A stretch of DNA of 36,661 nucleotides from Syntrophaceae bacterium (GTDB lineage: Bacteria > Desulfobacterota > Syntrophia > Syntrophales > UBA5619), in assembly GCA_003141195.1 (NCBI GenBank), contig PLLC01000088.1, positions 84,780 to 121,440 on the forward strand, in the 5' to 3' direction. The notes under the pieces are model-generated. The model saw nothing but the letters and a program-made list of their open reading frames with translations. It was not told the origin of the DNA and made no database searches. Numbering within the stretch: the first letter of the stretch is position 1; each line of letters begins with the position of its first letter. Positions 1 through 36,661 of this stretch are shown here, one piece after another. Made by a program: the position numbers and the translations under genes.

Positions 1-11
1 ATTCGGCAAAT

Positions 12-103
12 CGTCATTCCTGCCCCGTATCAAGTACGGGGTAAACTCCAGCAGGAATCCAGACTTTTCAAGACATTCTGGATTCCCGCCTACGCGGGAA
101 TGA
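12..103. repeat. Dispersed hairpin repeat (GTCATTCCCGCG family)
   Basis: Two nested inverted repeats are visible. CCCCGTATCAAGTACGGGG forms one hairpin, and a second one ends in CTGGATTCCCGCCTACGCGGGAATGAC. Related copies occur at 8797-8859, 11807-11832 and 36590-36617. It is a noncoding dispersed element; its function is unknown. Confidence 0.75.
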
Positions 104-140
104 CAAAATGGGGGTATTTTTCAAAGCTCTCGATCCGGGA

Positions 141-428
141 TTAATCCCCAAATCTGCGCAAGGAGGTTAAGACATCGGTGGCGTCGAGGTTTCCGGTGAT
201 GCCTACATCCAGGAACAGATCGAGGGTTTCTATCTGATTCAAATTGAGAAGCGTTGCGGCGTCGCGAAGGGTAACTTTCCCCTGCCTGTACAAATTCCCG
301 ACATACGATTCATAACCGATGCGAACGAGCTTCCGCATGGCCGTGGACGGCTCGATCTTCTCTTCTTTTCCTACAAGCTGCAATATCGACATCATATCAT
401 CGGGTATTCTGATCGATAGTGTCTTCAT
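141..428 (-). CDS. UPF0175-like antitoxin of a PIN-toxin pair
   Basis: A 95-residue protein. The N-terminus (MKTLSIRIPDDM) resembles a ribbon-helix-helix strand. The C-terminal half, with LYRQGKVTLRDAATLLNLN and a DVGI segment, matches the UPF0175 pattern of small antitoxins. The start at 428 is chosen because GGAGG lies six bases upstream; an ATG further upstream has no such site. The start overlaps the stop of the preceding PIN gene as ATGA, so the two are translationally coupled, toxin first and antitoxin second. It presumably neutralises the PIN protein and represses the operon. UPF0175 with DUF3368-type PIN is a known combination; the family call here is from motifs only. Confidence 0.75.
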   Translation of the reverse strand: MKTLSIRIPDDMMSILQLVGKEEKIEPSTAMRKLVRIGYESYVGNLYRQGKVTLRDAATLLNLNQIETLDLFLDVGITGNLDATDVLTSLRRFGD

Positions 429-895
429 GGTGACCTCCATGTATCCAGCGCCCATTTGACGGTATTATACTCGTCGCTGCTGATGAAAGGACGCAACAAT
501 TCCAGCTTTTCCAACGCGTCCGGCAGGGTGATTTCCCCTTGTTTCAGCAGGAGTACAATGCAAATGGCGGGGGTTATATAAGGGATGTCCAATGCCCGCA
601 GCCGCCTGACAAACCTTTTGTCGTCGCTCAAGATAGCATCGAACCCGCCTTTCTGAAAAATGGCCAGCGCTGCTTCTTCACCTTTTACATCCTGCGTTTC
701 AACGCCTGACAACGATAACAAGCCCTTGTCGAGGTTGTCTTTGATAACTATTGAATCCGGATGGTTCTTCCCAAGATCGATAACCTCCCGTTTGACGCCT
801 TGCGGAATGACGACGGACAAATGTGTACAAATCGCTTCTTTGACCCCGGCCTTTGTGAACTTTATGAGACAATCCGCATCCATCAAAACGTTCAT
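425..895 (-). CDS. PIN-domain toxin (DUF3368-like, VapC-type RNase)
   Basis: A 156-residue protein starting MNVLMDADCLIKF, with the first PIN acidic residue in MDAD. GEEAALAIFQKGGFDAILSDD carries the middle and last acidic residues and is typical of DUF3368 PIN proteins. The family are Mg-dependent ribonucleases acting as toxins in the cytoplasm. The gene is first of a two-gene minus-strand operon, coupled by ATGA to the UPF0175-like antitoxin. The C-terminal helical extension (residues 110-156) is longer than in a minimal VapC. No strong ribosome site is visible before its ATG. The target RNA cannot be told from sequence. Confidence 0.78.
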   Translation of the reverse strand: MNVLMDADCLIKFTKAGVKEAICTHLSVVIPQGVKREVIDLGKNHPDSIVIKDNLDKGLLSLSGVETQDVKGEEAALAIFQKGGFDAILSDDKRFVRRLRALDIPYITPAICIVLLLKQGEITLPDALEKLELLRPFISSDEYNTVKWALDTWRSP

Positions 896-999
896 GTGTT
901 ATATTGTAATAATCAGGTGATAATTTGTCAAGCGAAACTTGGCGGCGGTATTATGTCTTCACATTTCACCCACATTTCATAAATTATCATAAATTATCA

Positions 1000-1028
1000 T
1001 TGACATATGTATTTGTTTCTCTTATGGT
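1000..1028 (+). promoter_or_regulatory. Sigma-70 promoter TTGACA-N17-TATGGT
   Basis: TTGACA at 1000-1005, a 17-base spacer and TATGGT at 1023-1028. Just upstream the 10-mer CATAAATTAT is repeated in tandem at 978-987 and 988-997, possibly an operator. It reads toward the 99-bp repeat and the DUF2281 antitoxin gene at 1282. The rest of the 896-1281 gap shows nothing but the repeat. Confidence 0.6.
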
Positions 1029-1035
1029 GATCTCG

Positions 1036-1134
1036 GGGACACTACTGAGTCACATCCTGAAAAACGGAATTGAAATTGCTCATTGACCGCTCCAAGGAAA
1101 TTCCCAAAGGCACATGCCATGCAATAATAAAAGC
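1036..1134 (+). repeat. 99-bp direct repeat, copy A (module R1 plus hicA 3' fragment)
   Basis: This stretch reads as identical, base for base, to 5464-5562. Its first 54 bases (GGGACACTACTGAGTCACAT...) are module R1, also found at 3619-3672 and 4417-4470. Its last ~45 bases match the 3' end of the intact hicA at about 1765-1808 and read as KEIPKGTCHAIIKA. So it carries a hicA remnant fused to R1. R1 read as SHILKNGIEIAH resembles the C-terminus of MNT nucleotidyltransferases, but that is speculative. Confidence 0.85.
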
Positions 1135-1281
1135 CTTAACCCGGAAAAGAAGGAATTAATGAATTTGAAAGTGTCAGCGGAGTCCGCGCGGAGGAATTCA
1201 GGCCGGGGCTGCTCGACAGCAAAAGATTTGATTTTGTGGCGTTACTTTGCTATCTTATTATCAAACAGAAAGGAGACCCCC

Positions 1282-1476
1282 ATGCTGTCCAAGGAAGCAC
1301 TCCATAAAGATATCGATGCCATGCCGGAAGAGTTTACAGAAGAGATTTACGACTTTGTAAGCTTCCTTAAAAGGAAACTCATCAATGAGAGTACAGAAGC
1401 AGCCTTGCTTAGCGAATCTTCTTTGCGCAAAGGTTGGCTTTCCCCCGAAGAGGATGAGGCATGGAAGAATTTGTAA
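1282..1476 (+). CDS. DUF2281-like antitoxin, partner of truncated MazF
   Basis: A 64-residue protein, MLSKEALHKDIDAMPEE..., with YDFVSFLKRKL and a tail GWLSPEEDEAWKN. This is the layout of small DUF2281-type antitoxins found upstream of PemK/MazF or RelE toxins. The start at 1282 is chosen because AGGAG lies at 1271-1275; a longer reading frame from 1114 would run through repeat DNA and has no ribosome site. It overlaps the following mazF-like fragment by 16 bases. Since that toxin is cut short, this antitoxin may now be an orphan. Confidence 0.68.
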   Translation: MLSKEALHKDIDAMPEEFTEEIYDFVSFLKRKLINESTEAALLSESSLRKGWLSPEEDEAWKNL

Positions 1477-1628
1477 AAGGTGATGTTGTCGTCGTGCCGT
1501 TTCCCTTTTCTGATTTAAGCGAGGCCAAAAGACGACCGGCTCTTGTTATTGCGGACCTCGCTGGTGATGACTTCGTCTTATGCCAGATTACGAGCCAGAC
1601 GGAAGAGCATAATTTTTTATGGACTTGA
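1461..1628 (+). pseudogene. Truncated MazF/PemK-type toxin
   Basis: ATG at 1461 opens a 55-residue frame: MEEFVKGDVVVVPFPFSDL, then RRPALVIAD. This is the N-terminal strand region of MazF/PemK endoribonucleases. The family is normally about 110 residues; here it stops at 1626-1628, ten bases before hicA begins, so the C-terminal half is missing. The junction with the hicAB module is probably where it was cut. It overlaps the DUF2281 gene by 16 bases, the usual coupled arrangement, which supports a once-functional pair. Confidence 0.8.
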
Positions 1629-1637
1629 GACTACCCC

Positions 1638-1823
1638 ATGAAATTCAGTGAACTTGTCAAATTATTAGAACAGAATGGCTTCAGGATTATAAAGGAAAAG
1701 GGCTCTATCCGTTATTATGGAAAGCTTGGCTGGAACAATCTTGTTCGGATAGATTATCACGGCTCCAAGGAAGTTCCCAAAGGCACATGCCATGCAATAA
1801 TAAAAGCTGCTGGGATTAAGTAA
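1638..1823 (+). CDS. hicA: HicA-family toxin, variant lacking the usual His
   Basis: A 61-residue double-stranded-RNA-binding-fold protein: MKFSELVKLLEQNGF, then KEKGSIRYYGK, then YHGSKEVPKGTCHAIIKAAGIK. HicA mRNA interferases usually have GSH in the central strand; here the codons read GSI, so the catalytic His is not at the expected place. This may mark a natural subfamily or an inactive toxin. It is followed 22 bases later by hicB on the same strand. Its 3' end is the source of the remnant copies at 1090-1134 and 5518-5562. Confidence 0.85.
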   Translation: MKFSELVKLLEQNGFRIIKEKGSIRYYGKLGWNNLVRIDYHGSKEVPKGTCHAIIKAAGIK

Positions 1824-1845
1824 TAAAGGACGGAGGGGATATAAA

Positions 1846-2091
1846 ATGATAGATCTAGAATATTCTTTGATTATCGAGGCAACAAGGGAACCCGATTTCT
1901 TTGGATTCCATTCGCCTGATTTATCAGGCTTTTCTGGCGTTGGGCATTCCATTGAAGATTGTGTTTACAAAGCGAAATGGGGAATGATCGAACATGTCAA
2001 TTTACTAATAGAGCAGGGTTTGCCTGTTCCTTCAAGAAATCAGAATCCTAATATTACTATTCATAATGAGGCGACTCCAATAGCTGCTTGA
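1846..2091 (+). CDS. hicB: HicB-family antitoxin
   Basis: An 81-residue protein with the HicB RNase H-like fold pattern: EYSLIIEATREPDFFGFHSPDLSGFSG, then SIEDCVYKAKWGMIEHVNLLIEQGLPVP. It would bind the HicA made from the gene just upstream. There is no clear C-terminal DNA-binding domain (it ends ITIHNEATPIAA), so repression may be weak or rely on another factor. The ribosome site GGAGGGG lies about nine bases before the ATG. Confidence 0.85.
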   Translation: MIDLEYSLIIEATREPDFFGFHSPDLSGFSGVGHSIEDCVYKAKWGMIEHVNLLIEQGLPVPSRNQNPNITIHNEATPIAA

Positions 2092-2129
2092 AAATTGTTC
2101 ATACGTCGAAGCCCGTTCATCCTGAGCCT

Positions 2130-2156
2130 GTGTAATAATCTGGGGACATGACCTGC
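2130..2156 (+). repeat. Single-arm GGGGACATGACC repeat
   Basis: TAATAATCTGGGGACATGAC is the left arm of the palindrome found complete at 4488-4544. It lies between hicAB and phd/vapC, the same position that complete palindromes take between later TA modules. Confidence 0.7.
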
Positions 2157-2193
2157 AGAAAATCTTAAATACAGGTAGACATGTGGATGGTAA

Positions 2194-2205
2194 AAGTGTA
2201 CACTT
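2194..2205. promoter_or_regulatory. Candidate Phd/YefM operator palindrome
   Basis: AAGTGTACACTT is a perfect 12-bp palindrome, 33 bases upstream of the Phd-like ATG. TGTACA hexamers are the known YefM operator core, so autorepression by the antitoxin is a reasonable inference. Confidence 0.55.
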
Positions 2206-2238
2206 CAAAGCAAAGATCAATCATTAAGGAGTGAAATC

Positions 2239-2472
2239 ATGGAAGTAAACGTCAAAGAAGCAAGGACAAAAATCAGTTCCCTTCTGGATAGAACTGAGAG
2301 GGGAGAAGATGTCGTGATTATTCGGCGGGGTAAAAGGGTTGCCAGACTCGTTGCCGTCGGCGATGCGTGCAAGCGGCTTCCCGACTTGCGCAGGTTCCGG
2401 GATTCGATTTCGGTGAAGGGAGAGAGCCTGAGCGCAGCGGTCATCCAAGGGCGGGAAGAGGAACGCTATTGA
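2239..2472 (+). CDS. Phd/YefM-family antitoxin (VapB role)
   Basis: A 77-residue protein: MEVNVKEARTKISSLLDRTERGEDVVIIRRGKRVARLV is the Phd/YefM DNA-binding N-terminal domain. The C-terminus (LRRFRDSISVKGESLSAAVIQGREEER) is the part that wraps the toxin. An AAGGAG site lies eight bases before the ATG. Its stop overlaps the PIN toxin start as TGATG, so the two are coupled. It probably binds the TGTACA palindrome at 2194-2205 to repress the operon. Confidence 0.88.
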   Translation: MEVNVKEARTKISSLLDRTERGEDVVIIRRGKRVARLVAVGDACKRLPDLRRFRDSISVKGESLSAAVIQGREEERY

Positions 2473-2894
2473 TGTATTACATCGACACGAGCGTCCTGGT
2501 CGCCTATTATTGTCCAGAGACCTTGAGCGGACAAGTTCAATCCTTCCTGGGTGAGCAGTTCAAGCCTGCCGTTAGCGATTTGACAGATGTGGAGTTATTT
2601 TCCGCAGTCGCGAGGAAAGTGCGGATGGGAGACCTCAGCCCATCGGACGGGAACCGTATCTTATCGAAATTCTTGTCCCACCTGGATGGCGGACTGTTTA
2701 CGATCATCTCCCTCGAATCCCAACACTGGCGGATTGCCCGTGGCTGGATCGGCCTTTTCAGCACTTCACTGAGAACGCTCGATGCCCTTCACCTGGCCAT
2801 TGCATCTGCCGGCGATTTTACACTGGTTACATCAGACCAGCACCTGCTCCAAGCGGCAGATACATTGGCCGTAAAGGCGCACCGAATAGCATAG
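2472..2894 (+). CDS. vapC: VapC-type PIN-domain ribonuclease toxin
   Basis: A 140-residue PIN protein. MYYIDTSVLVAYY carries the first Asp, SDLTDVELFSAVARK the Glu, LRTLDALHLAIA the second Asp, and LVTSDQHLLQAA the last, so all four acidic residues are present. The start at 2472 is fixed by TGATG overlap with the antitoxin; a longer in-frame start at 2367 would overlap the antitoxin by 105 bases. It is expected to cut tRNA or rRNA when free. The length is normal for VapC. Confidence 0.9.
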   Translation: MYYIDTSVLVAYYCPETLSGQVQSFLGEQFKPAVSDLTDVELFSAVARKVRMGDLSPSDGNRILSKFLSHLDGGLFTIISLESQHWRIARGWIGLFSTSLRTLDALHLAIASAGDFTLVTSDQHLLQAADTLAVKAHRIA

Positions 2895-2973
2895 GGCGAC
2901 CGTATAAGTGACATCATTAATAATAGGTATGATGTCCCCGAATTAAGTGCAGATCCCCAATGACGATTATTCG

Positions 2974-3052
2974 AAAAAAGCTACAAAATTTGTAGATTGA
3001 GCGGCAAATTTTGGATATGGGGGCTGGGGTAATCTGGGGACATGACCTGATT
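2974..3052 (+). repeat. Direct repeat R2, copy 1
   Basis: AAAAAAGCTACAAAATTTGT and what follows, through GGATATGGGGGCTGGGGTAATC, recurs at 5568-5646 with only a few differences. It contains CTACAAA-A-TTTGTAG, a small palindrome, and runs straight into the GGGGACATGACC palindrome. A TGTCCCCGAATTAAG motif precedes it at 2931-2947. Confidence 0.8.
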
Positions 3053-3085
3053 TCGAAGAAATCGGGATTGTGTCCCCAGATTATT
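3030..3085. repeat. GGGGACA palindrome E1
   Basis: AATCTGGGGACATGACCTGATTTC pairs with GAAATCGGGATTGTGTCCCCAGATT across a short loop; a few mismatches. It lies between phd/vapC and hicBA. It is followed at 3130-3150 by TGGATGTCCCCGAATTAAG, 12 bases before the hicB start. Confidence 0.85.
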
Positions 3086-3161
3086 AAGGAAGTATGGCAA
3101 ATAACTGCGAGCACATCGCAAATGCAATCATGGATGTCCCCGAATTAAGTGAGGTGTGATA

Positions 3162-3359
3162 ATGGAAACAAAATTAAAAATGATTTACTGGAAGGGTGAA
3201 AAATTCTGGGTGGGAAAGCTTATAGAATATCCTGACATAATGACCCAGGGAGAGACTCTTGAAGAACTTGAGGAGAACATGAAAGACGCCTACATTCTGA
3301 TGACAATGGACGATGTACCGACAGAGCATGAGGTTAAAGAACTTATCTTTGCTCTATGA
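3162..3359 (+). CDS. hicB: HicB-like antitoxin
   Basis: A 65-residue protein, METKLKMIYWKGEKFWVGKLIEYPDIMTQGETLEELEENMKDA, with the strand-strand-helix pattern of short HicB proteins (UPF0150 type). It has no C-terminal DNA-binding domain. GAGG at 3151-3154 sits seven bases before the ATG at 3162, which is preferred over a GTG at 3156. Its stop overlaps hicA as ATGA. The TGTCCCCGAATTAAG repeat ends just before the ribosome site, so this module begins directly after the repeat. Confidence 0.82.
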   Translation: METKLKMIYWKGEKFWVGKLIEYPDIMTQGETLEELEENMKDAYILMTMDDVPTEHEVKELIFAL

Positions 3360-3529
3360 AAAGAAAAGACCTCATCAAAATAATCACTTCTGGCGGCTGT
3401 GTTCTCCTGAGACACGGTCATCGACACGATCTTTACGGCAATCCGAAAACGGGTAAAAATCAACCTGTGCCAAGGCATAATGAAATAGACGAAATCCTTG
3501 CAAAGCATATTATAAGGGAATTGGAATAG
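3356..3529 (+). CDS. hicA: HicA-family mRNA interferase toxin
   Basis: A 57-residue protein starting MKRKDLIKIITSGGCVLLRHGHRHDLYGNPKTG and ending PVPRHNEIDEILAKHIIRELE. The HRHDLY segment carries the His at the HicA active-site position, and the PRHNEI motif is typical. It starts in the last codons of hicB (ATGA overlap). The gene order is antitoxin first, the reverse of the hicAB pair at 1638. It looks complete. Confidence 0.85.
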   Translation: MKRKDLIKIITSGGCVLLRHGHRHDLYGNPKTGKNQPVPRHNEIDEILAKHIIRELE

Positions 3530-3576
3530 TATCAAATCATTTCAGCCGACCGCCGCTGACGATAACTGAACATTTA

Positions 3577-3672
3577 GTCCTCGGGTTTGCGCCGTCACAG
3601 GTCAGAAAAGCGATTCCTGGGACACTACTGAGTCACATCCTGAAAAACGGAATTGAAATTGCTCATTGACCG
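3577..3672 (+). repeat. Composite repeat R1, copy C, with 5' extension
   Basis: TCCTCGGGTTTGCGCCGTCACAGGTCAG at the left end recurs near 5417-5445, and GGGACACTACTGAGTCACAT to TTGACCG (3619-3672) is module R1. It is followed by ATTGACCGCCGGATCGAATA, also seen after copy D, then by palindrome E2. It lies between hicBA and brnTA. Confidence 0.85.
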
Positions 3673-3689
3673 TATTGACCGCCGGATCG

Positions 3690-3747
3690 AATAATCTGGG
3701 GACATGACCTGATTTCGAAGAAATCGGGATCGTGTCCCCATATTATT
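3690..3747. repeat. GGGGACA palindrome E2
   Basis: AATAATCTGGGGACATGACC with its partner GTGTCCCCATATTATT; the inner arms are CTGATTTC and GAAATCGGGAT. It is followed at 3756-3780 by AATAGGCATTATGTCCCCGA, then by another motif, GGCAGGCAAGACCTGTCCCC, at 3791-3810. The latter shares CAGGTCTTGCCT (reverse strand) with the sequence just before the transposase remnant at 10794. Confidence 0.88.
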
Positions 3748-3831
3748 CTGCGGAAATAGGCATTATGTCCCCGAATTAAGCTCATAAAATGGCAGGCAAG
3801 ACCTGTCCCCAGTTTCTGTGCTTTTTCCCTC

Positions 3832-3860
3832 TTGACAGAATGGTTCATACGGGTTAGAAT
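3832..3860 (+). promoter_or_regulatory. Promoter TTGACA-N17-TAGAAT for brnTA
   Basis: TTGACA at 3832-3837 and TAGAAT at 3855-3860, 17 bases apart, 28 bases before the brnT ATG. It is close to the sigma-70 consensus. It lies directly downstream of the repeat block, so this TA module carries its own promoter. Confidence 0.7.
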
Positions 3861-3888
3861 GTAATACATCATCACCGGTGGAGAACAG

Positions 3889-4161
3889 ATGAAAATCGAA
3901 AATATCACCTGGGACGAGGACACGGCCAATCATATCGCACGGCATGCTGTTTCGCCCGAAGAGGTCGAAGAGGTTTTATTCAATGATTCTGACTCGCCGC
4001 GGATCATGCGTGGAAAGGAAAATCGTTATTTGGCCTACGGGAAGACGAACGCCGGGCGCTTCCTACTCGTGGTGCTGATCATTGCCAACCGAAAAACGAG
4101 AATCATTACGGCCAGGGACATGACCGACAGGGAAAAGAAATTTTATCGGAGAAAAAAGTGA
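3889..4161 (+). CDS. brnT: BrnT-family toxin
   Basis: A 90-residue RelE-fold ribonuclease. MKIENITWDEDTANHIARHAVSPEEVEEVLF and then RYLAYGKTNAGRFLLVVLI and RIITARDMTDREKKFYRR follow the BrnT pattern closely. Known BrnT proteins degrade RNA and are neutralised by BrnA. It overlaps the next gene by four bases (ATGA) and has a strong promoter at 3832-3860. The length is normal. Confidence 0.9.
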   Translation: MKIENITWDEDTANHIARHAVSPEEVEEVLFNDSDSPRIMRGKENRYLAYGKTNAGRFLLVVLIIANRKTRIITARDMTDREKKFYRRKK

Positions 4162-4454
4162 TGAAGACTCCCAAATTTGAAAATCTTAAAGACGAACGGG
4201 AATTCTGGGATAAGCAAGATTCGACGAATTATCTGGATGATTTCGAGGAAGCAGGAAATATCGTTTTCGCCCGCGCCAGGAAAGATGTTCTCTCTCTACG
4301 GTTGGAACCTAAGATTTCCAATAAGTTAAAAGAGGTTGCCCATCGGGAAGGACTGCCGCCGACTACGTTTGCCCGGATGCTCATCATTAAAGGTCTCAGA
4401 GAGAAATTGGGCGCCCGGGACACTGCTGAGTCACATCCTGAAAAACGGAATTGA
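4158..4454 (+). CDS. brnA: BrnA-type antitoxin with repeat-encoded C-terminus
   Basis: A 98-residue protein. The N-terminus (FENLKDEREFWDKQDSTNYLDDFE) and the ribbon-helix-helix part (LSLRLEPKISNKLKEVAHREGLPPTTFARMLI) match BrnA/CopG antitoxins, which bind BrnT and repress the operon as dimers. From about 4417 the codons lie in repeat module R1, so the last residues (RDTAESHPEKRN) and the stop come from the repeat. The native C-terminus has probably been replaced. The folded domain before it looks intact. Confidence 0.85.
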   Translation: MMKTPKFENLKDEREFWDKQDSTNYLDDFEEAGNIVFARARKDVLSLRLEPKISNKLKEVAHREGLPPTTFARMLIIKGLREKLGARDTAESHPEKRN

Positions 4455-4470
4455 AATTGCTCATTGACCG
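4417..4470 (+). repeat. Repeat module R1, copy D
   Basis: GGGACACTGCTGAGTCACAT onward matches the other R1 copies except for one base near the start. It overlaps the 3' end of brnA by 38 bases and is followed by GCGCCGGATCGAATAATC, then palindrome E3. Confidence 0.88.
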
Positions 4471-4487
4471 CATTGGGCGCCGGATCG

Positions 4488-4544
4488 AATAATCTGGGGA
4501 CATGACCTGATTTCGAAGAAATCAGGTCATGTCCCCAGATTATT
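4488..4544. repeat. Perfect 57-bp GGGGACA palindrome E3
   Basis: Two perfect 27-base arms (AATAATCTGGGGACATGACC then TGATTTC, and the exact complement) flank the loop GAA. This is the most regular copy in the window. AATAGGGATTATGTCCCCGA follows at 4571-4590. It lies between brnTA and the MNT/HEPN module. Confidence 0.95.
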
Positions 4545-4644
4545 CAGAAGGCACAGGGAAAATGGGGACTAATAGGGATTATGTCCCCGAATTAATCCGT
4601 TAAATTCATCTGCCCATTGCAGCGGTTTAAGAGAGGTTATCGTT

Positions 4645-4974
4645 ATGGCTCTGAAATTAAAAGATAATGAGGCGCTTGCCCTGAAAAGTCTGAAAGATTC
4701 CCTTTTACAGAAGTATGATGTTCTCGATTTCCGTGTCTTTGGTTCAAAAATCAAGGGTCTGGATAGGCCGGATTCAGATATCGATGTCATGATTGAGCTG
4801 GCAGAATACAACTCGACCATCGCTTCCGAGATTGATGATATCATCTTTGAGATCAACCTTGCCCATGATGCTTTTATCTCTGCCGTCATCTTCGGGAAAA
4901 AAGAAGTCGAGGAAGGCCCTTTGTCGGAGTCCCCAATTTACAAAGTTTGCAAGCGAGAGGGAGTGCCTCTATGA
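4645..4974 (+). CDS. MNT-type nucleotidyltransferase antitoxin
   Basis: A 109-residue minimal nucleotidyltransferase. FRVFGSKIKGLDRPDSDIDVMIEL holds the GS...G motif and the DxD metal-binding pair. In MNT/HEPN systems this enzyme modifies and inactivates the HEPN ribonuclease by AMP transfer. GAGAGG lies about ten bases before the ATG. It overlaps the HEPN gene as ATGA. A second MNT/HEPN pair is on the other strand at 10903-11624. Confidence 0.85.
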   Translation: MALKLKDNEALALKSLKDSLLQKYDVLDFRVFGSKIKGLDRPDSDIDVMIELAEYNSTIASEIDDIIFEINLAHDAFISAVIFGKKEVEEGPLSESPIYKVCKREGVPL

Positions 4975-5387
4975 CCGATAGGGAAAAGCAAAAAACCCTA
5001 TCCCTGTACCGGCTCACCCAAGCGGAGGAAAGCCTGGACGAAGCGCGCTATCTATTGGTCGGGGGGAAAAGCCTGCGATCCGTCATCAACCGGGTCTATT
5101 ACGGCATGTTTTACTCGATCCTGGGGCTGTTGATATATGAGCCTTATACCTCGTCCAAACATAGCGGCGTTCTCTCATATTTCAACAAACGTTTTATCGG
5201 CGAGAAAATTTTTCCGGAGCAAATGGGGCGCACAGTCCATAAGGCTTTTGACCTGCGCCAAAGGGGAGATTATCGGGAATATCAAGAGATTGAACCGGAC
5301 CAGGTCGGGCCGCTTTTAGAACAGGCAGATGCCTTCGTTAGTACCGTTCGTCAATATCTGGAAAAGCATATCTTCAGTTTTAAATAG
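4971..5387 (+). CDS. HEPN-domain toxin (UPF0332-like)
   Basis: A 138-residue helical protein. AEESLDEARYLLVGG, SVINRVYYGMFYSILGLL, SKHSGVLSYFNKRFI and FDLRQRGDYREY match the UPF0332/HEPN pattern. The classical HEPN RNase motif R-X4-6-H is not visible, so the activity may differ from HepT-type RNases. The start at 4971 is set by ATGA overlap with the MNT gene. It is the last gene of the plus-strand TA array; repeat copy B follows. Confidence 0.82.
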   Translation: MTDREKQKTLSLYRLTQAEESLDEARYLLVGGKSLRSVINRVYYGMFYSILGLLIYEPYTSSKHSGVLSYFNKRFIGEKIFPEQMGRTVHKAFDLRQRGDYREYQEIEPDQVGPLLEQADAFVSTVRQYLEKHIFSFK

Positions 5388-5463
5388 GGATAGGGAAAAT
5401 GGTGATTAATATCCGATAGATGTCCTCTTGTTTGCGCCGTCACAGGTCAGGAACGCGATTCCT

Positions 5464-5562
5464 GGGACACTACTGAGTCACATCCTGAAAAACGGAATTG
5501 AAATTGCTCATTGACCGCTCCAAGGAAATTCCCAAAGGCACATGCCATGCAATAATAAAAGC
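5464..5562 (+). repeat. 99-bp direct repeat, copy B
   Basis: Reads identical to copy A at 1036-1134: R1 followed by the hicA 3' fragment. The extension GTTTGCGCCGTCACAGGTCAG upstream (from about 5427) is shared with the repeat at 3577. Together copies A and B bound 4.4 kb of TA genes as direct repeats. Confidence 0.9.
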
Positions 5563-5567
5563 TGCCA

Positions 5568-5680
5568 AAAAAAGCTACAAGATTTGTAGATTGAGCGACA
5601 AATTTTGGATATGGGGACTGGGGTAATCTGGGGACATGACCCGAATTCGTTAGAAATCGGGATCGTGTCCCCACATTATT
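5568..5680. repeat. Repeat R2 copy 2 plus palindrome E4
   Basis: Positions 5568-5646 repeat 2974-3052 with few changes. They run into TAATCTGGGGACATGACCCG...GGGATCGTGTCCCCACATTA, an imperfect palindrome ending near 5680. This is the right edge of the TA array. Confidence 0.85.
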
Positions 5681-5758
5681 ACAAAAAACCCGTTGATTAT
5701 CGACGGTTTGCGGTGGCGTCATGTTTTTATGGACCCGATCCATTATTTCGCTTGCTTC

Positions 5759-5774
5759 TGGCGCGGTATATGCT
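5759..5774 (+). promoter_or_regulatory. Sigma-54-type promoter for the pilin gene
   Basis: TGGCGCGGTATATGCT matches the sigma-54 pattern TGGCACG-N4-TTGCT, with GG and GC at the required spacing. Transcription would begin near 5785, leaving a leader of about 115 bases before the pilin ATG. Pilin genes under PilR/sigma-54 control are well known. No activator site was identified. Confidence 0.6.
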
Positions 5775-5899
5775 ATAAGTATTACAGGAATTATACGCGG
5801 AAGGGGGGTGAAGATTCGCGTCTTTCTGAACTCGGTAAACGAAAAAACACGGACAGAGCAACCCATCAAGCAATTTTATAAAATGAAGGAGGAATGAAC

Positions 5900-6280
5900 A
5901 TGTTGAAAAAGAGAAATCAAAAAGGTTTTACGTTGATCGAAATCATCGCCGTCTTGGTGATCCTGGGGATCCTGGCTGCCGTCGCCATTCCGAAATATAT
6001 GAACTTGCAGTCGGACGCTCGCAATAAGGCTATCGGTGGTGCTGTAGCCGCGTTGCAATCAACAGCAACTCAATTGTACTCAAAAGCGCTTCTCAATGGC
6101 AGCACATCCGGAAACGATTGGGTACTAGCTTCCGCCACATACAACGTGGGAGATTTTTGGGGCACAATTGTAGGCGCACAGCAGACAGTAGTAAAGGTTA
6201 CTGGGGCTTCCCCGGACGCTGGTAATTATTCTGATGTCATCGGTACGGATAACGCCACTAAAACATTTAATATGTGGTAA
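5900..6280 (+). CDS. Type IV pilin-like protein
   Basis: A 126-residue prepilin: MLKKRNQKGFTLIEIIAVLVILGILAAVAIPKY. The K-G-F-T-L-I-E leader site (cleavage after Gly) with Glu5 and the following hydrophobic helix are diagnostic. The start is at 5900 because AGGAGG (5887-5892) is seven bases away; an ATG at 5894 is only one base from it. The mature protein (about 118 residues) is short, with an Ala/Ser/Thr-rich globular part and no cysteine pair. It could be a major pilin or a pseudopilin. The gene is alone between a sigma-54-type promoter and a terminator. Confidence 0.88.
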   Translation: MLKKRNQKGFTLIEIIAVLVILGILAAVAIPKYMNLQSDARNKAIGGAVAALQSTATQLYSKALLNGSTSGNDWVLASATYNVGDFWGTIVGAQQTVVKVTGASPDAGNYSDVIGTDNATKTFNMW

Positions 6281-6358
6281 CCATACCCTTCGATAGTACA
6301 GATTATGTTATTGCAGCAATTGCGGAACTTCTGAACGAGAGCAAAAGACCCGCATTGA

Positions 6359-6405
6359 AAAGAGATAGATGATCGCAATATGGTCAGCTATCTCTTTGCT
6401 TTTTA
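6359..6405 (+). terminator. Rho-independent terminator after the pilin gene
   Basis: AAAGAGATAG (6359-6368) pairs with CTATCTCTTT (6388-6397), followed by GCTTTTT. It lies about 80 bases after the pilin stop. The remaining 6406-6606 stretch shows nothing I can name. Confidence 0.7.
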
Positions 6406-6606
6406 ATTGTGAGGGCACCTTACCTCATTGTCCCACAATTTGCCCTTTTCATTCTTTCGAACTTCCCGAATTGTTTACCGAATCTCCACCTTTCACAAGT
6501 GTTCCTATTCAAAGGATTTCCTGGCTTTGCCCATCGAATGATTGACTTACTGAGTTATCCAGTGTAGTAAGGATTTCCCTGAATCATTTTCTGAGCAGAA
6601 GACACC

Positions 6607-8757
6607 ATGACGCCAAATCCCAGCGACGGACGCCTATACGAAAACATAACCGGTCACAGATATTATCCTGTATTCCTGATCGCCTTGTTCTTCCTGCTCC
6701 TGATCGGCTATTTCATATTCTGGCCCATTGTGATGACCGATACCGACCTGTGGTATCACCTCTCCGGCGGGAGGTATTTCTGGCAGAACGGGACGATCGC
6801 CCGTGACGCCTTCTTCTCTTACATCACCCCCCCAAAGTCGTGGTACAATTATTACTGGCTGTTCCAAGCCGTCGTTTACAAGATCTTTCAATGGACGGAT
6901 TATTACGGCCTGATCGCCCTGCGGTGCCTCCTCTATTTTCTGACCGCCCTGTTCATCTGTCTTTCCTTTGTCCGCCGGCACGAGAACCGGACGGAACTGC
7001 TGCTCGGCCTTTTCCTGTTCGTCGCATGCGCAATCGTGATCCTGAACCGGGAATTGGCAGTGCGGCCGCACCTCTTTTCCTACCTTTTCATCGTCGTTTT
7101 TCTCTACATCCTGGAGTCCAAGAGGGACAAGATCTGGCTGCTCCCGCTTCTGGGGATCTTCTGGTCCAATGTCCACGGGATCGAATACCCGGTGATGTTC
7201 CTGATCATCTTCGCCTACCTCGGGGAAATCTACTGGCGGCAGTTCAGAAAAATACCGCCCGGGAACGTAGTGGTGAAAAAAAAGAAATGGCTACTGATCT
7301 CTGTATTCTACACCATCTTTATCACCCCCGGTGTAATCGCACTCGTCCAGACCCCCTTTAGCGTATCCTTTCAGAACGCCGCCTACCAGCATCTGTACGT
7401 GAGAGAATTGCTCCCCATCCCTTTCCGGAATTTTTTTATCTTCGCCCCCGTCTCGGTCCAGGGACTGATTGCCGCGTTGCAGAACATTATTGTGCTTCTC
7501 TCGGCGGCTTTCCTGCTGATCGGCCTGTGGAAAAGGAAGCTGCGGATCAGCCACGCCATCCTTTTTATCGGCGCCCTCCTGCTGCTTGCAAAACATAGCC
7601 GGTTTGCCTGTGAGTTCACACTCTTGTCCATCCCGCTGCTGCGCCAAGGCGCGCACCTGATCGCGGAAAGGTTCCAATTCCCGCGCAGGGTGGTCGATCT
7701 CGCCCTCCCCATCGTGGTGGTCCTCCTCCCGCTTCTGGTCTTCCACAGCACGATGGGCAACCGGCCGGCGTACCCTTTTTCCCAATCAAACCTCCCCACC
7801 GGGGTCGTCCGGTTCCTGAATCAGCATGCCCCGGGCGGAAAGATTCTCAACGAAGCGAATACGGGAGGATACCTTCCCTGGGCGTTGAACCCGCAATTCA
7901 AGATATACATGGACATGCAGATGACCATTTTCAGCGATACGGATTTTGCCGTTGCGAGTAACGCCTTTTTCAATGCCAACGCCTTCAAGACGTTCATCCG
8001 GAAATACGATCCTTCCTTCATCTCCGTTTCCCTGAACATACCTCATTTCAAGAAGGTCGTTTCGACCGATGCGCGGTTCGTTCCCGTCTTTTTCGACCAG
8101 GCGGAACTGTTATATGTCAATAAGGCCCATCACAGTGACTTAGCCGAGCGATACGCATTGAAAGCCATCGATCCCTTCCACTACGCGGAGGTCATATATA
8201 AGGATGAAAGCGCTGAAAAGCTCGCAGAGATTTTTTCCGAAGCGTCGAGAATACTTGACCAAGACCCTGCGAATTATAGAGCTCACCATATCCTTTCGAG
8301 CATCTCAGTCGTCCGCCGGCAATACGATAAAGCCCTGTCTCATGCGGAAGCGATCATTCGGATTTATCCCGAGCAGTCTCACGGCTACGCATTGAAAGGC
8401 GACGCGCTCTTCTGGATGGGGCGGTATGAAGAGGCCGCCCGCCTCTATAAAAAGGCCCTGGATATGGGGCGGACGTCCAAGGCGGAAAACGTGTATTGGA
8501 ATTTACATGCATCCTATAACAACTTGAAGGAATACAAAAAAGCCTACAGGGTGCTTTCAAAATACGTCAACCCGTTTAACCCGAATACGGACTATAAAGA
8601 AATCTATCAACTGGGGATGACCGCGTCAGCCGTCGGGAAGATCAGAGAGGCCGTCACCTTCCTGAAAATCGCCAGGATGAAGGTACCGCCGGCGGATACG
8701 GAGTATGTTCAAAAGATCGACAAGAACCTGGCGATTCTGGGCGGCGATTCAAAATGA
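6607..8757 (+). CDS. GT-C-like multi-pass membrane protein with C-terminal TPRs
   Basis: A 716-residue protein. A hydrophobic helix at about residues 20-40 is followed by an extracytoplasmic loop with TDTDLWYHLSGGRYFWQNG, an acidic DxD-like motif typical of GT-C lipid-linked-sugar transferases and related proteins. Roughly ten further hydrophobic segments run to about residue 385. A soluble part follows, and residues 540-710 hold tetratricopeptide-like repeats (ANYRAHHILSSISV..., SHGYALKGDALFWMGRYEEAARLYKKAL). Its place beside another GT-C-like gene suggests glycan or glycoprotein assembly, but no substrate can be given. It could also be an uncharacterised membrane family without transferase activity. 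Confidence 0.65.
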   Translation: MTPNPSDGRLYENITGHRYYPVFLIALFFLLLIGYFIFWPIVMTDTDLWYHLSGGRYFWQNGTIARDAFFSYITPPKSWYNYYWLFQAVVYKIFQWTDYYGLIALRCLLYFLTALFICLSFVRRHENRTELLLGLFLFVACAIVILNRELAVRPHLFSYLFIVVFLYILESKRDKIWLLPLLGIFWSNVHGIEYPVMFLIIFAYLGEIYWRQFRKIPPGNVVVKKKKWLLISVFYTIFITPGVIALVQTPFSVSFQNAAYQHLYVRELLPIPFRNFFIFAPVSVQGLIAALQNIIVLLSAAFLLIGLWKRKLRISHAILFIGALLLLAKHSRFACEFTLLSIPLLRQGAHLIAERFQFPRRVVDLALPIVVVLLPLLVFHSTMGNRPAYPFSQSNLPTGVVRFLNQHAPGGKILNEANTGGYLPWALNPQFKIYMDMQMTIFSDTDFAVASNAFFNANAFKTFIRKYDPSFISVSLNIPHFKKVVSTDARFVPVFFDQAELLYVNKAHHSDLAERYALKAIDPFHYAEVIYKDESAEKLAEIFSEASRILDQDPANYRAHHILSSISVVRRQYDKALSHAEAIIRIYPEQSHGYALKGDALFWMGRYEEAARLYKKALDMGRTSKAENVYWNLHASYNNLKEYKKAYRVLSKYVNPFNPNTDYKEIYQLGMTASAVGKIREAVTFLKIARMKVPPADTEYVQKIDKNLAILGGDSK

Positions 8758-8796
8758 TGACTTGTTTATTACTCCGGAAATTAAACATATCAAATG

Positions 8797-8859
8797 TCAT
8801 GCCGGACTTGATCCGGCATCCAGTCCAATTCTGGATTCCCGCTTTCGCGGGAATGACGG
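8797..8859. repeat. Dispersed hairpin repeat, second copy
   Basis: ATGCCGGACTTGATCCGGCAT and CTGGATTCCCGCTTTCGCGG form two hairpins, the same family as 12-103, in the gap between the two membrane-protein genes. Confidence 0.8.
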
Positions 8860-8964
8860 CTTTGACGTATATTGTTGCCGGAGTAATAAGGGCAACGATA
8901 AACAGTTATTGCACCAGTGGATCTAACGCGGCTCATGCAAGTGCCTTTGCAAAAGGAATCCGAA

Positions 8965-10683
8965 ATGTCTGAGAAATGCATGAATAATTCGCCACCTTGC
9001 AAAGACACGGATGATGTTATCCTACCGCATATTTCTGAATTGCAGGACGGCGCCGAAGCCGGCAGCGCGTTGCCCACGAACATGAAGTTTTCTTGGCTGT
9101 TCAAAAAACCGCGCATTTTTGTGCTTATCTTTTTCCTTGTTTATCTTGCCATCGGCATTTCCATTTATAAAGACTATGGCATTTCCTGGGACGAGCCGGT
9201 ACACCGCGAGATCGCCGGTGTTACGGCAAAATACCTGTCATCCCTTGTCATGCCTGACTTTCACCCCCCGGAGTTTTCCTCCTTGCCTCCTCTTGCGAAA
9301 TACGGAGCGAAAGAATACGGTATCATTTTCGATTTGCCCATGTATGTTGCCGATCTCCTGCTGGGCTATAACGGCACAATGCCTGAAGCGTACTATCTGC
9401 GACATTTATGCAATTTTCTCCTGTTTTATGTCAGTGTGTTCTTCTTCTATTTGATCGTCAGAAACCGGTTTGAAAGCCGGGCATTGGGCTTGATAGCGTG
9501 CTTTTTTCTGATCCTGAGTCCCCGCATTTTTGCCGAATCATTCTATGGCAAAGACATTGTCTTTCTTTCTCTCTTCATTATCTCCATTTATTTCTTTATC
9601 CGTTATCTGAACAGAAAAACCCTCATGAATTCGATATTATTTGCCTTGGCCACCGCCCTTGTGGTGGATCAACGAATCACGGGGGTATTTATTCCCTTTC
9701 TTGCCGTTTTTGTAACGGGCATCGATGAAATGAAGGCAGGCCGGACATTCAATAATTTGCACAAAAGGCTGTTCCCTTTGTTTATATACCTGATTTCGTT
9801 TTCTTTTTTTATGGTACTTTTTTGGCCTTACCTCTGGGAAAACCCGGCGCGGAATTTCATCAATGCATTTGGGGTCATGAACAGATTCCCCATTTCTTAC
9901 TACGTCCTCTACCTGGGCACATTCATCAAATCAACAGCAGTCCCCTGGCATTACATTCCCGTATGGATTCTGATCACGACGCCGGTGATATACACTTTTT
10001 TCTTCCTGATCGGTACCTTCTTGGCGATCCAGGGGATGATAAAGAACGGGATCAAGCTTTACTCGAATGACAGGGAACGCCAGGATTTTCTGTTTATTCT
10101 TCTCTTCGTCGTGCCGTTGGCTGCTGTGATTGTTCTCAATTCCGCTCTCTATGATGGCTGGAGACACTTGTATTTCATCTATGCGCCTTTTCTGCTCATT
10201 GCCATGACAGGAGCAGCCCGGTTGCTGGGTCTTATGGAGGAAGCCCGTTCCGGCCGTGAGCGGCGTGCGGCGTTATTCATAGCGGCCGTCATTGCGCTTG
10301 GCATTATCTCTACACCCTATCAGATGATACGATATCACCCCTTTCAGAATGTTTATTTCAACACATTAGCCGGCAATAATGTGGGACAGATATTTGAGCT
10401 CGATTACTGGGGTTTGTCTTTTCGCAAGGGACTGGAATATATCGTCAAAAGCGACAAAAGGCCTATTATAGGATTGTTAGCGAATCCGATTACACCCATG
10501 AGAAACAATTCTGTTTTTCTCGAAAAAGGAGATATCAAAAGACTGAGGCATGCCGATATTAATCAGGCGAACTATTTTCTGACAAATTACCGTTGGCATC
10601 CTCAACCCTATCAATTAGCCAATGAAGTTTACTCAATTTCCATAGATAACCAAAAAATAATGTCCATATTCAAACTGCGCTGA
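8965..10683 (+). CDS. GT-C (GT39-like) membrane glycosyltransferase
   Basis: A 572-residue multi-pass protein. After a hydrophilic N-terminus, the first membrane helix (RIFVLIFFLVYLAIGISIY) is followed by YGISWDEPVHREIAG. The acidic DE pair at this place is characteristic of GT39/ArnT-like transferases that use polyprenyl-phosphate sugars. About ten more helices follow, with a short C-terminal soluble part. The start at 8965 has AAGGA seven bases upstream; a longer in-frame start at 8917 does not. It likely acts with the surface-glycan genes nearby, but the acceptor is unknown. Confidence 0.72.
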   Translation: MSEKCMNNSPPCKDTDDVILPHISELQDGAEAGSALPTNMKFSWLFKKPRIFVLIFFLVYLAIGISIYKDYGISWDEPVHREIAGVTAKYLSSLVMPDFHPPEFSSLPPLAKYGAKEYGIIFDLPMYVADLLLGYNGTMPEAYYLRHLCNFLLFYVSVFFFYLIVRNRFESRALGLIACFFLILSPRIFAESFYGKDIVFLSLFIISIYFFIRYLNRKTLMNSILFALATALVVDQRITGVFIPFLAVFVTGIDEMKAGRTFNNLHKRLFPLFIYLISFSFFMVLFWPYLWENPARNFINAFGVMNRFPISYYVLYLGTFIKSTAVPWHYIPVWILITTPVIYTFFFLIGTFLAIQGMIKNGIKLYSNDRERQDFLFILLFVVPLAAVIVLNSALYDGWRHLYFIYAPFLLIAMTGAARLLGLMEEARSGRERRAALFIAAVIALGIISTPYQMIRYHPFQNVYFNTLAGNNVGQIFELDYWGLSFRKGLEYIVKSDKRPIIGLLANPITPMRNNSVFLEKGDIKRLRHADINQANYFLTNYRWHPQPYQLANEVYSISIDNQKIMSIFKLR

Positions 10684-10793
10684 AAGTTTTAACTTCTAAC
10701 ACTTTTCAGCCGTCATGATGATGGTGTGCACTCTGGAGGAAACCGGGGGTTCAGGTCTTGCCTTAACAGTTATTCCGAGCCAATAAGATAGAC

Positions 10794-10886
10794 ATGGCCA
10801 GACCGTTGCGCATAGAATTTCCCGGTGCAGTGTGTCACTTGACATCACGCGGTAACGCCCGGGATCCCATATTTAGGGGATCTTGA
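10794..10886 (+). pseudogene. REP-associated tyrosine (Y1/HUH) transposase remnant
   Basis: ATG at 10794 gives MARPLRIEFPGAVCHLTSRG and NARDPIFRG, then a stop at 10884-10886. This is the well-known N-terminus of Y1 (TnpA-REP/RAYT) transposases, about 30 of some 200-300 residues. The HUH motif and the catalytic Tyr are gone. CAGGTCTTGCCT just upstream (10753-10764) is shared with the GGCAGGCAAGACCTGTCCCC repeat at 3791. This makes it a candidate former driver of the palindromes in the window. Confidence 0.82.
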
Positions 10887-10902
10887 ATTTTAACTGAGAG
10901 GA

Positions 10903-11310
10903 TTAGTTGTTCTTGCTTTCCACAATGAAGGCCTTGACGCCTCGCAGGAATTCTTCAGCCATCCGCAGATATTCAGCAGCATCGTCATTAGTAAACCGGA
11001 CAAATTCCTTGTAGTCCGATTCCTGACGAGCATCAAAAATCCGGTGGAGCATCCGGGAGTACTCTCTTCCCATCTTACCGGTATGGACGATTGACTTGTC
11101 GAAGATGGAAATGATGCCCGAGTGTTTGGAGGTCTTGTGCTCGACGTTTTCATGGATGAAAAGGGCAATGATTCCGTAGAATATGGCGTAGTACGCCCGG
11201 TTGACCACAGAGCGAGTGCTGATGCCACTCTCCAGCATCTTGCGAGTGTCCGTCAAGGTTTCTTCGGCTTCGTTCATACGGTATATGAACAGGGTTTCCC
11301 GATCGGTCAT
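10903..11310 (-). CDS. HEPN-domain toxin (UPF0332-like), second copy
   Basis: A 135-residue helical protein: NEAEETLTDTRKMLESG, VVNRAYYAIFYGIIALFIHE, SKHSGIISIFDKSIV, FDARQESDYKEFVRF. It is a clear paralogue of the HEPN protein at 4971-5387. As there, no R-X4-6-H motif is visible. It starts inside the last codons of the MNT gene (11307-11310 overlap). Being on the minus strand, it faces the transposase remnant. Confidence 0.82.
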   Translation of the reverse strand: MTDRETLFIYRMNEAEETLTDTRKMLESGISTRSVVNRAYYAIFYGIIALFIHENVEHKTSKHSGIISIFDKSIVHTGKMGREYSRMLHRIFDARQESDYKEFVRFTNDDAAEYLRMAEEFLRGVKAFIVESKNN

Positions 11311-11624
11311 ATCTGCGAACCCTCTTCTTTAATGACTCTGACGATGGGCGATGATCGGAGCGGCGAATTTTCCAATTCATCCCGGGTGAAGATCAGGGGA
11401 GAAATCACCATGAAGTTTTCAAAACCGACTTCCCATGCTGCATCCTGAACACGTTCCTTCAGATCCTTGTCCAGGTTTTCCACCTCAATAAAAACATCCA
11501 TGTCCGAATCGTCAATGGCGTCCCCCCGCGCCCGCGATCCAAATACACAGAAATCAACAAGTTGTACAAACCCTGCCAAACGGTTTTTCAATTCGAGTGC
11601 GACACCTCTGTCTTTATCTTTCAT
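11307..11624 (-). CDS. MNT-type nucleotidyltransferase antitoxin, second copy
   Basis: A 105-residue protein. DFCVFGSRARGDAIDDSDMDVFIEVENL has the GS...G and DxD motifs, and PIVRVIKEEGSQI is the usual C-terminal helix. It is a diverged paralogue of 4645-4974. By family knowledge it should AMPylate and silence the HEPN partner. It is the first gene of this minus-strand pair. Confidence 0.82.
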   Translation of the reverse strand: MKDKDRGVALELKNRLAGFVQLVDFCVFGSRARGDAIDDSDMDVFIEVENLDKDLKERVQDAAWEVGFENFMVISPLIFTRDELENSPLRSSPIVRVIKEEGSQI

Positions 11625-11806
11625 GATGTTCTCTCTGCTGTTGTCTGTGGCAACATCTTACCGCTGTTTAATCTTGCTTGCAAGGGGAACATAGTGCTGG
11701 AGGAAACACCTTGACACACAAGCGCCTCACCGTTACACTCATACCACCTGAACGTAAATGCTTTTCAATAAAGAGAACTTGAGTTTCTCCGTATATGGTC
11801 TAATTT

Positions 11807-11832
11807 GTCATTCCCGCGCAGGTGGGAATGAC
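11807..11832. repeat. Short GTCATTCCCGCG hairpin
   Basis: GTCATTCCCGCGCAGGTGGG followed by AATGAC forms one hairpin of the dispersed family. It lies 68 bases before rfbG. No convincing promoter was found between it and the gene. Confidence 0.7.
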
Positions 11833-11899
11833 AAAGTGGGGGCATGTCTCAAAACAATCTCCGCGGTGTCCCCTTTTGACACTGAACTTGAGAGAAATC

Positions 11900-13162
11900 A
11901 TGTTTAAGAATATCTATCAGGGAAAGCGGGTCCTGGTTACGGGCCATACAGGCTTCAAGGGTTCCTGGCTTTGTATCTGGTTGAAGGAGCTGGGGGCAGA
12001 GGTCGTGGGTTACTCTCTGGATCCGCCCAGCGAACCGAACAATTTCAGCGTCTGCCGGCTTTCGGAACATATCGATCATCAACATGGGGATGTCCGGGAT
12101 CATGACCGCCTCATTTCAATATTCAGTCATTATAAACCGGAGATGGTCTTTCATCTGGCCGCCCAGGCGCTTGTCCGGTCTTCCTATGATGATCCGAAGG
12201 GAACCTTCGACACGAACGCCGGAGGAACGGTCAATGTGCTGGAGGCGGTGCGGCGCACACCAGACGTCCGAGTCGTGGTCAATGTTACGAGCGACAAGTG
12301 CTATGAAAACCGGGAATGGGTCTGGGGCTACCATGAAAACGATCCCCTCGGCGGCCACGATCCTTACAGCGCCTCGAAAGGGTGCGCCGAACTGATCTTT
12401 GCTGCCTATCTCCGCTCCTTTTTCTCTCAAAAGAAATATGGGGACATAATACCTATTTCTGTCCTTGGTAAATCTGGGGACACGATTTCAATTTCTGGGC
12501 AATCCGGGGACACGATCCCAATTTCTGGAGAAATTGGGTCATGTCCCCAGATTGCCGGGCCATGTCCCCAGATTGCCAGCAATTCAGCCAGTGGCGGCAG
12601 GCAGATCGGGGCTGGTTCCTGTCGGGCAGGAAACGCCATAGGTGGCGGCGACTGGGGCCGGGATCGCCTGATTCCCGACTGCGTCCGGGCGTTGAGCAGC
12701 GGCCGAGCCATTGCCATCCGCAATCCCCGGTCCGTCCGTCCCTGGCAGCATGTTCTTGAACTCCTGAGCGGTTACCTCTATCTGGGGGCGCGCTTGTGGG
12801 AAGAGCCGGAAGAGTTCAGCGGCGCCTGGAATTTCGGTCCGGGCAATACGGCTGATTTGACGGTTGCCGAGGTGGTAACTCGTTTCATTCAGGCATGGGG
12901 CGCCGGGGAATGGCAGGATCTGTCCGAACCAGGGGCGGTCCATGAAGCCGCCGTTCTGCGGCTCTGCTGCGACAAGGCGGCAGCCCGCCTGGGCTGGCGA
13001 AATGCCCTTTCGATGGAGCAGGCTATTGACCTGACGGCGGAATGGTATAAAATGTTCTACAGTGGCGCTTCGCAGGAAGTTCTCTATCACCTTTGCACAA
13101 AACAAATTGCGAAATACGTAAAGACGGCAAGGGAAAGGACTTTAAGGTGGACTGAAAAGTAA
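11900..13162 (+). CDS. rfbG: CDP-glucose 4,6-dehydratase with an in-frame repeat insertion
   Basis: A 420-residue SDR-family enzyme converting CDP-glucose to CDP-4-keto-6-deoxyglucose. VLVTGHTGFKGSWLCIWL is the NAD-binding motif, DPYSASKGCAEL carries the catalytic YxxxK, and RAGNAIGGGDWGRDRLIPD is the substrate region. RfbG proteins are usually about 360 residues. The excess lies between RSFF and RAGN: about 66 residues where about 15 are usual. That stretch is encoded by GGGGACA/TGTCCCC repeats (12439-12575), read in frame with no stop. All catalytic motifs survive, so it may fold with a large surface loop or may be dead; sequence cannot decide. The start at 11900 is preferred over an in-frame ATG at 11822, which would read through the hairpin repeat. 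Confidence 0.9.
   Translation: MFKNIYQGKRVLVTGHTGFKGSWLCIWLKELGAEVVGYSLDPPSEPNNFSVCRLSEHIDHQHGDVRDHDRLISIFSHYKPEMVFHLAAQALVRSSYDDPKGTFDTNAGGTVNVLEAVRRTPDVRVVVNVTSDKCYENREWVWGYHENDPLGGHDPYSASKGCAELIFAAYLRSFFSQKKYGDIIPISVLGKSGDTISISGQSGDTIPISGEIGSCPQIAGPCPQIASNSASGGRQIGAGSCRAGNAIGGGDWGRDRLIPDCVRALSSGRAIAIRNPRSVRPWQHVLELLSGYLYLGARLWEEPEEFSGAWNFGPGNTADLTVAEVVTRFIQAWGAGEWQDLSEPGAVHEAAVLRLCCDKAAARLGWRNALSMEQAIDLTAEWYKMFYSGASQEVLYHLCTKQIAKYVKTARERTLRWTEK
12439..12575. repeat. GGGGACA repeat cluster inside rfbG
   Basis: Three forward motifs (12440 GGGGACAT, 12476 GGGGACACGATTTC, 12506 GGGGACACGATCCC) are followed by two inverted ones (TGTCCCCAGATTGCC near 12542 and 12563). GACCCAATTTCT and AGAAATTGGGTC-like arms give a hairpin at about 12513-12541. 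The forward part encodes repeated GDTIxIS peptides and the inverted part repeated CPQIA peptides. Confidence 0.9.
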
Positions 13163-13185
13163 AAGATGGAAAAAGGAGGAGAAAA

Positions 13186-13422
13186 GTGAATTTGATAAAT
13201 ATGCCCGAGATAAAAAAATTGAGTATGCCTGAAAAGATTCTTCTTGTTGAGGATTTATGGGAGAGTATTGCTGCGGACTCATCTGTGATGCCAATTCCTG
13301 AAAGCCACAAGAGTGAGCTGCAAAGAAGACTTGCTATATTCGATAATCATCCCGGTGATCTTATTTCTCTTGAGGAACTAAAATCAAGGATAGCGAGTAA
13401 TAATCTTTCTTGGACGACATGA
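13186..13422 (+). CDS. Addiction-module antitoxin (Unstab_antitox/TIGR02574-like)
   Basis: A 78-residue protein: KLSMPEKILLVEDLWESIAAD, then PIPESHKSELQRRLAIFDNHPGDLISLEELKSRI. This is the PF09720/TIGR02574 'putative addiction module component' layout, usually paired with RelE/ParE toxins. Here its stop overlaps a hicA gene as ATGA instead. AGGAGG lies 24 bases after the rfbG stop, so it is probably transcribed with the sugar operon. It forms a three-gene module with hicA and hicB. Confidence 0.78.
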   Translation: MNLINMPEIKKLSMPEKILLVEDLWESIAADSSVMPIPESHKSELQRRLAIFDNHPGDLISLEELKSRIASNNLSWTT

Positions 13423-13601
13423 GAAGAACCGACCTCGTTAAACACATAAAGAAATATAACGCTGTCCTGGTTCGGGAGGGGAGACGGCATAGCATCTATC
13501 AGAGAGAAGCATACAAAACGCAGGTCCCAAGGCACAATGAAATTGTCGATGAATTGGCAAGGAAAATTTGTAAAGATCTACAGATTCCTTTCGTGAGGTA
13601 G
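13419..13601 (+). CDS. hicA: HicA-family toxin within the sugar operon
   Basis: A 60-residue protein, MRRTDLVKHIKKYNAVLVREGRRHSIYQREAYKTQVPRHNEIVDELARKI. RRHSIY places His at the active-site position and PRHNEI is a typical HicA motif. The start at 13419 is set by ATGA overlap with the PF09720-type gene. HicB begins six bases after its stop. It is similar in motif order to the HicA at 3356. Confidence 0.85.
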   Translation: MRRTDLVKHIKKYNAVLVREGRRHSIYQREAYKTQVPRHNEIVDELARKICKDLQIPFVR

Positions 13602-13606
13602 AAAGT

Positions 13607-13828
13607 ATGCAATACAGAGCCGTTGTTAAGAAATCAGGAGACTGGTGGATTGGTTGGTTGATTGATCTGCCGGGCGTCAACGCACAGGAGAAGACACGGG
13701 AAGAATTGCTCGAAGCACTTCGTATCGGGGCAGAAGATATGTTGGCGATGGATGTGCCTTTTGTTTCAGAGGCCCAACTGACAATGATCGATGTGCCATA
13801 CCCAAAATGGTTTTCTGAAAGGTTATAA
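13607..13828 (+). CDS. hicB: HicB-family antitoxin within the sugar operon
   Basis: A 73-residue protein, MQYRAVVKKSGDWWIGWLIDLPGVNAQEKTREELLEALRIGAEDML. The WIGWL-DLPGVNAQ pattern is standard for short HicB proteins. There is no DNA-binding C-terminus. It is the third gene of the PF09720-hicA-hicB group, between rfbG and rfbH on the same strand, with no terminator seen on either side. Confidence 0.85.
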   Translation: MQYRAVVKKSGDWWIGWLIDLPGVNAQEKTREELLEALRIGAEDMLAMDVPFVSEAQLTMIDVPYPKWFSERL

Positions 13829-13878
13829 ACGCACCATAATCCGCAAAATGGACTCTGTGACCATAGAGGAAATGGGTC

Positions 13879-15291
13879 ATGCAAGATGAAGTGCTGAGGC
13901 AGTGCGTCCGCAATGCTGTAGCAGATTATTTCGCCGCCTGCCATGCGCCACGTTGGGATGCGCCGTTTGTTCCCGGCGAGACGCCCGTGCCCGTGTCCGG
14001 CAAGGTTTATGACGTTGAGGATATGGCGATCCTCATGGAGGCGGTCCTCGATTTCTGGCTTACGACAGGACGGTTTGCCGCGGCTTTCGAAAAGAGTTTT
14101 TCCGAATTCCTTGGGACCAGGCACACCAGTCTCTGTAATTCCGGATCTTCCGCCAATCTCCTGGCCATCTCCTGCCTGACGTCGCCCAAGCTGAAAGATC
14201 GCCGCCTGCAGCCGGGGGACGAGGTGATCACCCTCGCGGCGGGTTTTCCCACAACGGTCAATCCCATCCTGCAAAACCGGCTGATCCCCGTTTTCGTGGA
14301 TGTGACCATTCCAACCTACAATGTGGATGCGTCGCAGCTCGATGCGGCCCTGAGCAACCGGACGCGGGCGGTTTTCCTTCCCCATACCCTGGGCAATCCC
14401 TTCGATCTGGATGCCGTCACGACGTTCTGCCGGAAGCATGACCTTTGGCTGATCGAGGACAACTGCGACGCCCTCGGGGCGACGTATGAACTCCCGGCAG
14501 AAAAGGGCGCCACCCCCTCGGCCTCACATCGATTCGGAGCGCCTCAGAGAGAAGGGGGGGATGATCTGCCGGCAAATGAACGGCGAGAGAGACTTTATAC
14601 CGGCGCCATCGGTGATATCGCTACCTTTAGTTTCTATCCGGCCCATCACATCACGATGGGGGAAGGCGGCGCCGTCGTGACGAACAGCGGCGAACTCAAG
14701 CGGCTGATCGAATCCTTCCGCGACTGGGGTCGGGACTGCTGGTGCGAGACGGGACACAACAATACCTGCAAACGGCGATTTGAGCAGCAATTCGGAGATC
14801 TTCCCTTTGGGTATGATCACAAGTATGTCTATTCCCACATCGGCTACAACTTGAAACTGACGGATTTTCAGGCAGCCCTGGGCGTTTCCCAGTTAAGGAA
14901 GCTGCCCCGGTTCATCGAGATCCGGCGGCGGAACTTTCAGATCCTTTATGATGGCTTGAAAAATCTTGAGGAATTCTTTATCCTGCCGGAGGCGACGACG
15001 CATTCGCAGCCGAGCTGGTTCGGCTTTCCCATCGCCGTCCGGCCGGAGGCGCCATTTTCAAGAAACGAGCTGATCTGCCATCTGGATCAGGCGAAGATAG
15101 ACACGCGGCTGTTGTTTGGCGGCAACCTTACTCGCCAGCCGGCTTTCCGGGATGTGCCGCACCGCAAGATCGGCGATCTCAGGAACTCCGATTTCGTAAT
15201 GAATCAGGTCTTCTGGATCGGCGTCTATCCGGGGTTGACTGAAGACATATTATGCTATGTTATGGAAACTATAAAGCGATTTAAAATGTAA
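13879..15291 (+). CDS. rfbH: CDP-4-keto-6-deoxyglucose 3-dehydrase (E1) with in-frame insertion
   Basis: A 470-residue PMP- and [2Fe-2S]-dependent enzyme of the DegT/StrS fold; it removes the C-3 hydroxyl of CDP-4-keto-6-deoxyglucose together with an E3 reductase. [15 protein letters not shown] has His where aminotransferases have the PLP lysine, the E1 hallmark. The Fe-S cysteines are known as C-X57-C-X1-C-X7-C; here NCDALG to [13 protein letters not shown] reads C-X90-C-X1-C-X7-C. The extra 33 residues (205-237) follow GATYE. Everything else looks intact. GAGGAA lies before the ATG. Whether the cluster still forms is open. Confidence 0.92.
14491..14589. repeat. 99-bp in-frame inserted sequence in rfbH
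   Basis: The segment encodes residues 205-237 ([10 protein letters not shown]... to ...NERRE), which have no counterpart in normal E1 spacing. Near its ends CCGGCAGA (14494) and TCTGCCGG (14565) are inverted, with C-rich and G-rich stretches inside them, so it looks like a palindromic element. It shares no obvious motif with the GGGGACA cluster in rfbG. Confidence 0.7.
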
Positions 15292-15312
15292 AGATGAAAA
15301 AGAGGATTCGAC

Positions 15313-15537
15313 ATGATTAAGATAGAATTTGACAGCATTGTTTTTCAGGAGGGCAAAACATATGTCGCCTACTCGCCAAAACTTGATGTGTCCAGTTGCG
15401 GCGGCACGGTCGATGAAGCCCGCAATAACCTAAAGACAGCGGTCCGTTTATTTCTTGAAGAAGCGGAGAAAATGGGGACGTTGGAAGATATCATGTCTGA
15501 ATCGGGCTATGAGAAGGCCGAACCCAACTTAAATTAA
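15313..15537 (+). CDS. Orphan HicB-like antitoxin between rfbH and rfbF
   Basis: A 74-residue protein: IKIEFDSIVFQEGKTYVAYSPKLDVSSCGGTVDEARNNLKTAVRLFLEEAEKMG, the short HicB (UPF0150) pattern. GAGGA precedes the ATG. No hicA lies on either side: rfbF begins 36 bases later. It may be what remains of a TA insertion, or may serve another HicA in the window. Confidence 0.78.
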   Translation: MIKIEFDSIVFQEGKTYVAYSPKLDVSSCGGTVDEARNNLKTAVRLFLEEAEKMGTLEDIMSESGYEKAEPNLN

Positions 15538-15572
15538 GGTCACGTTGTGTATTTAAAGATGAGGGAAATGAC

Positions 15573-16352
15573 TTGAAGAAAAAAGTCCCGGTAGTTATCC
15601 TGTGCGGCGGCATGGGGACGCGCCTGGCGGAACAGACGGAGGTCCGCCCCAAGCCCCTGGTGGAAATCGGCGGCCGGCCGATCCTCTGGCATATCATGAA
15701 GCACTATTCCCAATATGGGTTCAACGAATTCATCCTCGCCCTCGGGTATAAAGGCGAGATGATCAAACGGTATTTTATTGATTTCTATGCCCTCGGCCAG
15801 GATTTCACCGTCAGCCTGGAGGATGGCCAGGTCCGCATGATCCGGGAAAATCATGGAGAAAAATGGACGGTACATTTGATCGATACGGGGCTGGAGACCC
15901 AGACGGGAGGCCGTCTCAAGCGGCTGGCCGGGATGATTAAGAAAAGACCTTTCCTGATGACTTACGGAGATGGCGTCTGCGATGTCAACCTGGATGACTT
16001 ACTTCATTTTCACCAGCGGCAGAAGGCCCTGGTCACCCTCACGGCGGTTCGCCCCCCGGCCCGGTTCGGCGCCCTGGAATTTGAAGGGGTGAGAATCCGT
16101 AATTTCAAAGAGAAATCAACCCTTCACGAGGGGTGGATCAACGGCGGATTCTTTGTCATTGAGCCTGAGGCCCTTGGTTATATCCAAAACGATATCATGT
16201 GGGAACATGCTCCTATGGAAACCATGGCCGCGGAAGGCAAGCTCTGCGGCTATCAGCACGAGGGGTTCTGGCAGTGCATGGATACGGCCCGGGATGTGCG
16301 CTACCTCGAATCCCTCTGGGAAAAGGGAATGGCCCCGTGGAAGACGTGGTGA
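15573..16352 (+). CDS. rfbF: Glucose-1-phosphate cytidylyltransferase
   Basis: A 259-residue nucleotidyltransferase making CDP-glucose from CTP and glucose 1-phosphate, the first step for 3,6-dideoxysugars. VVILCGGMGTRLAEQTEVRPKPLVEIGGRPILWHIM is the nucleotide-binding and Lys-containing signature; TYGDGVCDVN holds the metal-binding Asp, and WINGGFFVIEP and EGFWQCMDT are typical of the RfbF subgroup. Length is normal. The start is TTG at 15573 with GAGGG eight bases before. It follows the orphan hicB and precedes the epimerase by seven bases. Confidence 0.93.
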   Translation: MKKKVPVVILCGGMGTRLAEQTEVRPKPLVEIGGRPILWHIMKHYSQYGFNEFILALGYKGEMIKRYFIDFYALGQDFTVSLEDGQVRMIRENHGEKWTVHLIDTGLETQTGGRLKRLAGMIKKRPFLMTYGDGVCDVNLDDLLHFHQRQKALVTLTAVRPPARFGALEFEGVRIRNFKEKSTLHEGWINGGFFVIEPEALGYIQNDIMWEHAPMETMAAEGKLCGYQHEGFWQCMDTARDVRYLESLWEKGMAPWKTW

Positions 16353-16359
16353 GAGCAAC

Positions 16360-17415
16360 GTGGAAAATCTTTTAGCGGAAGATTTGGATCATATCCTCAC
16401 CCATACCCGCGACCTATGGGAAGAACTTCGCGGGGAGCGCCTATTCATCACGGGCGGCACGGGTTTTTTCGGTTGCTGGCTTCTGGAAAGTTTTGCCTGG
16501 GCAAATGATAAGCTTAATTTGAATGCCGAAGCCATGGTTTTGTCCAGGAATCCGGAGGCCTTTGAAAAAAAGGCGGCGCACCTGTATCACCATCGGGCCA
16601 TTCAATTCTTGAGGGGCGATATCAAGGATTTCGTTTTTCCGGAAGGTCCGTTTTCACATCTGATTCACAGTGCCGTTTATCAGCAGCCTGCTGATGTAAA
16701 ACCAAGCAACCTTTCCCTGGTCAATGAAATGCTGACCGGGACAAGGCGCATTCTCGATTTTTGTGTCCGGGCAAATATTAAAAAGATGCTGTTAGTAAGC
16801 ACCGGAGCCGTGTATGGCAAAGCGCCATCCCCGTTGGAAAAGATCCCTGAAGATTTTCCCGGTTCTTATGACCCGGCCGTTAGTGCAAGCGCCTATCATC
16901 ACGTCAGGCGGATGATGGAATCTTTAAGTGTACTTTATGCGGAGGAAAATGATTTTGAAGCAAAGATTGCCCGGTGTTTTTCTTTTATAGGACCGTACTT
17001 GCCCCTCAACGGTCGCTTTGCCGTCAGTGATTTTATCCTGGATGCTTTATCTGGAGGCCGCATTACCGTTAAAGGGGATGGAAAGGCCGTGCGCTCGTAT
17101 CTTTACATGGCCGATCTTACTATATGGCTATGGACGATCCTGTTCAGAGGGATCACATGCAAGCCATACAATGTGGGGTCTGAATTCCCGATAACGATTC
17201 GAGCGATGGCCGAGGAGGTTGCGAATGAATCCGTACCGCCTTTGGGTGTTTCTATTTTAGGGAAATCTTTTGATGGCGTTGCCCAGGACCACTATGTTCC
17301 CGATACTTCAAGAGCACAATCGGAGATCGGTGTACGCCAGCTCATCCCTCTTGCTGAATCTATAAGAAAAACGATGCGATGGTATAGAGGGCCTTATTCA
17401 AGAAAGGAGCTCTAA
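16360..17415 (+). CDS. NAD-dependent epimerase/dehydratase, possible sugar reductase
   Basis: A 351-residue extended SDR. LFITGGTGFFGCWLLESF is the dinucleotide motif and LLVSTGAVYG the Ser/Thr region. At the YxxxK place the codons read SAYHHVRR, so Lys appears to be Arg. In 3,6-dideoxysugar operons a gene here usually encodes the last reductase or epimerase (abequose or paratose synthase type, or YerF-like). The start is taken as GTG at 16360, just after rfbF; a longer frame runs back into rfbF and is unlikely. Exact product cannot be assigned. Confidence 0.75.
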   Translation: MENLLAEDLDHILTHTRDLWEELRGERLFITGGTGFFGCWLLESFAWANDKLNLNAEAMVLSRNPEAFEKKAAHLYHHRAIQFLRGDIKDFVFPEGPFSHLIHSAVYQQPADVKPSNLSLVNEMLTGTRRILDFCVRANIKKMLLVSTGAVYGKAPSPLEKIPEDFPGSYDPAVSASAYHHVRRMMESLSVLYAEENDFEAKIARCFSFIGPYLPLNGRFAVSDFILDALSGGRITVKGDGKAVRSYLYMADLTIWLWTILFRGITCKPYNVGSEFPITIRAMAEEVANESVPPLGVSILGKSFDGVAQDHYVPDTSRAQSEIGVRQLIPLAESIRKTMRWYRGPYSRKEL

Positions 17416-17416
17416 A

Positions 17417-18301
17417 ATGGCAGAAGTAAAAATTGGTAACGCCTTTGTTGGTGATGGTCATCCCTGCTTTATTATTGCCGAAATCGGAATAAATCATAAC
17501 GGCGATGTCGATATCGCAAAAAAGTTGATCGATGTTGCCTCTTTTGCCGGCTGCAATGCCGTTAAATTTCAAAAACGCACCCCAGAATTGTGTGTTCCGC
17601 CAGAACAGCGCAATATGATGCGAGATACACCATGGGGTTACATGACATACATGGAATATCGTAACAAAATCGAGTTCGGCCAAGCTGAATATACCGAAAT
17701 TGGCCGTTACTGCAAAAGCAATGGCGTAGTGTGGTATGCTTCTTGTTGGGATGAACCATCAGTAGATTTTATTGATCGATTTGATCCCCCCTGTTACAAG
17801 ATCGGTTCGCCCTCTCTCACTGACGATGGACTTTTGCGGTACACACGGCAGAAGGCTAAGGATCGCCTCATTCTATTAGCCACAGGTATGAGCACAATGG
17901 ACCAAATCGATCATGCCGTGGATGTTTTAGGAAAGAGTAATCTCGTTCTTATGCATGCATGTAGCACTTATCCAGCGAATTATGTAGATCTCAATCTTAG
18001 GGTGATTCCGATGTTACGAGAACGATATGACGTCCCGATTGGTTATTCGGGACATGAAACCGGGTTGCCGTCTTCTGTTGCTGCCGTGGCTCTTGGTGCT
18101 TGTGTTGTAGAACGCCATATAACACTTGACCGATCTATGTGGGGCTCCGACCAGGCTGCCTCTTTAGAACCAAATGGAATTTCAAGATTGGTTCGTGATA
18201 TTCGCTTGGTCGAAATAGCATTAGGAGACAGCATTAAGCGGGTTGTTGAAGGAGAGATTGCCCTTATTCAAAGGCTTCGCCGTGTGGGTGGAATTCAATG
18301 A
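17417..18301 (+). CDS. NeuB-family sialic-acid-like synthase without SAF domain
   Basis: A 294-residue TIM-barrel enzyme. FIIAEIGINHNGDVDIAKKLIDVA, AVKFQKR, KIGSPSLTD, ILLATGMSTMDQI, LMHACSTYPAN, IGYSGHETG and VERHITLDRSMWGSDQAASLEP are the successive NeuB motifs for PEP and sugar binding. NeuB proteins of about 345 residues carry a C-terminal antifreeze-like SAF domain; here it is absent. The next gene is a KdsC-like phosphatase (ATGA overlap), pointing to a 9-phosphate route as for KDN. The GC content drops from here to about 20612. The sugar made is not known. Confidence 0.85.
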   Translation: MAEVKIGNAFVGDGHPCFIIAEIGINHNGDVDIAKKLIDVASFAGCNAVKFQKRTPELCVPPEQRNMMRDTPWGYMTYMEYRNKIEFGQAEYTEIGRYCKSNGVVWYASCWDEPSVDFIDRFDPPCYKIGSPSLTDDGLLRYTRQKAKDRLILLATGMSTMDQIDHAVDVLGKSNLVLMHACSTYPANYVDLNLRVIPMLRERYDVPIGYSGHETGLPSSVAAVALGACVVERHITLDRSMWGSDQAASLEPNGISRLVRDIRLVEIALGDSIKRVVEGEIALIQRLRRVGGIQ

Positions 18302-18786
18302 AATCCATAAAAGCTGTGGTACTGGACGTGGACGGAGTCCTAACTGACGGAACTGTCTGGTGGAGTGCAAATGGGGACGAGCTAAAACGTTTTTGTTTTT
18401 ACGATGTTACAGGCATTCCTTTAGCTAAAAAAGTCGGCATAATAATAGGGTTGATTTCTGGAGAAAGTAGCTCTTCTGGCATGAAGATTGTTGATCGGTT
18501 TGCTGAGAAGCTTGGGATCACAGACGTTTACAAGGGCTGCCACGATAAAGCATCTGCTTTAAATACATTTGCTACGAAATACAACATAAGCTTGTCTATG
18601 GTATGCTTTATGGGCGATGATATTAACGACCTTCCTGCGCTCAAAATCGCTGGTTTGTCTGCCGCACCAGCTAACGCGCATACCGCTGTGCGACAGCAAG
18701 TTGACGTGGTGACCCAACAGAGAGGAGGTCACGGAGCCGTGCGAGAGTTGCTCGACATGCTAATAGCCAATCAACAAATGGACTAA
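18298..18786 (+). CDS. KdsC-like HAD phosphatase
   Basis: A 162-residue HAD hydrolase: VVLDVDGVLTDGTVWW gives the nucleophile DxD, ISGE motif II, KASALN the Lys motif and FMGDDINDLPAL the acidic motif. The small size without a cap domain is that of KdsC (3-deoxy-octulosonate 8-phosphate phosphatase), which works as a tetramer. It is coupled to the NeuB-like synthase, so it probably dephosphorylates that product. True KdsC for Kdo is less likely in this context. Confidence 0.85.
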   Translation: MKSIKAVVLDVDGVLTDGTVWWSANGDELKRFCFYDVTGIPLAKKVGIIIGLISGESSSSGMKIVDRFAEKLGITDVYKGCHDKASALNTFATKYNISLSMVCFMGDDINDLPALKIAGLSAAPANAHTAVRQQVDVVTQQRGGHGAVRELLDMLIANQQMD

Positions 18787-18809
18787 GCCTACTAGGGGAA
18801 TATGACGTG

Positions 18810-20612
18810 ATGATCAAATTATCAGACTATGTGGCGCAGTGGATCGCTGGCAAGGATATCCGGCACGTTTTCATGGTGCCGGGTGGCGGCGCCATGCACC
18901 TGAACGACTCAATAGGCCACTGTTCCGGGCTTATTTTTGTTTGTAATCTTCATGAGCAGGCAAGCGCCATTGCAGCCGAGGCCTATGCCATGGTAACAAA
19001 TAACCTCGGTGTAGCATTGGTCACTACTGGCCCTGGTGGAACAAATGCAATTACTGGTGTTGCCGCCGCATGGTTGGATTCATCCCCTTGCTTTTTCATA
19101 TCTGGTCAAGTGAAACGCGCTGATTTAAAGGAGAATTTAGGTGTCAGACAATTAGGGGTACAAGAAGTAGATATTGTCTCTCTGGTAAAAACTATCACAA
19201 AGTACGCAGTCACCCTTATGGATCCGACTACCATCAGGTACCATTTGGAAAAGGCCTTATTCCTAGCCAAATCTGACCGCCCAGGACCTGTTTGGGTTGA
19301 TATTCCTCTTGATGTTCAAGCAACAATGATTGACCCGGAAAGTCTTAAGAAGTTTGATCAATTAGAAGAAGGAAAGCAAAAATTTGACAATACCCATTTG
19401 GAAGGCATAGTTGACAGCGTCATCAAGTTATTAAACAAGGCTGAAAGGCCCATCATTTTGGTTGGAAATGGAGTACGACTATCTGGAGGACAAGAAGACC
19501 TTCTACACTTGATCGATAAGTTGGCAATTCCGGTTATGACAACTTGGATGGGAATAGATCTTATACCATATAGCCATGAGCTACTTGTCGGCAGTCCCGG
19601 CTCAATAGCACCAAGAGGAGTAAATTTTGCATTACAAAACTCTGATTGGTTACTTATGATTGGGGCAAGGTTGGATATGGCAATGATTGGTTATGCCCCA
19701 GAAAAACTTGCCAGAGAAGCCCAGAAGATTATGGTTGACATAGATCCAAATGAAATACAAAAGTTAAAAGATACGATCAACTTACCCATATGTGCAGATG
19801 CCAAGGATTTTATATTTGAATTACAGAAGCAAAATAATAGTATGGAAAAAAAAGATCGCTCCGCGTGGTTGTCAAGATGCAAAGAATGGAAGGCTAAGTA
19901 TCCCGTAGTACTTCGTGAACATAGGGAACAGGCAGAACTCAGTACATATTTTTTTTCCGAAATTCTCGCTGAAGAACTGTCAGAAGGCGATTTGATTGCA
20001 CCAGGAAGTTCCGGGGCCGCAGTTGAAATATTTTTTCAAGTTTTTAGGGCAAAATTAAATCAACGGGTTTTACATGGCAGAGGTTTAGGTTCAATGGGAT
20101 TTGCATTGCCAGCCAGTATTGGTGCTTGCTTAGCCAGTGGGCGGAAGCGAACAATATCAGTTGATGGTGATGGTGGATTTCAAATGAATATTCAAGAGCT
20201 AGAAACCGTTGCCCGACTCAATCTTCCAATCAAGTTCTTTGTAATAAACAATCATGGATATGCTTCCATTCGCGCATCGCAACAAAAGTATTTCGGTCAA
20301 TTGACTGGAGCCGATTCAAGCAGTGGAATGACCCTCCCTGACATAGTAAGTGTTGCCTCAGCTTATAAGATTCCCACAGCACGCATTGATACCCCTGTTG
20401 ACTTACGACAGCAAATCAAAAATGTTCTTCAAACACCAGGGCCTGTAGTATGTGATGTTGTAGTTTTAAAGGACGAAGTCTGCGCCCCAAGGCTTTCGTC
20501 TATACAACGAGCAGATGGGTCTATGATATCAAAACCACTGGAGGATTTGTGGCCCTTCTTGGATCGTGAAGAATTCCTCGCCAACATGATCGTACCCCCT
20601 TTGGATGAATAA
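18810..20612 (+). CDS. Thiamine-pyrophosphate enzyme, acetolactate-synthase-like
   Basis: A 600-residue three-domain TPP enzyme. MVPGGGAMHLNDSIG, CNLHEQASAIAAEAYA (catalytic Glu) and TTGPGGTNAITGVA form the pyrimidine-binding domain; VSVDGDGGFQMNIQELETVARLNLPIKFFVINNHGY is the pyrophosphate-binding one. Such proteins are common in surface-sugar clusters. Next to rfbFGH it could act like YerE, which adds a two-carbon unit from pyruvate to a CDP-4-keto-3,6-dideoxysugar; this is inference. A GTG at 18807 is an alternative start; AGGGGA lies at 18794-18799. GC is lower than in the flanking genes. Confidence 0.82.
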   Translation: MIKLSDYVAQWIAGKDIRHVFMVPGGGAMHLNDSIGHCSGLIFVCNLHEQASAIAAEAYAMVTNNLGVALVTTGPGGTNAITGVAAAWLDSSPCFFISGQVKRADLKENLGVRQLGVQEVDIVSLVKTITKYAVTLMDPTTIRYHLEKALFLAKSDRPGPVWVDIPLDVQATMIDPESLKKFDQLEEGKQKFDNTHLEGIVDSVIKLLNKAERPIILVGNGVRLSGGQEDLLHLIDKLAIPVMTTWMGIDLIPYSHELLVGSPGSIAPRGVNFALQNSDWLLMIGARLDMAMIGYAPEKLAREAQKIMVDIDPNEIQKLKDTINLPICADAKDFIFELQKQNNSMEKKDRSAWLSRCKEWKAKYPVVLREHREQAELSTYFFSEILAEELSEGDLIAPGSSGAAVEIFFQVFRAKLNQRVLHGRGLGSMGFALPASIGACLASGRKRTISVDGDGGFQMNIQELETVARLNLPIKFFVINNHGYASIRASQQKYFGQLTGADSSSGMTLPDIVSVASAYKIPTARIDTPVDLRQQIKNVLQTPGPVVCDVVVLKDEVCAPRLSSIQRADGSMISKPLEDLWPFLDREEFLANMIVPPLDE

Positions 20613-20613
20613 C

Positions 20614-20742
20614 ATGAACCGGACATCAACGGAATTGAATCTGGAAGAAATTCTGTGTGAAGACTTGCTAATCCGGCACTATACGCATGAGATTGATGAT
20701 ACGGTCTGTTACGCCATACCCCGGTGGAGGATGAAACCATGA
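20614..20742 (+). CDS. Small unknown protein (42 residues)
   Basis: MNRTSTELNLEEILCEDLLI to ...RWRMKP. It begins one base after the TPP-enzyme stop, and its own stop overlaps the methyltransferase ATG as ATGA, so it is placed as if translated in the operon. No similarity recognised. It may be a 5' fragment of a lost gene or a translational-coupling leader. Confidence 0.4.
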   Translation: MNRTSTELNLEEILCEDLLIRHYTHEIDDTVCYAIPRWRMKP

Positions 20743-21971
20743 CGGTATCGGAGGGAGCCCGGGGAGCGTTTCGCAGAATCTGTGCGGTATGCGGTGGAAC
20801 CGAAGGGGAGTTGCTCTACCAACAGAGGTTCGCCAAGGAAGGAAATGCAAGTTTCCTGGATGGTTACGACGTTGTTGCCTGCGATAATTGCGGATTTGCT
20901 TTTGCGGATCATATTCCGGATCAGAAATGGTTTGACGCCTACTACGGCGCGATGTCGAAATACGAAGACAGCGCCCTGAGCGGAACCGAATCGAAATGGG
21001 AAGTTGAAAAAATGCGGGCGGTAGCCAAGGCCATGATACCATATGTGCCGGAGCATGCCGCGCAGATCGTGGACATCGGCTGCTCTACCGGACGCCTACT
21101 GGCGCATTTCCGAGATGCGGGATTTGAGCACATTCTCGGGGTAGACCCATCTCCCGCCTGTGCCCAAATTGCCATGCAACGCTTTGGGATACAGGTGGAT
21201 ACAGGTACCTTCTCCAACCTTGACCTTCCGGAAGGTTTTGCGGATGTCATGATCCTTACGGGTGTGCTGGAGCATGTAAGGGATCTCGGTCAAGCGCTTG
21301 ACAAAATAGCATTCCACACCAAAAAGGGCGGCCGGGTTTTTATTTCCGTGCCCAATGCTTCCCGTTATGCGGAAGGCGAAGACGCGCCATTTCAAGAATT
21401 CAGCATTGAACACATCAATTTCTTCGGACCAGGCTCGTTGTCCAATCTTATGGCAACCCGGGGGTTTGTTCCCATCGCCATGATCGAAGACATGCTGCCA
21501 GTGAATCTTCGGACAAAAACGCCGGTTGTGCATGGCATCTTTTGCAAGCCGGAGGAGGAATCCTCCCCGCCTTTCCAAATAATCAAGGACACAACAACAA
21601 TTGGTGGGCTGAGAAATTATATTACGCAGTGCCGAAGCGAAGATGAAAGAATTCGGAATATTGTTGCCGGCCTGGTTCAGGAGAAAAAACCCTTGCTGGT
21701 ATGGGGCGTCGGTACCCACACGCTTCGTTTGTTGGCGGAGAGTTCCCTGGTACAGGCGAACATTGTGGCTTTCGTGGATGGAAACCCACGCTACCATGGA
21801 TGTCGAGTGCTCAATCTGCCAGTCTTGGCGCCCAAGGTTCTTCCAGACTATCCGGACGTGGCCGTGCTCATTTCCAGCCGCGCCTATCAGGAAGAAATCG
21901 CATCGGAGATCAGGCAAACGTTGAAGTGTACGAATAAAATTGTCCGCTTTTATTCCTTGACACAAGAGTGA
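20739..21971 (+). CDS. Sugar C-methyltransferase-like SAM enzyme
   Basis: A 410-residue protein in three parts. Residues about 8-55 hold a zinc-binding unit (CAVCGG...CDNCGF). VDIGCSTGRLLAHF at about 105 is the SAM motif, with ILTGVLEHVRD after it. The C-terminal part (LLVWGVGTHTLRLL, FVDGNPRYHG, VLISSRAYQEEI) is the domain seen in TylC3/NovU-type C-3 methyltransferases for 4-ketodeoxysugars. The start at 20739 is favoured by the ATGA overlap; an in-frame GTG at 20724 is possible. With rfbFGH it supports a branched sugar. GC returns to the higher level here. Confidence 0.82.
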   Translation: MTVSEGARGAFRRICAVCGGTEGELLYQQRFAKEGNASFLDGYDVVACDNCGFAFADHIPDQKWFDAYYGAMSKYEDSALSGTESKWEVEKMRAVAKAMIPYVPEHAAQIVDIGCSTGRLLAHFRDAGFEHILGVDPSPACAQIAMQRFGIQVDTGTFSNLDLPEGFADVMILTGVLEHVRDLGQALDKIAFHTKKGGRVFISVPNASRYAEGEDAPFQEFSIEHINFFGPGSLSNLMATRGFVPIAMIEDMLPVNLRTKTPVVHGIFCKPEEESSPPFQIIKDTTTIGGLRNYITQCRSEDERIRNIVAGLVQEKKPLLVWGVGTHTLRLLAESSLVQANIVAFVDGNPRYHGCRVLNLPVLAPKVLPDYPDVAVLISSRAYQEEIASEIRQTLKCTNKIVRFYSLTQE

Positions 21972-22028
21972 GCGTGGATACATTCATCTCTCGAAAACAG
22001 GAACCTGAAAACCAGGGAGAAATTGCCA

Positions 22029-22961
22029 ATGAAGACAATCAGTATCATGACCCCCTGCTACAACGAAGAAGAAAACATCCGCGAACTGGTGGATCGTATC
22101 CGCAATGTCATGGAAGAATTGCCGGAATATGCGTATGAACATATTCTGATCGACAATGCCTCCAAAGACAACACTGTCGCCGTTCTTCGCGAAATTTCCT
22201 CCGAAGACAAACACATCAAAGTAATCGTAAACACGCGCAATTTCGGACATATCCGTTCGGGTTATTATGCCCTACTGCAGGCAAGAGGAGACGCGGTAAT
22301 TGGCATGGCGTCGGACCTGCAGGACCCGCCGGAAATGATTCCGCAATTCGTAAAGAAATGGGAGGAAGGATTTAAAATCGTGCTGGGGGTCAAAGAAAGC
22401 AGCGCGGAATCGCCTCTCTTTTTTCATGTTCGCAAAGCCTATTATAAAATGGTTAGCAAACTATCCGAAGTGGAATTGATGCAAAACACAACCGGCTTTG
22501 GACTGTATGACAAGAAGGTGATCGAAATTCTCCGCCACATCGACGATCCCTATCCCTATTTCCGCGGCCTCATCTGCGACATCGGTTTCGAAATCGCCCC
22601 CATTCCGTTCCACCAGCCCACGCGCAAACGCGGGTTCACAAAAAACAATTTTTACACGCTCTACGACCTGGCCATGCTGGGTATTACCAATCATTCTAAG
22701 GTACCCCTCAGGTTGGCGACGATGACGGGTTTTTCAGTGGCGCTTATGAGTCTTGCTGTTGCTCTTGCTTATTTTATTTATAAATTGATTTTCTGGGATA
22801 ACTTTCAGGTTGGGATGGCGCCTCTTGTCATCGGCCTCTTTTTCTTTTCATCCGTTCAGTTGTTTTTCATCGGTATCATCGGCGAATATATCGGCGCCAT
22901 TCATACCCAGGTGCTGAAGCGGCCATTGGTCATCGAAAAGGAACGAATCAATTTCGATTAA
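22029..22961 (+). CDS. gtrB: Polyprenyl-phosphate glycosyltransferase (GtrB/DPM1-like GT2)
   Basis: A 310-residue enzyme moving a sugar from NDP-sugar to undecaprenyl phosphate on the inner membrane face. ISIMTPCYNEEENI starts the GT-A fold, ILIDNASKDNT and GMASDLQDPPEMI hold the metal-binding acids, and two C-terminal hydrophobic helices (SVALMSLAVALAYFIYKLIF, PLVIGLFFFSSVQLFFIGII) anchor it. The start at 22029 has GGAG upstream. Its 3' end is repeated at 24480-24633 and 26269-26345. The gtrA partner is 3.4 kb downstream. Confidence 0.9.
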   Translation: MKTISIMTPCYNEEENIRELVDRIRNVMEELPEYAYEHILIDNASKDNTVAVLREISSEDKHIKVIVNTRNFGHIRSGYYALLQARGDAVIGMASDLQDPPEMIPQFVKKWEEGFKIVLGVKESSAESPLFFHVRKAYYKMVSKLSEVELMQNTTGFGLYDKKVIEILRHIDDPYPYFRGLICDIGFEIAPIPFHQPTRKRGFTKNNFYTLYDLAMLGITNHSKVPLRLATMTGFSVALMSLAVALAYFIYKLIFWDNFQVGMAPLVIGLFFFSSVQLFFIGIIGEYIGAIHTQVLKRPLVIEKERINFD

Positions 22962-23043
22962 AAGCCGGGAGTCAATTTTGCAACAGATACTTGAACACTT
23001 GAGTGAAATCATCCTTGAGGCAGGCCGCACGGAGAAAAAATGA
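22962..23043 (+). pseudogene. gtrA and wzm 5' fragments fused after gtrB
   Basis: AAAAGCCGGGAGTC and TTTTGCAACAGATACTTGAACA match the leader and first codons of the real gtrA (26344-26386). At 22999 this switches to LSEIILEAGRTEK, the start of an ABC-2 exporter permease also found at 28361. Its stop overlaps the start of the next gene (ATGA), so recombination has joined three genes here. Confidence 0.75.
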
Positions 23044-24404
23044 ACGAAGAAACCATCCTGAATTTCATAAAAAAAGGCGAATCCGAAACGGTCGAGTTCA
23101 AATCCGCCTTCGATCAGGCGGCGATTGAAACGCTTGCCGCTTTCGCCAATACAAAGGGCGGGTATGTTTTTGTCGGTGTTGCAGATTCTGGCAAGATTGT
23201 CGGCGTCCAGCTTGGCAACGAGACGATCCCGCAATGGCTAAATCAGATAAAAACCAACACGTTTCCCACTCTTATACCGGATGTTGCGACCGCTGCCATT
23301 GATCATAAAGACATCGTGATCTTTATGATCGACGAGTTTCCGATCAAGCCCGTAAGCTGCCGAGGGAAATATCTGAAAAGAGTCAGGAATGCAAACCATC
23401 AGATTCCCATTCACGAGATATCCGATCTTCATTTGCGAAGTTATCAGACAAGCTGGGATTTCTATTCCGACACCCGCCATGGACTGGAGGACATCTCTTT
23501 AGCGAAAGTGAGCAAATTCATAGAAATATCAAATCGGATTCGCCCCAATCCCATTCTAGATGATCCCCTCACGGTGCTCAAAAAATTCGAGTTAATCAAG
23601 GAGACATCAATTACGAATGCATGCTATCTACTTTTTGCAACGGAGGATGTCCTTATATCCACGATAGAGATAGGGCGTTTTGATAGCGACACCCTCATTC
23701 AGGACAGCCTAACCATACGATCGGACCTGTTTGGTGAAGTGGATGCGGCGCTCTCGTTTATTCGAAAACATCTGAATAGATCTTACATCATTACCGGAGA
23801 TAAACAGCGGGAGGAACGCTGGGACTATCCCCTTACGGCGCTTCGCGAAATTGTGGTCAACATGATTGTCCACCGCGACTACATGAGTTCAAGCGATTCC
23901 ATGATCAGAATATTTGACGACCGGATAGAATTCTTCAATCCCGGTCGCCTGATGGCCGGGCTGTCGATAGAGCAGTTGGTGCGCGGCAACTACGTCTCCG
24001 CCATCCGCAACAAACAGATCGCTACGCTTTTTAAAGAGGCCGGGATCATTGAGAAATACGGTTCCGGCATTAAACGGGTATTGGAATCTATAAGGACATA
24101 CGGGCTAATGGATCCGTCGTTTGAGGAGATCCAGGATGGGTTTCGGGTAACCTTTTTCAAAACCACCCAGAAAACCACCCAGAAAACCACCCAGAAAACC
24201 ACCCAGAAAACCACCCAGAAAACCTCAACTAAGGACCAGATTCTCGATATCCTCCGAGGAAATCCAAAGCTTACCCGTGGTGAGATGGCGCAATTGTTGG
24301 GGAAGAGTCAAAATACCATCAAGGACAATCTGGCCGCGCTCAAATCTGAAAACCGGGTGGAACGCATGGGGAGCGACCGCGACGGTTATTGGAGAGTGAA
24401 GTGA
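23040..24404 (+). CDS. AlbA_2/Schlafen-type ATP-binding regulator
   Basis: A 454-residue protein. ESETVEFKSAFDQAAIETLAAFANTKGGYVFVGV (residues 12-45) is the AlbA_2 domain. ALREIVVNMIVHRDY with IRIFDDRIEFFNPGRL (about 275-320) is the HATPase_c_4 region. The C-terminus (DQILDILRGNPKLTRGEMAQLLGKSQNTIKDNL) is a winged helix. A KTTQ linker repeated five times joins the last two parts. Family members are often called RecG-like or transcriptional regulators, and some sit in defence islands. It is inserted between gtrB and a gtrB 3' copy. Confidence 0.85.
   Translation: MNEETILNFIKKGESETVEFKSAFDQAAIETLAAFANTKGGYVFVGVADSGKIVGVQLGNETIPQWLNQIKTNTFPTLIPDVATAAIDHKDIVIFMIDEFPIKPVSCRGKYLKRVRNANHQIPIHEISDLHLRSYQTSWDFYSDTRHGLEDISLAKVSKFIEISNRIRPNPILDDPLTVLKKFELIKETSITNACYLLFATEDVLISTIEIGRFDSDTLIQDSLTIRSDLFGEVDAALSFIRKHLNRSYIITGDKQREERWDYPLTALREIVVNMIVHRDYMSSSDSMIRIFDDRIEFFNPGRLMAGLSIEQLVRGNYVSAIRNKQIATLFKEAGIIEKYGSGIKRVLESIRTYGLMDPSFEEIQDGFRVTFFKTTQKTTQKTTQKTTQKTTQKTSTKDQILDILRGNPKLTRGEMAQLLGKSQNTIKDNLAALKSENRVERMGSDRDGYWRVK
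24159..24218 (+). repeat. 12-bp tandem repeat encoding KTTQ x5
   Basis: AAAACCACCCAG occurs five times without change, then degenerates to AAAACCTCAACT. Each unit is four codons, so copy-number change alters linker length without shifting frame. Confidence 0.95.
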
Positions 24405-24479
24405 TAAGAATGATGAATTCTCCCCTGATTACGTTCGCGATCCTTAATTGGTATTATGGATGTCCCCGGATTTCATGCA

Positions 24480-24633
24480 GGTAGGGATGGTGCCGCTGGT
24501 CATAGGTCTGTTTTTCTTTTCATCCGTTCAGCTTATCTTCATCGGTATCATCGGGGAATATATCGGCGCCATTCATACCCAGGTGCTGAAGCGGCCATTG
24601 GTCATCGAAAAGGAACGGATCAATTTCGACTGA
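24480..24633 (+). pseudogene. gtrB 3'-end copy 2
   Basis: Encodes VGMVPLVIGLFFFSSVQLIF to ...EKERINFD, matching the last 51 residues of GtrB (22809-22961). The first half differs at many third positions; the second half is nearly identical. Directly before it (24451-24474) is GGTATTATGGATGTCCCCGG, a copy of the GGGGACA-type repeat, so the break coincides with a repeat motif. Confidence 0.9.
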
Positions 24634-24688
24634 ATAGCAGGGTGGACCTTTAGAGACTGAGGATTGAACAAAGCGCAAGATTAACTAT

Positions 24689-24747
24689 TTGATATTGAGC
24701 CGAAATATGCTATACAATGCCTTAATATAAAAACTTTTACATTAAGG
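24689..24747 (+). promoter_or_regulatory. Promoter and inverted repeat before the AAA gene
   Basis: TTGATA at 24689-24694 and TATACA at 24711-24716, 16 bases apart. CCTTAAT (24720-24726) pairs with ATTAAGG (24741-24747), partly covering the GGGAGG ribosome site. It could be an operator or could mask translation. Confidence 0.5.
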
Positions 24748-24756
24748 GAGGAAGGT

Positions 24757-26217
24757 GTGTCGAAGTTGCCGTGGGGCTTTTATGGAAGAAGGCGGGAGGT
24801 TGAGCAAATCCTTGAAATCCTTCGACGTGGGCGGTGGTTTTTCCTGAAGATATCGGGGCGAAGGCGGATCGGCAAGACAAGCCTGGTGCAAGAGGCACTG
24901 CGAGAAATCGGGAGAGAGCGGGCGGTCTATCTCCAGATCCCGGATTCCGACCCCGCCGGCGTTCTTTCGACAGTTCGCGACTTTTATGCCACCTTCGGCC
25001 TGGAAAACCGCACTCCCCGCGATCTCGGCGCGTTTGCCGCCAGCATCGCCGGTCTCGTCCGTGACGGATTTGTCGTCATCATCGATGAGTTCCAGTATTT
25101 TCACCGCCAGTCCCTGGCCGAGTTCACCTCTCATCTGCAATACGAGGTGGACCGTCTGGCAAGGGAGGCAGATCGGGTACCCGGCGGCCTCATCGTACTT
25201 GGCTCCATCCATACGGAGATGGCGGCGCTTCTGGAGGACAGGACGGCGCCTCTATTCAACCGCCTGACAGACCAGATGGAACTTCCCCATCTCGATATCG
25301 CGTCCATCCTCGAGATCCTGCAAATCCACGCCGATGATGCCCCGGAGAGGCTGCTTTTTCTCTGGAATCTTTTCGAGGGGGTCCCGAAGTTTTATCGGGA
25401 CTGCTACGAGCAGGACGTCTTGGACGCCGACCGCCGGGAACTGCTGAGGAAGATGTTTTTCACCAGTTCTTCGCCGCTCCGGATGGAAGCGGAAAGCTGG
25501 TTTCTCAGAGAGCTGCGCGGCCGCTATGATCTGATTCTGAAGTATGTTGCACGACATCCAGGATGTACGAACAGCGATCTCGACGCCCATGTGAAGTCCT
25601 CCCTGTCAGGAAACGGCAAGCAGGTGGCGGGCTATATAAAGGTCCTGCGCGAACGTTATGGGATGATTGAACGACTACAGCCTGTCTTCGCCAAACCGAC
25701 GGCACGCAACGGACGATTTTATCTCAAAGATAACTTCCTGCGGACCTGGCTTTCCGTCCTGGCCGTTCCCACTGCTTCGGTAAATTTCAGACCCTTGGAG
25801 CCCTTGATCGCTGAAGCGGATCAGCGGCTTGCCGAAGCGGAAGGTTACGGGTTTGAAAGGCTTATCCGGGAGCTCTACAAAGAACGCAGCCGTAAGGGAA
25901 TCGGTGATTTCGAGTTGACGTCGCAGATTCATGGATATTGGGACAAGGCGGGAACGGAAATCGACCTGGTCGCGCTCAATGATGAGGCGAGAATCGTACG
26001 TTTGGGGTCGTGCAAGAGGAATGCGGATCGCCTTGTAGGCGGACTGAAGCGGTTTGACGGCCATGTCGAACGGTTTCTTCGCCTGAGACCTGAACTCAGC
26101 AACTGGAAAGTAGAAAAATCGGCAATCGCACCTCGCCTTTCAACTGAGGCGCGGCGAGCCGCCGAGGAGGCCGGTTATATCGCTCAGGATTTAGTGGATC
26201 TGACCGTGGGGCTGTGA
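24757..26217 (+). CDS. AAA ATPase of the archaeal-ATPase/DUF234 type
   Basis: A 486-residue protein. FYGRRREVEQI leads to Walker A (KISGRRRIGKTSLVQ) and Walker B (GFVVIIDEFQYF). The C-terminal third (YGFERLIRELY, GTEIDLVALND, RLGSCKRNAD) resembles the PD-(D/E)XK-like DUF234 region. Biological role of the family is not established; it often lies in mobile or defence regions. The start is GTG at 24757 with GGAGG nearby. It is flanked by two gtrB 3' copies and appears to have its own promoter. Confidence 0.82.
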   Translation: MSKLPWGFYGRRREVEQILEILRRGRWFFLKISGRRRIGKTSLVQEALREIGRERAVYLQIPDSDPAGVLSTVRDFYATFGLENRTPRDLGAFAASIAGLVRDGFVVIIDEFQYFHRQSLAEFTSHLQYEVDRLAREADRVPGGLIVLGSIHTEMAALLEDRTAPLFNRLTDQMELPHLDIASILEILQIHADDAPERLLFLWNLFEGVPKFYRDCYEQDVLDADRRELLRKMFFTSSSPLRMEAESWFLRELRGRYDLILKYVARHPGCTNSDLDAHVKSSLSGNGKQVAGYIKVLRERYGMIERLQPVFAKPTARNGRFYLKDNFLRTWLSVLAVPTASVNFRPLEPLIAEADQRLAEAEGYGFERLIRELYKERSRKGIGDFELTSQIHGYWDKAGTEIDLVALNDEARIVRLGSCKRNADRLVGGLKRFDGHVERFLRLRPELSNWKVEKSAIAPRLSTEARRAAEEAGYIAQDLVDLTVGL

Positions 26218-26268
26218 TAACTAACGATTATTCTGAGATAATTGTCAAGGTTGAAATGGCTCATTGTA

Positions 26269-26345
26269 GAATATATCGGCGCCATTCATACCCAGGTGCT
26301 GAAGCGACCATTGGTCATCGAAAAGGAACGGATCAATTTCGATTA
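26269..26345 (+). pseudogene. gtrB 3'-end copy 3
   Basis: EYIGAIHTQVLKRPLVIEK then ERINFD and a TAA stop, nearly identical over 77 bases to the last part of gtrB. Here the homology continues into the original leader of gtrA, so this is probably the native gtrB-gtrA junction. Confidence 0.9.
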
Positions 26346-26362
26346 AAAGCCGGGAGTCCCTT

Positions 26363-26815
26363 TTGAAACGGATACTCGACCACTTATGGCTGAATCATCA
26401 GACGAAGGTCCGCTTTGTCCTGGTTGGCCTCTGGAACACGATTTTTGGTTATCTCGTCTTTGTTGGGCTCGACTATTTGTTTAATCTTTTTTTCTCACCG
26501 CGCTACGTTGCCTACATGTCGGCAGCGGTTTTAGCGAATATTATCGCCATCCTCAATGCTTACATATTTCACAAGTTTGTCACTTTTCGATCTCCCTTAC
26601 GGGGCCTCGCCATTATTCCGGAATTTGTGCGTTTTTTTTCCATGTATCTGTTCAGTTTTTTTCTTGGCCTCGTTCTTCTTCCCGTTTTTGTGGAAATATT
26701 CCATCTTGATCCCAAAATAGCCGGCGCATTGCTCATCCCGATCACGATGATCATCAGTTATCTCGGCCATTCCCGGTTTTCATTCAGGCAAGATAACGAG
26801 GCGCATCATTCATAA
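26363..26815 (+). CDS. gtrA: GtrA-like membrane protein
   Basis: A 150-residue protein with four membrane helices: VRFVLVGLWNTIFGYLVFVGL, YMSAAVLANIIAILNAYIFHKFVTF, FFSMYLFSFFLGLVLLPVFV and IAGALLIPITMIISYLGHSRFSF. This is the GtrA/DPMS-type family thought to flip or present polyprenyl-phosphate sugars. It starts with TTG at 26363, GGGAG upstream. It normally follows gtrB; here two ATPase genes separate them. Confidence 0.85.
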   Translation: MKRILDHLWLNHQTKVRFVLVGLWNTIFGYLVFVGLDYLFNLFFSPRYVAYMSAAVLANIIAILNAYIFHKFVTFRSPLRGLAIIPEFVRFFSMYLFSFFLGLVLLPVFVEIFHLDPKIAGALLIPITMIISYLGHSRFSFRQDNEAHHS

Positions 26816-26875
26816 CGAGTCCACATGCAAATTATTTCACCTTTAACTCCTTGCGGCTTGCGGAAAAGAGAGCGA

Positions 26876-27034
26876 TCAGTCCTGGGTTTTCAGAACTGCG
26901 AGAAGAATTTCCATCTCCTGCCGATATTCCTGCAGGCGGTCGTACACCATGAGGGCTTCTGTCGCATTGTAGGTGTGCGACATGCGATTGCGTGCGGATA
27001 GCATATCCAGCCAGATTTTATGCGAATGCAACCT
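26876..27034 (-). pseudogene. HEPN (HI0074-type) C-terminal fragment
   Basis: Reads IWLDMLSARNRMSHTYNATE and ALMVYDRLQEYRQEMEILLAVL to a stop at 26876. RNRMSH fits the HEPN RNase motif R-X4-H, and WLDMLSARN-SHTY is typical of nucleotidyltransferase substrate-binding (HI0074-like) proteins. The N-terminal half and the nucleotidyltransferase partner are missing; the break lies inside the YgiT-type gene's 3' end. Confidence 0.7.
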
Positions 27035-27266
27035 GAGGAAGTTCGACATAACTGTCGGGCTTTTCGGTTTTCTTTTGGATGGCGAAGAAACGGCGTTCGA
27101 TTTCCTTCAGGACCTTCGCATCGAAATAGACCATCCCGCAATTCAGGCAAATTTCTACCGGCGTATTGGGGACAAGCAAATAATTGCCCTTATACGAGTA
27201 AAGATAATCCGTTCGTCGCTCCTCGTATTGCGGGCTCCCGCAATAAATGCATTTCTTATTTTCCAT
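27018..27266 (-). CDS. YgiT-type zinc-finger antitoxin
   Basis: An 82-residue protein: KKCIYCGSPQYEERRTDYLYSYKG with CxxC, then EICLNCGMVYFDAKVLKEIE with a second CxxC, which together bind one zinc. This is the MqsA-N/YgiT-type fold. It lacks the HTH half of MqsA, as is usual when the partner is DUF4258. It overlaps the toxin gene by 11 bases. The C-terminus ends at the junction with the HEPN fragment. Confidence 0.85.
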   Translation of the reverse strand: MENKKCIYCGSPQYEERRTDYLYSYKGNYLLVPNTPVEICLNCGMVYFDAKVLKEIERRFFAIQKKTEKPDSYVELPQVAFA

Positions 27267-27570
27267 GTTCCCTGCTCCTTGTCCACGGATCGACGAATTT
27301 CGGCGGCTTCGGAACGTAAACCGTAACGATTACGATCTTATCTCCCCGTCTTCCGCAAACGACATGAATCGGAATATTTTCTGAAAATCCAACCAACAGA
27401 CAGCTTTCTCCGCGGCCATCATCCGGGTATTGCTCCAAAATGTCCCCGGCCAGAATCGCTTCCTCGATCTGATAAAAGGTGAGATCGTCCGCCTTTCTTT
27501 CGATTTCATCATGCAGTGTATATTCATACTGGTTCTTCCCGACTTTCTCCTTTATTTCATCAACGATCAT
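27256..27570 (-). CDS. DUF4258-family toxin
   Basis: A 104-residue protein: EYTLHDEIERKADDLTFYQIEEAILAGDILEQYPDDGRGESCLLVGF, then PIHVVCGRRGDKIVIVTVYVP. This is the DUF4258 RelE-like pattern, known beside YgiT-type zinc-finger antitoxins. It is the first gene of the minus-strand pair. Family action as an RNase is presumed. Confidence 0.82.
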   Translation of the reverse strand: MIVDEIKEKVGKNQYEYTLHDEIERKADDLTFYQIEEAILAGDILEQYPDDGRGESCLLVGFSENIPIHVVCGRRGDKIVIVTVYVPKPPKFVDPWTRSREHGK

Positions 27571-27815
27571 TTTGTTTTTTCCCGATCGTGATGGTTGGGT
27601 TCAGTATATTGAAATTGCGCTCGCTTTGCAATCCGAAATAATCGTCCGGTTTGTGAACGGCCATCCCGCCCTTGAGCTTTACCTGGAGGCCAGACGCCGG
27701 ATCATGGCGATGATGCCGGTTTATGGGTGATAACGATATAGAATTATTTAGATTGAATGGAGTTAGTGGTGGATTACGGAAATAATTATCACTGGACTGA
27801 AAGCAGGGAGTGGCA

Positions 27816-27835
27816 TAGAATACGATCGTATTCTA
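27816..27835. promoter_or_regulatory. Perfect 20-bp palindrome upstream of higA
   Basis: TAGAATACGATCGTATTCTA is perfectly self-complementary and lies 67 bases before the HigA ATG. HigA-type antitoxins bind palindromes, so autorepression is likely. The rest of 27571-27902 shows only a possible unidentified gene 3' end (FVNGHPALELYLEARRRI, to a stop near 27730). Confidence 0.65.
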
Positions 27836-27902
27836 CTTTGGAGGTGAAGTAAGATGAATCAAGGAAGCGCCAAGAAAGTGAAGACTAGAAAGGAGAAACA
27901 CC

Positions 27903-28217
27903 ATGAATGCCATGCGCCCCATACATCCCGGCGAGGTGCTGAAGGAAGAGCTTGCCGAAATTAACATGTCCGCCAATGCCTTTGCCCAGGCACTACACGT
28001 GCCGGCCAACCGGATAACCGCTATCCTGAGCGGTACCCGTTCCATTACCGCTGATACCGCGCTACGGATTTCCTTTTTCTTCGGCACCACGCCGGAATTC
28101 TGGCTGAATCTTCAGACATCATATGACTTGAAGGTGGCCAGAGAATCTGTTGGTAAAAAGGTAAAACAGGAGGTCAGATCATTCATACCCACCATGCCGC
28201 GCCTGACACACGCATAA
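27903..28217 (+). CDS. higA: HigA-family HTH antitoxin without toxin
   Basis: A 104-residue protein: MRPIHPGEVLKEELAEINMSANAFAQALHVPANRITAILSGTRSITADTALRISFFFGTTPEFWLNLQTSYDL is a standard HigA/VapI helix-turn-helix. AAAGGAG precedes the ATG. No HigB lies upstream, so the toxin is missing. The last 24 residues (from VGKKVKQEVRSF) are encoded by a 73-bp repeat also at 32393-32465, so the C-terminus may be of foreign origin. Confidence 0.88.
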   Translation: MNAMRPIHPGEVLKEELAEINMSANAFAQALHVPANRITAILSGTRSITADTALRISFFFGTTPEFWLNLQTSYDLKVARESVGKKVKQEVRSFIPTMPRLTHA

Positions 28218-28218
28218 A
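28146..28218 (+). repeat. 73-bp repeat at the higA 3' end
   Basis: TCTGTTGGTAAAAAGGTA to CACACGCATAAA matches 32393-32465 with three differences. It covers the last codons and the stop of higA. Confidence 0.85.
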
Positions 28219-28228
28219 GCTGATTGAA

Positions 28229-28361
28229 TTCCGGGGATAGTCTGCTTGTAGCGCACGGATAGATCGCGCCATGCCATAATCAGAAAAAGCTCCCGGTAGT
28301 GCCAGAGATCGGCCCAGTAGTTTTTCTCGGTGCGTCCTGCCTCAATGATAATTTCGCTCAT
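28229..28361 (-). pseudogene. ABC-2 exporter permease (Wzm-like) 5' fragment
   Basis: MSEIIIEAGRTEKNYWADLW then HYRELFLIMAWRDLSVRYKQT is the start of a polysaccharide ABC-exporter permease. After RYKQT the normal sequence is lost at about 28229, next to GGGGATA. A shorter piece of a related start lies at 22999. The exporter itself is not in the window. Confidence 0.8.
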
Positions 28362-28420
28362 GAATTTACCGAATTATGAGAACTGCGGGGAGCGCTTTCC
28401 GATGGAGCTACGGCTACCCG

Positions 28421-28654
28421 TCATGAATGTTTCATGTTGATGAAATCTTCGGCTGAAATATCCGCTTGTTTCAAGATTGCCCTGAGAGTACCTTGGGGCA
28501 TGTCGCCTGTGTGATTTGGGATGGTTGTATAGCAGCCTGTTGATTTATTGTACCAGATTTCGTGGCTTCCCGCCGCTTGACGGAGGAACGAGAAGCCAAA
28601 TAACTTGAGACGTTGTACGATGTCTCGATATCTAAAACCGGACAACTGTCCCAT
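28421..28654 (-). CDS. hicA: HicA-family toxin
   Basis: A 77-residue protein: YRDIVQRLKLFGFSFLRQAAGSHEIWYNKSTGCYTTIPNHTGDMPQGTLRAILKQADIS. GSHEIW has the HicA catalytic His and MPQGTLRAILKQA is a classic motif. It follows hicB on the minus strand after three bases. It looks complete and active. Confidence 0.9.
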   Translation of the reverse strand: MGQLSGFRYRDIVQRLKLFGFSFLRQAAGSHEIWYNKSTGCYTTIPNHTGDMPQGTLRAILKQADISAEDFINMKHS

Positions 28655-28657
28655 GGT

Positions 28658-28882
28658 TTATGTTCCTACGATCAAAGGATACTCAAAAGAATCACTGATA
28701 GCTCCCAGATTTACGGCTGGGAAGCCTTGCTCTTCTATGAGCTTTCTCGCCACATCCCTCGCGATTTCAAGCGTCTCGGAAATAGTTCTCCCCTGCGCAA
28801 CCAATCCCTGAATATCATCGGATGTCGCCAGGTATAGTCCTTCAGGCAATTTTTCGAGATGAATTTTAATCATTTTCTCCAT
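28658..28882 (-). CDS. hicB: HicB-family antitoxin
   Basis: A 74-residue protein: IKIHLEKLPEGLYLATSDDIQGLVAQGRTISETLEIARDVARKLIEE, the short HicB fold. GAGGAG sits eight bases before the ATG at 28882. It is first in the pair. No DNA-binding tail is seen. Confidence 0.88.
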   Translation of the reverse strand: MEKMIKIHLEKLPEGLYLATSDDIQGLVAQGRTISETLEIARDVARKLIEEQGFPAVNLGAISDSFEYPLIVGT

Positions 28883-29188
28883 AGCTATAACTCCTCTTTT
28901 TCAGTGCAACTTTGGGGTCTCGAAATTGAGTATGGCTTGTAACCCATCCTGCATTTTTGTCGTCCGATGAAAGGGTGGGGCAGTGCCCTTACTTGTTTGA
29001 TGATTTAAAGAATCATATCGAAAGGTGCGAGGAATAGCAACATGTAATTCTGGGGGGCAACACACCCTTGACAGGCATTTCAAAGAACAAGGATTCATAT
29101 ATCTCCCGGCATAGGGAGGCTTGCAAGTCGTCAGATACAAATGCGCCTTTGCGCTTTATGACGGCAATTAGCTGTCAATATGAGCGTG

Positions 29189-29213
29189 GTATGTCGAATA
29201 TTTGTCGACATAC
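29189..29213. promoter_or_regulatory. Inverted repeat, candidate AbiEi operator
   Basis: GTATGTCGA and TCGACATAC, both nine bases and perfectly complementary, are separated by ATATTTG. It lies 55 bases before the AbiEi-like start. AbiEi antitoxins are known to bind inverted repeats at their promoters. The remainder of the 28883-29268 gap shows nothing else I can name. Confidence 0.6.
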
Positions 29214-29268
29214 TACGATGGATTGTGTTATATCCCTCCGTCAATCCATGATAATGAAGGAAACAGAA

Positions 29269-29790
29269 ATGATCGAAGAACTGCGAAGCAAGATCACGGG
29301 CGAGGAGTTTGATTATCCGGCCCTTTTGGACGGTCTGCGGGAATACGACCGCCCCCGTGACAAGATCACGTCCCTGCTGGGACAGGGGGCCGTCGTCCGG
29401 GTAAAGAAGGGCATTTACGTTTTTGGGGAGAGATACAAGCGGCGCCCCTTCTCCAGAGAGGTCCTGGCAAATATGATCTGCGGGCCTTCCTATATTTCCC
29501 TCGATTACGCCTTGCATTACTACGGCCTGATTCCGGAAAGAGTCGAAGCGGTGACGTCGGTTACCGTCAGCCGGGGCAGGCGCTTTTCCACCCCTGTCGG
29601 CCTTTTCATTTACCGCGCCGTTCCCATGAGAGCCTACCCGATCGGCATCGACCGGGTAGAACTCGATGGAGGGCGCTCCTTTCTCATCGCGATCCCGGAG
29701 AAAGCCCTGGCTGATAAGATCCAGGCTGACCGGGGAACGGCGGCTGCGCGCCTGCCGGGAGCTGGGGCTGCCGACGATTCCCGCCCGTGA
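29269..29790 (+). CDS. AbiEi-like type IV antitoxin, 3' end replaced
   Basis: A 173-residue protein. Residues 1-60 (EFDYPALLDGLREYDRPRDKITSLLGQGAVVRVKKGIYVFG) are the winged-helix N-terminus; FSREVLANMICGPSYISLDYALHYYGLIPE and IPEKALADKI are AbiEi core motifs. The last 19 residues lie in DNA whose other frame reads ParB (GERRLRACRELGLP), so the real C-terminus has been lost. No AbiEii toxin follows. Start at 29269 has AAGGA seven bases upstream. Confidence 0.75.
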   Translation: MIEELRSKITGEEFDYPALLDGLREYDRPRDKITSLLGQGAVVRVKKGIYVFGERYKRRPFSREVLANMICGPSYISLDYALHYYGLIPERVEAVTSVTVSRGRRFSTPVGLFIYRAVPMRAYPIGIDRVELDGGRSFLIAIPEKALADKIQADRGTAAARLPGAGAADDSRP

Positions 29791-29809
29791 ATTCACCGGA
29801 ATTCACCCG
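29732..29809 (+). pseudogene. ParB-family central fragment
   Basis: In the frame +1 to AbiEi, GERRLRACRELGLPTIPARE is the ParB nuclease-domain motif. Its first 25 bases repeat those at 30840-30864 with one mismatch. The sequence after ARE is not recognisably ParB. Confidence 0.72.
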
Positions 29810-29903
29810 AAGGATTCAGAAGGGCCTGGATCGACTCCTGGAGGTTCATGAGAGTCTGGTTGAAGGTCGTCGGGGCTCTGTTCTGCCTTCGCCTGCCGCA
29901 TCT

Positions 29904-30149
29904 TCACCGATTTGCCAAAAGTTCATCAATTTCTTGATCCGTGAAACCAAACTGACGAAAAATCCGGATAACGTAAGGCGGAGACAATTCACCTGCACCC
30001 GTATCGATGGGAGCTGTTCTTTTTCGACCCTCAACGATACGCAAGTATATATCGTGATCTCCCTTTCCATGCCTGAGAAAAGAACACCCACCGCCTGCCA
30101 GTATACGCAGCAGTTCCCTGGGCTTGAGGGATGGTACGTTTTTAGGCAT
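29904..30149 (-). CDS. hicA: HicA-family toxin
   Basis: An 81-residue protein: SLKPRELLRILAGGGCSFLRHGKGDHDIYLRIVEGRKRTAPIDTGAGELSPPYVIRIFRQFG. GDHDIY carries His at the HicA position. It overlaps hicB by eight bases on the minus strand. The C-terminal extension is longer than usual. Confidence 0.85.
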   Translation of the reverse strand: MPKNVPSLKPRELLRILAGGGCSFLRHGKGDHDIYLRIVEGRKRTAPIDTGAGELSPPYVIRIFRQFGFTDQEIDELLANR

Positions 30150-30408
30150 AGACCGCCCTGAGTTCGTATGTTTCTAATGTAGGTTCTCGCCCTTCTATGG
30201 ATAGAAATTCGTGCAATTCATTGATGGCAATGGGGGCCGTAAAAAGTGATGGATCGTCGGAGAAAGCCAACTCCAGAGATGCGATAGCCTCTCTCATTTT
30301 TATAAGCGCCTCCTCTTTTGTTGACCCCTGGCTGACAACACCATTTTCCAGGCACAACGCCACCCAGTAGTCACCGCTTCTTCTTAAAATAGTCGTGAGA
30401 AATGACAT
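30142..30408 (-). CDS. hicB: HicB-family antitoxin
   Basis: An 88-residue protein: FLTTILRRSGDYWVALCLENGVVSQGSTKEEALIKMREAIASLELA. AAGGAGG lies seven bases before the ATG. TATAAT is visible on the minus strand at 30441-30446. First gene of the pair; no DNA-binding domain. Confidence 0.85.
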   Translation of the reverse strand: MSFLTTILRRSGDYWVALCLENGVVSQGSTKEEALIKMREAIASLELAFSDDPSLFTAPIAINELHEFLSIEGREPTLETYELRAVYA

Positions 30409-30548
30409 CCTTCAACCTCCTTAATGACTGGTCAGCTATAATTATAAACTATCTCTTTTTTTCAGAGTTGTCCATGCTTAAGTTGACCCGGCGTACTTTC
30501 TCAACAACACCGCCAATCACCTTTCCCTCGCGGTAAGCTGCGGAAATC

Positions 30549-30606
30549 CGGGAAATCCGGGGACATAATACCAATTAAGGTGAATTCCATGAATTCCTGT
30601 CCCCAG
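30549..30606. repeat. GGGGACA motif pair before parB fragment
   Basis: CCGGGGACATAATACCAATT (30549) and CCTGTCCCCAGAATTC (30595) are inverted copies of the window-wide motif, with GGTGAATTCC and GGAATTCA-like sequence between. They sit exactly where the ParB reading frame becomes recognisable. Confidence 0.75.
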
Positions 30607-30611
30607 AATTC

Positions 30612-30887
30612 ACTTCGGTCAAGCAGAACGAACAGGCCGCCGGAAACGGCGGCGGAGACGCCGTCCGCGAGGAGTATCTGAATATTCCGCTCAGCGAGAT
30701 CGTGATCGACGCCCAGATCCGGAGCGAAATTGACGTGGAAGACGAATCATTCCAGTCCCTCAAGGCCTCCATCCGGGACTGGAACGTGATGGCGCCTATC
30801 ATCTTGATGCGGATGGAGAAGGGCTACCGGCTCATCGCCGGGGAGCGGCGGCTGCGCGCCTGCCCGCAGACTTTCCCTCATCCCTGA
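30612..30887 (+). pseudogene. ParB N-terminal fragment
   Basis: EEYLNIPLSEIVIDAQIRSE, then SFQSLKASIRDWNVMAPIIL and GYRLIAGERRLRAC is the ParB/Spo0J nuclease-like domain. There is no start codon upstream (repeat DNA instead), and after RLRAC the frame runs into the 3' end of the DUF4143 gene. The complementary piece is at 29732, so one or two parB copies have been broken up. Confidence 0.82.
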
Positions 30888-32266
30888 GTTAACAGCCGTT
30901 CCAATTGATGCACCAAATAAAAGGGGATATTAAGCAATCTGAAACCGCGCTCAACTTTATTCACTTTGGCCACCAGTTGATTCACGGACGGCTTGGCAGA
31001 ACTAATCTTGATGGCCTGGTCGGCTTGTTTTTTAACGACATACGAGTGTAACGACTTTATCGTGCCCCCTGAACCCGATTTGACCTCTATGGGATACACT
31101 CGATTTGCACAGGGAAAAAGGAAGTCAACCTCTGCTTGACCCTCTGACTTTGGAGGTTGCCAGTAGTACAATTCAGGCTGAATATAACCCTTTTTAGAAT
31201 AGAGCAATTGCTGACCCACAAACTGCTCCGCCAACACACCATGATTGGCCAATTCGAGAGGTGAGTTCATAACCATTTGAGCGGGCAGGCCTTGTGCTGC
31301 CAATAACAACCCGATATCGACAAACAAAAACTTGCTGATTCTTATTTTTGTTTCAGCACCCAATGGAATTCTGCCTGCATTGCTGTGAAGCACGCGATAG
31401 AACAAACGGGCCTCCAGAAAGCGCTCAATCGCTGAATTCAATTGCCGATTATCACCACTGGTCATGGCAGAAATCTCGTTGGCCTGTTTATGGGAAAATT
31501 GAAAACCCACCTGCCTTAAAATACCATTAAAAAAAGCATTGAGCCGAAGGGCGTTTTGAGTGCCGGCGTATTTGGCAAAATCATCCTTATAGGTTTGAAT
31601 CAACGCTGTCTGATGTTTCAGAATATCAGCATGATTAAAATGCCTATCAATGCCGAGCTGGATACACCCGGGCATTCCACCTGTGAGCGTGTAGCGTCGA
31701 ACGAGCGCCATCAGGTCGTCATGCACAGAGTCAGGCATCAGGTGCATGTTATTCACATGAAGCATCTCAATGGCTTGCAACGCTTTGGTCTCACCGATCG
31801 CAAAAAGAAACTCTTCAAATGTCAATGGTCCCATGAAGTAGGGTTCAATGCGGCCGACAGGGGTGGGAAGCTTGATATCATTGAGCACCTGATCGAGTAA
31901 GGAACCCGTTAAAATCACGGCCAGGCCAGGCATATCCTCCGAAAAATAACGTAAACACGGATACGCGGAAGGTGTCGCCTGTGCTTCATCAAGAAATAGA
32001 ATGATGTTACTGTCTCGGGTAATCTGCTCGCCGCTCATAAGAGAAAAGTTAAACAACAACTCATCCAGTTTGTAACGCTGAAACAGGGGTTCCAATTCGG
32101 TATGCCGCTCAAGATTGACTTCAATCACGTTGACAGAGAGCTCTTCCGCCGCAAGACGGACTGCCGTTGTTTTCCCCACCTGCCTTGCTCCACGGATGAC
32201 CAAAGGCTTGCGCTTGTTTTGTTGATACCAGGCCTTGATATCTTCTATCGCACGTCGATTAAACAC
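30878..32266 (-). CDS. DUF4143 AAA ATPase
   Basis: A 462-residue protein: KPLVIRGARQVGKTTAVRLAAEE (Walker A), NIILFLDEAQATP (Walker B), then GPLTFEEFLFAIGE. The C-terminal part GQAEVDFLFPCANRVYPIEVKSGSGG is the DUF4143 PD-(D/E)XK-like motif. Role unknown; the family is common on mobile DNA. Complete in length. Base composition is more AT-rich than in neighbours, suggesting separate acquisition. Confidence 0.88.
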   Translation of the reverse strand: MFNRRAIEDIKAWYQQNKRKPLVIRGARQVGKTTAVRLAAEELSVNVIEVNLERHTELEPLFQRYKLDELLFNFSLMSGEQITRDSNIILFLDEAQATPSAYPCLRYFSEDMPGLAVILTGSLLDQVLNDIKLPTPVGRIEPYFMGPLTFEEFLFAIGETKALQAIEMLHVNNMHLMPDSVHDDLMALVRRYTLTGGMPGCIQLGIDRHFNHADILKHQTALIQTYKDDFAKYAGTQNALRLNAFFNGILRQVGFQFSHKQANEISAMTSGDNRQLNSAIERFLEARLFYRVLHSNAGRIPLGAETKIRISKFLFVDIGLLLAAQGLPAQMVMNSPLELANHGVLAEQFVGQQLLYSKKGYIQPELYYWQPPKSEGQAEVDFLFPCANRVYPIEVKSGSGGTIKSLHSYVVKKQADQAIKISSAKPSVNQLVAKVNKVERGFRLLNIPFYLVHQLERLLTQG

Positions 32267-32392
32267 CGCATCTCCTCCCCGTCACAATTCATCTAAAAAC
32301 ATATTACGAATTAAAGTGGCACATATTATGTCAAAACATGAATTAAAGTCAATGATTTTAAATCGCGATGTTCGACAATAGGGAAATCGGGA

Positions 32393-32465
32393 TCTGTTGG
32401 TAAAAAGGTAGGACAGGAGGTCAGACCATTCATACCCACCATGCCGCGCCTGACACACGCATAAA
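32393..32465 (+). repeat. 73-bp repeat, second copy
   Basis: Matches 28146-28218 at all but three positions. Here there is no higA gene before it, so it is a stranded 3' fragment or a copy of an independent repeat. Confidence 0.85.
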
Positions 32466-32551
32466 ACCGGGGTCAAGGCTTACCAAACCGTGATCGCCGT
32501 ACCATGACCTTGCTGACCATGGATCTCAGTTCCGGGAAAAGAGGGTGATCG

Positions 32552-32824
32552 TTAATAAGCATCCCCTCTTGGCAAAATGGCAATTATTTCAACGATTCTC
32601 TTGTCTCGTAGCGGCCGATAAATAATCCGCCAATCGCCGGTTCTATAACGAAACAATCCTTTGAGTGATCCGGTTAGCGGTCTTATATTTGTCCCGTACA
32701 GGGGATTGTCTTCCAGAACTGCAAAGCAATGATCAAACTGTTCCTGCAGCTCGCGGGTCACATGATCGTAATTCTTTTCAGCCGGTTTGGTCAGGAAGAT
32801 TTCCCAGATTTCTTGTCTCGCCAT
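32552..32824 (-). CDS. RelE/ParE-family toxin
   Basis: A 90-residue protein: WEIFLTKPAEKNYDHVTRELQEQFDHCFAVLEDNPLYGTNIRPLTGSLKGLFRYRTGDWRIIYRPLRDKRIVEIIAILPRGDAY. The GLFRYRTGDWRIIY strand-turn is diagnostic. Overlaps the antitoxin by 34 bases. Whether it acts as a RelE RNase or ParE gyrase poison cannot be read. Confidence 0.88.
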   Translation of the reverse strand: MARQEIWEIFLTKPAEKNYDHVTRELQEQFDHCFAVLEDNPLYGTNIRPLTGSLKGLFRYRTGDWRIIYRPLRDKRIVEIIAILPRGDAY

Positions 32825-33039
32825 CGGATAGTTTCGCCCCTTTCAGATGCCCTCAGCCCTTCCTGGATTGTATCCACCCATTGAGGATTGGAAAGAATTT
32901 CCAGCGTCTCTTTGTGCCGTTCCAGGTATTCGTCAATGAGATCCGAAAGGATCATCTGCATATCCCGTTTTTCTATGCTCGCCACAATTTTCAGCATGTC
33001 TCGTTTGTCTTCAGGAATTCGTACGGTAGTCGTTGCCAT
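32791..33039 (-). CDS. Ribbon-helix-helix antitoxin
   Basis: An 82-residue protein: TTTVRIPEDKRDMLKIVASIEKRDMQMILSDLIDEYLERH is the DNA-binding RHH; the rest (PQWVDTIQEGLRASERGE) binds toxin. AGGAGG lies seven bases before the ATG at 33039, preferred over a start 18 bases upstream. It is first in the pair. Confidence 0.85.
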   Translation of the reverse strand: MATTTVRIPEDKRDMLKIVASIEKRDMQMILSDLIDEYLERHKETLEILSNPQWVDTIQEGLRASERGETIRWRDKKSGKSS

Positions 33040-33097
33040 AGCGCCACCTCCTGACACTAATCTACAAAGCGACTATTCTTTTGTCAAGTAAATGAAC

Positions 33098-33121
33098 TAC
33101 CCCGCAGCTTGCTGCGGGGTA
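33098..33121. repeat. 24-bp perfect hairpin
   Basis: TACCCCGCAGC-TT-GCTGCGGGGTA. No T-run follows, so a terminator is doubtful. A second short inverted pair (GAAGCAAGCTTC) follows at about 33138. Sits between the MazEF and RelE-type pairs. Confidence 0.85.
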
Positions 33122-33173
33122 TCCAAGACGGCAAGTAACGAAGCAAGCTTCGGGGAATATGACCTGGAGAGAT

Positions 33174-33518
33174 TCAAGGGAGAGCCAAGTGGATTTTCAT
33201 CGCCCTGTCGATCGCGTCCAGGTCCTTTTTATCCAGGACGCCAATGTGTTTGATAACCCTGTTCTTATCGAGAGTTCGAATCTGGTCCGCTTTGATCTTA
33301 GAGTCTTTGGGTAAATTTGCACTGCCTTTGGAAAGAAAAACCTCAAAAGGATAGACAGGCTGGGTGTTTTTCGATGTGATGGGCAAAATCGTCACCGTTC
33401 CGGAAAATTTATTGTTTTGATCGTTGGAAACCACCACGACCGGGCGGGTTTTGGATATTTCCCGTCCCACGACAGGATCAAGGGTCGCAAGATAAATTTC
33501 GCCTCTTTTAATATTCAT
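33174..33518 (-). CDS. mazF: MazF/PemK-family toxin
   Basis: A 114-residue protein: MNIKRGEIYLATLDPVVGREISKTRPVVVVSNDQNN, then TVTILPITS and ADQIRTLDKNRV. All usual MazF motifs are present, so unlike the fragment at 1461 this one is complete. The start at 33518 overlaps the antitoxin end by 11 bases. It is a sequence-specific mRNA interferase by family. Confidence 0.9.
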   Translation of the reverse strand: MNIKRGEIYLATLDPVVGREISKTRPVVVVSNDQNNKFSGTVTILPITSKNTQPVYPFEVFLSKGSANLPKDSKIKADQIRTLDKNRVIKHIGVLDKKDLDAIDRAMKIHLALP

Positions 33519-33756
33519 CCCATCCCTCCAGATCGACGGCTTCAAATTCTTTGACAAGGGCGATATTTTCTTTTGCCGCGGCGCGATACCCTTCCTCAAG
33601 TTGCTTCTCCAATTCTACTTTTTTTCTCTGTACAATGTATTCCCGGATAGATTCCGAGATGATGCGGCTACGATTCCGGGGGCCGGCAATCTGGTTTAAA
33701 GATTCTACCTGGTCCTTTGGCAGAATGATATTTAATCGCACATTTTCCGTATGCAT
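33508..33756 (-). CDS. MazE-like ribbon-helix-helix antitoxin
   Basis: An 82-residue protein: NVRLNIILPKDQVESLNQIAGPRNRSRIISESIREYIVQRKK is an RHH domain; the acidic tail (LVKEFEAVDLEGWDEY) would bind MazF. AAGGAGG precedes the ATG at 33756, chosen over a start 33 bases upstream. Confidence 0.85.
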   Translation of the reverse strand: MHTENVRLNIILPKDQVESLNQIAGPRNRSRIISESIREYIVQRKKVELEKQLEEGYRAAAKENIALVKEFEAVDLEGWDEY

Positions 33757-33821
33757 AAAACACCTCCTTTTCGACGCATAATAAAGCACACGGAAACGTA
33801 TATTGTCAAGGGAAAGAATAT

Positions 33822-33929
33822 TTCGTTCTCTTCAGCCGGGCCGGCTTCACGGCGGACCTGGAGAAAACAGCCGAAGAAGAGGGGGTTCTGCTGGTCCGCA
33901 TGGAAAATTTGGGGCCATGTTTCCCCTAA
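33822..33929 (+). pseudogene. ATPase C-terminal fragment (DUF234-type)
   Basis: FVLFSRAGFTADLEKTAEEE and GVLLVRMENLG to a stop at 33929. The FSRAGF-x-LEKTAEEEGVLLV layout is how many AAA/DUF234 ATPases end. It has no start and no upstream part. Confidence 0.5.
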
Positions 33930-33969
33930 AACAAATGCAAATACACACGATTTTTGGAAAAAGAACATC

Positions 33970-33997
33970 TTGACATAGGACGGTTATGATGTATTAT
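33970..33997 (+). promoter_or_regulatory. Promoter TTGACA-N16-TATTAT for vapBC
   Basis: TTGACA at 33970-33975 and TATTAT at 33992-33997, 33 bases before the VapB ATG. Confidence 0.65.
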
Positions 33998-34030
33998 TTA
34001 ATCAAAAATATATGCTCATAGGAGAATACC

Positions 34031-34249
34031 ATGAGAACTACAATTAACATAAGAGATGATCTTATGGAAGCGCTCTTGACCCATACAAAGGCTAAGACTA
34101 AAACCAAAGCCATCGAATTATCCATCCGGGAGTATATAGAAAAAAAATCCATTGAAGATCTTGTCTCCCTTAGTGGTAAAATCAGTATCGATTCAGACTG
34201 GCAAAAGGAAGAAGAGGCTGAACTGAGTGAATACCGGAATCATCGTTGA
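34031..34249 (+). CDS. vapB: VapB-type antitoxin
   Basis: A 72-residue protein: MRTTINIRDDLMEALLTHTKAKTKTKAIELSIREYIEKKS is the VapB RHH; the acidic tail holds SDWQKEEEAELSEY. AGGAG precedes the ATG. It overlaps vapC by 23 bases and has its own promoter. Confidence 0.88.
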   Translation: MRTTINIRDDLMEALLTHTKAKTKTKAIELSIREYIEKKSIEDLVSLSGKISIDSDWQKEEEAELSEYRNHR

Positions 34250-34619
34250 TACTTGCGTTTGGATTGAGTTTTTCCGCGAGCCGGAATCGGAACTCACCCT
34301 CCACCTCAAGGGTCTTCTGCGGGAGCGTAAAGTGATCATGGTCGGTATGGTTATGGCCGAGATATTACAAGGCGTGAAAGCTCCAAAAGAAGCGGACCTT
34401 GTAAAACAAAGCCTGGAAAAACTGTCATACCTGGAAATTACGCGGGATAGTTGGGAAGCTGCCGGTGAAATATCGGCATCCCTCCGGGGCACAGGGGTCA
34501 CAATACCCCTCTCTGACCTGGCCATAGCGGCCGTGGCGCTTTCTGGAGACCATGAGATTTTCACCATCGATCCCCATTTCTACAAGGTAGATGGGCTGAG
34601 GCTTCACAATGTTCATTGA
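34227..34619 (+). CDS. vapC: VapC-type PIN toxin
   Basis: A 130-residue PIN RNase starting with GTG at 34227. IIVDTCVWIEFF (Asp), VMAEILQG (Glu), IPLSDLAIAAVAL (Asp) and IFTIDPHFYKV (Asp) are the four acidic positions. Complete and of normal length. Confidence 0.9.
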   Translation: MNTGIIVDTCVWIEFFREPESELTLHLKGLLRERKVIMVGMVMAEILQGVKAPKEADLVKQSLEKLSYLEITRDSWEAAGEISASLRGTGVTIPLSDLAIAAVALSGDHEIFTIDPHFYKVDGLRLHNVH

Positions 34620-34751
34620 AAGTTCTCGTCCCTTGTCAATCAATAACTGGTCTGGCGTCCCCAGATTCCCGGACAAGGATCCAGGGAAACCTGTTTCATT
34701 TCAAAAAACGGTGATTTTTCTTTGCCATGCGTGTATAAAGCATAATTGGGC

Positions 34752-34911
34752 GGTAATTGCAAAACTCTTCCAAATATGTTCCCCCTCCCTTGACGGGAGG
34801 GGGTTAGGGGGTGGGTGAAGCTGTAACATGCAGATTTCATGGCAACCTCCCCCCCACCCTAACCCTCCCCCACCAGGGGGGAGGGGACGTATAGGTACTT
34901 TTGCAATTACC
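34752..34911. mobile_element. 160-bp MITE-like palindromic element
   Basis: GGTAATTGCAAAA (34752-34764) is exactly inverted at 34899-34911. Inside, CCCCCTCCCTTGACGGGAGG with GGGTTAGGGGGTGGG faces CCACCCTAACCCTCCCCCAC. No reading frame inside. No clear target-site duplication was found. It fills most of the 34620-34969 gap. Confidence 0.75.
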
Positions 34912-34969
34912 TCTTGGATCCATGGTTTCTTCGAGAAAGACTGAAGGATCAATTGCTAAGGAGGGATTT

Positions 34970-35905
34970 ATGGCGGCGGAATCTCAGCTTACGCGACTGG
35001 TGGATTCATACAATTCGGAGGCGACGCTTAAAGAAGTCCTTTATCTCAACGCCTTGATGGATCCGGATTTTCAGGAAAGCGGGTTCATGAAGGTCTTCAC
35101 AGATACCCGGCGACTTTTTGACGGCCTCTATCCCGGCTACCGGGCCTGCAACACCAAATACCATGATTTCAGTCATACGTGCGCGGTCATGCTGGCCATG
35201 TCCCGGCTCATCCACGGCGCCTTCCTTACGGGTCTGGTGTTTTCCGGCAGGGAGATCGGTATCGGGATGATCGCCGCCCTGATGCACGATACGGGTTACA
35301 TCCAGGAGATCGACGATCATGAAGGAACAGGGGCTAAGCATACGTTGACCCATATTGAAAGGAGCATCGCCTTTCTCCGGGAGTATTTGAAGGACGATCC
35401 CGCCTGCGGCGCAGAGGAGATGAAAGACTTTGCCGACGTTCTCCATTGCACGGGACTGACTGCAAAGGTCGGCGAAATGGATTTTTCTTCCGAAAAAATA
35501 GCCACCATCGGAAAGATGCTTGGGGCGGCGGATCTCATCGGACAGATAGCGGACAGGTTGTATCTCGAAAAACTCCTGTTTCTCTATCGAGAATTCGTGG
35601 AGGGCGGCGTTTCTCAGTTCACGAGCGAGTGGGATCTCCTACAGAAGACGATCGGTTTTTATGAGTGGACCAAACAACGCTTCGCCGGGGTATTCAGCGG
35701 CGTTGACGGGTATATGATCCATCATTTCCGCGGCCGTTGGGGCATTGACCGCGATCTCTATCAGAAAAGCATGCAGCGGAACATTGATTACATCGGGAAC
35801 ACCCTCGCCCATCACCAGGAGGATTTCATCCAACACCTGAGAAGGGGGAACATGATCGAAAAGCTTGCATTGAAGAACCAGAGAGCCCCTCGACATCAAC
35901 GCTGA
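34970..35905 (+). CDS. HD-domain phosphohydrolase
   Basis: A 311-residue protein. YHDFSHTCAVMLAMSRLIHG and then GMIAALMHDTGYIQEID carry the His and His-Asp metal ligands of the HD superfamily; LGAADLIGQIADRLYLEKL holds a later Asp, as in PDE-type members. Start at 34970 has AAGGAGG six bases upstream. The substrate is probably a nucleotide or cyclic nucleotide, unconfirmed. It precedes the sigma factor by 25 bases and may be co-transcribed. Confidence 0.8.
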   Translation: MAAESQLTRLVDSYNSEATLKEVLYLNALMDPDFQESGFMKVFTDTRRLFDGLYPGYRACNTKYHDFSHTCAVMLAMSRLIHGAFLTGLVFSGREIGIGMIAALMHDTGYIQEIDDHEGTGAKHTLTHIERSIAFLREYLKDDPACGAEEMKDFADVLHCTGLTAKVGEMDFSSEKIATIGKMLGAADLIGQIADRLYLEKLLFLYREFVEGGVSQFTSEWDLLQKTIGFYEWTKQRFAGVFSGVDGYMIHHFRGRWGIDRDLYQKSMQRNIDYIGNTLAHHQEDFIQHLRRGNMIEKLALKNQRAPRHQR

Positions 35906-35930
35906 GCGCTTCGGACGAGGAATGCACGGT

Positions 35931-36521
35931 ATGGACAGGCAGGAGGAGCAGGATGTCATTGCCCAGGTGCGCCGGGGAGAACGGGCGGCCTTCGCAGCCC
36001 TGGTCGATGCCTACGCGAAACCGATCTTCAACCTGGCCTTCCGGATGACGGGAAACCGCCAGGACGCCGACGACCTGGCGCAGGAGACCTTCCTCAGGGC
36101 TTACCGAAAGCTGAAACGATTCGACCCCGAAAAAAAGTTCTTCACCTGGCTCTACACGATCGCCCTGAACATCATTCGTAATCATTTGAAAAGCAGCCCG
36201 GAGCGAACGGCGCGGATAGCGGAAATGGCCCATCCACCTTCCGATCCGGTCGATCCGGCGAATCCGGAAGGGCTTTTCCTCGACAGGGAAAAGGCGCAGC
36301 TCCTGGAAATCTGCTTGCAAAAACTTCCTTCCGAGCTCAAGGAGGCCGTCGTTCTCCGATATTACCAGGATCTTTCCTTCGATGAAATCGCAACGATAAC
36401 GGACGCATCCGTCAGCGCCGTCAAGATGCGGGCGTATCGGGGACTGGAAAGGCTGCGCGCGCTTATGTCGGAGCGGGTGCGTCCTACATCAAGACGGGCC
36501 ACTCCTCCTGGGCCGGGATGA
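35931..36521 (+). CDS. ECF-type RNA polymerase sigma factor
   Basis: A 196-residue sigma-70 family protein. Region 2 is ALVDAYAKPIFNLAFRMTGNRQDADDLAQETFLRAYRKL and FFTWLYTIALNIIRNHL; region 4 is LQKLPSELKEAVVLRYYQDLSFDEIATITDASVSAVKMRAYRGLERLR. No region 3, so ECF. The start at 35931 is taken since GAGG is ten bases before; an ATG at 35922 is only one base from it. No anti-sigma gene is seen before the window ends. Confidence 0.9.
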   Translation: MDRQEEQDVIAQVRRGERAAFAALVDAYAKPIFNLAFRMTGNRQDADDLAQETFLRAYRKLKRFDPEKKFFTWLYTIALNIIRNHLKSSPERTARIAEMAHPPSDPVDPANPEGLFLDREKAQLLEICLQKLPSELKEAVVLRYYQDLSFDEIATITDASVSAVKMRAYRGLERLRALMSERVRPTSRRATPPGPG

Positions 36522-36589
36522 CCGCCGCCATCCCGCCCGCCTGCCCCTGATCCGTCAACGATCCATTCGTGACGGCCTCGTAAAAAGTC

Positions 36590-36617
36590 GTCATTCCCGC
36601 GTAGGCGGGAATCCAGA
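36590..36617. repeat. Dispersed GTCATTCCCGCG hairpin, fourth copy
   Basis: GTCATTCCCGCGTAGGCGGG and AATCCAG, the same family as 12-103. It lies after the sigma factor stop. Confidence 0.8.
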
Positions 36618-36661
36618 GAGCATGGAGCTAATTGAAATAACTAGACATGATGGCTGACAGT

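Follow-up and report, generated by a model that had tools for sequence, protein, structure and literature searches.

The junction of gtrB with gtrA is probably the place at which polysaccharide clusters have been replaced in series, the right-hand breakpoints falling within the gtrB 3' end, the tails of older gtrB genes left behind as scars, and cargo genes accumulating between them. The reading was developed for one window, the whole 36,661-nt stretch analysed from a Syntrophaceae bacterium (GCA_003141195.1, contig PLLC01000088.1; genome G000), and draws mainly on relatives, in which gtrB and gtrA differ in ancestry, crossovers lie within gtrB, the solo gtrB 3' ends start at variable points and cargo is shared between genomes.

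Layout of the window

The features from gtrB rightwards are as follows.

22029..22961, plus strand: intact gtrB with copy 1 of the 3' end; family 2 glycosyltransferase, 310 aa, Pfam PF00535
22962..23000, plus strand: gtrA 5' remnant 3' of the intact gtrB; aligns with 26347-26385 and with G046b, G303 and G431
23000..23039, plus strand: 5' remnant of a wzm-like ABC permease gene; 87.5% identical to window positions 28360-28321 (minus strand); the gtrA 5'/wzm 5' join recurs in G303 and G431
23040..24404, plus strand: AlbA_2/Schlafen gene, the first cargo; 454 aa, Pfam SLFN_AlbA_2, HATPase_c_4 and HTH_24 (winged helix)
24456..24633, plus strand: copy 2 of the gtrB 3' end, residues ~253-310, from self-comparison
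24634..24672, plus strand: gtrA 5' remnant of another type, 3' of copy 2; resembles the tails of the G154, G153 and G303 fragments
24757..26217, plus strand: AAA ATPase with DUF234, the second cargo; 486 aa, Pfam DUF234 and AAA, PADLOC PDC-S27 (E 1e-214)
26258..26346, plus strand: copy 3 of the gtrB 3' end, residues ~283-310, from self-comparison
26363..26815, plus strand: intact gtrA; 150 aa, Pfam PF04138, sister to the gtrA of same-genus G005 (support 94/95)
27018..34619, no strand assigned: toxin-antitoxin and defence-type genes right of gtrA (MqsA/DUF4258, HTH, HicA, AbiEi-like, DUF4143 ATPase, PemK, PIN)

Comparison of the window with itself recovered both extra gtrB 3' ends far beyond chance: copy 2 at 24456-24634 (87% identity over 179 nt) or, alternatively, at 24478-24642 (90%), and copy 3 at 26261-26385 (91% over 125 nt, E 4e-44). 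An earlier note had described three gtrB 3' ends, with an AlbA_2 ATPase between the first two, a DUF234 ATPase between the last two and gtrA following; both the count and the order were upheld by the self-comparison and the Pfam matches. The match of copies 1 and 3 does not end at the gtrB stop but extends into the beginning of gtrA, so the intact gtrB has a gtrA 5' remnant behind it. The wzm-like assignment of the next remnant was made by eye from the peptide MSEIIIEAGRTEK, and the 60-aa remnant had no match in the Pfam scan. The nearest full-length relative of the intact gtrB is that of G303 (78%), with same-genus G005 at 71%, and the intact gtrA is most likely the resident gene.

Across all three copies the last 75 nt are 97% identical, and just upstream of this core copies 1 and 2 fall to 81%, bearing out the note's claim that copy 2 differs in its first half. 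The core identity exceeds the 79% predicted from upstream identity and intact pairs (z 3.8), suggesting that the copies have recombined with one another or were duplicated recently. Copies 1 and 3 have tails of one type, including the gtrA 5' end, and the tail of copy 2 is like those of the G154, G153 and G303 fragments. The codon changes between copies 2 and 1 are mostly synonymous (10, against 2 others), so copy 2 derives from a working gene. Judged by its sequence, with its different upstream half and tail type, that gene is a gtrB of another lineage, in agreement with the separate origin that had been claimed for it.

The gtrB-gtrA border in other genomes

Uninterrupted gtrB-gtrA junctions are present in G005, of the same genus as the window genome, and in G033, G069, G071, G078 and G084; in G042 and G023 the two genes are about 110 bp apart. 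The scarred layout, with other cargo at the same site, occurs in other families of the phylum (G154, G153, G303 and G431), with fragments in G046, G379 and G400, most of the genomes compared being draft assemblies. The order of genes at five of these borders is given below.

G154: gtrB, DUF4143 ATPase, AlbA_2 5' remnant, DUF4143 ATPase, gtrB 3' end, HipA, gtrB 3' end, gtrA
G153: gtrB, gtrA 5' piece, methyltransferase, gtrA 3' piece, two small genes, gtrB 3' end, gtrA
G303: gtrB, MNT/HepT, gtrB 3' end, AlbA_2, short gtrB 3' end, gtrA
G431: gtrB 3' end (contig edge), DUF4143 ATPase, gtrB 3' end, MNT/HepT, gtrA
G379: gtrA piece, PIN-type pair, gtrB 3' end, gtrA 5' piece, ParE-type pair

The two small genes of G153 look like a toxin-antitoxin pair and had no Pfam match. 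A gtrB 3' end also lies immediately 5' of gtrA in G046 and G400, without a whole gtrB in the same orientation upstream, the G046 contig starting at that 3' end. Within the family of G303, the close gtrB type is found in G303 and G431 only. In G303 (L165 429-592), a fourth junction piece composed of a gtrB end, gtrA 5', wzm 5' and AlbA_2 5' was observed past gtrA, before a DUF4143 gene.

The solo gtrB 3' ends are all C-terminal, with left edges at residues ~253, 264, 266, ~280, 290 and 292. No 5' gtrB fragments were found among the genomes opened: those matched by the 5' query only (G076, G080 and G086) carry whole genes, and a few further genomes (G067, G114, G137 and G016) gave weak 5' matches. 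Among 80 loci from other phyla, a set biased to full-length matches, no extra gtrB 3' fragment lay beside the full gene, and two full genes occurred at only 2 of the 80.

Pairwise comparison across the border showed that genomes of one genus have gtrA in common, some pairs also the sequence downstream of it, but for the most part neither gtrB nor the upstream flank. Two same-genus genomes, G153 and G154, share 0 nt upstream, 65% identity in gtrB, 78% in gtrA and 1979 nt downstream at 73%; for G033 and G084, also of one genus, the figures are 0, 64%, 79% and 2518 nt at 79%. The swapped side, in turn, is common to distant genomes: G153 and G084, from different families, have 2929 nt of upstream sequence in common (78% identity) as well as gtrB (79%), and their gtrA and downstream sequences could not be aligned. 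One same-genus pair, G078 and G084, is an exception in that the upstream 3 kb is also shared (78%).

The trees gave a similar picture. For gtrA, G153 with G154 and the four g17 genomes were each grouped at 100/100, and G000 with G005 at 94/95. For gtrB, G153 was placed with G078, G084 and Smithella (100/100), G071 with G005 (99/90) and G033 with G069 (99/92), with G000 apart. By these comparisons gtrA apparently follows the genus and gtrB does not, gtrA being short (150 aa) and both trees partly without resolution. Crossover traces lie within the border gene itself. In the unscarred pair G042 and G023, gtrB is about 55% identical up to the region of codon 225 and 85-94% identical beyond it. 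Between G303 and G005 the mismatch rate goes up some 73 nt before the gtrB stop, near the start of copy 3, from 12% to 32% (p 0.008). Taken together, the border comparisons, the trees and the in-gene crossovers indicate that the gtrB 3' end is the join of exchanged clusters to a resident gtrA.

For the window genome itself the border evidence is thin, since G000 and G005 share gtrA alone (81%), with the flanks on either side not shared; the G000 gtrA is sister to that of G005 and its gtrB is not, and no close relative of G000 displays the replacement step. Further left in the window, a membrane glycosyltransferase-like region (9124-10684) is 84.5% identical to G046:C5, from another family, and is a further sign of cluster exchange.

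Cargo at the gtrB-gtrA borders includes DUF4143 ATPases, HipA, MNT/HepT and VapBC-type genes, among others; PADLOC places the DUF4143 ATPases in the candidate defence family PDC-S01, and PDC-S27, that of the DUF234 ATPase, is likewise a candidate defence family. Several of these genes cross family lines. AlbA_2 occurs in both G000 and G303, the MNT/HepT genes of G303 and G431 are 97.5% identical at the nucleotide level, the HepT end of G431 is 99% identical to that of G046, in another family, and HipA pieces are common to G154, G379 and G431. For the DUF234 ATPase of the window no homologue was found at E<1e-60 in 154 other genomes of the order. AlbA_2 homologues in G150 and G017 (86-91% nucleotide identity) have unrelated surroundings away from gtrB, and their homology extends from start codon to stop codon, within a few bases. 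Within the AlbA_2 gene of the window, a 12-nt tandem repeat at 24159-24224 encodes a (KTTQ)n stretch, and the G303 homologue has a similar run. In G017 (L185 2967-3905), a putative REP-associated transposase, recognised by eye, adjoins the AlbA_2 homologue, and inverted pairs of the GGGACAGCGCCCATTT type flank it.

Cluster replacement and alternative explanations

Under the favoured explanation, the gtrB-gtrA junction would be the right-hand border of a polysaccharide cluster swapped among bacteria of this phylum, the incoming cluster bringing its own gtrB and gtrA remaining in place. Where the right-hand join was made by homologous crossover within the conserved 3' part of gtrB, an intact gtrB-gtrA pair would form. 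An illegitimate join would leave the new cluster terminating in its own gtrB, a piece of its own gtrA and any gene carried along, and would trim the old gtrB to its 3' end, still 5' of the resident gtrA. Only 3' ends would survive because gtrA and its start region must stay while the old gtrB is redundant. For the window we infer at least two such events, which would have produced the order gtrB, AlbA_2, tail, DUF234 ATPase, tail, gtrA; their number and sequence in this genome are deduced from the layout. The tails may recombine with one another, the last 75 nt thereby being kept alike, with RecA as the presumed agent, and addictive toxin-antitoxin genes would persist as their clean removal is costly. 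The identical core can, instead of conversion, be read as a recent duplication.

It is possible, though rather doubtful, that the gtrB3'-gtrA5' repeats act as shuffling sites of a cassette array that needs no integrase, in which homologous recombination between these repeats would add, remove and rearrange toxin-antitoxin and defence genes across families. The polysaccharide border would then be an active exchange platform, beyond a graveyard of scars.

Insertion of selfish genes, each entering the gtrB 3' end and duplicating 75-200 bp of its target, would account for direct copies flanking the cargo, for cargo consisting of toxin-antitoxin and candidate defence genes, and for the ORF-exact ends of AlbA_2 in other contexts, and the concept exists in PMC3031569. 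Copies 1 and 3, which agree in type as far as the gtrA 5' end, could by themselves stem from one target, or from a simple duplication of that pair. Copy 2 does not fit a common target, as its upstream half and its downstream tail are unlike theirs. In the core, the fragments of G153 and G154 are likewise closer to each other (89%) than to the intact gtrB of their own genome (77% and 85%), and gtrB and gtrA are incongruent even where there is no cargo. We regard such insertion as unlikely.

Tandem duplication of gtrBA within one genome followed by partial deletions, the alternative already raised in the earlier note, has in its favour the gtrA 5' and 3' remnants between copies in G153, G379 and the window. 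That part of the proposal stands. The extra copies are largely from other lineages, the cargo varies and is common to several families, and the search of relatives turned up neither 5' gtrB fragments nor full gtrB duplicates degraded in steps, the pattern named beforehand as evidence against integration; on this evidence tandem duplication is improbable.

The note's own proposal, an integrative element that enters and restores the gtrB 3' end, is not supported. It would explain why only 3' ends are found, with cargo flanked by repeated ends and a core of 77 nt nearly identical in all three copies. The array proteins that were scanned with Pfam are of toxin-antitoxin, ATPase, AlbA_2 and methyltransferase types, with no integrase or other site-specific recombinase among them. 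The left edges range from residue ~253 to 292 in place of one sharp insertion point, the gtrB and gtrA trees are incongruent, and the AlbA_2 homologues elsewhere sit away from gtrB. Across lineages, conservation at fourfold third positions was 0.35 in the last 26 gtrB codons and about 0.3 elsewhere; fourfold sites being hardly more conserved, the gtrB 3' end is conserved as protein and not as an attachment site. With no integrase among the scanned proteins, no fixed edge and no att-like conservation, an integrative element was rejected, and a site-specific element using this end as its attachment site whose integrase has since been lost is very unlikely. A repeat-caused assembly artefact is scarcely credible: the genomes are drafts with arrays at contig edges in G046, G431 and G024, but the layout recurs with other cargo in assemblies made independently, in the interior of a 94-kb contig in G154 and of a 44-kb contig in G153, and joins such as gtrA 5'/wzm 5' recur in three genomes.

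Relation to known systems

Both cluster exchange through flanking genes and selfish-gene insertion with long target duplication are already known. O-antigen clusters of E. coli are exchanged by recombination in the flanking galF and gnd (PMC5359238), and capsule clusters of pneumococcus in the flanking dexB and aliA (PMC3537446). As in those systems, serial replacement at gtrB would leave the resident flank in place and replace the whole cluster, with crossovers in or near the border gene. The differences are that one of the cluster's own genes contains the border, in the 3' end of gtrB, that exchange crosses families, and that failed joins would leave a series of 3' scars separated by toxin-antitoxin and defence-type genes. 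Restriction-modification genes are proposed to insert with long target duplication (Nobusato et al. 2000, cited in PMC3031569). There too, genes of selfish type are flanked by direct copies of a target sequence; the copies here, however, are not from one target and the ancestry of the flanks differs. Chromosomal integron cassette arrays also have toxin-antitoxin and uncharacterised genes in a row with repeated sequence between them, but the repeat here is gene-derived (gtrB3'-gtrA5') and the array proteins scanned include no integrase. GtrA and GtrB families are likewise found in the serotype-converting gtrABC operons of phages. Here, in contrast, the order is gtrB-gtrA, the pair lies in a sugar-nucleotide cluster, and no phage integrase or attachment site was seen. 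A limited literature search returned no description of serial border-gene 3' scars with toxin-antitoxin cargo.

Read as scars, the 3' ends would let the succession of surface-polysaccharide cluster replacements in little-studied bacteria be read off, and would pin the border of exchange to one specific gene junction. With the border known, the donors of clusters may be traced by setting gtrB trees against gtrA trees. The scars would also illustrate one route by which polysaccharide loci become lined with toxin-antitoxin and defence-type genes. To the left of the cluster in the window (1030-5680), repeats of 50-180 nt lie between toxin-antitoxin genes, some of them REP-like hairpins (TAATCTGGGGACATGACC...GTGTCCCCAGATTATT).

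Follow-up and report, generated by a model that had tools for sequence, protein, structure and literature searches.

How did a ParB gene come to lie in two pieces on the same strand, with its downstream part first? The locus is in a 36,661-nucleotide stretch of a Syntrophaceae genome (contig PLLC01000088.1; the whole stretch is termed the window), and the original prediction attributed it to tandem duplication or circular integration followed by loss of the ends. The explanation we favor, at somewhat better than even probability, is that a toxin-antitoxin/defence cluster here retains the remains of an orphan-ParB pseudogene that was duplicated and then trimmed by a deletion in each copy. The gene is termed ParB1.

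The two ParB1 pieces

The N-terminal piece (positions 30616–30864, + strand) displays ParB homology from about position 30616, has no start codon, and ends inside the motif GERRLRAC. Its Pfam match to ParB_N (E-value = 7.4e-9; 36 bits, above the 26.3 cut-off) covers profile positions 15–65 of 95, i.e. a partial fold. The second piece (29738–29787, + strand; about 17 codons, ERRLRACRELGLPTIPA) starts at position 29738–29742 and shows 58-bp matches of 81%–84% identity to the ParB genes of two relatives, G007 and G001. By itself it gave no family match in a profile search, and in such a search an HTH match was absent from both the N-terminal piece (91 aa) and the second piece (40 aa).

Both pieces are shorter than first proposed. 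The second piece had been given as 29732–29809; ParB sequence extends to 29787, and the remainder belongs to a GAATTC-rich scar (29788–29813). The N-terminal piece had been given as 30612–30887; its ParB sequence is confined to 30616–30864 and is followed by a 12-nt filler of unassigned sequence (30865–30876), and from 30877 by a unit carrying a DUF4143 gene.

Judged from their predicted content, both pieces are incapable of acting as a ParB, and a functional product is not expected because the pieces are without a start codon and without the DNA-binding and dimer domains. The ParA Walker motif KGGxGK is absent from the window, and is present at the chromosomal ParB locus used as a positive control. 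No further ParB1 copy was found in the same genome.

A contiguous relative of ParB1

In one locus outside the window (L044, CAIVSG010000005.1) both ParB1 pieces are joined without a break. Window positions 30616–30862 correspond to L044 positions 3643–3889 (94% identity over 247 bp), and positions 29730–29852, the second piece with its flank, correspond to 3865–3987 (98% over 123 bp). The two matches overlap at a repeat that is present only once in L044, and within the overlap both window pieces carry C where L044 has T. The proposed split of one ParB gene into two same-strand pieces in swapped order is thus confirmed. Two unrelated ParB families as the sources of the pieces had been named as a possible objection; since L044 carries both pieces contiguously, this objection fails. 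The alignment shows that both pieces derive from one ParB lineage.

The L044 ParB1 has a start codon and is situated just 3′ of two open reading frames that resemble istAB (IS21-type) by eye. Beyond PTIPARE, both L044 and the window pass via GAATTCACCGGAATTCACC into the inverted C-terminal end of a ParB from another family (ParB2, TFNQTLMNLQESIQALLN; window positions 29814–29867, − strand), and the GAATTC-rich scar, common to both, marks the boundary. The ParB2 tail has 83% identity over 18 aa (E-value = 1.4e-4) to a ParB of G005 (contig C107), and on the DNA level a 55-bp stretch is 84%–85% identical to G005 and G010, on the strand opposite to ParB1. Because the inverted ParB2 tail is already joined in L044, ParB1 was broken before the swap.

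An intact version of this ParB was sought in relatives, with partial success: L044 supplies a contiguous copy, but one that is itself broken, and the intact homologues, both in G007, are distant. Their open frames run to 331 and 326 codons; identity where they align is 47% and 44%, and their continuation is quite unlike the window's second piece. The ParB relative in G001 is likewise cut off (168 aa) and has a PIN-type gene (by eye) nearby.

A ParB1 search of public genome contigs yielded 79 loci, only L044 being close (88% aa identity); the next by E-value show 48%–51%. Among 155 genomes of the class, the window's own genome, G001 and G007 alone pass an E-value of 1e-10. Plasmid records gave ParB1 matches in only six, all under 60%; no close relative was confirmed in viral contigs (peptide scan and two exact DNA patterns) and none was found in phages (tblastn).

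L044, the sole close relative found, is a short contig, ending at position 3988, from a metagenome-assembled genome labelled Chlorobiaceae. A repeat of about 110 bp at L044 positions 1096–1219 is present at eight places in the window's genome among the matches listed (70%–89% identity). The Chlorobiaceae label is doubtful because of this recurrence, and L044 may come from a relative and have been mis-binned.

The repeat and the AbiEi junction

A 25-bp repeat with one mismatch had been reported to bound the pieces. The repeat is real, a direct repeat of 27 bp with one mismatch at positions 29730–29756 and 30838–30864 (both + strand), but it is composite. When the 4-kb region was randomised 500 times under a first-order Markov model, no version contained a comparable pair, against one observed in the actual sequence. 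The right copy is ParB throughout; the left copy up to position 29741 also matches AbiEi, and the remainder is ParB. The single mismatch is an A in the left copy, which is the AbiEi base, and the left copy therefore begins as AbiEi sequence. A left end of AbiEi origin means that the repeat does not mark a clean boundary of a duplication. The doubled part comprises only about 16–19 bp, the right half of the repeat; GGCTGCGCGCCTGCC occurs in both ParB1 pieces on the same strand.

The fusion of one ParB piece to AbiEi, also part of the original prediction, is supported. The AbiEi-type antitoxin gene (29269–29741, + strand; PADLOC AbiEi, E-value = 2.1e-51) is without its 3′ end and is truncated at 29741/29742: nt identity is 93% to G001 (contig C7) up to 29741, and 78% to G009 (contig C40) up to 29742. 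The intact AbiEi genes of these two relatives read CCGGGGAACGGC(C/G)ATTCG at the junction, diverging after CCGGGGAACGGC; both continue as ADRGTAIRTQAEM..., with ADRGTAIRTQ... in the product. The junction reads CCGGGGAACGGCC and CCGGGGAACGGCG in the relatives and CCGGGGAGCGGCGG in the ParB copy. These alignments place the AbiEi–ParB join inside a stretch of about 12 nt in which the two genes are similar by chance (CCGGGGA-A/G-CGGC).

Downstream of AbiEi, G009 has an AbiEii gene (E-value = 4.5e-32); none is seen in the open reading frame list of the window. A 361-bp probe from G001 for the lost AbiEi 3′ part, run without a positive control of its own, gave no match in the genome.

Genes between and beside the pieces

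A hicBA pair had been placed between the ParB1 pieces. A gene pair is present there, but both profile scores are below cut-off: the hicA-like toxin gene (29904–30149, − strand, 81 aa) matches Pfam HicA_toxin with E-value = 9e-5 and 22.9 bits (cut-off 27), and the hicB-like antitoxin gene (30142–30408, − strand, 88 aa), assigned by its position and its overlap with hicA, matches DUF7387 with E-value = 2e-5 and 25.3 bits (cut-off 27.9). Directly 5′ of the N-terminal piece is a dispersed repeat (30542–30613) that recurs in relatives; at least nine matches are spread over 8 of the 21 family genomes, including one at window positions 24442–24474.

To the right, the N-terminal piece had been thought to run into a DUF4143 gene. 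A DUF4143 ATPase unit does adjoin it (30877–32361, − strand; gene 30878–32266; Pfam DUF4143, E-value = 1.9e-22, and AAA_14), but the 12-nt filler separates the end of ParB homology from position 30877. The unit has 91.6% identity over 1485 bp to one in G016 (contig C33), with partial matches in G005 and G003, and the protein matches the PADLOC candidate defence family PDC-S01 (E-value = 9.6e-137). In relatives the unit has the same end points with different flanks, and all alignments end at 30877, just beyond the stop codon. Any claim of transposon-like ends is weakened because homology of nearby genes in relatives also ends at gene ends, i.e. that of a higA-like gene (G005, G154) and a ParE-like gene (G014). 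Insertion of the unit into ParB was considered and rejected, as the other flank, beyond 32361, is not ParB. One copy in G005 (L125, contig C431) is without its middle, the equivalents of window positions 30877–31139 and 32296–32364 being joined.

The spacers close by are pieced together from fragments of other genes. The start of a permease coding sequence lies reversed at 28352–28227 (83% of 42 aa to G005), and a 53-bp fragment of an HTH-type gene (32502–32554) corresponds to sequence inside long open frames of G039 and G085. A higA-like gene (27903–28214; HTH_3, E-value = 4.5e-7; named by eye) supplies the 3′ end that forms a 74-bp direct repeat of 96% identity (28145–28218 and 32392–32465, both + strand). 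It brackets a 4.2-kb block with the ParB1 pieces, the second copy lying to the right of the DUF4143 unit. A search for the empty site of this block, i.e. its joined flanks, gave no continuous match in 155 genomes.

Elsewhere in the window the 3′ end of a gtrB-like gene (by eye) is present in three copies of about 88%–91% identity (22806–23000, 24478–24660 and 26261–26385), which bracket an AlbA_2/Schlafen gene (23040–24404) and an ATPase gene (24757–26217; PADLOC PDC-S27), with gtrA at 26363. Each defence-like gene seems to have arrived with a copy of the end of its target gene. Short repeats of about 50–115 bp, up to 100% identical and on both strands, are found between small toxin-antitoxin-like genes (1036–5680, 12498–12573).

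Origin of the arrangement

ParB1 material has been duplicated, as both pieces contain the right half of the repeat, and plain excision with reinsertion at AbiEi therefore fails. A circle excised between AbiEi and the repeat and then reinserted was rejected for the related reason that the N-terminal piece does not stop short of this right half but spans it. Of the two routes originally proposed, duplication is needed, and circular integration is without positive evidence. In the history that we favor, the ancestor would have held a ParB1 already shortened and placed tail-to-tail with a ParB2 end. ParB1 would then have been present in two copies, or in one plus a partial copy, around the hicBA pair. 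The left copy would have lost its N-terminal part by a deletion that joined it to AbiEi at the short chance similarity, and the right copy everything beyond GERRLRAC on the joining of DNA with the DUF4143 unit. The tandem nature of the duplication, with hicBA enclosed by the copies, is our inference, as is the chronology. The tandem intermediate is seen in no relative; two full ParB1 copies were found neither in the window's own genome nor in the 155 class genomes, none of which holds a close ParB1.

What speaks against a history of deletions is that the two breaks lie no more than about 25 bp apart in ParB coordinates, a coincidence that, by rough inference, independent deletions would produce with a probability of the order of 5%. 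This closeness would be accounted for if a small circle (ParB1–ParB2 tail–hicBA–repeat) was opened in GERRLRAC and inserted between AbiEi and DUF4143, the 16–19 bp overlap stemming from a staggered cut or from replication; order, orientation, and the overlap of both ends in the same 27 bp would fit one such event. Such a circle is nevertheless unlikely. No integrase or transposase was recognised at 29269–32266 (open reading frame list, Pfam), no inverted ends or flanking target duplication are seen, and the 12-nt filler at the right junction also speaks against it. Entry by a single crossover at AbiEi predicts AbiEi 3′ DNA to the right of the N-terminal piece, where it is absent.

Two independent captures of ParB1-locus fragments, by illegitimate or homology-aided recombination of incoming DNA, are likewise improbable. 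Single fragments of permease, higA, HTH-protein and ParB2 genes in other spacers are in keeping with such captures, but two unrelated ones would hardly be expected on the same strand, 1.1 kb apart, with break points in the same 27 bp, and the C shared by both pieces in the overlap also argues against them. Least credible is an assembly chimera of distinct genomic or strain sequences joined at a short repeat, for which there is very little probability: the assembly is a draft of 108 contigs with a contamination estimate of 3.48%, and the junctions are common to no relative, but a 27-bp repeat is short in comparison with usual assembly word lengths, and AbiEi and the DUF4143 unit both occur in related genomes.

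Read as a duplicated pseudogene cut back by deletion, the locus is apparently ordinary genome debris and not a working system, and there is no new mechanism at ParB1. It shows how toxin-antitoxin/defence clusters accumulate in this lineage: whole units are retained, and the spacers take up scraps from adjacent genes, joined where short stretches are alike, scraps legible enough for some of the events to be rebuilt. A broader proposal, which we regard as quite doubtful, is that the orphan ParBs of this clade form a mobile cargo class of their own, which moves and decays in polysaccharide clusters alongside toxin-antitoxin units and single-gene defence units, with the GC-rich conserved GERRLRA codons as a recombination spot at which units are joined or lost.

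Relation to known systems

The short chance-similarity junction and the mixed-fragment spacers are like those of homology-facilitated illegitimate recombination and microhomology deletions; the difference is that the ParB1 locus is known from sequence alone, without donor DNA or experiment.

The window's genome has six ParB_N places, i.e. the chromosomal one, four others, and the ParB1 relic. Other ParB genes in this genome and the family show no ParA Walker motif within 4.4–10.6 kb at 21 of 22 loci, the exception being in G017 (contig C115). Many ParB genes that are scattered and have no ParA motif close by occur in G000, G005, G007, G018 and others (L130–L132, L164–L182); G018 has eight of these and one apparently chromosomal ParB gene, and several of the family's scattered ParBs are truncated. 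A survey of orphan ParBs (PMC12704722) describes them as frequent and widely distributed, some of them being enriched on mobile elements. The proteins treated there carry ParB_N/HTH_ParB without ParA; ParB1 resembles them in its ParB_N homology, and related ParB genes in this bacterial family mostly show no ParA motif close by, but it differs in consisting of broken pieces only, with no HTH and no start codon. The literature matches listed include no published orphan ParB relic in a toxin-antitoxin cluster.

The left flank can be compared with the AbiE type IV toxin-antitoxin system (AbiEi/AbiEii), an operon of which is found in G009. The window keeps the N-terminal part of AbiEi, but the gene has lost its 3′ end and AbiEii, and is fused to ParB debris.
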